From assembly GCF_022458985.1 (NCBI RefSeq), contig NC_061781.1:17019001-17083000 (forward strand): a stretch of DNA of 64,000 nt, given 5' to 3'. Below the pieces are notes generated by a model that saw only the letters and a list, made by a program, of their open reading frames with translations, was not told the DNA's origin and did no database searches. This document shows positions 1 to 64,000 of this stretch, piece after piece. Position 1 is the stretch's first letter, and each line of letters starts with the position of its first letter. The stretch is from Mugil cephalus (Eukaryota; Chordata; Actinopteri; Mugiliformes; Mugilidae). The translations under genes were made by a program, and so were the position numbers.

Positions 1-1389
1 CAGTAAAATGTCAGATGTTTGGGATGAGGTAGATTTATTAAATAAAGAAATATAAATATATTCGGAATTTTCTGGACCAAACCATGAGTTCATTTTTACG
101 GTCAACAATGTGTGTATGTGGTAGGTATGTCTGCTGAAGTGCTAAAATGCTAAATATATCTAATCAGTCAACACCTGTAAGCTAAAAATAATTCATTTCC
201 GGACACAGTACTTCAAATGTGTTGCTTTCATAATAGGCCACAACTTGACGATGTCCCAATAATACAGACATCCAATTCAGTATATTTGTACTTCTGTTTG
301 ACCGCGACTGAAGACTGAATTAAAGAACCCTCTTGAGATGAAGATGAGAGATGAAACCTAAAACACGTCCAGTAACACTGTGGTGTAGTTTTCATGTGCG
401 TTTAATCTCAATTTTCGAACACGCCCACTGGAAACGGACTGCTAGGTCAGATGGAGGTAACACATGAATGAAGACACTGCAATAAGCACTGCAAGGCTGG
501 ACACAGAAAAGGTGGCTACGTTTACTGTATAAAGAAGGCAAGAATTGTGTTGATAAAGGTACAGATTCAGATTCAGAATGCTCTATTTGTACCTGTGTGT
601 GGGGCAATTTAAGGCACATCTTAAAAGGGGTACATCTTAAAAATGAAACTACAGTACTTGTATATGAGAAATAATTAGCAATTAGCAACGAGATGGTCTA
701 AACCCAGACTATCCCAGAGTTTTGAAATGTAGAAATGTTCCAGGCTATCTTCACATCTGTCCCTCTGAGGCCTGTGACAAACAGCATTTGTTTGGCTGAA
801 AAGAGTAATGCTCATTTGTTTCCAGCCCTCAGCTTCTACAGGAGACGGAGCCGGGGCTGAAGAAAAAAAATATGAGCACAGAAATTCAACTTACCACCAT
901 CTGCTGGTTGCATCGATCTTTGCGTTGGCCACATGCCATGATAGGGAACATGACTCAAGATGAAAAACTACATCCGCACAAAGGGGTTTGCTTCTTGTTC
1001 TCTGGAACTGCATCGGTTGCAGAGAACAAAATAAGGATGTGCTGACCTCACAACAACGTTTCCTCGTGTGAAGCAAGACATTCGGTTAACGTGGAAATCA
1101 AAAAACCCCACAGGGCTTGACCTTCTCGTGCTTTTCTTTTTTTATCTTCTTCCTTTTTACTTTCTTTCTTCTTTGGTAAAACTGGAACACCACAGCACGA
1201 CCATAACGTTACAGCACAGGCTCTGAATGAACCATTCAGCAATCAGACTTGTGAATGAATGGCAGCTACTGCTTCAGGTGCTAGCTAGCAGTGCACATGT
1301 TTGCTTAGACAGATAACATGCAAAAGGATGGAATCATTTCATAAAGCTAATGACAACATTCATCTGGTCAGCAGTTCCTGTTGATTTAA
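1..1389. other. Intergenic, no gene recognised
   Basis: I see no exon chain here. Open frames on the minus strand between about 390 and 1240 are short, of low complexity or without family resemblance. A pyrimidine-rich stretch ending in CCAG near 827 is followed by a short open run, but it cannot be tied to any gene. Confidence 0.5.
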
Positions 1390-1660
1390 TACGCATGGAT
1401 CAGCCATAACATTATGATTTTGTTGGTTAAAATTGTGTAGGTCCCCCTTTTGCTGCCGAAACGGGGCCTCAGTCAGAGTTGTCTGCCCAGCACATCCCAC
1501 AGATGCTCGATTGGATTGAAACCTGGGGAATGTGTAGGCCGAGCCAACACCTTGAACTCACCGTTGTGTTACATGAATCATTCCAGTCACTATCCAGCTC
1601 AAAGAGGGAACCAACTGCCCTCAGGTGATGAAGATGTGCACAGGTGACCCCTGGTGCAAA
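1390..1660 (-). mobile_element. Tc1-like transposon fragment (3' end, reversed)
   Basis: The motif ATCAGCCATAACATTATGA near 1398, followed by AATTGTGTAGGTCCCCC and then CACATCCCACAGATGCTCGA, matches the familiar 3' end of fish Tc1-like elements read in reverse, including the decayed end of the transposase gene. No intact transposase remains. The family match is from memory of the repeat, not from a search. Confidence 0.6.
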
Positions 1661-1843
1661 AAGGCATTTAATCTAATTTCTCAGTTTCTGAAAGAGATCC
1701 AGAGTTCGTCTCTGCATCTCTGACTTGTAGAATGAAATGGAAAAGGGAAAACTCAATTCGTTTTTTTTTTTCACATGTGTGCACACCGGAAACTATATTA
1801 TTTCATGTTACAATAGCACACACATGTGCTGGATGGTTACAGA

Positions 1844-1935
1844 TTGCAGGTGGGAGGTCAGGAAGTGGTGAGTTTATCAGAAGTGAAATGAACCCCGGCT
1901 GTAGCTGCAGCCGAACATTCGAAGAGGTTCGGGTC
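1844..1935 (+). promoter_or_regulatory. 5' flank shared by BTLA-like copies
   Basis: This block, containing GCAGGTGGGAGGTCAGGAAG, lies directly upstream of the first signal-peptide exon and recurs at 7283-7369 upstream of the signal exon of the third copy. It is therefore the ancestral 5' UTR or proximal promoter of the duplicated unit. The middle copy at 2713 lacks it. No TATA box was identified. Confidence 0.4.
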
Positions 1936-2023
1936 ATGAGCATGTTGAGCAAAATGGACACACTGATTTACCTGGTGATATATTGCTGCTTCACATGTGT
2001 GTGCGTGTACGGAGGAGGTGAAG
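1936..2023 (+). pseudogene. BTLA-like copy A: isolated signal-peptide exon
   Basis: ATG at 1936 opens 29 codons and one extra base, ending at a good donor (GAAG|gtaatg). The peptide has a hydrophobic core (LIYLVIYCCFTCVCVY), like the signal exons at 2713 and 7370, which end in the same phase with a similar GEG junction. No full Ig exon follows; only a damaged one is seen at 2669. This is most likely the 5' end of a copy lost by unequal crossing-over. Because the donor is intact and phase 1, it could also serve as an alternative first exon splicing to the Ig exon at 3503. Transcript data would decide. Confidence 0.6.
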
Positions 2024-2621
2024 GTAATGTTTAATGTTCTTTTATGGTTAACGCGATTTTGAACACAGCAGGGAGGGCGTTTTAGAGTCGGCCGAAAGTC
2101 GGAGGAATCTAAACACCCAGTATTAAAGAATGATAATATAATATAAGAGATATAAAATATCTCTAATAAGTAGAGAGAACTAGCAATAAGGCAGACAAAT
2201 CGTTCAAATACCTGTAGAAATTAACACTGAAGAAACTAAATAGTCAACGTTGTAATGAATGTAGTGGACGCTGAGAAACATATATTTTTTAATGTTTTAA
2301 AATAAGCTTTAATATAACAGAATAAAGATAAAATACAATAAAACAGTTCAGGAATTCAGATATTTTTACACACGGTAGATGAGCTTTTATGTCCCGTCTT
2401 CTCGTTGACGCATAAAAGGCTAATTAGTTCAATGTTCATGCTCTGACCCGAAGATGAACGCTATTGAGAATTACTTGAAAAAATGTAATGTGTTGTGTAT
2501 GTATATAATAATGTTGAGTAGAATATTTGTGGCGTTTAAGAATAAGAATTTTACATCTTCTTAAAAGGATGAACAGTTTCTTGTCAAACCAATAATGTTT
2601 GATCTTCAGTGAATTGCACAA

Positions 2622-2706
2622 GATAAAGATTTGATTGAAAACAGATGCATATTTTTCATTCATTTCCGACTTGATTTCTTCGTGTGAAGTAGTTTTCATC
2701 CGCGGA
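2622..2706 (+). pseudogene. BTLA-like copy A: truncated Ig-exon remnant
   Basis: The stretch AAGATTTGATTGA...ACTTGATTTCTTCG, followed by TGTGAAGT, repeats the end of intron 1 and the first bases of the Ig exons at 3503 and 8383. The splice acceptor is ruined (TTCCG where the others have TTCAG), and homology stops near 2706, where the signal exon of the next copy begins within about ten bases. The frame from the remnant stays open into that signal peptide, probably by chance. It reads as a recombination scar. Confidence 0.6.
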
Positions 2707-2712
2707 TGCCTA

Positions 2713-4502
2713 ATGGACAGACTGGGCTACCTGGTGATCTTTCTGTGCTTCACGTGTATCCGCACGTTGGGAACGGGTGAAGGTAAATCTTAAAACATTT
2801 TTTGATTATGAGTTGACTCTTAAGTAGTTCACAAGAGGCTAAAATTTCAATAAGACTGATCATTAGTGAACTTACAGAAGTAAATGGTTCAATAACAGTC
2901 CTGTGAATTTGTGCCTTAGTTATCAGGTAAAAGACCTGGTTTAGTTTCGTTAATACAGTCAGATAGTTGATTATGTTGTACATCATATTCAACATAAACG
3001 TGCATGAACAAAACGAAATTTTGTCTTGTGACATGTAGATGTGTCACTGAGATTACAAAAAGGTTCTCAATAGTTAGAAAGGTGCTGTATCAAAACAAGA
3101 ACATAATTTAAAATCTATGACATAGTTTTGCCACCTTTGTATTCGCTCACCTTTGACAAGTAAGTTATGCTCTGATGCTCTGTGTGTATAAAGTGTTCAC
3201 ACTGTCATCAACGGACTGTGTTAGAAAATATTACCAAGAAAACTATATTACATTAATACTATTAATATGTCTTTTATTTTTGTGTTCACACGCATCTATT
3301 TCATATCTGTTGTTCACTGGCGGGTGCTCTAAGTCATCCTTTAAAAGTGCAACACCGATTGTTGCGTTAATGAAAGAGTCGAACTTTTCTGAAGTTGTTT
3401 TTCACCCGTTCTTGAAATTATACATTTCATCAAACCGAAGAACGTAAATACATGAGACAAAACCAAAGATTTGATTGAACAGATGCCCTTTTTTTTATTC
3501 AGACTTGATTTCTTCATGTGAAGTTGAGTTTTTCGTCCGGAGACGCACAAGATGGTTTACTGCTCCAGGACAAAGTGTGTCACTCAGCTGTCCGGTCCAA
3601 CACTGTGGAGAACGTGTTAACATCACCTGGTGTAAAGTCACTAATATGACCTGTGAGCGGATCAATAAATCAAAGAATGTAGAAATAAGACAGAACCGTG
3701 TTGGGGACGACCAACTGGTCTCATATCTGAGATTCAAAGAGATTTCAGTTTCTGATGGCGGCCTCTACAGATGTGGTTTAATGGGAAAACAAAGTCCTAT
3801 AGGTCATGCCATCTACATCTCAGTTTCAGGTACGAAGCTGTTTTCCTTCATCAACATCAAAATATATATACAATAAATATCTTTTTGTATATGTAATATA
3901 TGTTATCTTTTTTTTAAAGACTCATATGAGAGCGTTAAAACCAACTTTAACTCCGACAATAATCCCGGTAAGAGTCTGTGCAGCATCTGTCTCATATGCT
4001 TCTTAATGGATGCAGATTAAGACCACTGATTTGATTCTCTTTCTCCTTTTGCAGCCGAATCACTGAACGCTGACCCCGGTGAAGCTGCAAAGTGGGTGCC
4101 GTACTTTGCCATCGGCCTCAGTGTGTCTCTCCTGGTCGTTACATCAATGATGATAATCCTGGTGAGGATTCGTGGCCGGAATCGTAAGAACCTTAATATG
4201 TATTTTCAGTTTGGGTAATAGAAATTATATGTCATACACATTTCTCTTCTTTCCACCTAATGAATTATTTTTATTTTTTATTTTATCCTTCAAAACAGAT
4301 CCCGAGAGACGGCCATGTGTCAAACTGTGCAGTGTATGCTGACATCGACCAGTCTGAGATACCCTCAGATACCTGCAGATACTTGCAGATACCTGCACCT
4401 ATTCCTGAACATTTCTCAAACCAAACTTTTATGGCTCCAACATGTTTCAATAATAAGATGAGCCAGTTGTCTTTGTGGATTAGTCATGTGCAAACTCACT
4501 GA
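2713..4502 (+). CDS. BTLA-like Ig receptor, copy B (short tail)
   Basis: Predicted type I membrane receptor of about 255 aa from five exons: 2713-2782 (signal peptide), 3503-3829 (Ig V/I-type domain), 3920-3967 (stalk), 4055-4183 (membrane helix AKWVPYFAIGLSVSLLVVTS) and 4309-4502 (tail). The Ig domain carries the BTLA pattern SCEV, CPVQHC, ITWCK, TCERI and YRCG, so all six BTLA-type cysteines are present. BTLA binds HVEM and inhibits lymphocytes; that role is inferred here. The last acceptor is uncertain: the obvious one (caaaacag, ending 4298) gives the wrong phase, while GAGAG ending 4308 restores it. The tail has VYADI and a repeat-derived RYLQI, but no BTLA-style ITIM/ITSM pair. Its own 5' UTR seems lost to the copy A junction. 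A polyadenylation signal AATAAA lies at 5454. Confidence 0.7.
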
Positions 4503-6340
4503 AAAATGTACTTAGCATTCGTTTTTCTGTCTGAATTAGCAGCATACATGCTTATTTTTGTTTACTAAATGTTCAGTTCTGCAATATAATCTTGTTTTAC
4601 GTGTCATTTTATGTTTCACACTTAAAGTTGGTAAGATTATTTCGCTGAAGGGTGTGACTTTCTGTTCTCACAGCAAACACTTACTTCTGGCAGAGAAATA
4701 CTAGTTCACAAACCCACAAGTGTGGCCTAGTTAACATGTCCAGGAAGTCACAGCGACAGTATGTGTGGTAAGCCCTGCTCTTAATCACACACAGCACAGA
4801 TCGTGTTGTAGTTGGTCAGATAACACAAGAATGCTTTAATTGAACAACAGAAACAAACAAAAAAGCTGTCAAAAAACACGAGGGGGAAGGGGGGGCTTCA
4901 ACAAAAATACTTTGCTCAAGAGAACGTTGTCAGTTGCAGGGCTGGTGCAACAAAAACAACCCCAAAAACTTTGTCGACCGATAAAGTGTTCCACCTTCAC
5001 TGTGACCTTGCTGCTTTACGCTCAACATTTTGTTTGTTGCAGCAGCACCATCTCGGCTGGTTGGGTCTGCCTGGTTGGTGCGGTTGCAGCAATAAAGCTC
5101 AATGCGCAGCCTAGTCACGTGAACCACAAAGGGACAGGTGTTCAAGAGCAGAAGAAGAGAAAACTGGTGATGGAAGAAAGAGCACAGGAAATGCATGCGG
5201 ACAGAGCAGAGCCACAATTCATCATTCAACTGTTACTTCCGAGTAATAATAGAAGAAGTGTGATGTTAAGATTCTCAAATGTGTTTCGTTAAAACATGCT
5301 TGTCCTTTGACTGCTTGCTGAGTACGACTGAAACTGTCCTCAAATAACTTTTTCGCTTTTCAGGTTATGTTAAACTGGGTTTTTGTAGATCATATTTCAT
5401 TATGTTGGATGCATCGTTTATACTTTGGATCACGTTGTATTTGTTACTTGCTTAATAAACAGGCTTGCAATATGCACAACTGAAATGTCTAAATGTACCA
5501 CTCACCAGACCAGGTACACCCCCACTAACAACAAAGCCTCCCAAAGCAGAACATAGTGTTCTTTGCTTATCCGTCAATAAAAATTTAAAAGAGCGCATCG
5601 TGTGGTGCCGGTTTTCTCCACCAGATGGTGCTGTTGGAGAGGTCTGACAGTGATTGAAAACATGCCCGCGGTTGACAAAAGATAAAACGAGCATTAACTT
5701 AGTCCACCTGCTGGTTGCATAGAAAAAAAACAAAGAAAAAAAAAATGAAAAAAAGCAGTCGTCCCGGCTGTGCACCACCTGTTTAAGGAAGAATCCTCAA
5801 GATGAGAAACTAAATCGTATAAATCTTACAACTGAAACAGTATAAAATGAAGCTAGCTGCTTCGCCACGTTGCTCATTCTGTCCTTTAAATGCAACAGGC
5901 ACTTTATTTTCTACACATGCGGTGGGAGTGTCCCACATTTAACTATTTTTTGGAAGCAGGTAATGAAATATCTATCCAGAGCAGCGCTGCAGATAAACAT
6001 TCCTTTTTGTCCTAAAATTATGTTCCTGAGCTAAAGCTACATTTTCAAAGTAGCCCAATGACCGTCTCTGGTTGGCTGGAAGCACAGCTGAGAAAAAAAA
6101 AAAAAAAAATCAGTTAGCCCTCCATGGCCGCACTCTATCAATGAATCAGCAGAAATTCTCATAGATGTTCTGTTACTGGAACTTTCCACTGTGAAACTAA
6201 ATGGGGCTGAATGTTAGATAACAGCCTGCTGGAACGACACCTTGAGACCTTTTCATTTTGAATTTGTACATTTTGTTGTTTAACGTGTAGATGAGATAGA
6301 AGGGGCCTATATATGTATCTGTATTTACTAATGTGCATGG
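4503..6340 (+). other. 3' UTR and spacer after BTLA-like copy B
   Basis: AATAAA at 5454-5459 is a plausible polyadenylation signal for copy B, which would give a 3' UTR of nearly 1 kb. A 150-codon open frame at 4840-5292 lies within it but shows no recognisable domain or splice context. The remainder is unique-looking spacer with short A-runs. Confidence 0.4.
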
Positions 6341-6348
6341 TTGTGTAC

Positions 6349-6350
<2 letters not shown>

Positions 6351-6391
<41 letters not shown>

Positions 6392-6400
6392 TGTGTGTGT
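6351..6400. repeat. (GT)n microsatellite
   Basis: Nearly perfect GT dinucleotide run of about 50 bases with one CT interruption at 6391. Antisense frames reading poly His-Thr here are artefacts of the repeat. Confidence 0.95.
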
Positions 6401-6544
6401 TGTACGTTCTTGTAAGTAAGTGCTTTCTTTTTCCATGAATGAGAGGAATCCAGTGGGAGGGGATATGCATATGTATGTTTATTTATTATAGATTCAATAT
6501 AATGCAGATGCCTGTAACAAAGAAAACCAAAATAAGAACTTATT

Positions 6545-7060
6545 ATAAAAAAAGATGAGAAACTAAACCCACATCTACCATCGTCATACCTATTAGATAT
6601 TATTAGTTGTTTAGTAGGTAGGTGTTAAACATTTTCCCCACAAGACACAACATCTGCTTGTCATTGTTCCTTATAGTTTTCAGGAACTTTTAAGATAAAG
6701 ATAAATTTAAAAGTAGCTGAAAAAAAAAAGTTTATTACAAAAATAGCTGAGAAACTAAACCCACGTCTACTATCTTCATACCTATTAGATATTATTAGTT
6801 GTTTAGTAGGTAGGTGTTAAACATTTTCCCCACAAGACACAACATCTGGTTGTCATTGTTTCTTATAGTTTTCCGGAGCTTTTAAGATGAAGCTAAATTT
6901 AAAAGTAGCTGGAAAAAAAAAAGTTTATTACAAAAATAGCTGAGAAACTAAACCCACGTCTACTATCACCATAGATACTATTAGTGACGGGTGTTAAACA
7001 TTTTGGCCCAAGACACAACATCTGCCTGTCATTGGTTCTTATAGTTCCCAGGAGCTGTAC
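6545..7060. repeat. ~192-bp tandem repeat, three units
   Basis: The marker GAGAAACTAAACCCA recurs at 6557, 6749 and 6942, spacings of 192 and 193 bases. The units also share TATTAGATATTATTAGTTG, AGGTGTTAAACATTTT and AGACACAACATCTG. Units one and two are very similar; unit three carries an internal deletion. The array lies between the second and third BTLA-like copies. Confidence 0.9.
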
Positions 7061-7282
7061 CTATGCCACAAAAGGGCTGATGAACCAGGAACTGCGGTTG
7101 CTGAGATGTTACAAAGTTGATCTCTGGTTCACCCAACGAAAGAAATGCCAGTAACTTCACATCTCGTGTTCTGTAATACAGATGACCTACAGAAACAAAA
7201 TGCCCCATATAATTTTTTCACATGCGGGAAACTACGTTCAGTCGTGACACGCTGGAATACACACGTGTGGGTCTCATATACA

Positions 7283-7369
7283 TCGCAGGTGGGAGGTCAG
7301 GAAGTGGTGAGCTTGTCATAAGTGAGCAGCAACTACTGTAGATCATTTGAAGACTTTCAGGTCCTGAGC
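7283..7369 (+). promoter_or_regulatory. 5' flank of BTLA-like copy C
   Basis: Copy of the block at 1844-1935 immediately upstream of the start codon at 7370. This suggests that copies A and C keep the original 5' UTR/promoter while copy B does not. Confidence 0.4.
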
Positions 7370-9740
7370 ATGTCGAGCCTTATGGACAGACTGAGCTACC
7401 TGGTGATCTTTCTGTGCTTCACGTGTATCCGCACGTCGGGAACGGGCGAAGGTAAACCTTAAAACATTCTTGAATTAGTGAGGTGGCTTTCAGCAGAGCA
7501 CAGAGGGAAAGTTTTAATAGACTGGAGTCATTAGATGAACTGAAGTAAATGGTTACAATGAACAGTCACATGAATGTCGTGGCACTTACTTAAGTGAAAG
7601 GTAAGAAGACACGAGGCTCAGTGACAAGGAAATGAATGTCTGTACATCTATGAAGCTATAAAACAGTCATATAAAAGGATTTTATTTATAGTGACATTCA
7701 ACACTAAGTCAGTTTCCTGTGATCTTTGTGTTTCCTTGTTTCAGTACACATGCTACCTGAGGCAGATCAGAGGTGATGGGTGTTACTTTAGTTTTAATAT
7801 CAGTTCAGATAGTTTACATTATGTTGGTACATGTCATTATTTCAACATGGAACGTGGCATGAAGCAAAACACTGAACTCCCAGTTTGTGCGCTTGTCGAG
7901 CGAACGTGTAGATGTGTCACTGAGATTACAAAAAGGTAGTCTCAATAGTTAGAAAGGCGCCGTATCAAAACAAGAACATAATTTAAAATCTATGACATAG
8001 TTTTGCCACCTTTGTATTCGCTCACCTTTGACAAGTTATGCTCTGATGCGCTGTGTGTACAAAGTGTTCACACTGTCATCAGCGGACCGTGTTAGAAATT
8101 ATTACCAAGAAAACTATACAATAAAATGAGCACTATTAATATGTCTTTCATTTTTGTGTTCACACGCATCTATTTCATATCTGTTGTTCACTGGCGGGTG
8201 CTCTAAGTCATCCTTTAAAAGTGCAACACCGTTTGTTGCACTAATGAAAGAGTTGAACTTTTCTGAAGCTTTTCTTGAAATAATAAATGTTATTTCATCA
8301 AACCGAAGACAAAAACTAAAGTGAATTGCATGAGACAAAACTAAAGATTTGATTGAACAGATGCCCTTTTTTTTAATTTCAGACTTGATTTCTTCATGTG
8401 AAGTTGAGATTTTCGTCCGGAGACGCACAACATGGTTTACTGCTCCAGGACAAAGTGTGTCACTCAGCTGTCCGGTCCAACACTGTGGAGAACGTGTTAA
8501 CATCACCTGGTGTAAAGTCACTAATATGACCTGTGAGCGGATCAATAAATCAAAGAATGTAGAAATAAGACAGAACCGTGTTGGGGACGACCAACTGGTC
8601 TCATATCTGAGATTCAAAGAGATTTCAGTTTCTGATGGCGGCCTCTACAGATGTGGTTTAATGGGAAAACAAAGTCCTATAGGTCATGCCATCAACATCT
8701 CAGTTTCAGGTACAAAGCTGTTTTTCTTCATCAGCATCAAAATATATATACTGTAAATATCTTTTTGTATATGTAATATATGTTATCTTTTTTTTTAAAG
8801 ACTCATATGAGAGTGTTAAAACCAACTTTAACTCCGACAATAATCCCGGTAAGAGTCTGTGCAGCATCTGTCTCATGTGCTTCTTAATGGATGCAGACTC
8901 AGACCACTGATTTGATTCTCTTTCTCCTTTTGCAGCCGAATCACTGAGCGCTGACCCTGGCGGAGCTGCAAAGTGGGTGCCGTACTTTGTCATCTGCTTC
9001 AGCGTAATTCTCCTGGTTGCCACACTGTCACTGATAGTCATGCTGAGGTTTCATAAGTGGAATCGTAAGAGCATTAATTAATACCTTTTATCAGTTTCTA
9101 GGATTATAGAAAACCTTTAGATTTTTTTTCTCACCTACAACAATTTGTGTCCCTCACAGAAAAGCTGACCTGCAATAGCACGAAGGGAAAGGTAAAGTTT
9201 AACCATGTGGTAAAAAAACAAACAAAAAAAAAACATTCTCACTTCACTCATTTTGTTTGTTCAATCAGTTTGTAAAAGCTTTTAAAGAACGATGAGTTGT
9301 TTCTTTAGCTCTTTAACTCATCGGCCAGATTTTGCTTCGTGTGTATGGGGCCAACTGTTTTCTATCTTAATGACTGATAGATCTCGTTTTATATTTGCAT
9401 TGAGGAATAAAGTGTTTGTTTTGTTTGACTTCTTCATTCTTATTCTGCTTTGTCACAGGAGACGTCCACTAAGATGATACCAGACCTCCCCAGGTGGAGC
9501 GCTCACCCCTCTCCCGTCCCGCAGACGCACTTATCCGTCCCAAACGACATCTACTTTTCGAGCGCTGCAGGAACCCCTTCCTTCGCCGCCGCTGCCAAAA
9601 CGCAAATGAAAGGTCAAGGGTCAGAGTGCGAGGTGTACGCCAGCATCATGCTCAGGCCGGCTGGAATCCCGCATATTTATCCTACGATAAACACGATGAA
9701 GCAAGCTAAAGGCACGGAGTACACTGCCGTCAATGTCTGA
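7370..9740 (+). CDS. btla: BTLA-like inhibitory Ig receptor, copy C
   Basis: Complete BTLA-like receptor, about 299 aa (human BTLA is 289). Exons: 7370-7451 signal peptide, 8383-8709 Ig domain, 8801-8848 stalk, 8936-9064 membrane helix (VPYFVICFSVILLVATLSLIVML), 9160-9191 short linker, 9459-9740 cytoplasmic tail; all junction phases agree. The Ig domain has the BTLA signature ITWCK and six matching cysteines. The tail has four tyrosines: NDIYFSS, EVYASIM, HIYPTI and a terminal TEYTAV. The second and last match in position and sequence the two SHP-recruiting tyrosines of BTLA (VYASL, TEYASI), and TEYTAV fits the ITSM pattern TxYxxV. Role (HVEM binding, inhibition of lymphocytes) is from the family. 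CD160 ancestry is an alternative given the neighbours. Start: the first of two in-frame ATGs (7370, 7382). AATAAA lies at 10047. Confidence 0.8.
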
Positions 9741-12666
9741 TTTGTTAAGTCACGCTTATGTAATGAAAAGCGTAAGGTGGTGTCACGGAACAGGCTGAAA
9801 GCAAACATTCAACCACAGTGCCGAAAAGGGGAGCGTGGGAGGCTTGTGGTCAGGCAGATGAAATGTGTGTCGTCCTGAGCGGCAAGTTTAGTCTCTCACG
9901 GTCAGATTTGTTCCAGGCGCTGCAGCTTATTATTGTTGATTTATTCTTTAAATTTTTATTTTTCTTCTTCTTGTATTTGCATTTACGTGCCTTTTTGAAG
10001 TGTATTTAAGTCATTGTGAATACTTATCTATGGTTATGTCTGGAAAAATAAACCTGTGTTGATGTGCGACGTTGGAAATATCATGCTATTTAAAATGCAA
10101 GTGAATTTAATGACTCAGTTGACGTTATTAAAAAGAAATCTCTTAAAATCAGAAACAGAGATGACTGATAACATCTGTTTTATCTCACATCTCATCGCCT
10201 CATTGTTTCTTGCCACACGGCCCACATCAGTGGGCTTCAGCTCAAATGCGCAGGAGGATGTGTGGTAAGATCCTTCATCAGATATGATTCACATGAGCAC
10301 AGTCTGCAGCCTGGGCAGTGACTTTATCATTATCTGCATCTTTCTATTCGCACCACACTAAAGGCAAATGCATGTAGGAGCAGCATTGGTTGGCTATTTA
10401 AATTAACAAATCAGATTTTCCTTCAGCTTATGGCCTTGCTGTGGGCTAGGTTAAAAGTCACAGTTGTCCGATCTATTGTGAGTTTATGAAGCAGAGCAAG
10501 TTGATACCAGGCAAATTCAATGTTCTGCCGGGACAGTTTTAGACATGTACCATGGCAGCAGCAGCCCCCAAGCAGGATGCAGCCTGACGCAGGCACACAC
10601 ACAAAAAACAAGAAAAACAGCACAAGGTGTTGACCTGGCCTCCACTAACTCTTAATACAAAGTTTTGCTGTTTTTGATTATCCCAGACAGACGTTGCTTT
10701 GATGCAGTTTCAATGCTTGGCTGTGACTGTGTTGCTAATCAAATAAATTCTGCACGCACAGCCATTATTTCTCGCAAATTCGTAACCAAAACGTCAAGAA
10801 ATGCTCTTGGGAGATGTGACCTGACCTCCGCGTTTCTCATAGCAAACGCACTGGAATGCGTTCTCGGGGGAGGAAGGTGAAGAGTTGATACGTAGCCACG
10901 TGTGATGTGGGGGCATTGTGTGAAATAAGTCGGGGATTCGCTTTTCTAACTGGAAATTCTTCATCTCAACAGGATGTCATGTCCTACACACGACTAACAC
11001 GCTGACCTTCTACACCGTCTCTCTCACAAAGACAAACACTCAAATCGGTAATTGTGCATTTTTTTTCCCCGTGCGCGGCGGGCAGAGCCTTCGTTCAGAC
11101 AGCAAAGAGACTGAAAATGCGGCGGGTTGTATGGAGGCAGTCGGACTTGTATGCAATTTAAAAAAAAAAAAAAAAAAAAAATTGGTGCAGATGGAGGGAA
11201 GCTGAACGCTTGTGGTCCTGCTGATTCTAGCCTGAAAGCACAACGCATGAACGGAGGCGACATTCACTTTTAGGAGAGGGGATTCTTAACAGGCATGTTT
11301 TAATTTGATCAAAAGCAACAAAACACAGAGCAGGTTCGCTTTGTTTGGACTTCAACTGAATTCTTTTGCTACTGCTCAATAATCCTCGAGTGGTCCTCTA
11401 GCATTCAAACGTTAAACCACACAGTTATACCACCTCAATACAGGATATCCTTCCCACCCACCTTTACGTGAGGTGCTTTAACTTTATGCACATAAAGATA
11501 TGCTTAGCTCTGGCTGTGGCGGCGATGAATAGACATGCAGACACACGGTCTTACACATGACATGTAGGCGGACTTTAAGACATATCTGAGACATGTGTGG
11601 TTTGAAGTTGAAAGTGTGACCTCAGGCTGAAACATTGCGATGTGAAAACCTTCTTCAAGAATGTCGAAGGAATATGGTTTTGGTATATATATATAAATAT
11701 ATTTATTATATTCATAACCAGTCGAATAATTTCTTGACTTTTTAATGTCCTGTCGGTTAAAGGACTCACACATGATGACACATATGTGTGATGTGGTTTG
11801 TATTTGTCATCTGACGCAGTTTGTATTTCTACCATAAGCGAGCGATGCATTTGATAACAAAGTGCACAAAATGACATGTGCAGTAGGCTTTTTGTGTGTG
11901 TGTGTGTGTGTGTGTGTAAGGTATGTGATTTTATTTTTGTCTGCAGTGTTCAAAAATAAGCTGCTCTGCTTAGAATAATATGAAAAAAAAAAAACAAAGC
12001 ATGTGGCAGCCAGGTTCTGCATACCAGAAAGGACTCTGACAGTTTCTTGGATTCAGTTAAAAAGCACAAGGCTGAGCGAAAAAAAAAAAAAAAAAAGAGC
12101 AGCAAGAGGGCAACACTGATCCAGAGGTGCATTTTTTTAAAAATATTTTTATTATTCTGTTTGTTGCAATTATTACATTAACTTTACATACACGGTTGGG
12201 TCATAATTCATCTTGCTAGAGTCCTTTCCTGGACTCTCTACAGGGCTGTATGCTACAACAGATTTCAAAAACTTCTTGAAACCAATTTTAAATGCATTAT
12301 AATGTAAGGTGTGTCATATTTTTTTTTTACGATAAAGTAACTGACAGATGCTTTGACACATAGTTTTAATTCAACACGGAACTAACACTTTAAGAGGCCC
12401 CTCGCACACATGCAAACACAACCTAACCTACGACCTACCTACACTGCAGCGTACCACTTTGAGTCAGACGACGATATTTAAACGAGCAGAGCGACTCGTG
12501 CGATGCGCAGCCCTTGAGTCAGATAGTGCCCGGCTGCACGGCGCAGACGGAGACAGAGACACGCATTCCTTTCTGGGGGCACCAGAAATGTTTCGGCGTT
12601 GCTTCTTTCGCGCGACTGATTCAAGCCATCTGACCGTGGAACTGAACCGTTTGAAAATACGCACAG

Positions 12667-12701
<35 letters not shown>

Positions 12702-13532
12702 CATACGGACTCTGAAACACGTAGAAAAGTTTGAAATGGATACTACACAAACAGCCCTTTAAGCTTCTCAAATACTTCTCATGACCCCATCCAGCTTTCA
12801 TAATACACTGAAGTGGCAGAGGCGTCCAGCTGAGGTAAAAACAAAAGTAAATGTCATCTTATAGTGCCAGTTAGCTGGGTTATTTAAAGGATAAGGCTTG
12901 CAATATTCTTTTTATTATTTTTTGCCTAAAATGGAAGAAAATCCCATGATCAACTATAAAGTGTTAGTTCATCTCTACAGCGGTCCTTTGGCTTCGGGAA
13001 TTAACAAATACACTGTATTGTTTCATGGTTAACAAAAGGCTAGATTATTTCCTAAAACAGTTGGGTGCTGTAAACGATGAGTATATTAGGGAGTGTACTG
13101 GGAACTATTTTCAGCTGCGGATGAATACACAGTTGGTGTCACGTCAGTGAAGAACACATCACAACACAGCTTCTCTTTAAGGACCGGGCAAAGAGATGAA
13201 AAGTATTCTGAGGATATGTTTAGGCTAGAAGATTCCTCCGCAGTTGGTCGAGGAATGTTTGGTCAACGACTCAATCAATTACAGACAGTCATGGAGAAGG
13301 AAAAAAAAAAACAAAAAAAAAGAGGTTCTCACAGCCTGGAGATTACATTACGAGTCAGAGGCAGCAGAGCAGAGTGGGATGTGGTTGTCCAGTTTTTGCT
13401 CATACACAGGATTGTACTGGACATCCTATCGAGGTGCGTCACGACATCTTCTGTTTGTACCGCGACGATGACGATGAAACAATTCTGCATGGCTGCCCCT
13501 TTAAAAGCAAGGTCTCCTCCTCTCAGCTCGGA
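9741..13532. other. Spacer between BTLA-like cluster and cd200-like gene
   Basis: Copy C's 3' UTR probably ends near 10070 after AATAAA at 10047. The rest holds low-complexity tracts (an A-run at 11160-11181, TG repeats at 11891-11917, AC repeats at 12667-12698) and no credible plus-strand exon. The lower end of the cd200-like 3' UTR on the minus strand probably reaches about 12911, where TTTATT (AATAAA on the minus strand) occurs. Confidence 0.45.
12667..12698. repeat. (AC)n microsatellite
   Basis: Perfect AC run of about 32 bases. Confidence 0.95.
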
Positions 13533-14150
13533 TTAATCAGCTGAAAGAGAAACATTTGCAGAGAGAGAAAAAGAAATGCATCATGCGGTTCATCAAATTC
13601 TCACTGCGTGGCTCTGACAAACTGCAAATGAACCTGATGTGTCACGACTTTCGGCTCCCGATTTCATGCAAGTTTCTGCTCCGTGACATTTAATTTAATT
13701 TAACCAATTAGCATAGCCAGTTAACCAGCCGATAAAGAGCCAGAGTTAAGAGTGTTGTTAGTTCTACCGGTCTGAGGGATCAGAGAGGACAGTGTGTGGC
13801 TCAAAGAGCTTTATTGTTTTATTGCGGATGTGTGTTGAAAACTAGTGCAGCTAAGACATTCTGTGGCGATTCAAGGGACTTAATCATTTATTTCTTCTCC
13901 GGGGGCCAGTTTCACATTGGCAGTCTTAAATATTACATTGTGCTGACCTTCAGATGAATCTTTTGAGTTTGTGCGAATGAACAGAAGTACCTTTTTTCAT
14001 ATGCCACAAAATCACAAATCACAAGTCACCTGTGTAAACTGTTGCTCACTGCACATAGCCGTAAGGACACATAAATAAATATGTTTTCCAAGACCAGTAC
14101 AGTTTATGTATTTATTGTTCATTTGCTAAATGACAAATATATATAAATAA

Positions 14151-14181
<31 letters not shown>

Positions 14182-17100
14182 AGCTTTTTTACAGGTAAAT
14201 GGTCTGAAGCATTTGCTCAGCAAGTGCATGAGTTCTGCCTGTAAGTGTAAACGCACACTCACCTTCTTTGCGCAAAAAACACTTCCAAAGGCAGAAGCAA
14301 AGGGACATAACCAGCAGAGCGGCTACGGTGGTGACTGATATCAGGATGGTGAGAGCTGTCCCAACTAGAAGGAAACACAGCAGAGGCGTGGTCAGCAGTT
14401 TTAGGTGCTGGTATCTGAGGGCAGGGAGAGACCTGCTGGTCTGGACACTGCTTTCCTATCATGAACCATGACTGATTCAATTTCAGATTTAATTCACGGT
14501 GTTAGTGTCAGACTTATGTAATGCGTGCACTCTTGACCCACTGGATTACATTAAAACACAGACCAACCAGTGAACGGTTGACATCTCCTGTCTGCGAATA
14601 GTTAGAGGAATAGTTTGACAATTTGGAAAAAAACATGTTTATTAACTTTATTAATATGAAGCTGAATAGATCGTGTTTGTGTAATGTGCACAAAAATCCC
14701 ACAAGAAGGAGTTTCTAGGACTAGCCAAATGAAACTGTGCAGGTTTTCCTACAGATTAAACAAAAACAGTCGCTGTTTATTTGGTTTGGTGGAGCCACGC
14801 TAGCTGTATCTCCCTGTTACTGTTCTTTATCAAGACCCCCGGCCAAACCACCTCCCTGCGGCTTCCGCATTCATCACAGGATTCGTCACACCCAAAAACA
14901 TTCATCCCATACAACATTACTGCAAAAGAAGCAGCTGTATTTTGTTGAACCCCTTGAAATGACTCTTTTACATTTTTTTGCTATATATGAGCAAATTTTC
15001 CTTCAAAACCATGAGGTGGCATCTTGTGAATCCATCTTAGCCAAGTGCCTCATTCTTCTCGATGAGATAAAAGACGATCAATGAGGATGATGGGAGACAT
15101 ATTTCCCAGAGTGTGTGCTTTTAACCAAAACTGATTTTTGTCCTGGGATATAAGAAGAGGCTCGTGCACTCTTAAAAGTGTATTTGTGTAGCAGTTGAAG
15201 TAACGTAATGTTTTGCCTGAGTCTCACTCAGTTTTTTGCTTTAGTCATGGCTTTTGTGTGTGCTTTGTGGTTTACATCAAGTTGAAATTACACTTTGTTT
15301 GATTAACCTGCCATTCTCATTCAAACCAAAGTGTGTGAGTTAAGTTTCCTTTGGTTACATTTTGTGCCTCTGACACCATTAAGGTTTTTTTTCTGATTTT
15401 TTCAGAAAGACGTTTGGCCAAATATAATTTTTCCTTTTTTTTTCTTTTTTTTTTGTCCTGAAAATCACAGATAAGTCAATTTATTTGGTTTAAATGAATT
15501 TCTCCCTCTCCCTAGATTAATATATTGAACATTATCTTCAAACACACTTCACACACACACGCTTTTCACAATTGATCCTTTGGGCCAAGAAATGGGAGCA
15601 CATGGAGCATGTACATTGAACTTCTCTGTATCTGACTCAAATCAATTGTGTTAATCTAACAAACTTGCAAACTTAATTAAATTGCATGGTACCAATTGAA
15701 GTAACCTTTTTTAAGATGGTCCAACAATTTTATTTTTTCAGTGTGTGACGTACAATGCAAACTACTAAACTCAGAGCTCATTGTTTAGCCGATGTTAAAA
15801 ATGAATCTGCACTTTGTTCTCGGTGTAGTCTGCCTTACTGGTTGGACCTCTGTCAAGGTTAATGAAGGTATACCGAAGGGTTAGCAAGGACGATCACGAT
15901 GTTACTGAAAACTCTGCGGCACAGATTCAAATGGACCCAAAGTTCCACTAATACCAACTCACTTTTAGTGTTCATGGACACAGCGATCGGCGACTCGAGC
16001 CCTTTGTGGTGAACCAAGCATTTGATGGACACGTCTTTCAGCAGCCCGGATTGGACAGTGAGCGTGCTGATGACCAGAGTGGTCCCGTCGCCCTGGGGGA
16101 GGAGCGCGGTCCTAGGGGGGCCCATGGTGCGGTTGTCCCTCTCCACGTTCCACACGATCTCCGCGGGGGGCCGAGACAAAGAGGTGCAGTTGGCCTCGAT
16201 CACACCGGGGGAAGTGGTTTTGTAGCTCACCTGAGGTTTTGGCAGGACTGGGAGGAATAAACAGAGACATTATGGAAGAGGTATCCTCACACATAATTAA
16301 ACGCTCTTATACTGCTCAATGTACAGATGACATGTTTACTGAAATGCACTGTGAGCAGAACACACAATTCAAAAAGCTCTGGGGAAAGTGAAATATGTAA
16401 AGTATGCTGCGGTGGTGCGGGCATATGAAACTGATTATTGTAATCCACAAAATGGCCCAAACTCAATTTTATGAGTTTCTAGCTGTGTATCACGCACGTG
16501 TCTTTGGTTAAATTGCTAAAATGATACCTAGGATAAAACCTTGAAACCTTTGGATCAGCCACGACATGTGAATTCCTGCAGTCTTGAAATCCATAAGTAA
16601 ATATCTGGCTGTTTTCAATTCCCCGTTCTCTGGGCTCAGCGAGGAATGCGATTCCACAGCAACCGAGAACATTTGTGTTGGCAGTAACACGTTTATCCAC
16701 AGATATTTGGGCCTCGTCGGTCTCAGCATCTTCCCAGGGTCGTAGGTGATGAAATTCACTCTAGCGCGGCTCAGGTTAATGTAAGATTTTAGGGAGGATC
16801 AAAAGAAAGTGGTCTGACAAGAAAGTGGAACAGGATTTTACAAATGAGCGAAAAGCTAGTGTGAAATTTGCAAGAACTGTGGCAATGTTTTAGATTTTCA
16901 GATTTAAAATGTCCCAATTTATTCTTATATTTGTTGTATTTTCTATTTTTCAGTTCATGCCTACTGCTGTCGGCTAGGCTAGTTAGCTGGTGTTTTCTTA
17001 TTGATTGCTAGCTGACTGCTAGCCTGCTGGTTGAGTTTTTAGTTTGACTGGGTTTCTAAGTATGTTTTGCCTCGGATCTTGGCACAAGGGATTGTAACAT

Positions 17101-20100
17101 CTCATCCTGTGTAATAATGAATGTGAAAATATTACACTTTACTAGAATATGAAAGTATAAAACCAAAGCTAGATTTAACTCCAATTCAACCAACTGCATC
17201 ATTTAAATGCTGCTTATTAAACAAAGCAGATTTACTTTTTATTATTTGGCCATAATAATACGATACATGGTATATTATAAGTACAGTGTCCATAAAGTTG
17301 GAATAATGCTATGTTCACACACATTCCTCTTTACTATCCCAATTCATACTAATCAAATTGTCACCATCATTTCATGAGAAGCAGTAAGAAATATTTTATT
17401 CCAACTTTATGAGTGTGTGATTCCTACTTTACAACTGCGTACTATCATTTAAGTATCTCCACAGCCGTTTGTGCTCGAGTCATGAATACTTCTTCTGCTG
17501 CTGGCGTTTTTTAGGAGATAAATTGTCTGAAATTGTAAAATTACTTGAAACGCGATCACACCATGCATGCACTCTTGAACCTGGTGACCGCTTCGGCTGT
17601 GGTATGAAAACGGTGTTTACAGAAGAATTTTAAGGATATATTATTAAAAAAAAGTCAAAGTACTCGTGTAAGTTATGTTGTTTAAATTAAAGTTTCAAAC
17701 AGTCTCCTATTAATGACTAGAGTAATATCCTTACGTGTGTATTGTCATAACTGAGCTTCGACAGTGTGCTTGAAAGTGGGAGTGAAAGTGGGAGTAAAAA
17801 GGGGGTGACATCACGTCATGTTCAGAGGTTGAATGGGGGGCAGAAGCGTGCTGGCATCAATTAGCAGCAAGAAAAGAAAAAAAAACATTAATTCCAATCA
17901 TGCCTCTGGGCTAGGGACACCTACTGTAGTGTACAGTTCAATTTCAAACAAAAGCGCATCTGTTTCTTGAGATAACTGCGAGAGAAAGGGAGCGGGAGAA
18001 AAAGTGGAAAGGCAAACGGGAGCAGCGAGAGAGGGACAAAGCACAGAGGGAATCACTGTCTGCCTCAAACACTGACACAGTCATGCATCAGGACCTCGCT
18101 CCCTGCCTCCATCATTCTTTCGAATGGTCCATTCTTCGCATGGGCACACTTGTTCTGTGTCTGCGTGTTAACAAGTCCGACAGCCTAGCCCGTGCTCCTT
18201 CATCATGAAAGCAATAAATAAAATAATAATCCAGCGGCCGCGGGGAAGAAAAGATCAACATTCCTGTGTAGGTCCCAGAGGTACATGTCTTTGCTTTGTC
18301 TGTCCATGATGAATTTTCTTGCACTCCTACAGAAACTTCCTTTTTAAGCCCCATATTCCCAGCTCCTAGGTCTGCTATAGGACAAATTCACTTACAGCTA
18401 CAGCCACACGAAAATAAGCTTCTGAAAAGAGTGTATTATCAACAACAACAACACATGCATTTATAGCTTTAACGATGGAGGTGCAGTGTAGATCAGTCTT
18501 TTGGAACAGTTTGATGGACTGCCTTGAAATTTGACATGGAATTCGTCGGATAATCTGGTATAAACAATCCTTGCCCTCGCAGTAAGACTTCTAATGACTT
18601 TATTGGTCCCCTGACTTTTCATCTTGTGCAACCAACGTGGCCAATTTTTTGCTTATCCAGCACCAAACCCAGTATGACTCAAACGCTGACAAGTGAAATT
18701 TGAGGCTAAAGGTTAGACTTAGACATTTCAGTGGGATAATGCGAACCTTTGATTGTTGAATGTGTTCCCACAGATAATATTTCTTTGTCAAACATGTCTG
18801 GGGAAAACACCAGCAGCAAATCTGCTAAAGCCTCATCTTAATAATCCAAACTAAGAATGTATGTTTGCACTTTATGAGCACTTGGGATTCTCTTACTCTG
18901 GACTTGCCGGCCTGACTAGTGGACACAAAGTGCCCCAATCTTTGCACCAAAAAAAATAATACAATATCATCCCCAGTTGTAGCTGATAGGGCAAAACACA
19001 TGTTTACCATAGGTGGAGAGGCAAACCACGGAGCTCTTCGGCCCGTCGGGTATTGTGTCGTATACGCAGGTGTAGCAGCCCTCGTCCTGGATGGCGACGG
19101 GCTGGATGGTGAGCTTACTCTCCGACAGGGAGGCGGCGAGCCAGACTCTTCCCTGGTAAGGTGGCTCGATCATGGGGTCGCTCCGCTTTGCGAAGGAGGC
19201 CACCTCTGTGGAGTCTCCTTCGGCGGACGTGTGCCTCCATGCAATCTGCTGCACTTTTTCTGGCAAACCATAGGAACACGTGAGGGAGGCCTTCTTGCCG
19301 CTCACCGCTGTTTTGTTGCTTTCAGCGGTGACTTGAGCTAGACATAAAAAAAAAAAAAAATAAATAAAAAAACATCAACCAGTGAAAGAAAAGCACGGGG
19401 AGTTATAGGGTGCAAACAGGACAATGTTAATATCTAAAATTATGAGGCGCCCATACAGAAACCAGTCACTGGAATCTGCACCAGCTGTTTTTGGTTAGCA
19501 GACTGGGCCCTCCTTCTCAAGCTGCTTCACAGCACTTTATTAACATGACTGGCTGAGCCTCAACAGGCTCATCAACTTGTCTTCAGAGGTTAGCAACAGG
19601 CAGGCATCCAAAATCAGTCCAGCAGCAAAACACCAACTGGGAAAGAAATGATAGATTATTCATATAAGGGTATTTTATGATTCTCATGTGAGCTGCTAGC
19701 TAAAACAACTTCATACGAAACAAGAAAACAAAACACAAATTTTTAAACTCAAAAAGAGAAAACAGATGTGGACGAATGATGCTGTCAAACAGAGGAGCGG
19801 TCATCTCGCCTGCTTCTGGATACCTGAGCTCATTGGTTTGTCTCTGAGGAGAGATCTGTCTCCCTTCAGTGTGTCACCAGGGTCATTGCTCATCCTGGAT
19901 TTAGGTTTGGGCCTCTCCCAGCCTGTTCACGACCTTTCTAACTGTATCAAAATTGGCAGTCTCTCCCACATGTTAATATTTTTATAGTAATATTTGCGCT
20001 ACTTTTTTAGTTTTTTTTGCTATACGTAGCACATAGCACATGGTTTTTGACCCTTGAATACTACCATTTGTAACAGCAGCTATTGGAGAACCAGAATTTT

Positions 20101-20926
20101 TCGATTTACACTGTCTAGAATCAAATCACGCTTTATGTTACAGAAATCATAAAGAATACATTAAATGGATTTTTGTCCCATTTCCTACAGGAAATAGTTT
20201 TTTAAGTGCATGCTGTACTTATTAAAAAGTAGTTTTAAAATGTTTCTATATTGATGTACAGCATCAATACTCCCATATGCCTGTTTATTGATAAATTAAG
20301 CTTTATTTGTAGTCCAATCTGCATCTGAAACTGTGTGTATTGTGTGATCTGTCATATGTGGTTGGCATGTTAGACACTAATGCAAACTATCACATATTCA
20401 TTTCTCTCAACCGCATTCATTAAGGTCGATGTATAACATTAATGGTTGTACTCACAGGTAACAAAGAGACATGTCTGTCCTTGCTTTGAACCAGAAGGAT
20501 GCAGGTCAAAGATGCAGGTGTAGCAGCCTTCATCCCGGAAGCTCACCCTGCGAATGGTGATGGCCGAGGTGTCCTTCGGGGAGGGGGCGACCTCCACGTG
20601 CTGCTGTCCACTCACGCTGTCCCTATTGCCGGGCTGGTAGGTCACCAGGGTCTGGTTCTGGACATCCAGCCAACGCACCTGCCTCAGAGTTTCGCCTCGG
20701 TCCCTCGAAACCACACAGTTGAGCGTGAAAGGCTTGTCCACTGGAGCTTCCAGACGCGCCGGTGCCGTTACTCTGCCTGAAACATCCACCAGTGTGTTAA
20801 TCCCAGTTTGACCCTTTCCTTATATTTGCTTGAGTTGGCAGACTCATACTCACACTGGAGTCGTCCCACCAAAAGTAGGAGTAAACACACCTGCAGACCT
20901 TTCCTAAAGGAGACCTGAATCTTCAT
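13533..20926 (-). CDS. cd200: CD200 (OX-2)-like glycoprotein, V-V-C form
   Basis: Type I surface glycoprotein of about 372 aa, six exons on the minus strand: 20926-20854 signal peptide ([15 protein letters not shown]), 20776-20456 first V-type Ig domain, 19337-19008 second V-type domain, 16247-15963 C-type domain, 14364-14263 membrane helix, 13540-13533 last two codons and TAA. All internal junctions are phase 1. The V domains carry the CD200-type motif DEGCYTC; the C domain has [11 protein letters not shown] and NGT-like segments resembling CD200. CD200 binds CD200R on myeloid cells and dampens them; its own tail does not signal, consistent with the tail CFLRKEAD. Two V domains instead of one is unusual against mammals. 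An upstream in-frame ATG at 20968 adds 14 residues but has a weaker context. The last exon rests on one acceptor (TTTCTCTTTCAG) and is the least certain part. Confidence 0.8.
14153..14180. repeat. (AT)n microsatellite
   Basis: Perfect TA run just downstream of the membrane-helix exon, in the last intron of the cd200-like gene. Confidence 0.9.
16248..19007 (-). other. Large intron of the cd200-like gene
   Basis: 2.8 kb between the second V and the C-type exon. It includes an A/G-rich stretch near 17930-18060. I find no further Ig-type exon, and the flanking exons join in frame without one. Confidence 0.5.
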
Positions 20927-22341
20927 CTTCTTCACGTTCAAACGAGAGGAAGAAGATTGAGATTTCATATATTATCCTTGCCAGCTCACAACATGAACTC
21001 AAACTCCTAGCTATAGTTTGTGGATGAATTGATTTCAGAGCCACTTCAGCCCCTGTGCTGAAAGTCCAACACGTTCAAATCATTTGAAAACAATTTAATG
21101 GGATGCAATGCAAAAATATTTTTTCTCTGTAACATCTCATTTGCGAAAGAAAAAAAAAGTCATCAAGGGAGTGTTTCTCGCAACATCATCGATGAAGGAT
21201 GAACTTTTTTTTTTTTAAATCCTTTTACAATTAACTGCAAACGATTTCACACCAAACATGTGCAGATATTATGTAGAAGTTTCACTTTTTTCCCCATTAA
21301 ATTACATCATCTGCAAGTATTCTGAAGAGACGAGAACTCATTCACCTTGAACAGATTTTTCTAGTCGCTGTATAACAAAAACCACACAACCATTAGATTT
21401 TTAACACTCACCTCTTGAGTCCTAACACAATAATCCGACAGTTTAAGATTTTCTACCTCTGCAGCATCCCGTGCATATTTATGATCCAGCAGCCTTTGTG
21501 AGCATCACTCCACAACAAGCGAGAAACTATTTTAACTCATCCAAACGCTTTCTGCTGCGCGCAACAATCATGTAGTGAACAGCCAGCGACCGCACTAGAA
21601 AATAGTGGAGCGCTCAGTGCTCTTCAGCGCCCTCTCGTGTCACATTGTTCGCATTGCTTGTTGGAGGCAGGTGGACATGAGTCGGTCTCGACGTTAAACT
21701 GTACTGCTGGCCTATCCAAATAAGGGCTTCTTTGCAATATCAAATATGCACGACTAAATAACAATAGCATTTAACGTTATGAAACAACATCCTTAGTATT
21801 TATCTAGTTTGTATCTGTAAACTTTAACCACATCAAGTTGTTTTCACACCAGAGAGAAGTTAAAGGGAATTATTTTTTAAACGTAGAAGAAGTAATAAAA
21901 AAGAATAATAAATAAATAAAGGACAGTAAAAAGGTATATAAAACACTATCACTTATATTATTTATAATGTAATTTATTAGGTTGGACGAATAAACACTGA
22001 CTTCAAAGTATCAAATATCATTGCATATTTTACAATATGTTTGTTTGTTTTAAATGTCTATTTTATATATAATTTGGTTGACCAGATTTGAGTTTGTGAA
22101 TAAGACGACACACGAGAAACGTAAATTCGATGCAAACATGTTGCTTCTAGTAAAAAAAAAAAGAAAAAAGAAAAAAGAAAATAAAAGAAAGAAAAATCCC
22201 GTTTGTTTGAAATTGTTTCAAAGTTTGAGTTTGACACATTTGTATGTCTCAAAAAGAGGACATGTCCGGCAGAAAGAGGACGTCTGGTCAACGTAACATA
22301 CTTTTATTTTTGTTCAATTTTCCAATATCTTTCGCGTGTTG

Positions 22342-22400
22342 TGACGTCATAGCGCTGCGACGGAAGTGTATTTCCCGAGACTCATCTCGGTGACGTATAT
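22342..22400 (+). promoter_or_regulatory. Probable gpr89 core promoter (CRE and ETS-type sites)
   Basis: TGACGTCA at 22342-22349 is a perfect cAMP-response element, CGGAAGTG at 22361-22368 fits an ETS core, and a second TGACGT occurs near 22391. CCGAGACTCATCTCGG just before it is a small inverted repeat. The block lies about 200 bases upstream of the gpr89 start, as expected for a housekeeping TATA-less promoter. It could also act on the divergent cd200-like gene, which starts about 1.4 kb away. Confidence 0.5.
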
Positions 22401-22582
22401 TTGCTGACTACCGTTGAGATATGACAGCTTATACAGAGAAAGACTCTTACTACTTAACCCGCACTTTAACATTCAGACCAGATAGTTTTAATCATGCCTG
22501 CATGAGCTGAGGCCGCCCCCTGTCCTTCCCCGAACGTAGAGTGAGTTTTCGAGGGACTAAAAGCTGTTTCACAGACATCGTC

Positions 22583-25500
22583 ATGTCGTTTCTGGTGGAC
22601 TCCGTCATCATGTTCACCTCGCAGGTAATGAGGAAGAGTCGAGTTGTATTTCACTGCCCAGCGGCAAACATATAATAAATGTTATCCCAATGAACCGTGC
22701 GAGTATCTTGACCTGCAGAGTTTGTGCATCATGTAAAAGTTATAAGGGAGGAGGCTAGGCTAACTTCATTTGACATAATTTGACAACATTCACACACTGT
22801 CACAAAACGACCTCCAACACTGAGTAGTGACAGTCTATCACTACTCATCATTTAAGCATATTTGAGTATTTTGCTATATTGCTATGCTTTACATACTAAT
22901 AAAAAAATACCAAGTGTTTTGCAGTATGTAACTTGAAAATTAATTGCAATACACAGTCGCCTAGCACAGATATTTATTCATGCACCATCCACCTTGACCA
23001 GATCAAGCACCCCACACCCCATATGTCTTTTTTTTTTTGTAACTAAAGACATGTGTGTCACTCTTCTTGTCCATAAATCTCCAAACAACTCACTTAATTA
23101 AATTCAACACAGGTGCTGTTCTTTGGATTTGGCTGGTTATTCTTCATGCGGCAGCTGTTCAAGGACTATGAGGTACGGTGTTAATGCAAAGTTTTTATTT
23201 ACAAATGACCATGAAGAACTACGTACTGAATTCATGTGGTGACCGCCATTCTCTTTCTGTGTGCCGACAGGTGCGACAGTACGTGGTCCAAGTGGTTTTC
23301 TCCGTCACCTTTGCTTTTTCATGCACCATGTTTGAGCTCATTATCTTCGAGATTCTGGGTGCCTTAAGCAGCAGGTGAGTAGCTATTCTGTGAGATATAT
23401 ATTTTATTTCTCACCGCCGATGAAAGCTGTTAACCCTCACACGTTTATCACAGTTCCAGGTATTTCCACTGGAAGCTGAACCTGTATGTGATTCTGCTGG
23501 TTCTAATCTTTGTGGTGCCTTTCTACATTGGTTACTTTGTTGTCAGCAACATACGCCTGTGTAAGTGCAACCGCTGCCGAATATGAAATGTTGTGGCTTA
23601 AAAGGCCCACTGCTGTTGCTGTAGAAATATTATTTCACGCATGTGACGTGTAAAATGCTTGAATCTGTGCAGTGCAAAGACAGAGGCTTCTTTTTGCCTG
23701 CATGGTGTGGTTTACATTCATGTATTTCTTCTGGAAACTGGGAGATCCATTCCCCATCTTGAGTCCAAAACACGGTGAGTTTGCACAGCTTTCTCCACTT
23801 TGCACTATGCACCTTCACTTCATTTTTAAAAAGTGCATTTAATAAGCTTTGCCTGTTTCTGTATTTGGTTTAGGTATTCTGTCCATTGAGCAGCTAATCA
23901 GTCGTGTGGGTGTGATCGGAGTCACCCTCATGGCTCTGCTGTCTGGGTTTGGTGCTGTCAACTGTCCTTACACGTACATGTCCTATTTTCTCAGGTAAGC
24001 TTAGCTGTGGATTTTTGTCTGACTAATTATTATATTCAATTGTAGCTCTGTTTTCCTGGCTCTACATTCCTGTAGCTGCCCATGCTGTTGTATTTTTCCC
24101 TCAGAAATGTAACAGATAGTGACATCCTTGCTCTGGAGAGGCGGCTGCTCCAAACTATGGACATGATCGTCAGCAAAAAGAAACGGTGAGAAAATACTTT
24201 CTCCTTCCTGATATTTACCCCCCAAACACATTATTGCACAATCACATTTCTAAAAGTGGTTTGTGCTGTTCGTGAAGAATTGCAATGACACGGAGGCAGA
24301 TGTACCAACGTGGGGAAGACCAGAACAAACAGACAGGGTTCTGGGGCATGATCAAGAGTGTCACCTCTACACAAACAGGAAGTGAAAGTATCCTTTACTT
24401 TTAATGTGACTGCACACACTCTTCTTTCATGGCTGGTGTCATGTATCTCCATACTGTCCAGATTGTTTGTAGTCGATGTCAGACTTGACTGGTCTCTCCA
24501 GACCTCTCTCTGATCCAGCAGGAGGTTGACGCTCTAGAGGAGTTGAGTCGGCAACTCTTCCTTGAGACTGTGGACCTGCAATCCACCAAGGTAACGCAAC
24601 TCGACACACAATGGTCCATCAAGCTGTGGAACATATGTCTGATGGCATTTAGAGGCAGGAACATTTTAAAAGCATTTCAAGTTTATTGGAGTGACTGGTG
24701 AGATTTTGTTTTTCCCCTCAGAAACTTTTTGATTCTCTGATCATAATTGTTTTTTCCACTAGTGGTCACTAGTGACCATAGACTGTATAAATATGGACTC
24801 CGCGTCCCTACTTTCTTGCAGTGGCCAAAACCGATGTTATTCTATGTCTATGCAGTACAGTCTGAGTGGAGCTGCGATATCAATAGGTGGCCACATTTCC
24901 ACCAGTCTCACTCTCATTCTCATTTGATTAACACTACGCTCTGCTCTACTGCCAGCAGTTACAATGAAACTTGGGATTATACACTGATCTTATTTTTAAA
25001 AATATTTTTTTACAACTGCTTTCCGAACGGTTGGCATGGCAACCGGTGGTCGCCATTATGTCACATCCCGTTTCTGTAGTGTCAAATGACTAAACTTATA
25101 CAGAAAATTGCCACCAGGCGGAGCTCTACTTGCTTTGGCTTCATTATTGAGCAGTTTTTCCATCATCAATATTTAATCCCACATATCTATGTGTCTATCT
25201 ACACCCATTTTGATAACGTGCAATAAAGAATTTACTAACACTTTAACGCCCCTTTTGCTTATCTTTAGGAGCGCATTGAGTACTCAAAGACATTCCAGGG
25301 AAAGTACTTCAACTTCCTTGGCTACTTCTTTTCCATCTATTGTGTTTGGAAAATCTTTATGGTGAGGACATTCGCTTGTTTTACTCTGGCACTGTATCTT
25401 TCCCTGACACTCATACACAGAAACCACAGGTTGCATAATTCTATGATGTTTAAGTTGTTGTTGAATTAGTTTTAATAATCCTACCTTCTTCGCTCTTAGG

Positions 25501-26625
25501 CCACTATAAACATAGTGTTTGATCGAGTTGGAAAGACGGATCCAGTGACGAGGGGTATTGAGATTACAGTGAACTACTTGGGCATCCAGTTTGATGTGAG
25601 ACCCACACTTAAACACACACACACACAAAGACGTAGTTTTATTTGTAGATCTCATCCAAACCCACTAACCCTAACCCAAGTTGAACCCGACCCTAACCTC
25701 ATAACGCAAGTGTCCATATTTAAATTAAAACAAACCCAGTTTCCATAATGTGTCTGTGTAAATGTGTCCCCACAACACAAGTAGCCCAAGTGCACACACA
25801 CACACACACACACACACTTGCTGTATTAAAGTCACCTGGCATCTTGTAAAGGTAATTGCTGGCCCATTATCATCTCTTCGTGTTATCGCTGCAGTAAACT
25901 GGGTCATGATCACTTTTAATCTTCTCTCACACACACAATTATCTAACTGAGTTCTTACAGCTCACACAGCATAGTGTCAGAATGGGTATTAATATGAAAT
26001 CTGTTTTCATCTTTCCACACATTAGAATTAAATTTTCTGCCATTTTGCTTTTCTTATCAACGTCTTCTCTTTCTCCCTGTCCCAGGTTAAGTTTTGGTCT
26101 CAACACATCTCTTTTATCTTAGTGGGTATAATAATCGTTACGTCCATCCGTGGCTTACTCATCACCCTCACCAAGGTAAAACCATCACATGTTACGTAAA
26201 CTTTCTTGTTTTTACCTGTACGCCCTGTAATTGGAATTTGATATCCCGCTTTTCTGTTAGTTCTTCTATGCGATATCAAGCAGCAAATCCTCCAACGTCA
26301 TTGTGCTCGTCCTCGCTCAGATCATGGTGAGTGTGTTTGCCTGGAGCTTGTGTTTTAAACATAGAGCGCGGCCAGCAAACAATCAAGGACTGAATCTGAA
26401 TTTGTCTCAATCTACCAGGGGATGTATTTTGTGTCGTCTGTGCTGCTGATGCGAATGAGCATGCCGCTGGAGTATCGCTCCATCGTGTCAGAGGTTCTGG
26501 GTGAGCTGCAGTTCAACTTCTACCACCGCTGGTTTGACGTCATCTTCCTGGTCAGCGCCCTCTCCAGCATCCTCTTCCTTTATCTCGCACACAAGCAATC
26601 TCCAGAGAAACACATGGCCCTCTGA
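22583..26625 (+). CDS. gpr89: Golgi pH regulator (GPHR/GPR89)
   Basis: Multipass membrane protein of the Golgi/ER, an anion channel needed to keep the Golgi lumen acidic. Fourteen exons: 22583-22624, 23113-23172, 23271-23374, 23454-23560, 23673-23774, 23874-23994, 24105-24185, 24278-24387, 24502-24590, 25269-25361, 25500-25595, 26086-26175, 26261-26326, 26419-26625. They sum to 455 codons plus stop, the human length. Start [14 protein letters not shown] and end [13 protein letters not shown] match the family, as do the stretches [20 protein letters not shown] and [20 protein letters not shown]. Hydrophobic helices flank a central charged segment (about residues 205-285). Splice sites are canonical; the acceptor before 24278 (GTGAAG) is pyrimidine-poor. 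No defects were seen. The gene converges with pdzk1. Confidence 0.97.
24775..25085. mobile_element. Non-autonomous interspersed repeat in gpr89 intron 9
   Basis: The end CATAGACTGTATAAATATGG is the reverse-complement relative of the end near 48495 (CCATAGTATATAAACAGTC). Both belong to a short interspersed family seen widely in fish, recalled rather than searched. No coding capacity. Confidence 0.45.
25795..25816. repeat. (AC)n microsatellite
   Basis: Perfect AC run within gpr89 intron 11. Confidence 0.9.
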
Positions 26626-27542
26626 TCCCCTTAATTGCATCTTTTTTTTTTTTTCTTGAATATGACTCCTGATGCACAGGGTGACTTTTAATCTGGCCAT
26701 TTTTTATATATATATATGTACATGTTGGACATAATTATCCAGACGGCCTGTTCCTGAATCAGGGATGGCTGCGTTTTTGGGTGCAAGTGTTGGGGAACTA
26801 ATGGAGAACATGAGGAAATAACTCCGAAAGTGGACTCTCTTGCAATTGCGGATTAAGTATTTACAACATGGAAATTAGGAATTCTATATCCCCTGCAACC
26901 CGACACCTTTCTGCCCTGATACTTTCATTGTTTTTGCCGAAACGTTGATTTCAAGCGTCTGTCTGAACACACTGGAGCTGAACTGTTCACTCCTGCTTCA
27001 CTTCCCGGAGGTGCAAGTTAAGAGCGAGATATTAATTGGAGCAGTTCTAATTTTCCACAGAATATGTCATTAAATGGTGAAGGAAAAAAAATCCCATATC
27101 CATTTATTTGTGTTCATTCATTGACTTTTATTTTACAGCGAAGTTTAATTCCACAGAACATTAAATAATGAAGGAAAGTAAAGGCCACAGGTGTGAATGA
27201 TAGTGTTTCGATCTTGGTATCATCTGGAATCTGCACAGGCTCTCATCAACAGGTAGATCAAAGTATCCGCGAGCACATGTGTTACTCTTGATGTTCATTC
27301 ATGATTGTGGTTTTTGTTCTATGCTCTTTCACAAAGTCGTTTGCCGCTCTTCAGCTATGATTTAAAGCACATTTTTGACAAAGCGTTTTATAAGCCTTAA
27401 CTGTCCCCTTTTTTCTTTCATATTTCTTTTTCTCTTGTGATATTAACTGCGTGTGTGTGTGTAGTTCACGTGGCTGATTGTTAGAAAAAAAAAAAACAAA
27501 TCAACATCAGATCAGCTCAGCTCAATCAAGTCTGGAGGCTTC
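26626..27542 (+). other. Convergent 3' UTRs of gpr89 and pdzk1
   Basis: The gpr89 stop (26625) and the pdzk1 stop (27543) face each other over about 900 bases. A T-run and a short (TA)n tract follow the gpr89 stop, and ATTAAA near 27160 is a weak candidate polyadenylation signal. No other gene is visible. Confidence 0.5.
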
Positions 27543-30500
27543 TCAGAACCTTATGTCGAAGCTGTCCTGAGATGAAGATGATGATGTTGATGAAGCCTAC
27601 AAGACAGAAAAACAAAGAATATTAAAGACGCACACACTTTTTTTTTTTTAGGATGCATTTAACTTAAGACTTTACTGAATATGCAGCAGGTATGTGGTCA
27701 TATGTTAACAAGGCCAAAAGTCTACAGCTTAACTAGCAGTGGGTTAAGGTTATCAGCTTGTTCAGATGTGCTTGTTGATAAACACTAATGTCATGATAAC
27801 ATGTTGCTGTATTGACAGATCTATGACTTATCCTTTGTACAATCTTAGTTTCGTTTGTTAGCATGAGAAGCCTAGCCACAGAACAGCTGAAGCTAATGGG
27901 AATGTCTTGGCAGTATTGGCAGAATATTCGACTTTAACGTTTGAAACTGAAACTGAATGTCAAATTACTACAATTATTTACATTATTATTACTATGATTA
28001 TAATATTATGCGGTAATTTGTCTTTATCCGAAGATCGCAAGTTAATTATTCTTATTAAATGTATCTTATTATCTTGACAAAACAAAATCTCCAAGACAGT
28101 GAGATATTTCATCACAAGAAAATGACTTTTGTTTTACACACGATCACACGTTCACTAATTATGGTGAACATAAAAAAAATAAATAAAAAAATAAAAAATG
28201 GCGGCCAGGTTCCTTTCCCTCCCAATTTCGGCCTTCAACATCTACCTCATGATTATTGGGAAGGATTCATAAAAGCAGGGCTGTTTCACTCTGATGTCTC
28301 AAACTAACCCTTTGTTCTCGTGTTATAACAAATTAACTCATTATTATAATTAAATGGTAATTAAAAGGCAATGGCAAACTTGGCCATTTTTGGCTTCCAT
28401 ACATTCCATGTGAGCGCAGCGTAAAAAATGTCACCCGAGAACCTCTAAAAACCACAACTCACCCTCCGTCTTTCTGGTTCAGGCGGAGTATCAGGCCTTG
28501 TCTCTCTCTTGCTGCTGCGTGTCTTGCGGACTTGAGCGTAGGTCGGTTCCTCAAGGAGCAGCCGCGTGATGGGCACATCCTTGGCTTTGAGCTTTTCGTA
28601 CACGCTCCTTTTAGCCACCAGCATCTCCAGAGAGCTGCCGCTTCTGCGGATCATTTCCACCACCTCTTCGTGGCTGCTCTTCTCCACGTTCACGCCGTTC
28701 ACCTCCACCACCATGTCGTCGTTCTCCATGCCGGCCTTGTCGGCTGCTCCACCCTTCACCACCTGAAACGAGGTATGTCTTGCAGCATGGGTTTGGCCTG
28801 TTAATGATGAAGTGACAGCGTGCGTTCCCGTAACCCTTACCTCTCTGATGTGCTGACCACACAATCCCTGGATGCCGTTCAGGTGAAAGCCGAAACCAGC
28901 TGCGGTCTTCTCCATCCTGCACAGTTTAGGCTTGAGCTCCTCGTCACTCTTCTGAACAGGCGTGGTTGGACGCGGAACGTTTAAAGTGACTGCTTCTATG
29001 TAGCTGGGAGGTGAGTAGGAATCCTTGTTCTCCTCCCAGAAAAGCATGGGAGACACTTTCCCCTGTGAGGAACACGACATGATATTATCTGGACCATCTG
29101 GAAGACACGCTGAAGACCGAGAGTAGCGCACGCTGGCTCACCTTTTTGTACATCTGGTCAGTTTTATCGTCCACCACTAGGAGGCAGCAATTCTGGCCAC
29201 TCTTCCTGACCATGTCTACCACCTGCTCATGAGTGCCACCATCCACCTCCTTGCCGTCCACAGCCACCAATCTGTCCTTGTCCTCCAGACCTGCTCTATA
29301 TGCCGGGCTGCCTCTGTCTATATCCCTGATGAAGTGTCCTGCACAGAGTCAAGGAACAGATTATCCAAACACTGCCTTCTCCCTCACAGTATAAGGTGTC
29401 TATATATGAAATGATAGTGGCCTTGCCTGATTTTTTGGGATCCTCTCTGAGCAGGAAGCCGTATCCATCAGATCCTCTGCTCATTTCGATGATGCGTGGC
29501 GCGAGAGGGAGGTGCTTGGTCGTGGCTAACCACGATCCTATCTTGGCTCGCTTTTTCTGGTAGGACTTGTCGGTTTTCTCATCAACCAGCAGGAACATGA
29601 CGGTGTTGCCCCCCCGTTGGATCGCTTCCACCACTTGGTCGTGTGTGGCGTTCTCCACGTTCTCTCCGTTGACCTCGACCAAGCGGTCGTTGACTTTCAC
29701 TCCTGCTCTCTCTGCTACGCTTCCTGAGAAGACCTCTATCATGTAGGTACCTTTCTCTCCTAGAGTGGAAAATATGGAAGATATGAAATAATCACATTTT
29801 CAGACCAGCAATATTTAAAACCCACGGGCAGTTAATAAAGCCTTTAGGAAGTTGTTATTGACGTCATTTATAGATCTTGTAAATAATAATAATAATGCAT
29901 TGGTTTTGTAGACGCTTTATGTTGAATACATTATTCATCTACTCACACAGTCACACCTCGGTGGTCATAAACTACCTCAGTAGTCACAGCCGCCCTAGGG
30001 CTGACTGACGGAAACACGCCTCTCTGACCACCACCAACATCAATAACTCACAATGATACACCAGTGGGTTAACAAGGTGGGTTACGTGTCTTGCCCAAGG
30101 ACACAACGGACAGACTAGGGGGTAGGGCAGAATCGAACCTTTCGGTTACCTCCTGCCGCCCAACTGTAAACTGTAAGAATGAGGTTTTTGATTGCCAGGT
30201 TGTTAAAGATATCTTTGACTGCTGTAAAAGCAACTCAGGTAAAACATATTTATCAATCCTTGAAGATTGACAGAAGACAGAAAACTGCAAGAACACAGGA
30301 CAGTTCCTGTGTTCTTGCAGTTTTCTGTCTGCAGTCATAAAATGTTAATATGTCATTAATGAAAGCTTTAGAAGAGTAGAATAGTGCTCTGATTCACATA
30401 TAATTTAGCAAGTATGAATGCTCCAGATTCGCGGTAGATTAATTACACGAGGGAAGTGGTCAAATATGACACCAAACTTATGAATTAAGAAGTTCAATAA

Positions 30501-31251
30501 GAAGATTTCATTCTGAGGCAGGTGTTATCCCAACAGATTTTCCGAAGGTTGCTCTTACTTGTAAATCCTGTTCATACACTTTCATATTAGCAAGCATGCT
30601 GTAATAATCTTTTCCAGCCTTGAAATTTCTGTTTTTGTCTTATTTGTATTTTAGCAGTTGTCCCAGAATGGGATTCCTTAGCCCTTCATCTTCAACTCAC
30701 CGCTGATGGAGCGTACAGAAAAGCCATAGCCTGTGCTGGACTTGATCAAATAGCACAGTTTGGGTTTGAGAGCCTGCTTGGACACTCCGTTGGTGGCGGC
30801 CGGTGTGGTGATGGTGTTGATCTTGCAGAGCTGCACACCGTTAGCCTTGGCGCGCTTGTAAGAGGCTTCATCGAGAGTGTGGAACGTGACAGACGCTCCA
30901 CTGGTTCTCACAAGCTCCACCACCTGTACCGGGGACGTAAAAGAGCGAGGGTGAGGAAAGACGCCCGTCACAAGACCGCTCCATCAACCTCAGAGTTGAC
31001 ATCGGTTTGACTGCTGTGCTGCAGCCACTCTACATCCTGCTCACCTCTGAATGGGGGAGTCCGTCAACGAATATTCTGTTGACCTGGAGGATGCGGTCTC
31101 CGTTTTTCATGCCCGCAAGCTCAGCTGGACCTCCCATTTCCAGATTGCGGACCAGGTGTCCCTCCTCTCCATTCTCCACCCTCAGAAAGAAGCCAAATGT
31201 CTGACCAGGCCTCTTGGTTAGAGAGATCACCTTTGGCTTGTACCCGGCCAT
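27543..31251 (-). CDS. pdzk1: PDZ domain-containing 1 (PDZK1/NHERF3)
   Basis: Scaffold protein of apical membranes that binds the C-termini of transporters (in mammals SR-BI, CFTR, phosphate and organic ion carriers). Seven coding exons on the minus strand: 31251-31045, 30923-30701, 29759-29427, 29338-29142, 29062-28841, 28762-28463, 27596-27543, giving 511 aa (human 519). Four PDZ domains are marked by their carboxylate loops TFGFFLR, GYGFSVR, GYGFLLR and GFGFHLN. The start MAGYKPKVISLTKRPGQTFG is at the head of PDZ1. The intron after 29427 begins with GC instead of GT. A read-through of the donor at 28462 would give a short false end; the final exon, found from the acceptor TTTTTCTGTCTTGTAG, adds a serine-rich end ...QDSFDIRF. 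An in-frame join and fitting length support it. Confidence 0.93.
29885..30180. repeat. Interspersed repeat fragment in pdzk1 intron 2
   Basis: Contains CTTGCCCAAGGACACAACGG and a nearby GAATCGAACC, a combination common in a dispersed fish repeat. Boundaries are approximate and the family is not named with confidence. Confidence 0.4.
30275..30330. repeat. Perfect 26-bp inverted repeat with 4-base loop
   Basis: Bases 30275-30300 are the exact reverse complement of 30305-30330, separated by CAGT. It lies in the second coding intron of pdzk1, so it is transcribed and would form a long hairpin in the pre-mRNA. Confidence 0.97.
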
Positions 31252-32458
31252 GTCCTAGCACGGAGGAGAAGGTGAACAACACACACACATGATAGTCACA
31301 AGTGGTATCTTCTAAAGTCTGTCACAGGATCTGCTTTAGGTAGTGAAGATTTTGTTGTGTATCGTTATACAATGTTATATATATATATAAAAAAATTCCC
31401 AGTGTTTTAAGGGAGCAGATAGTCCTGAACTTTAAATATCCATAGAAATGCTGATACACTGAGATGAAAGTTAATCTTCAACATCTGCTCTCTAGTGGCA
31501 GTTAATGGTTAATGATGAGCACAGCTGACTGTGGTGATGACACGTCATAAAAAATAGGTGCATTATGTGCTAATGGTTACTCAGTGACGTACAAGATGAT
31601 GCCTTATCCATTACAAATGTCTAACTCCAAACAACTAAAGGACAAAATGAGTGGTTTGTAAGTTTTTTTGTTGTTGTTGTTGTTTTTTTACCGATGCATG
31701 TCATGTTCTTAACGACATGGCTACGCTCCTTTTCTTTTACAAGAGAGCAGTTGATAAAATTCTGTCAAATCTTGAAATCTTAAAATGCCCCCTCACCTCC
31801 CCTTTAACTATCCCTGTAAACTCCCTGTTTGAATTTAGAGGTGAACATGTAGCACATTGGCTGTAAGGTTTAACTGAGCAAAACATTTTAATATTTTAAA
31901 ACCATCACACATAAATAAGGTTCTGGTGGTTTTAACGGCGCTGACTTGCATATTGCGAATTTGTTAAGATGCACACGAGAGGGCTCGTCGGAGATTATAA
32001 TTTTAATAGATCCAGTATAAATGCCAGTGACTCATCTAAGATCAATTTACTGGCTTTCTAAAACTCTAACCAGAATATTAAAAAAAATTCAACAAACAAT
32101 CACATCCACTATGATTATACAGTTAGCGAATTTATATTATTTTTAGCATTTGTGTCTAGCTTTTTGGCTTGTGTGAGTCTGTAAAACAATAATAATAACA
32201 AAATGTTCTCCTTGCTACCCCTTTGGAATTCATTCAACCAAACGTTGTAATGGTTTTTGTTATCGGCAAAAGATTATGAAAGCTGCCCTACTTATCAAAC
32301 AGCAGCATGGCTGGATGTGGCGTTGTTTATTTGTTCCACGTCTAAAATTGGTATTTATGTTTTTTTTTTCTGTATATGTTAAATAATCAAATGACATACG
32401 ATCACAGATATATAAATAATACACACAGTCAAAAAGACCATCTTGAAAGTGAACTCAC

Positions 32459-32530
32459 CAGCTCGTCTCCGCTCAGTGTCCTAGTCCAGAGAGGGAGTTC
32501 ACCTGTCACTGTTTAGCTGTTATTTGTTGT
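32459..32530 (-). other. pdzk1: Probable pdzk1 5' non-coding exon
   Basis: On the minus strand GGAGACGAGCTG|gtgagttc is a strong donor at about 32458, preceded by a short GC-richer stretch. A matching acceptor (CTCCGTGCTAG) lies three bases before the ATG at 31251. The upstream boundary is a guess. Confidence 0.45.
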
Positions 32531-33160
32531 ATCTTCAACCTGTCTCCCTCCTTCTTCCCTTCTTCCCTCCCCCTCTCCTTCCCTCTGCAGGGACTTTGAC
32601 AGGCCAAAGTTGCACCTAAAGGTTGAGTTATTCAACGCTGTCACGACTTTCTGAGGAGGCCACGGCCCTGTGGGATCCTTCCTCATTAGGAAAGCAGAGA
32701 TCTCTCTGGTCAAAGGTGTGTGATGCAAGTGGCAATCACGGATATAAAGCCTCCGTAGAGTCGCACTCAATAAACATGTAGTCACCTTGCAAAATCATAA
32801 AACACGTAGAAGGCCCTGACATTTATTATTATTATTTTTTTCCAGAAGCCTACTGATGCTTGACCCCACATGTGGAATTTAAAGTCATAACTTTATATTT
32901 TAATTTACATCTACAACCATGATTAATGGAGAACACACATGGTGTGTATGTGTTCTTCATGTGCCAACTCACATAGAACTTATAAACAGACATGACAACG
33001 TAATGTGACTTAAAAAAAAAAATAAAAAAAAAACAATATATACCCATGAAATCATGTGTGTATATTTTTACTTGATTACTTCTAGGTGAGTGTCCCGTGT
33101 GTTTTCTTGTATTGCGACACGTACACATTGTAATCCAGTTGAATTGACCCACCCTGCAAT

Positions 33161-33195
33161 AAACTCCACCTAGAAGGGAGTTCTAGGTGGAGTTT
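33161..33195. repeat. 15-bp perfect inverted repeat
   Basis: AAACTCCACCTAGAA at 33161-33175 and its exact reverse complement at 33181-33195 flank GGGAG. It is a strong small hairpin upstream of pdzk1 and could be the end of a foldback element. Confidence 0.9.
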
Positions 33196-33734
33196 TATTA
33201 CTCGTGCAAATGGTTTTAGTGAGGTGTCCATTTATTTTTATGGTAACTTAATAGGTTCCTTTACTGTTTTGTTATATTAATTTGTTCATCTTTGTTCTCC
33301 CACTATATTGAGGTATTTAAACACAAGTGAGCAGTGCAACTGAGATTTTTAATTTAATAATTGAAATTAATTTAATGTGAGAAACAGGAGACAAACAAAC
33401 AAACAAACACTAGTCATGAGTTATCCAGAGTTTATTCTGCATATTTCCTGTTTTCAGGTCAAAACATGCTGATTTAAAAAAAGAAAGAGTTCAGAGTGGT
33501 TCATAAATTAGTATTCAGTTTTAGTTTTCCGAGAAGCACTGCCACAGTTTGCACCTTAGTGTCACCACAGGTCAAAGTTCACCTCTCTGCATCTCTTTTA
33601 AAGTGCATGAACAGTGAGAAGAATCAAATTGCACTTGCATAACTTTTGATGAAAGAGGACCAAACGAGCATTTATATTTGGATCTGCAGCGGTTCTCAAA
33701 GTTCAGCTTGGGTGTAGCTCAGTCTTCTAGATTT

Positions 33735-33758
33735 ATGGTTACATGGGTCTGTAACCAT
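33735..33758. repeat. 9-bp inverted repeat
   Basis: ATGGTTACA and TGTAACCAT separated by six bases. It follows GGGTGTAGCTCAGT, which looks like the start of a tRNA, but no tRNA fold continues, so at most this is a SINE remnant. Confidence 0.5.
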
Positions 33759-34516
33759 GTGAGTGTCCTTCAGCTATAAAAGGCCCATTATGAAACTGAT
33801 GTCCTCGGGAGGGGACAAAGGTGACAAAACTTAAGCAAAGCCAAGCAAAACAGCAAACGTTAATTCCTCACTCTGCTGATGTCTACAGCAAGATGTTATT
33901 TTTGAATGCCTTGGTTTAACATTAACACACTGGATTCTACGCTATGCTGGGGTTGAGGAAGAGACTGTATGAACAAAAATGAGGGGTCAGTGTGTTTGAG
34001 CTGGGAAGTTTTAACTTTTAACTCTTTCTGAAAGCATCTTACATCATCCAGACTTTTTTTTTTTTTAGGTTCTGTAATTGTCATGTTTTGATTATGCAAA
34101 ACTTTTTATTCATTCAAGAGGAAAATTTATTCCAACACCAAGCACTAAGTAATTGTACTGAACTTCTTCTGAAATGGAAAATCAAGTAAAAACTCTTCCA
34201 AAACAGAGAGAGAACGGTAAAAACAGTGTGAAATTCCCACTACACCTGCTAATGTAATTCACAAAAAACCTTAACACACTCAGCCTTGCTGAGTTTTAAC
34301 ATGCACTTTAATACTGAGTCAAACTGAACGTCTCATGCTGGAGTTAAAGTTAAAGTGGATCAACATTTATTTTCACGAAAATCACTGCAACACAGAACGC
34401 AGAGAAGATGTGTGAGTAGGATGCTGAACAACGCAAATTTATTTCAGGCCAAACTCAGCTCTCAAGGTCTGCTTTGCTGCAATGTGAAGTGAAGTGACTT
34501 ATGCATATCCTAGAGC

Positions 34517-35252
34517 ACAGGTCTTCAATAGGGGGTCCGCAGAGGTGATGCAGGGGGGTCTCAAAATCGTCGGTTGACTAGATATTTTTTTCAAATATTT
34601 TCTCACACAGATTTCTTGTAACATGAATCCAACATATTTCAGTAAATGGATAAATGGAGGCAGAAGACGTCCTCTATCAGTCAGCGCTTCACTCATTCAG
34701 AGATACAGGAGCTGCCTCAACAGCGCACCACACTAGACCTGCCAATCTAAGCTTGCTGTAGACCCCGTCCTTATCACTGCTGAGCCAATCACAAGGCGGC
34801 GTATTACACGCTGACTCTGTCGGGTTCCCCTTAATTGGCCGAGAGCCTCTTCGGTCCCCAGGTGAAATATTATCAGAGGAGAAGATAACAGTGCAGCTCA
34901 CTCCCATCAGCCAACTACTGAGGCCGGAATAGCTTCACTGTCCCTGCTACATTTAGCTGTGTTTAAAGATAAACTGGAATCTGTCAATTATTTTCCTCAA
35001 CCGTCAATTATTTATACACACACTAGTCAGGTATGTTGAGGCAGTTTCACGGCCACCCTAAAAAAAGAATATTTGAAACTGTTTATTATTTAAATTATTA
35101 GCATGCAATGCAAAATTATAACAACAATGTATATTTAGAAATAGCACTAAGCCAAGTTTAATATAGAACACATCTATAGTAAGTAGTGAGTTCCTATTTA
35201 GTCTCTCCATCAGTCTGGGGGCCGTGGCCTGTAAAACATTGAAAACCCCCGT
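34517..35252. mobile_element. Non-autonomous hAT-like element, 736 bp
   Basis: Flanked by the 8-bp target duplication CCTAGAGC (34509-34516 and 35253-35260). The ends GTCTTCAATAGGGGGTC and ACATTGAAAACCCCCGT form imperfect terminal inverted repeats. An 8-bp duplication with this end type is characteristic of hAT transposons. There is no transposase frame, so it is a MITE or a deletion derivative. A related copy in the opposite orientation lies at 44535. Confidence 0.85.
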
Positions 35253-37521
35253 CCTAGAGCTCTTTTACTTAAACCAGATATTTTACACATCCTTAAATAT
35301 GTGAATACATTACTATTTTCACTCACTTTCTAGAAGTAAATGCATCACCAGGCACCTCGTGTCCTCAAAATTCTCCTTAAAGGCACCCGTACGGCACATT
35401 CATTAAAACACATCCTGTCAGGCCAAAAGAACACTTCCACTCTCAAACCCTTTTAGTTGATAACTTGAACCTGCATTAGTTGGTCCATTATTTTGTCCTC
35501 CTTTTTTTTTTTCTTTTTTTTGGCCACTACCTTTAACGGCACATTAGCGCCGCTGACAGTAATGTATATCGACAGATCTGCATAACCGTCGGTGGAAAGA
35601 CCTACGGAAGTCCATTAGCGTCCTTCGGCAGGAGTCTGCAGAAATGTGTATCGTATCACACGGGGCTCTTGCTGTGTGCACAGTATTGAATAGGTGATAC
35701 AAACAAAACCGCTCATTAATTATTACTCTGCTGCGTTTACCTTTTAATGGAAGAGCGCACAGTGTTACATTTTGCGCAGTGCACCGTAACACAGTAGATG
35801 CTATGTTGTGTTTTAATATAACGTTCTAATTTGTCGAGTAAGTGTCGCACGCCCATAACAATTTGCTGAAAATGTGTAGTTTACTGGAGTACATACACTT
35901 GCAACTTAAACCTGAACAGTGCAAGAAATGTGGTGATTCAGTTGTATGAAAATCTTGGAAGATGTAGTGTATTGTAGTGGTACTTCTGTTGTGTAGCCTT
36001 CTCTACTGATTAAAAAAGGGATGTGAACATCTATTATTTTCCTTCTAACAGATGTGGAATACCCTAGCCTTCGTGAGAATGGATTTGTTTTCACTAGCTC
36101 ACCTAATGAACTAGGAAGCATAAATAAAAAGGAAATGGGAGAGACTGCGCAGGCCTGACCAGACACAGGTGTGCGTCTAGACCAGCTGCTGCCGATGTGT
36201 CGTTCCCCGGAGCTTCCCCTCTAAAACTGACACACACGCACGCAACGCAAACCCTGCAGCCGCGCACTCGTGGCCATGTTTGAACAATCGATCCCCGGGG
36301 TTAAGGAGCCGCAACCAGAGGGGAGATGAGTGGAAGGAGACTGAAATCCTCTTCAGCTCGGCTTAGCACTGATGCATTCACTACCCATTACCTTAGGTCA
36401 TCACCGTGTGTTTGCCCCCCCCCTCCCAAAAAGAAAGACCTATGGAAAAGGATTAGTCTGTCCATGATGCCGACTGCACTGATGAATCTTCCAGTGCTAC
36501 AGTTGTTTATTTGACTCTCGGAGGTGTTTGTGTGCCTACACTGCATTGCCAGAAGATAGAGACGTGAGCTGTAAAGCGCCACCTCCCACTAGTGATTATC
36601 TCCAACCCGCCTTCATCAGCAGTGGAGCATCAGTAATCAACACGTCATGCCAGTTTGCCATTACGACAATCAACGGGGAGCACTAGTGTCTCTCTTCATC
36701 TTGATTGGCATCCTCATGCGGCTTGTTTGTCTGGAGCGAGTGGCTCTGCACACGACCTGCCCACGCCAGCTAATTAGACCAAGACAAAAATTAATGATGG
36801 GCTCCTTGAAATATTGGCCTGGTGTCTTTTTTTTTCTTTCTCTCTTTCTTTTTCTTCTCTGCGAGTCATTTGCGCGTTCAGGAGGCACGAGCCGACGCTC
36901 CCTGCTCTCCACAGCAATAACATGCCTCAGAAAGCAGTGACATTTTAACCTCCCAAATGTACAGCTGGCACCGAGGAGACAGTCTATCGCTTTCTAGGAA
37001 AAACAACCGTGCGACCTGCAACAAGCCCAAAGCACACACTAGCTTGTCGCCAGTTTGACAGAGCACGGGGCTGCGCAATCCGGCTAAAAAAAAAATATCA
37101 CCTTGTCACCCTTTTACAGTTAGAAAAATGTTCACGTTTATCTTAAACATTTAAAGATGAACAGAAAGGAACAGCGTACAACAGTTGCTGTTTATAACAA
37201 TATGAAGTACATGACATTTGTCGCTGCCGACGTGTCCTCAGATGATACAATCGATCTTTCATTATTGTAACATTATGATGAAGGACAGATTTCTTCCCGA
37301 GTTATTAACCGCACTACCAGTGCAGAGCATAGCCTGCTCAGTGTCTTGATGACTGCAGTCGAAGCAGAAGTACTGCTCTCATAAAAGAGCACTTAAGTCC
37401 AAGAGTCCTCTAAATGTAAAAAAAAAAAAAACAGGTCGGTGCCAAGAAAATGTTTATGAGTGTTTTCCTAACATGCACCTCTACTGTTAGTTTAGATTTA
37501 CAATATTAAAATCACCGTGGT

Positions 37522-37640
37522 GTGTTGGCTAGCACTGATGTCTCACAGCAAGAAGGTTTCGTGGTTCAAATCCATCGGCCAGATGGGGCCTTTCAGTGTG
37601 GAGTTTGCATATTAAAATCTGAATATTAAAATCGCTTGGC
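37522..37640 (+). mobile_element. SINE-like fragment with tRNA-type promoter boxes
   Basis: TTGGCTAGCACTG resembles an RNA polymerase III A box and GGTTCAAATCC a B box, followed by GGGGCCTTTCAGTGTGGAGTTTGCAT. This order is typical of a very common fish short repeat; the family name is not asserted. Confidence 0.55.
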
Positions 37641-38874
37641 TTCTTGGGGAATTACTGTGGTTCATGTGGTTACAACAAACCAGATTTTGCTACTGGTATG
37701 AAATAGGCGCTCCAGCTCCCACAGAGGGAGCTGCGCCATTCATAGAATGTGGCTGTGTGAGTGATTAAGTGCGTAATCAAATGACTAAGGATGATGATTT
37801 TACCATCACAGCCAGAAGGCAGGCAGGCAGGCATGGCACATCTAATGAGATTCTTCTAAGATGGTTAAAGAGGGGATGAAATGATGTTGATAATGACAAG
37901 CGAGGCTGAATAGGGAGTATCACATCGAGTCGCGCTGCACGTTTGCTCTTTAAAAGGCATTTTTTGTACTCTGCTGATCCTTTTTCGAAGGGAGTGGAGT
38001 TACTAACCACACGGGGGCGGTGGTGTGCGTGTAGAACCCAACGCTGCAGGTCTGTTGTAATACTTCAGGAGCAGTAAATTATGAAAGTTTAAATAAGGTG
38101 GCAAAGTTCCTGGTCGTAATTCAATTTGGAGAAGATGATTATATAATCACAGATTATTTAGACTTAGACGTAATGAAATAATTAAAACCAAGTAATTGAC
38201 TTCTTATTTCTTGAGCTTCCAGTTCATTATGATGAAAAATGACTTTTTTTTTATTTTATTTTTTTATTTTTTTTTTTATTGAAGTCAAGATACCAAGATT
38301 TTTCAAATCTAGAAAAGCAATATACCTAAATGGATTGTTAGATACCATGATGGTACAGACTGACTTATAAACTCTCTATATAGGCTATACCAAGAATCAA
38401 GAGTCTTTATTGTTATTATGAGACCATAACATTTGTTAAGGATTTAAAACCTACACACACATACAGTAAGACCCACAAACAGATCACTGGTCGTTTTTTT
38501 TTATTGTCCTCCCCTCGCACACATCGAGACACTCATTAGTCCCCCACTCTTCTTCTCTGCGCTCACTCACTCTCTCCACGCTGCTCATTTGGCAAAAGCG
38601 CAGCAGCGCGTCGCGCTCCTTCTCTCCTCTGGTGCGCACCAATCCTTGATTACCGCGCGGCGCCAAATAGGACACATCTACAGTAACTTAAAGGCGGGAA
38701 AAATTAAATAAAGTTTTCTTTTTTCTACGTTTTGTAACCTGGGAAGCGATAACACATTCACCAAATGTGACGGACTATGGATGCAGAGTCCCGTTATTTT
38801 TCCACTTTAGAGAAGAATTGACAGGAGATTTACTTGAACTTTTTTCTTTTTTTTCCTTTCTTTTTTTTTGTCAG

Positions 38875-38903
38875 CATTACACGACATAACCTTACAGAAG
38901 AAC
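38875..38903 (+). other. Probable end of 5' UTR intron and start-codon context of cckbr
   Basis: A long pyrimidine tract ending in TTTTTGTCAG at 38874 makes a strong splice acceptor 29 bases before the ATG. The context AACATGG at 38904 is favourable (A at -3, G at +4). No in-frame ATG precedes it in this exon. Confidence 0.55.
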
Positions 38904-41900
38904 ATGGATGCCTATTTGCAAAATGAGACGGCTGTGAACCCCGATTGCGTCGAAGCGCACGCTGATGCGCCTCAGAACGGAACCGGCAACTGGAGCTTGG
39001 AGACATCAAACGTCAACTGTGGAAACGCGTCCACACTCCTCATACCTCGGCGTATGAGGCGGATAGGTGAGCCGGCACACAGACAACTCAACGCATCCTC
39101 ACAATTAAAGCTGCAACCGTGGTCTGATTTTGTTTAGTGTATTTTGTAAATAACTGTTCTGATGATGAGCCCATGCTTTTTACAGTGAAGCCAATATATA
39201 GTGTGTCTCACCTTCTATAAAATGTCAAGATTTTGTTTTCAAATTGTGGGTTTATTGGGATATTTGGATGAGATGAATTCAAAGTGAGCAGGGACTTGTG
39301 TGACTTGTTGCTTGCAATCAAAAACTGAACTGAAAACCACAATTTTAACTGTCAATCTAAAGGCTTGGCACCAGGGGAAGAGACTGACTAAACATTACAT
39401 CTGCAATCTATTCAGTCTCTGTGACAGTGGCTTTAGGAAAATAGGACTATGTTATGATACGCTGGGCTGCCAGACAAAGCTGAGTTTGTTAGGTATTCAT
39501 GAAGCTGCGGTGAAATACGGACACATCCGAGCAAACAAACCAAGTCATGTACAATCCTGGCCAAACAGGGGATTTATTCATAAATACATTTGGTCTGGTC
39601 CCAACGGTCACACTGCTCCATTCTGCTGTCTGTGTATTTTCAATGCATTTCCAGGCACTTTAAGCAGATTGGGGGCTCTGAGGACAGACCGTGTTTTTAA
39701 GTACAGATTTGTGGAAAGGCCATATTCATGATTTCCGGTGATATTTATAGAACTGACTTGACTGAACTTGAACTCATGAAAAAGGAAGGACTTCACATGC
39801 GTCATCGCTCGCAATTTCCATTTCATTTCCCCCCATCTCCAACGGCTACGTTATCAATCAACACTTGCTATTTTCTCCCACCTTCATCTTTTAGCAGCTG
39901 TTAATCAGTTTCTTCACATGCTGATGAGGTGTGTGTTCTACGCGTGCCTCCGGGCCCTTACAAAGACCCGCCACGAGGCTTGTTATTTCGCCATTAAGTG
40001 TTGACTGGTAAATATTACAAATCGGAGATATGAGCTTTTGTAATGCTCACACTTTGTTTTAAGTGATTTCACTCCTCCTCGGTCATTCCCGCCAATAAAT
40101 GACATCCTCTACACCTGCTGGTGATAAGTAATTTCAAGCACTCAAGCATGAGTACCGTAATTACACTGAGCTAAGTCAGTACACTGCAATTTCCAAAGGA
40201 GCCATCTGACATGTGCAGATCACAAACAAGGTGCCTCACGTCTGGTGAGAATTGCAGCTCTTTTTTTTTTTTTTTTATGCACCAAGCAAAGTAACACAAT
40301 GTGGAACTCCTTCCCAGTCAATTTTTTTGTTTGTTTGTTTGTTTTTTTACTTCTCTCATCCTTCAACATGACTTCCGTCTGAGATTGCCGCCTAAAATTA
40401 AATAATTACCAGCTCTGACCTTGTACAGCTGCTGTCATCATCATCATTCACTCCATCACTTCCTAAATTGATTACTTCTCTCACCACCCTCGCTCACTCC
40501 CCACCCCCCCCCCCCCCCCCCCCCCCCCTCCCACCCCCACACACCCGCTGTCCGTCACACCGCTTCACCGTGTTCACGATGCAGATTGAGTTGTGTTGCA
40601 GTCAGACCCTCGCTGGGACGTAGACCACGCCGCGTCCTAACCACATATTGGAATTTAACAAACTGTTTATTTCTTTCTAAATTGTATTTTCCTGATCGGG
40701 CATACGGGTATTTTGTTGGGTGTAAGACCGGTGGAGAATGCAAGTACACAAAAATCAAGCACAAATCACGCGCTGACTGTTGTGGCGAGTGTTCTTTGCT
40801 GTGGTTTGTTGGGGGGAGTAGCACCAGCAGAAAAAGACGTCAGTAGAATCAACAAATTGATCAGGATGTGATTGGTAGGGAGTTGGAGTCTTTTGTCTCG
40901 GTGAGGGACAGGAGGACACTGGATAAACTGCTCTCCATTATGGACTGTTCATCCCATCCACTTAACCAAACACTAGAGGGGCAGAGCTCCCATAGTGAAC
41001 GCTACAGGACTAATTTTATACCCTACTCTAGCCAGCTGTACGGCAGCTCACCCTTTTGTAACAATTAAGCTGGTATGACCAATTAATCTCCCTTATTAAA
41101 GTCTCATGGAAGCGCCAGATAATGTCACACAGTTCCTTTTTAGTGGTTCAAAACACACAGTGAGTTCCTGATACCTCCGTGAAATATCTCAGTATCTAAA
41201 CACATCACTGCTTTGTGAGAATTTCACCATGGATACCGGCATCCACCCCTTACACATCTCCCAAATGGGAGCGAACACATCTCCACCCAAGGAGGCAGAA
41301 CCCTGCTCCCAGCTCCGGAAGGAAACCTATCGCTCGACCACAAACACCTTTCCAAATGTCTTCACACCGGATGCAGCTCAGGTGTTTGTCTCAGACCTGG
41401 AACGCAGCCCTGCAGAGTCTCTAAGGGCTTCACGGCACATGGTTTGACACCCTGGTAACAGACTTCACTTATAGCGTTTTTTAAAGGAAGGCAGCTTGCC
41501 ACGCTACCAGAAACAGGTGAATTTCTTCAAATAAAATCTCATCCAGGAAACTGGCAGGCTGTGATGTCCTTTGTCATAGGTGGTTATTACTTTGGAGAGG
41601 ATGATGATGAACGGGAGAAGGTCACCTGTCACGGCCGGGATCGCCGCACCGTTTTCAGTCACGGAACGATTTGCTCGCGACAAAAGGCGCCTATTGGATG
41701 CTCCACCGCTTACTGCGCATGTTTCACGACCTCCGTCCTCTCCCGTTTATCTCGCTCCACCTTTCTGAGAGGCGAGGCGTTTGCGTCTGCACTGTGGACC
41801 CAACAACAAACATGTTTTGAATTCCAGCCGGCGTGACCCACGTCCTCTGTGGATCCCGTGCCGTAGTCTGTCAGTCAACAGAAAGTGGTTTGGCTCATTG

Positions 41901-44900
41901 CCTCAAACAACTGTTCCGGGGTGCAGCTGGCTTACTGACAAGGCTTAGATGACATTTACCATGTGGGATTAGCCACTAGGTGTGACATTTACCAACACCT
42001 AGGTTTTAGGGGAGCAGAACGGAGCTTTTCTCCGATAGTCGCTGTGAAATGGAAAGAGACACACCCTGCATATGTATCAGAGAGTAGCGAGTATAGGGGA
42101 AGGTGGGCGGGTTAATTCACAGTCAATATATATCGTCTCACCAAAAAAAAAGAGGAACTCTTAAATATTCATGATAGAATGGGAATGTCATTATTAATTC
42201 ATTCAGAATTTCACCGCCTCCATTACAGCAGGTCGCTTTAAACTTGAATCCACGTCATGGTTTTGTTGTTTATTTGGGTTCCATTCAATCAGCGTTTTAT
42301 CAATGATTCTGTTGGGATCATCCCAAACTAAAAATAATGCGTAGGCTCATACAAAAGTAATCGTGGAAGTGTGCCCACCTGCAGAGACTCTGCCTGTTGC
42401 TTTCATTGTCATTATGAACATTTCTCTCTGTTTTTACTGTGTTGTCAATGTTTCTAGGCTCTAACCTTTGGGCCTGCAGCGCGCAACGAGCGTAGTGTAG
42501 TGGACGTACAAAGACTCCTGGGTCAGAGGCGCATGCATTACGAGGGGTCAAAAGGGTAAAAAGTGATGAAATGTACTTTCATGTACACTTGCATGTGTCT
42601 ACACACCTGCCCTTTATGTGTGTGTTAACAGAGTTTACAATTAAAATTACCACTAATATATAATTCATTGCTTTGTTGACCTGCATTTGTTCCAAATTGT
42701 AAAAAAATGTCATAATTACACACACAAGGGTGTCTAACTTTGTGTGTAATTTAACCAAATAGAGACGCACTACTGAGACATGCATGTAATGGGCTCTAAT
42801 AAATGGCATTAAAGTAAAGCAGCACACTCCGGCCTATTTTAGATACGTGCAAGCGGAAAACCTCCGGAAGTTGCAGCAAAGCGTTTTTTTCCTCAGACAA
42901 AGAGCCTGTGTCTGTGACTCTTTAAACGGAAAAGAGGTTTATTACTAGTTTTATTACTGTAAAACCTCTCCTCTGCGGAGAAAATATCCAGTAAGGTTCA
43001 GTGACTCCGAAGTAAGTTAATTAATAAGCTGAATATTTTAAACAAATAATCCCACGGAAGCTCTGTCATCATCTACTTAAATTACTCTACCACGTCATGT
43101 GGCGGCATATATCCTGCTTTAGCTTCACAGCACTGAGTTTTAAACCTTTTTCTTGTGTGAAATAATAAGTGTGCCGGCTTGCAACTCTTGTCTGATGCCT
43201 CTCCAGACAAGAGGCACATGTGGTGATGCATTAGTAAAAGCTAGTGATCATTAATACATCATTAATTTATGGACAGATCATTATCTAATGATTCATAAAT
43301 ATAGTATCTCTTTGCCTGATGGGATTCCTTGGGAACTACTCAATGTCAGATAGTCATCGTCAAATTGGGACGTCCATTAACGTCCGTCTGTATAGTATTT
43401 GCTGCATACTTCAGAAGTGTGTGGGTGGGATTTCATTGCAACTTTTTTTTTTTTTAATGTAAAACTTGCTTTGAGCTGTGAGAATTAATCAAAACAGCGC
43501 TGTAAGACACTAAAGTGCCTCTTTGAGAGATGATGCTTAAACCAACTGCAGAGTAAATGATAATTAAACGTGTTCATTACTGCAAGTGACCTCTTTGACA
43601 CTGCAAGTTTTTTCCATTAGTAATATAAAAAAAAAATAATAGCGGCTCTTAACTTTGTGTGAATGTGGCATTTACGAATTTTATTCATTATCTTTCCCTT
43701 CACTTTAATCCATTTTTTTTAAAATAATACATTTATTTTCTCTCAATTTTCCAATTAGTTTGTGCCATCTGTTTTTTATGGAAGAAATCGCTGATTATTA
43801 TTCAGTGGTTATTAACATTTTGGTATTTAGAAATGAAATGCATGCAGCAATGAAGCGTGTGCTTTGAATCCCCTTCCATTCATTTGCTACATTTACAATC
43901 TATTTTTGAATTCATTATGATCAGAGATTCTAACCTAATTGTTTGCATGGACGCTAAATGAAATGGTGAGATATGCTTTCACATACCCTGAAACATCCAT
44001 CCCAGCATGCCGTTTTGACAACGTGGTGCTTCCAGCCGTGGAGCACTGAATCTGACGTCCCCCTAATTTACTGTCAACTTATGATTGAAACACTCATTGT
44101 TTTGCTATTACCATGCTTCTGTACCTCAGAGAGACTGATCACGTCACCTGATGGTTTCCACACATGGCACAAATGTGCCTCAAAAAAAAAATAATTGTAT
44201 GTTTCACAGAGAGAGACTCGGTCGGATGTGGAATTTCCATGTTTATTTGGTGCTAAGACCGAAAGACCGAAAAATCAAATGTTTTCACCACCTATTTCAG
44301 TCTATTTGAAAATGACTTCTCATTGGGCAAATCAGCCGTGACAGAAGTGGATAGGTTAGATGCTTTTGTTCTGATTATTAGTGGAATACCAGTGTCCATG
44401 TAAACGGTTTGCAAATTGACTATTTTTCTTCACAGTTTGCCAGCAGGACAACTGACAAGCTCAATGGAAACTAGCAAACAAGCTGGTGAACAAATTGTCA
44501 CGGAGCCTTTAGCGGCTAGATATTTCCTTTAGGACGGGGGTTTTCAACGTTTTTCAGGCCGAGGAGCTTCAAACTGATGGAGAGATTAAGTAGGGACCCC
44601 CCTACCTATTATATGTGTTCTATATAAAACTAGACCTAATGCTATTTATAAATATACATTATCATTATTATTATTTTGCATTCAGTATTAAGCTAGCCCT
44701 TATCTCTTTACTAAAATATGTTGGATTTGTGTTAAGGTGTATTTAAAGAAATTTAAATTTGTGGGGGAACTTAAAATACATATAAAAAATGTCTAATCAA
44801 CCAAAGATTTTGCGACACCCTTGCAGTACCTCCACTTACCCCCTAGGGGTCGTGGACCCCCTGTTGAAGACCTATGCTTTAGGAAATAGTACAGACCACA

Positions 44901-47900
44901 AGTTGAGTAAAAACAAAGCAGTCCACTAACAAATGATGATAATGATGCTCTATAGTGGTTTACTTCGTTTTTAGGAAAGGGTAAAAAGAACCACAAGACT
45001 TCACAAATCCAAAAGTCTAACTGCAGACCTGCCCGTGTTTATTACACCACAACTCTGTCAAGATGAAAAGGTTCTGGTGAAGCCTGGGCAGTAAGTCAAC
45101 AATGTTAATTCCAGGACTTAAACTATCCTGCGTAACACTGTACTTTCATCTGGGGCAGTGATACAGTCGACCACAGTGCCAGAGCGCTCTCTTTATGCAG
45201 CAGAGTTATTAGTCCCGCCTGCACGCTGGTCAGTGAGTGCAGCATTGGTAAGCAAGGTGGACGATGCGAATGCCTCCGCTCTATGCTGATGAGAAGCAGC
45301 TATTGGAAATGCTGGCCTGGAGGAACTGGGGAATGTGCTCAGGGAGTTATCAGCGAGCACACAGGCGAGCTAATTGGGCAGAAGCCAGTGTAACATATTT
45401 CATTAGGCGAGAGAGAGGGGGGGAGGCAGTAATGAAGGCGGAGTGTTGCTTCCCCTCTCTATCACTCTCTCCTTCTTGCCAATCACGCATCTGCCCATTT
45501 TCATTACACATGCATGTGCACACATGTGCTCACAAAAATTTTAACCGTTTTCGTCGGCGAGAACGCCTCGAAACGCAAATACGGTGGAGAAACCCCGACG
45601 TTGTGTTAGAAGCACACACCAACCACGTTAAAGCTTACTGCTTTTATTTGCATAGATGTTTGTGAGACAGATGGTGAAGCCACATGTCATCAGATGCAAT
45701 GCTGACAGAGAGATGGGAGAGACAGCAAAAGACTTACTGACTTGTACTGACCAAGCTGAACCTGAATCCAGCGCTGAGACCACAAGCGATTCAAAAACCT
45801 TTCAGCGGAAAGGTGACTGCCTGGAGAAGAGCACACTAAATCAATTTGGTGACATATCCTTCCTACGTTTATTCGCGAGCCGCATAAATGCATTCTGAGA
45901 AAGTTGTTTAATGTGCCTCTTAACTACTATCACTTGTGCAGCAGTGTTCAGATTGCAGAGCTCCATCTGAACATTAATGGTTCTTTCTGATAAGCGGGCA
46001 GATAAGTGGAGCTCGGATTATGCAGCCCAGCCAGCTGTGCACAACACACTGTACAGTAAATCAATATGTGTTAGGTTGAGGTTTGCTTTAATAAGATGTG
46101 GCGCCGGCCAAGGGGAAAGAATTTTTAATTCCATTTAGATTTAATGATCCTTGAGGAATGATGAGCTAAAAAATGGAAGTCGATGATGTCGTATTTATCC
46201 CGATTCTTAACAAACGTAACCTTTCAAAAGCCTGTGCTTTCTTTCATGCATTTCATCTTTCCCAATGAAAAACTCTTTTTTTTCTTTCTTTTTTTATTGA
46301 AATTGGAAAGAGGGAAGTTGGACAGCGAAGAAAGGAAAAGAAGGCAATCTGCAGAAAGACTTGTGAAATGGAAAAGGATAAAGATCATGAAGAGATTTCT
46401 GAATGTTCAAAATAGCCCCACTGAAAAAGAGCTTCGGTGATTGAAAAGGAAAGAGACGAAATTCGTTTGAGATAACAATGAATGCACTTACTGGTTTCTC
46501 AGTGAGCATTTGCGGATTTTCGTTAATGTAATTTAGAGCCTTTGAGGAACTGTCGATTCAGTCGTATACTTCCAGGGATTACGGCTTGACCGTGTTTAGT
46601 TGCACACGCCTGGGGCTTATGTGTGCGATGTGATTTGTGTCCTGCAGATGTGACACACATGGGTACCTTTAATCCTTAGGCTATAGACACAGCAGGTAAC
46701 CTGTTAAATGAGTGTTGTGTCTAGGCAGGTGGGTGAGTTGAAGATAAGGGAAAGAGTAGACGATGTGGTCTTTACAGGATGTGATCCAGTGAAGCTGCTA
46801 ATGACTGAGAGCATGGGGACACTTTGGGTTGCAGCATTTTCGCACTTTACTTACTTTTCTTTACTCTCTTTTGTTTTGACGCCTGCATTTTGGAAAATGT
46901 TGGCATCTTAATTGGGGGAACTGAAAAAGGCTTGCAACAATGAAGGCATTTAACGGGCCTTTTCTCCTGCTTTGAAAGCAATTTATTTGAGTCTGTGCAT
47001 CATGTCCAGATGTTCTTCAGATAAAGAGGAAGAGATTTGTTGCCATTTATTGTGCAGCTGCCACGGGCAATAGTGAATTAGTGAAGGCTTTTAAACGGTT
47101 CCACATTAGGAATGCTTAATATATGTGGTCGAGGAAATCCTAATGGCAACAGTTGTAGCTATGGGTCCATCAGCTGGTTCTGACAACCAACATGAGAACC
47201 CCTAACTTTGTATTTTTGTTTTGGCAGACACAGACAAGATATCTAGTTAAGATGATCTATAAAAAGCTTAGAATGATTTTTATTTGTTAGACGTAAACAG
47301 GAAAACTAATTGACAAATGGACTGTGTTAATGCAAGTTTATTTCCTGTTGAACTATGAGAATCATTCAGCACTGATTAAAATTATTTGTCTGTCAGTAAT
47401 GTTATCTATATGATAATCTGTTTTGAGTGTTAGACCTTTGGAGTGAGGATGTTCAGTCTGGCCATCATTTCCTGACACAGAAATATTGGTTTCAGGTTTA
47501 AGATAAATGAACTTTACATCAGGATCAAGATTAATAAAGGTAATTAAGGCATTTGGTTGCAATGGTCAATTGCAAGGGGAGGGATTATGTGGATGAATAT
47601 TACATAATTTAGATTCTGGCGACATGCTCAGCGCCTGCTTGTGTTTTACGCTCTGGATAAGGGTTAGCTAGTGGTCATTATGTTTACCATACGGATAACG
47701 TCTCTATCAGATCTGAATGCAAGTCAGTTTTATGTCCCCTGAAATAAAGGGAGCTTGACTGTGTGTGTGTGTGTGTGTGCATGTGTTCTTGTTAAGACTT
47801 GGCTTAAGGGTAAAGATTACAGGTCATGTTTAGGGTCAGGGTTAGAATAAGAGTTTAAGTCACTTAGTTAAGATGGCTAGGGTTATGGTAAAGGGTTAGA

Positions 47901-50900
47901 GAATGTATAATGTGACAGCAGGATCAGAGTGCCTTCCTTTGACGGTTTACTGGCTTTAGCTAGCTGGGTGGAGACCGGAAAGCGACCACTGTTTCTGAAC
48001 GATGAAGCCCAAGCGAAAGTGTAAAAAATTGCAGTTCATCGAGTGGCCACTTGAGGCCGGCTCCATAAGGGAGTAAATCCCATAGATCCTCATGTTAAAA
48101 AGTCCAATTTTACAGTGATATTAAACATGTTTACAGATAAAAAGGTTTTAGTCTCAATAGGTTATTTCACTATGCATGACAATTGTGCTAACTCATTCCT
48201 TTGTTTTTTATTAAGGTTTGAAATTATTAAGGGTATAATCAAGGGTGTTCCTGCTTTGAGTGACAGGCCTTAGCCTGAGCTAACAGGTAGCAGAGAGTTT
48301 CTTTGGGGGGTGTCTCAACGCCCAGACTGCTTTAGCCCGGCCCCAATGTGACCCCTATTTCCACATTCGGAGTTTACTTTTGCGGGCGGAGTAAAGCTCA
48401 TCCAACATGGCGACCGTGGGCTCTGCCCACTTTGGGGCTTCATTTTCAAGGTTCAGATTCCTATGGGTGAGGTCTCAATGGGTTTGTCCATAGTATATAA
48501 ACAGTCAATGGTGGAGACCCAGAATTCGCTTGAGGTTTTATATATCCCGTCTGACCTGGGAATGCCTCAGAAAGAGTTGGAATGTGTGGTTGGGAGGAAA
48601 GACAACTGGAATTCCTTGCTTACCCTGTTGCCACTCCGACCCAACCACGGGTGGATGAATGGATGGAATATTTGTTTTAAGGCTTAGTGTTCCTTTTATG
48701 GTGTTACCATTGATCTGGACGGAAATTGCTACTTCACAAGCTCTGTCCACATTTAACAGTTCAATTGTTGGCCATCACTTTGTAGCTGACAGTTTACGTC
48801 ATGCACCAAGCCCACTGCTAGCATGATGAATCCACTTGGGAGGAACCAAAGTCAAGGACGGTGTTTCCTTGTGTGGGGAACTCGCGTGTCAGTCAACTTT
48901 ATCAATCACTCCCGTTGGTTGTTGCCAATAGCTAAGATTCGACCAACTTGCCTCACACCCACTTTCTGTTACCAATGGCAAGTGGGTAACGGCAAAGAGA
49001 ACATCACAGCATCACGGCTGATGGTTTAATCAAGATTTCTGATCATGCTGTTGTGGTAAGAGTGCAATCACAAGCCTCACCCAGGTTAAGACGGATCAGT
49101 TCAAGGGCATATACAGCTTGTTCACACTCAAACACACTGTGGTGCTCCTATGATGGCTGCAGAAAATAAAGTTTGATATAATAGCCGAGTCATCCTTATT
49201 GACACGTAAAATGACAAGTGGTTCATTTCGGACGAAGCATTTCTCACTGTAATAACCGCTGTCTGTTTCTGCTCCAGAAGATGGCCACACACTGCTGCTG
49301 ATCCTGCTCTATTCGCTCATCTTCTTCCTGAGTGTGTTCGGCAACCTGCTGATCATTGTGGTGCTGACGGTCAACAAGCGCATGCGCACTGTGACCAACA
49401 CCTTCCTGCTGTCGCTGGCCTTCAGTGACCTGATGATGGCCATCTTCTGCATGCCCTTCAACCTCATCCCCAGCATCCTCAAGGACTTCATCTTTGGAGC
49501 TGCCATGTGCAAGATAGTGTCCTACCTCATGGGTGAGAGAAGGCCTTGTGAGGGAAAGGGTGGGGATTAATGATTTTTTTAAACATATGAACTATGAAAC
49601 CTGTGTCCGCAATCACCGGCTTGTTACCCTTTTGTTAAAGACAGTCATGTTTCAGAACAGGTTGAATTAGCTTTCTGTTTGCTTGCGAATGCAATTTCAA
49701 CAGGAGATTACTTTCTTATAGATATGAGCGATATCCATCTACAGCCTTAAAATGTCATTGGGTCAAACCAAACTGATTTCTGAAGTTGATCTCCTAAATT
49801 TTGCTTGTCAGCTAAGCTCACCGAGGTGAATAACCTCGCAATATTAAGGTGTACCTGTGGTAAAGTCTGATATGAAATGCTTTGATATAGCACAGGCATC
49901 AGTCTTCTATACAATGTGAGCAATAATCTTTTCCCTATAACCTTTACTTAATAGCAGGAGGATTTTCAGTAGAATTTATCCGCTTTTTATCTGATCTGAC
50001 TGAATTTTAAACAGCCGTGGCTCAAAGCTTCGGGATGAGCACTTGCAGATGGGAGGTCAGTCACTTTTTGATGGAGGTCAAAAGTACACGGCCGATGGGG
50101 ATTTCAGTCGCACTAATGTGTGGAAAGACATGTTTGGAATAATTGTCAAAGAAAGAGGTTAGTCAAGATTGTGGTGATTATACAAAATGAAAAAACTCAC
50201 TAAAGCTCCTTTTAACTTTAAAGAATGTAGCCTTTTGATGTCACCTATGGCCGAGAACAACAGAAGCTGATGAAAGATTTTACATATCTTGTGGCTTTCT
50301 CTCTTGGTTTTCTCTCTATGGAACCGTTGAAACTGCAATACTGAACTTTACACAGATTTGTCAACAACTTCAAAAGATAAAGAGTTCCAGAAATGATTGA
50401 AACCTTCTCTTTTTGTAGTCTTTTCAGGAAAATAGTCACACTTGAGGCTGACAGTCAGGCTAATCACACACTGCCTTGAGAAGTAATTCACTCGCATTCA
50501 ATCGAAAACAATAAGAGGACAACTCAATGGGACTTTGCTTTCCTACGACAAACATGCATTGAGATGCAGCCCCTGTATTGTTATATTGCATTAATCCTGC
50601 TTAACCTTGCCCTGAACTGTAATAGCCATTGAAACAAGCGCCAATCAGGAAGTTCACAAGTTCTCTGACCTTCTGTCCATCATGTTACAAAAGAAATAGA
50701 TTACTATTGAACAGCTTGAAATCCAAAGACCATGTGCAGTGATTTTGGTGCAAGATGTGTTTGCGCCTCTACAAGGCTCACAAGTGACTTGGTCATTTTC
50801 ATTCAAGTAGTTAACATCAAGGTTCATGATTCTGCATAATCGTCAGCCAAAGTAATTCTGTTCTTGTTAGTTCTACTTTTTGCCAAAATGCTCCATTGTC

Positions 50901-53900
50901 TTAAAACTTGAAGTGGTCCTCATAAAGATAATTGTACAACTGCACAGTCAGAACATTAAACTCACAAAGTTATAGACAAAAAGGGATCATTTACTACAAA
51001 TAAACTCAGATCCTTGGAAACAAAAAAACAAACACTACCCTAAAGCTATGGTGGAAAATAAAAAGCAAACCTGTAAATGTAGGGTGCAGGTAAAGAGACG
51101 ACTGAACAGGAATAAGAGGCACTTCAGTTAGAAATCATGAAATTAATCAAAAAGATAAATATTACAGTAAATATATAGAATGGAAAATGAAATGAGCCAG
51201 CACAGGGAGACTGCGCTGTCTGTGAAAGGGAAGCCATCTGAGAATTGAGGAGAAGAGGTGGATTAAGTTAAGCGCATGGCCTTTGAATAGAGGACAGCCA
51301 TCATCAGGATGCATTGAGGGAAAGTGGACAAACCCCAGGGAGAGACCTCTGGCTGATTATTCTTTGCTTCAATTGGGTCTGCGCCAAAGCTTCCTTCACA
51401 GGTATAGACAACATATTGCACGTCTGGGTTCTGACACACGCACGCACACATATGCAATGTTTGTATTCTCACTGACAACATGGGTAAGAGAGGTAAAGAG
51501 TAATTTCCCGTCTTGCGCCGTCAGTAGGGAGATGGTAGATGACATCAGTAGCTCAGGCCAACATGATTTCCTTTACACAAGACTCAGATAACCATCCCCA
51601 CCTCCTCATCTCGCACTATATTCATTTGCAAGCACGTCTCCACAGACAACTGGGCTTTGTTATGATTGCAGATATTACTTCCACACAACATCAAACTTGT
51701 TTTTGTTATTTCTTATTACGGGTCCAGATTCTATTCTGAGCACCGAGTGGTAATAACTTTCCATTCATGAAAGGGAGAGAATAGAAAGCATGTATTTTTT
51801 TTTTTGCTTTGTTTTTTTTTACTTACTTTTCAAACAAACTTTTTTGTTTTCCTGCAGGCATATCAGTGAGCATCTCCACATTTAGCCTGGTTGCCATAGC
51901 GATTGAGCGCTACAGTGCCATCTGTAACCCCCTGAAGTCACGGGTGTGGCAGACCCGTTCCCACGCTTACCGGGTGATTGCTGCTACATGGGTGCTTGCC
52001 TTCACCATCATGATCCCCTACCCAATTGTCAGTCACCTGGAGTCTTTTCAGCGTCAAGACAGAACCACAGCTCACATGTGTCGCCACAAGTGGCCCCTTG
52101 AGACTGCAGAACAGACCTGGTATGTTCCTTGAGTTATAAAGTGCATATTTTTTCTGCAACGATGATTAAAAAAAATACTTTTTTGTCACTATAAAACAAA
52201 ATGGTATAATGCTCGCTAACATTCGCTAGCTTTATCGATCATAATATACAGGTTATCCCCAGAGGGGATGTATTTATATAAAGCATTGACTGGAAACCAC
52301 TTTGTTTTTAGGTACCAGCAAGCACCAACATATGCATATGAGAGGGTGAATCTGGAGAACTCGTGGAACTGTTTTGCAATTTGCAATTTGTCTGTCCAAA
52401 TTGCTCTTATGCAATCACATCCTTTTCAATAATAGAGCGCAGCATTTTTAATATTATGACATGGCACAATTTAAGTAACGTTGAATAATGTGAAAAACCT
52501 TGAATAATGTGCTAACGCTGTAACATAAGCTGCTACAGAAACACACAAGCTGACGAAACTAAGCCTTGACTGAGATTCTACCATTTCTAAGCATGGAGTA
52601 AGAGGAAAAACCGCACATCTGAGGTATGCATACACTATAGTCTGACACGTAAGAAGTGGTTGATTTACTGCAAGAGAAGGCTGTTTCTTAGATTAAAGTA
52701 CACTAATAGTAGGTATTGTATACAATGAATGTTATTTTAATACATAAATGGTCTGTGGATCTGTAAAAATTGTATGTTTAGCTCAGTTCTAAACAACCTC
52801 GACATCCCACTCAAATTGAAGGACAAAATCCAGTCACTGTACATAGTTCAGTAACATGATGACTTCATTCGATGCACAGTAAATGATTACTATTTTTAAA
52901 GGACCTGTGTGTGAGGTTTAGTGCCACCTGGTGGTGGTATTTCAGACTGCACGACAACTGAATGCCCCACGATTCACCCTAGCTTTCCAAGTCAGTCTGG
53001 TTTACGCATGTTTCTAAAAAGTAGGGGTTTCTTAATGCGTGACATGATTAAGCAGTTATGTAGCATTCTAACTTTTTTGTGTTGGTCCGAGTTTCCAGAG
53101 TAATGGAGCGCACAACAGCAAATAAAAAGGAACTTTTGCCCTTTTTTGCCATTAGGTAATGCATCATTTTCACCACTCTCCCGGTACTTGCCGTCTGGAC
53201 AATGTGCTGTTTGTTTCACATAAACTTTAGATGAACCGTGTCTAAGGTGTGTCTGTGTGTGTGTGCTTTTCACAAGGCAAGCCACACTGAAGCATGTTCC
53301 ATACACTTCCATGTTTGGACCTGGAGTCTGTTTTCAGCGGTCCTCACTCTATGTGTCTATGCTTGAGCGATTTTGTGGAAACATTAGGACAGACGAAGGG
53401 AACAGACGGGCTTTCTGGATGTTTTTTTGTTTTGGACATGGAACAGACTGTGGGGTAATTTCAGCCTGCCCCCGTATATATGTGTGTCTTCTGGTTATTT
53501 TGTTAGATTATTTGTCTTTGTTTGACCTTTTTTTTTTTTATTTAAATTTTATCTCACAGTTTTGTTCTGTGACTCAAACTTACAATCGACTCTCTGATGT
53601 TACACATGAAATATAGAGTATAAATGCCTGCATACAATGTTCCTTTAACAGTGGGATTCCCATACTTTTTTTTTTTTCTTTTAGGTATGTTCTGCTTCTA
53701 CTTGTACTGTTCGTGATTCCAGGGGTGGTGATGATCGTGGCCTATGGACTGATCTCCAGGGAGCTTTATCGAGGCATCCAGTTTGAGATGGGTCACAAGA
53801 AAGACTCTGCTGGTGAGCTCGTCTATACTGCATTTGGAAAATACAAAGAAAATGATAAGATAAATATTTAACTGATGCACTGGTGGGCAGTGTGGTCAAA

Positions 53901-56900
53901 GAAAATATACTTAGTGAAAAAATTAACAATAGTAACTCCAGAAAAAGTACCAATGTGCAATGTGTAGCCACTGAATTCTTATCAGGATATGGGTCTCATA
54001 GCACGTCATTTCAATTTCGTCATGGGGCATTTTGCAACCATTACAGAGAGGAAAAATACCTCAGAATACCAGCCTGCCCATGGTTTGTTTGGTGTGACAA
54101 ATCTTTGATGGGATGTAATCAGTTCCCAGCAGAATGACCCATATCAACTTTCGACCGCATAAAATATATGGGTGGCTTCCAGGCAAGCATTGTTGTCGTT
54201 TCTACAGATTTTGCAGAATGTCTATGAACTCCTGCTCCCAGTGCATCTGGTGCAGCAGGAAAAACAAACAACACATCATTGACATTTTCCGACCCCTTCA
54301 CTACAGTAGTATATTGACTTGTTATGATTAAAAATAAATGTGTCAGATCAAACTGTTCCCTCTTCTTGACTTTAATCGCGTTTTGATTGCATTCTCATTT
54401 CAGTATTAGGAAATTGTGTCTTTCAGTAAATGCCACCACACTTCTCCACAAACGGAGCTCTAAACGTTGGCATTTCAATTTTTTTTCACATTGTTCCCCG
54501 GCCTAGAAGAACTGCGTTTTATTCCGAAGTATTTCATTAGCGCTACAATCACAGTAATGTGGGCAGGTTAAGTGAAATGCAACCTTTTGTGCGCATAAAA
54601 GAGCGCGCCTGGGTTGATTGCAGAGTGGAGTGTACTTGGCGGGTGCTCCATTAGAGGACGGTATTAGCTGGCAGCTGTGGGCCTGGGCACAACCATCTGT
54701 TTGGTTTTAGAATGAAAGAACTTGTCAATTAATGAATAAATAAATAATTACACAAGAGTCAAACAGCATGAGATAGCAAAGCAAACAGGAAATTTGGTGG
54801 AAACAAGGGTCAAAGATACTTTAATAAACTTACTGTTTAATTTAATAATCCAGAGCTTTATGATTACTTCTTTTCTACAGTATAAAATACTGATTTCTTG
54901 GATTATTAAATTCTGGAGAGATATAAATGTCAGTAATTTATAATCTTCCTTTATGGACTATTACCATGGGAAGCAATCACTGCCTCTGTCCAAAAAGCTG
55001 GGCTTGTTGAGTTTAGAGAAGACGTTGACATCACATAGCATAGCTAGCCGTTAATGGAAATTAGTTGCACCAGTTTCTGGTCAAGCAAGTTTCTGATGGG
55101 TTATACTCATATGGCCAGATCTAGGTTTTGTGTGTGCAACTCATTGCGTGTGCAAAAAAAACAAACAAACATACAAACTGATTTGCTAACAGCGCACACT
55201 AAGGTTTGCGTCTTTCAGATTCATTGAATGAATGTGCAATATGGGGCGTTTACACGCAATTTTGCGTGTGTTGGGTGGAGAAGATGCAAATATATTAACT
55301 TAGCATACGCAAAGATTTATCAAACCCGAAAGCAATTTTGCTCACAGAAATTGCGTGTATATTTAATACGTCTCAAAAAGAACCATCTTTCCTAAACCCA
55401 ACAAGTCCACTTTCCTTTTTGAAATGCTTTTTGTATCTACCATGACCTGGATGACTTCACAGACATACTGCCACTGTCACTTTTCTGACCATTGAGAAGA
55501 GCAGCTGCTCTTTAAATGACTGCAGTTCAGTCAAAATAAAATTTGAAGATGGGGAGTCTCAGAGATCAACCATCTACAGGATAAAATATGATCCTCCAGA
55601 ACAATTTATTTTAAATCCACTGATGGAGAAGTACTGCTAGAGTAGAATTTATTTGAGATGACTCCAAAGCACTTTAGATCCATCTTTGCATCTCGAATCA
55701 TGTGTTAGATTTTTATTGCGCTAAAATAAATTATACAAACTGCAAGTCTAGTATAAACTGAACTGTGTAAATAATGATTATACTACGATGCAGTGTGACT
55801 GCTACTGGCAACAGTGCAGGTTCCTTAGTCTAGTTTTCCCAGTTTTAGTTGCAAAATAATCAGTAGTTTAAAAAGAGATTTTCTGAATGAATGAATGAAA
55901 CTCCAACCTTAATTAACTCTTTGTGGGATGATACAAATCATGACTGTCATGCCAGAGTCCAGACTTCAGCTAGATTTAAGTTTCTGCATCAGATTTTACC
56001 CCCAGAAAGGTAATTACAGGTCACAATGCGTCCCTTGTTGAACATTAATGAACTCCAACTTCAACACGAGTAACATCAATGATAAATCAGGGAGGACAAA
56101 CCAAGTCTTTGTTTTAGGCAACAAAATGATCAACTTTCAAAACAAGACTTTTTTGTCAGTAATTTGGACATTGATTGTGGACACACTCCTTCAGTATCCT
56201 TCAACTGTCTGTGACTTTGTGTTCAGTTCAGTTCAATCAAGTCACATTGTTTGTCAGAAAGAGCCAATTTAAAAAGGTTTAAGTAGCTAAACCCAATCTC
56301 AATCAACAGACACAAAGACATAATGTGCAAAGTTTTAAATTGGGGTGTCTACAAGTGGGTCAGTGTGGACCACCCTGGGAATAACGGGTTCTTTTTCTGC
56401 GTCCTGCAGTGTCCTGAGGAGCTGATCACTTAAGGTTCACATAAAGAAATCAAATAAGTGATTTTTGAACAGACGAATTGTGTTCAGCAGCAGGTGGTTT
56501 TTGCTCTGGCTTTGGGACATCGTTATGAGACGAAGTCAGATCTTCAGCAGTTGAGTCTTTATTTTATTTCTGACATTTAACTCACGCATGCATGTTCTCT
56601 CTTCCACCATGCAGATGCGAAGAATGGCCTGACCTCCACTGTGTCCAGCGGCAGCGACGACGGTGACGGCTGCTACGTCAATGTGGTCCAGCGCCCGCAC
56701 TCGATGGAGATGTCCACCATGGCTGCATCGGGCCGGGCGATGAAGGCGGAAAGACCACGCAGCAACACATCGGAGGCCAAGCTCGAGGCCAAGAAGCGAG
56801 TCATCCGCATGCTGGTGGTCATTGTTGTGATGTTCTTTCTCTGCTGGATGCCGCTATACTGTGCCAACACCTGGCGGGCTTTCGATAACATCTCCGCCAA

Positions 56901-57156
56901 TTACACCCTCTCGGGCGTACCGATCGCTTTCATCCATTTGCTGTGCTATACCTCTGCTTGCGTCAACCCACTTATTTACTGCTTCATGAACACCCGCTTC
57001 CGCAAAGCTCTGTTTGTCACCTTCTCGTGCTGCGCCGCGCCCTGCCACCGCCGCCGCCGCCGCGGGCTGAGGGACAACGAGGAGGACGTTATGGCAACCG
57101 GGGCGTCCATGTCCAAGTTCAGCTACACCACAGTCAGCACGATGGGAGCCTGCTGA
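38904..57156 (+). CDS. cckbr: Cholecystokinin receptor, type B-like
   Basis: Class A G-protein-coupled receptor for cholecystokinin/gastrin, signalling through Gq and calcium in gut and brain. Five exons: 38904-39066, 49278-49532, 51858-52119, 53685-53812, 56615-57156; 449 aa (human CCKBR 447). The extracellular N-terminus has four N-glycosylation sequons (N7, N25, N29, N41). Helix hallmarks: LAFSD in TM2, ERY after TM3, LCWMP in TM6, NPLIY in TM7; cysteines after TM7 suggest palmitoylation. IERYSAIC, the segment ending QTWYVLLLLVLF and the C-terminus SYTTVSTMGAC point to CCKBR, while NLIPSILKDFIFG recalls CCKAR. Teleosts keep two CCKBR paralogues and I cannot say which this is. The third loop holds DGDGCYVNV, conserved in CCK receptors. 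The junctions all agree in phase. Confidence 0.95.
40504..40528. repeat. Poly-C tract (about 25 C)
   Basis: Uninterrupted C run in a C/A-rich patch; on the minus strand it is a poly-G tract. Length is likely variable and error-prone in sequencing. Confidence 0.9.
44535..44876. mobile_element. Non-autonomous hAT-like element, 342 bp
   Basis: Exact 8-bp target duplication CTTTAGGA at 44527-44534 and 44877-44884. The ends GGGGGTTTTCAACG and GTTGAAGACCTATG are imperfect inverted repeats. Sequence is shared in opposite orientation with the element at 34517, making it a shortened relative. Confidence 0.88.
47761..47780. repeat. (TG)n microsatellite
   Basis: Short TG run in the first coding intron of cckbr. 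Confidence 0.85.
48005..48515. mobile_element. Short interspersed element (MITE-like)
   Basis: Contains GAGTGGCCACTTGAGGC, CCTCATGTTAAAAAGTCCAA, AACATGTTTACAG, AACATGGCGACC and the end CCATAGTATATAAACAGTC, in the order of a familiar dispersed fish repeat. Related to the copy at 24775. No coding capacity; boundaries approximate. Confidence 0.5.
48545..48670 (+). mobile_element. LINE-type 3' end fragment
   Basis: GAATGCCTCAGAAAGAGTTGG, then ATTCCTTGCTTACCCTGTTG, CCACTCCGACCC and a final GGATGAATGGATGG fit the decayed 3' end of a fish LINE, where short GGATG-type tails are usual. The family assignment is from memory. Confidence 0.5.
49533..51857 (+). other. Second coding intron of cckbr
   Basis: 2.3 kb of AT-rich sequence without recognisable exon or repeat family. 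The flanking exons join in frame within transmembrane helix 3. Confidence 0.5.
52897..53648. mobile_element. MITE-like element in cckbr intron 3
   Basis: Begins TTAAAGGACCTGTGTGTGA and ends ACAATGTTCCTTTAA, giving short inverted ends (TTAAAGGA/TCCTTTAA). GTGCCACCTGGTGG near 52921 is also typical of this dispersed fish repeat. It ends about 35 bases before exon 4, close to the splice acceptor. Confidence 0.6.
53813..56614 (+). other. Fourth coding intron of cckbr
   Basis: 2.8 kb without coding signal. It includes a region at 55130-55330 with repeated TTGCGTGT-like words and AT-rich stretches. It interrupts the third intracellular loop. Confidence 0.5.
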
Positions 57157-59019
57157 GGGAGAAGGATGCAGACGCAATCCAGGAGAGACAGTTACTACGG
57201 CAACACGGCCACCCCACATCCTTTTGTTTTTAGGCTGTGATCATAGGAATGGGGAAGAAGTGGAGGAACAGGCCATGTAATGTAGCAGTAGCAAAGCCTC
57301 ATCCATGACTGTGAGTAAAACACTGTAGAGTTTATCTGAAACCAGTTTTATAGTGTATATATACCTCCGCTGCTTCACTTAAAAAGCACAAAAAACAAGT
57401 ATACAGTTGTGTCTTGTCATAACTCTTAGTCATTATGTAGCTATTAAAACAGGAAAACCACTAGCGGTTTCATATTGTGGCATCCGTTATCGACGTTCAT
57501 CTTGCGTTAATGACGGTAACGCAGTTGCCTTGTGCAAGTGCCTGCTTCGTTATATTTGCCTAATATTTGCCGCGTTCATCATCTGCATAATGATCACAGG
57601 CAAAACTTAACTGTAAGGGTTTTGAGGCAGTTTTAACAGTCCTTGTATTGTCATGTGTCTGATATGATATAAAAACAACTAAACTGAAAGTAGTGTATAT
57701 TGCTATGTATGTAAATACTAAAAAAAAAGAAAAAAAGTGTAAAGTGTAATGAAACTTTTTTAAAGCAGCATCTTAACTATGTCATATATCAGATAATAGG
57801 CTATAAAAAATGTGACCGTCATGGAGCATACCACACAAAATGTTTTATGACACCAACAACCCACTACAGTGCAGTCATGCCAGTTATACAATTTGCTGAG
57901 CAAAAAACTAATTTTATTTAGTTTTTTTTGAGAAGATGATGGAGTGCACCAAATAGTCAGTTCACAGACGCTTTACCTCCAGCACTTAGGTATTAGTTCA
58001 TGACTCAGCCCCCTGATAAGATCACCGGCAGGCTACAGAGGTTTCAGAGGTCTCTCCTTGGTCTCCCGACCCCTACTCACCTCACACTAATCGTGTTGCA
58101 GCATCAGCCCTGGCAGATAAAATTGGCAAATGTCTTTCATGGCAAAGCACAGTGCTGTTAGTTTCACAGCTAATACATGTATTGCTCGCTTTTATAAGAT
58201 CCTATTAAGGCTTGCATTTGTTAGTTTTTGTAATTTCTTCTATGAACTACTTTAGAGATTTCCATCATGTTGTTGCCTTACCATGTGAGAATAGACATTA
58301 CCAAGGCAGACAAACTTGACTTGCGCTGAAACCTCAGTCCACGTTACAAAAAAAGTGTAGCAAATGACAATCGACAGAGCCTGACTAGCACAGCAGAAGT
58401 CTTGCCAATCAATTAATTTGATACTCGAATTACAATGACACCCCGAGACAACCCTGTCTTCGCCCAGAGAGCCGCATCGTTGACCTTCTCCTCGTGACTC
58501 CCACCCCAACATATCTGAAACACAAGAGGCAGCCATTCATCTAGCTGTAGCCGTTGACATTGTTTGAGCTTGACTGCCCTGTGCTGATTACCACGAGGGT
58601 GTCAGTGACATCAAACAAGAGTGAGTTAATGGAAAATAGATTATGTTTTTCGAAAACAGAAATGCCCATCTAATTGCACAATCTCGCCGAACCTTGGAAG
58701 AGCTTCTCTCTGTGAGCGGTGTTCTCCTGCTGCAGACGGCAGGAATTTATGCATCAGCTAGGAGCACTTCCAGCATCAGAGGACAACTGTAATGCAGCCG
58801 TCAGTGCTGCTGTTTATGACTGACACTTGGAAAAGTTTTTTTTTTCTACAGAGTGCTAAGAGACAGTGTCACAGAGGCCAGTTATATATTGCTAACCACT
58901 AAATGTCATCCTCTAGATTCAAACATTTAAAGAGTACTCCAGCTCAAACGGGTTATTATGCCCTTGCACACAACCAATTACTGACATATGCCAAAGATTA
59001 GTTCCTTAAAGAAAATTAA
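57157..59019 (+). other. cckbr 3' UTR and downstream spacer
   Basis: The 3' UTR follows the stop at 57156; no clear AATAAA was noted in the first 500 bases, so its end is unknown. No further exon was recognised. Confidence 0.4.
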
Positions 59020-59332
59020 ACATCAATACGAAAGTAGCATTGGTGATGGACAGTTAGAGGCTGATTCATAAATATTTAATAAATTGCGTTCGGAATTACC
59101 GAGAATGGAATATAATGGAATTTTCTCATGTTCCACTCCACTCCGCCCTGGAACAAGCCTGATCCACGGAGGCCCCTCCTCTCGACCCAAATTAAAAACA
59201 CTCTGTTGCCAGACACCACAGGACACCCTCAGAGGGCCCATGTCCATTCTCTGATGAGCCACATCTGGAGCCACAAGAAGAAGCCTACACAATATTAGGA
59301 AAGTGGTCATAATGTTATGCCTGTACACTCTG
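59020..59332 (+). mobile_element. Tc1-like transposon 3' fragment
   Basis: GATCCACGGAGGCCCC, then TTGCCAGACACCACAGGACAC, CCTCAGAGG and the end GTGGTCATAATGTTATGCC correspond to the last part of a fish Tc1-like transposase gene and its terminal repeat. Stops and gaps show it is dead. It is the same family as 1390-1660, in opposite orientation. Confidence 0.7.
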
Positions 59333-60459
59333 ATCGTCAATCCTGCAGAAGCTTTATTGAAACAAGAAATACACTTAAGGGTCTGGTAGGGGCAGAAATA
59401 TGTTGATATAAATCCCTATTGTCCGTAACGTTGCTATGATGAGGTAGAGGTGTCTGCAGTAATTTGTAAATGCCTTAACTGATAACGATCGCAGCCTCGC
59501 GTCCACTTGGGTAATCAATCATCTTCAGCCAAGACAACGAGGTGGCCTTTATGAAGCGCCCCTGATGATGTCTAAACAACTGGGTCCTCTTCATAAAGCC
59601 AGCACAAAACTGCGAGGGCTTGATTGATTTCTCCCTTTACCACTCTCAGCTCCCCCCAGTAACAGCTTCTTATTACCGTGTTGACAGTGGCAGCTCTAAC
59701 CCTGATCATTATACGGGTCCCTCTCTAAGCGATGCGTCGATTTGATTCTCTTCGTGGACGGGCCTTTCCCTGTAAATGAAATTGTCGACATTAGTTACAG
59801 CTGATTATTTGCCACCAGATTAACTCCCAAGCAGTGCAGCTGTGCTCGTGCGGACTGCTGCCGCTGAGTGATAAGGACGCCGTCCACAGGTGCTGCGCAG
59901 GGAATCTCTGGGGCACAGGAGATGACAGTTTGAGCTGGGTCATAATTGTTTAATGCAAGCAAAGCTGATATTTGAGGAGCAGATGTGCCAGGGCTGGCTC
60001 TGCCGGCTCATTCATGATAAATCCGCTGCGCAGGAGTAACATTATTTAAGAAAAGCTTGGTTATCAGAATGGCACATAAAACATCTCGTCTAAATGTCCT
60101 GGCAATATGTGAGAGTGCCCAAATGGAAATATTGATTATGTTATATTAATATTACATTCAATTTGCCATTAAGGCAAGATATGTCCGCTTCAAATAGCAT
60201 GATAAAACTATTACAGCACTTTCAAGGCAAAAATAGGCATCGCTTACAATCTAATCACATGTTAGAACCAGTAAAACAAGCCACATACTTGAATAAATAC
60301 TCTATTAATGCTTGAGTGTGGAGATTTGATATGAACGACCGTATTAATAATCAAGTGAGGCAGTTTTCTCCTAGAAATTGTTTTGCTGTACATTGGACCT
60401 AGTCCAGGGATGAGGGATTAAGTAGACCAAAGGTTCAAATGTTTTTTTGTTGTTTTTTT

Positions 60460-60890
60460 TTATTGCAAACATGTGCAACAGAAAGATGGCTAACTGCTGT
60501 AAACTGCAGCTTGTGTCTGGGATTTCACCTGGGGACTGAGTAGGATCTCGGCCAACTGTGGGAACGTGAAATTTGCGGCCTCGTGATTGGCTCAGCTTCG
60601 ATAGGGGCGGGGCCTGCTGTGGACAGGAGGGTAAGATTGACAGGTCTCGGCTAGTGTTGTGCTCTGTGTGAACCAGTGAACCTTTGAGGCACATCCTGGT
60701 TGAGGCTGGTCGAGTGAAGTGCTGAAAGAAAGATAACATCTTCTGCCTCCATTTATCCCTTTACTAAACAATGTTGGTTTCATGTTAGGGGAGGAAATTA
60801 AATATATATATAAAAAAAGTCTGCTCAATCAAGGTTTTTGCGACTCCCCCTGCACTACCTCCGCGAAACCCCCTGTTGAAGACCTCTGTT
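60460..60890. mobile_element. hAT-like element, 5'-truncated third copy
   Basis: The end CCCCCTGTTGAAGACCTCTG and the internal AAAAAAAGTCTGCTCAATCAAGG match the element at 44535 in the same orientation, while GGATTTCACCTGGGGACTGA matches the interior of the 34517 copy reversed. The left terminus is not recognisable, and no target duplication was found. Confidence 0.65.
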
Positions 60891-60895
60891 ACATA

Positions 60896-63800
60896 GTTTT
60901 GTAGGTAAAAATTACTGCTTCCTGGATTGCATCAGGTATCGTACCACACAAGAGATGCAGGGAGGCTGGTTATGATGGATGTATTCAGATTTGTTTGTGA
61001 GGTTACGTCTGGTTGACACAGACTTTGTCTTATGTCTTTATGTTAGGGAAAGACTGTGCTTCTGCATAAAACGTAGTTACCAAGTTACGGTGTAGTTAAC
61101 CAGATTGTATCTTTAAAGTTAACTGAGTGCCTAACATAAAGAAGCTTAATTAAGCTGGAGTCATTACTAGCAGACACTGTACTGCTGAAATTGAATATTT
61201 CCTTGGAAAACATTTTCCTGTTTCGATCTTCTTTCTGTGGGGTTTTAAATGAAGGTGACCCCACTAAAAGAAAGACAATGGAGTCCTTTCCAGTAGAAGA
61301 GTCTGTCTGTCAGTATTTTTTTTCTTTTATTGGTGTGTCACATTAAATGTTACAAATGCACTGGCAAAATAGGGTTAGTGCTCCGGAGTGACTATGTTAC
61401 GATGGTTTCTTTATATATTTATATATCCAAACAAATTCTATTTGATTTTCGTTCATTTGAGAGTCGCAGTAGTTTACAACCACACGGTAGCACGCCTTTA
61501 TAGCGTCACTGTGCTTAAAGGGGGGGACTAAAATTGGCTTATACACAAAAGCACCATCATGATTCACTGTTGCGTAGATGATGAATTCCCGGGACTCCTG
61601 CAGAAGTATTTGCCCCGGGAATTCATGAAGACAAAAGTGAAAAATGAGCACTGTGACATTCCAGGAACAGTAATAGACAGGATTTGTTATAAAGCATTAA
61701 CTGTCACTCACATCAGCTGTGTGTGTGGCCCAAAATGTCGAGAGCAAAGTCTACACCAAATAGAAGCAGACGATAAGAGAGAGCCATTGAATATTTGGTT
61801 TTTATTTTTAACTGCAAAAACAAATTTGTAGTTAATTAAATTACTAAAGCCAGGCAGTGAAGTCAGGTCTGGCATTTTGGGATAATTGCCATTTTTGCCA
61901 GACTGGTAATCCAGCTCTGTCCTTGTAAATACTCGCGCACATTTGCTTCTAAAACGTGGAGCTCATTTCTGTCACAGCAAAGATTTCATTGTCCATTGAA
62001 AGAAGGAGCAGAAGAATAAAAAAACAAAAAAACATAGTGCCGCCTTTTTAAGGCTGTCACAGACATCATTGTTGAGGAATCATCAGTCTGAACTAACTGA
62101 GTTCTCATGCACATGTGCAGACAGTTGCAGTGGTTTTGTAGTGACAGTGAATTAGTGATTCTGTGCCACCATGTCCATATGATCCACGTGGAACATAAGG
62201 GTTAAAGTTGTGTCGTCTGGAGAGTTAAGTACGTGGGTATTGTTGCGTCACTGTCAATGTTTGTCGTACCTAAAGCAGAATTTGGATTAGTGCAATCGCT
62301 GTGCTATGAATGTAATGCCGTGTGAAGGCACAAAAGACTCTTTGGAGAACAAAAAAATAAAACAAAAGAAGAAAATATAAACTGCTTAACATCTCTGCCC
62401 ATACTCTCGGCTCACCTGTAGCATAGTTTATCGATATTCTTAACCGTACTGAAACCAGGTGTTAATCAGATTCAAATTAAATACTCACTCGTGTGTTTAG
62501 TGATGTCTTGTAACGGCACGTGGAAATGGAAATGTTGTATTTCTGTGATGTGTAGTCGTGTGCCATGTTTCTACGCAGCTTGACTTGGGGGCAAACAAAT
62601 ACGAAGTGTTAGACGAAGGCACATTTAGATTTACTCAAGTAGTCACAGTTGCCAGGCCACCATTGCCTTAAATGTGTTTTGATTGTACAGTAGCCGTGTG
62701 TGTGTGTGTGCGTGTGCGCATGAGCAAGTCCTCCATGCATTTCCCGTGCGTGTACGTGAGTCAACATTGTTTGAGGCGTAAAGAGAACTGGAGATGTGAG
62801 CGTCCGCTAGTGTTGCTTCTTCATCCACGGGAGAGCAGAACGGTTAATTCAGGGTTGATATTTTCAGCTGTGCGTTGTTGCAAAGCAGAACTCCTCGTGA
62901 CGGCTGTCTTTTCTGAATCGGTGACAACTTTGAGAAAACAATCTGTGAAAACGTGTTTAATGTGGTTTTCTTGGCTGCTGTCCACCATGCTGTCTGTGCT
63001 GCTCTGACATGGTTAGGCCTTAGGTGTTTGACGTGTGTTGTTTTCCGTTCTGGTTCATGCACTCGATGGAGGAGGTCGAACAGCTCTACCTCCCTTACGA
63101 TGCCATAGATTTATTGCTATTATGGTTGTCATTATAGACACTATTAATTGTTTTTGACATGGCAGATGTGTTTTCTCTCAGCATGAAGATATTCCAGTTA
63201 GCTTTTGTATATTCGAAGCGTGGAAAGTTTTTATGCCGGCTGCTGTGGCTTACTAAACTGGTGATCCTCATGTCTCGACAGATTAACACTTTATGTTTTC
63301 CTCTCTGTCTCTCTGTCTGTTTGTGTTTCTTAGACGCACAGTGTTCAATGTTCAACTGCGTGATTATCCAGATGGTAGTAGACGATATTTTTTTTTCTTT
63401 GTGAAATGTTATTTAAATCTAATAAAGTCTCTTTGTCAAATTAAACCATTCTCCTCATGTAGTTTTTGTATAAATCTGATGCGGTCCTGCGCATAAAAGC
63501 GATTTTTCTGCTTTCTTTGATGAACTTTTTTTTATTTTTTTCCCCGAACAGAAGAACAGCCACGGCTCGCATGAGTCACTCTTGTCTGTGCAGTTTTCCC
63601 TTTAAGTCTTAAGTACAAAGCCGCACTGAAACTTGAGATGCTAAAGTGCACAGGCATCGCATCTGACTCTTTCTCCTGCCTGCTTGGTGGTTCCGCTTAG
63701 AGTGATCCTAATGGACTCGAAAGAAAATGTATTAGTTATATAGCTCCAGAATAGCCTCTCAAAACACAAACAGGGCATGAGATGTAAATAGATCTATAGC

Positions 63801-64000
63801 ACAAGAGCCCCCAAGCAATAATGGATAATAAAACACACAACAACCGCAGCGAGCGCATTGTGACACATTCTGTAACGACTTCACGCAAAGAGCCGAGCAG
63901 GGACGTGCACCTTCAAAATACCCTTCCAGGTGTGGTCTGACATCCAGGGCACCCCAGCGTTGTAAAAGACAACCGAGGATGTGAAGAGGTAGCCCACTGA
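60896..64000. other. Distal intergenic region
   Basis: No gene recognised on either strand. It contains a 13-bp inverted repeat (61581-61626), a GT-rich patch near 62697-62712 and an AATAAA at about 63420 whose gene, if any, is not visible. Confidence 0.4.
61581..61626. repeat. 13-bp inverted repeat with 20-base spacer
   Basis: ATGAATTCCCGGG at 61581-61593 and its exact reverse complement at 61614-61626. Confidence 0.9.

Follow-up and report, generated by a model that had tools for sequence, protein, structure and literature searches.

What keeps one part of two neighbouring receptor genes almost identical while their other parts differ? A first-pass annotation of a 64,000-nucleotide stretch of DNA (the window) described two BTLA-like genes, here units B and C, with near-identical ectodomains and unrelated tails, and took this for the layout of paired immune receptors that see the same ligand and signal differently. 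Our analysis upholds the layout itself, two near-identical ectodomains on tandem genes with two different tails, but not the opposed signalling by which classic paired receptors are defined, and near-identity turns out to be no direct evidence that a ligand is shared.

A cluster of BTLA-like units

Three BTLA units, A, B and C, lie on the forward strand near the left end of the window (Table 1), with B and C about 5 kb apart on that strand. Judging from gene content, they probably form a tandem cluster of BTLA genes in a fish. A tblastn search of the window with the Ig exons (E up to 10) returned only weak, scattered matches besides these three. Between B and C, positions 6529-6980 hold a 192-base tandem repeat of two copies (91% alike) and a partial third.

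Table 1. Features of the three BTLA units, in window positions.
Feature	Position	Strand	Remark
Unit A 5' flank	1843..1935	+	matches C flank (7282 onward); promoter role inferred from position
Unit A exon 1	1936..2023	+	encodes signal peptide MSMLSKMDTLIYLV...; phase 1 donor; probably serves B as first exon
Unit A truncated Ig-exon remnant and intron 1 end	2608..2709	+	joined to B exon 1
Unit B exon 1, signal peptide	2713..2782	+	3 mismatches to C exon 1
Putative gene-conversion block in B	3061..4108	+	partner in C ends about 8989
B Ig exon	3503..3829	+	PDB sequence matches to BTLA
B stalk exon	3920..3967	+	translation, splice dinucleotides
B membrane exon	4055..4183	+	donor common to C after 4183; alternative donor after 4161
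B candidate last exon	4299..4502	+	frame from 4299 holds AVYADI at 4329; open 67 codons; predicted
Unit C 5' flank	7282..7369	+	match to unit A; putative promoter
C exon 1, signal peptide	7370..7451	+	translation
C Ig exon	8383..8709	+	extra N-glycosylation sequon NIS, residue 104 of exon translation
C stalk exon	8801..8848	+	translation
C membrane exon	8936..9064	+	translation
C small tail exon, 32 bases	9160..9191	+	phase 1 to 0; translation
C last exon	9459..9740	+	EVYASI at 9630, TEYTAV at 9714, stop 9738-9740

The BTLA-like identity assigned earlier is borne out, as BTLA gave the best matches for both Ig exons. Against PDB sequences, the Ig exon of C matched 54 distinct sequences at E up to 1; the top five were all BTLA (E 7e-13 to 1.2e-9), and none of the 54 was named CD160. 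For the Ig exon of B, five of the six sequences at E up to 1e-5 were BTLA, and these were the best five. All six cysteines of the human BTLA chain (SC, CPVxxC, WCK, TC, YRC), which in BTLA form three disulfides, align in the Ig domain. Pfam recognised an Ig domain in both exons with four matches each, and only the V-set match of C passed the curated cut-off (26.6, cut-off 26). A single-sequence structure prediction for the C Ig exon reached a mean pLDDT of only 41 and was set aside.

Unit C (7282-9740) is complete, reading as one open protein of 299 residues across six exons, and in it we confirmed the two tail tyrosines reported earlier, EVYASIM and TEYTAV. EVYASI is ITIM-like without being a strict ITIM, and TEYTAV is ITSM-like, fitting the consensus TxYxxV; the C tail had no Pfam match. 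Of the ITIM and ITSM tyrosines that mark a BTLA tail, C carries these two look-alikes, and B carries a tyrosine only in some splice readings. The helix of B, inspected by eye in translation, has no charged residue, as had been claimed, and the helix of C has none either. Since neither helix is charged, pairing of the DAP12 or activating type is unsupported, and a partner that engages a charged helix residue is unlikely for B or C. The charged helix residue through which the activating member of a paired activating and inhibitory set usually signals was found in neither gene.

A young block between older flanks

The ectodomains are as similar as first described. The Ig exons of B and C align without gaps and differ at 3 of 327 bases, all three changes being nonsynonymous (F33I, R40T and Y128N from B to C, numbered from the methionine of MDRL); so few changes make the lack of synonymous ones uninformative. 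Y128N creates the sequon NIS in C, which B does not have. The stalk exons differ by a single synonymous base in 48. The membrane exons do differ at about a fifth of positions, as noted before (30 of 128 aligned sites), and these differences are unevenly spread: 4 fall in the first 54 sites (4055-4108) versus 26 in the next 74 (4109-4182; Fisher P 0.0002). The best single breakpoint within 3969-4183 is 4109, and none of 2000 permutations did as well.

This step is the right edge of a block of about 1.05 kb (3061-4108 in B) in which 44 of 1033 sites differ and which spans the 3' part of intron 1 and all of introns 2 and 3. The introns within it are likewise similar, with 36 mismatches in 603 sites: 28/427 in the 3' part of intron 1 (3061-3502), 5/90 in intron 2 and 3/86 in intron 3. 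Immediately to the left (2940-3060), 34 of 121 aligned sites differ (28%) with many gap columns, and to the right, at the start of intron 4, 23 of 48 differ (48%). A two-edge fit placed the tract at 3026-4112 with 46 mismatches in 1072 sites; this fit, run over 2830-4300 with 30 permutations, takes in barely alignable stretches and overstates the contrast, a fault from which the test within 3969-4183 is free. Nei-Gojobori (NG86) estimates also change across the edge, from dN 0.012 and dS 0 in the Ig exon to 0.47 for both in the 3' part of the membrane exon. Within the block, dS is 0.13 for the stalk and 0.19 for the first part of the membrane exon, versus 0 for the Ig exon, from few sites each.

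A young block flanked on both sides by old homologous sequence is the footprint expected of gene conversion, and the near-identity of B and C looks like just such a footprint between older duplicates. Because the introns are also alike and the edge falls inside an exon, similarity alone does not establish that a shared ligand was selected for. The same block may have arisen by recent duplication of part of the gene and subsequent exchange, a course that this locus alone does not tell apart from conversion. With A as outgroup, the sites gave no direction for the conversion: those joining A with B versus A with C numbered 1 and 1 in exon 1, 0 and 4 in the Ig stump, and 18 and 15 in intron 1.

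Relative to the block introns, the Ig exon has diverged less (3/327 versus 36/603, P 0.0001), and it contains an identical run of 262 bases; selection, or a smaller conversion of later date, could account for its younger look. Between B and C, exon 1 makes a second young patch, with 3 mismatches, which ends some 30 bases past its donor.

The head of gene B

The first-pass annotation had B begin at 2713, which is probably wrong, as a remnant of A lies directly to its left and the flank shared by A and C is missing there. The flank and first exon of A (1843-2027) match the corresponding part of C (7282-7455) at 72% identity (blastn, E 8e-25), and their alignment includes a stretch of 27 identical bases (GCAGG...GTGAG). 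At E up to 1e-4, A and C alone share this promoter flank, and exon 1 of B gave no blastn match to it. Left of exon 1 of B, 2608-2702 instead matches 8320-8419, which in C runs from the last part of intron 1 into the Ig exon, at 78%; a shorter blastn match pairs 2608-2690 with 8320-8404 at 80%, and local alignment extends the similarity to 2608-2709 and 8320-8426. In this Ig remnant of A the acceptor AG reads CG.

Because the remnant adjoins exon 1 of B, that exon sits on a deletion junction. A and B, we infer, have become a single gene that carries the head of A on the body of B, and the flank and exon 1 of A (1843-2023) probably drive B. Exon 1 of A reads open, and its donor (GAAG/GTAATG) is predicted to splice in phase with the B Ig exon. 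An unrelated promoter may serve B instead.

The tail of gene B

That the two tails share nothing evident is a fair description at the DNA level: blastn of 4184-5700 against 9065-10700 gave just two matches, of 13 bases (E 0.087) and 15 bases (E 0.31). At the protein level a 12-residue segment of B (GHVSNCAVYADI) weakly resembles one of C (GQGSECEVYASI), with a score reached by 4.5% and 3.8% of 2000 shuffles, uncorrected for its being one of six segments; at the DNA level the match is equally marginal (5%). We regard this likeness as a hint only.

What B encodes after its helix depends on the donor. Splicing to 4299 from the donor after 4183, which C also has, would give ...RIRGRNHPERRPCVKLCSVC and a stop 14 residues past the membrane exon, with no tyrosine. 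A second donor lies 22 bases upstream, after 4161 (CTG/GTGAGG), where C has CTGAGG and hence no GT; joined to 4299, it is predicted to read IPRDGHVSNCAVYADIDQSE... for 67 codons in the frame that holds AVYADI. The upstream donor scores 5.31, a value reached by 0.5% of the 3921 GT sites in the window, versus 0.51 (8%) for the shared donor, on a crude scale built from a frequency table, by which the predicted donor of the C Ig exon itself scores only -0.14. The shared donor also enters the AVYADI frame if the acceptor after 4308 is used.

Little weight attaches to this frame being open, as the exon has another frame that stays open for 53 codons. The phase fits: the last exon of C is read in phase 0 by way of the 32-base exon, and B, where no such exon is seen, would fit with the AVYADI frame, which is also in phase 0. 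A blastn search downstream of B gave no counterpart of the 32-base exon, though blastn is insensitive to so short and diverged an exon. AVYADI weakly resembles the EVYASI of C, with alanine rather than glutamate at pY-2; by the ITIM consensus, both fall short of a strict ITIM. Of the different short tail first ascribed to B, the difference from C holds, and shortness is one of several donor-dependent readings, among them one with an ITIM-like tyrosine.

Alternative readings of the pair

These features of its head and tail could also mean that B is a decaying pseudogene that has lost its promoter and small tail exon and whose tail frame is broken, the clean Ig exon being a recent conversion from C. 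Such decay would explain an exon 1 that has no A/C flank match and abuts a gene remnant, a shared donor that reads 14 residues to a stop, and, within the sensitivity of blastn, the missing 32-base exon. However, exons 1 to 4 of B are all open with intact GT and AG splice dinucleotides, the 3' part of the membrane exon still encodes an open hydrophobic helix despite its 26 differences in 74 sites, and exon 1 of A has an open frame in the matching phase. We consider decay unlikely, although it is the strongest competitor to a functional B.

Less probable again is a single complex gene with alternative cassettes, in which exon 1 of A or C would join either Ig exon and the membrane exon of B would splice to the tail of C. 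Every splice junction up to the membrane exon is in phase 1, which leaves these combinations in frame, and the units are close together on one strand; C nevertheless has a promoter flank of its own, and AATAAA signals at 5091, 5454 and 5576 come between B and C.

Two further readings are very improbable and were rejected on the divergence evidence: purifying selection alone, acting on a common ligand face without conversion, would suit an Ig exon less diverged than the block introns but is contradicted by introns that differ by 6% in the block versus 28% in mid-intron 1 and 48% at the start of intron 4, by the zero synonymous divergence of the Ig exon and by an edge within one exon, and two alleles of one gene assembled in tandem would yield high identity in the block but not a 3' membrane exon a third diverged or an intron 4 and tails that cannot be aligned.

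Neighbouring genes

BTLA adjoins CD200 in mammals. In the window, one or more putatively CD200-like genes occupy 14192-20819 on the reverse strand. Here a V-type Ig exon at 18967-19371 (-) matches OX-2/CD200 best (E 4.8e-9) and nectin-3 next (1.6e-8). For a second V-type Ig exon at 20439-20816 (-) and a C-type Ig exon at 15859-16266 (-), the latter below Pfam cut-offs, no clear family, and not CD200, stood out among the matches listed (60 of 208 in one of the two listings). A reverse-strand frame at 14192-14455 has a hydrophobic stretch and no Pfam match.

Farther right, an exon at 26365-26622 (+) matches Pfam ABA_GPCR and is presumably GPR89-like. PDZ exons lie at 28445-29134 and 29299-29796 (-), the second matching PDZ domain-containing protein 1 best (E 1.7e-20). 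In human, CD160, which also binds HVEM, has PDZK1 and GPR89 close by, and this locus may therefore help to explain how BTLA and CD160 arose. An exon at 51785-52132 (+) has cholecystokinin receptor type A as its best match (E 5.5e-33), and a Pfam 7tm_1 match at 56581-57153 (+) may belong to that gene as a later exon.

Discussion

We think it rather probable that these are tandem BTLA genes in which C is of the inhibitory type and B is an older duplicate with a converted ectodomain, the fused head of A and weaker signalling. C would be a complete inhibitory-type BTLA, with a signal peptide, one Ig domain, a stalk, an uncharged helix and a tail bearing ITIM-like and ITSM-like motifs. The ectodomain block of B, from inside intron 1 to the start of the membrane exon, would have been homogenised with that of C by conversion in either direction; the helix and tail outside the block would have stayed old, and a deletion would have joined the body of B to A's promoter flank and signal exon.

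B would present a nearly identical face to the same TNFRSF14-like partner and signal more weakly than C. With the donor after 4161 it would do so through one ITIM-like tyrosine (AVYADI), and with that after 4183 it would be a tail-poor decoy; it would compete with C or act as a weaker brake. B is most likely a second, weak inhibitory or decoy BTLA, as far as its sequence goes. In published accounts, BTLA binds its ligand, is phosphorylated on tyrosine and then recruits SHP-1 and SHP-2 (PMC8043046, PMC12151841), a course that C would be expected to follow. HVEM is described as pairing with the G0 strand of BTLA; the open-access literature yielded no list of the BTLA residues that touch HVEM.

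A stronger version of this account is possible but doubtful: conversion would repeatedly renew one face on two BTLAs of unequal strength, B would run on the promoter of A, and the residual differences would tune binding. Those differences would be two residues early in the Ig domain and the glycosylation site found only in C, and BTLA would in this lineage constitute a self-made inhibitor/decoy pair. If B is expressed, two BTLAs compete for one ligand at different inhibitory strength, a natural test of checkpoint tuning. More generally, conversion can lie behind ectodomains that are nearly identical within a receptor cluster, and identity alone does not amount to selection for shared binding.

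No account of this locus was among the matches listed in the open-access literature; subscription papers, including Bernard et al. 2007, lay outside that search. The latter, entitled 'Multiple BTLAs', reportedly deals with more than one BTLA gene per animal, judging from its title, and to that extent describes the same situation. The locus resembles human BTLA in its six-cysteine Ig domain, stalk and uncharged helix, in the ITIM/ITSM-like tyrosines of the C tail and in the CD200-like Ig exon nearby. It is unlike human BTLA (CD272), a single gene at chromosome 3q13.2 according to a paper that also mentions zebrafish BTLA-HVEM work (PMC8043046), in having tandem copies, one with a different tail. 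A parallel comes from primate CD300A and CD300C, in which gene conversion keeps the Ig domains alike and the signalling parts differ (PMC12447643), as is probable for B and C; CD300C is activating and has a charged residue in its helix, whereas B and C both lack one. For the most part, the B/C pair is an ordinary example of an evolutionary pattern that is already known.
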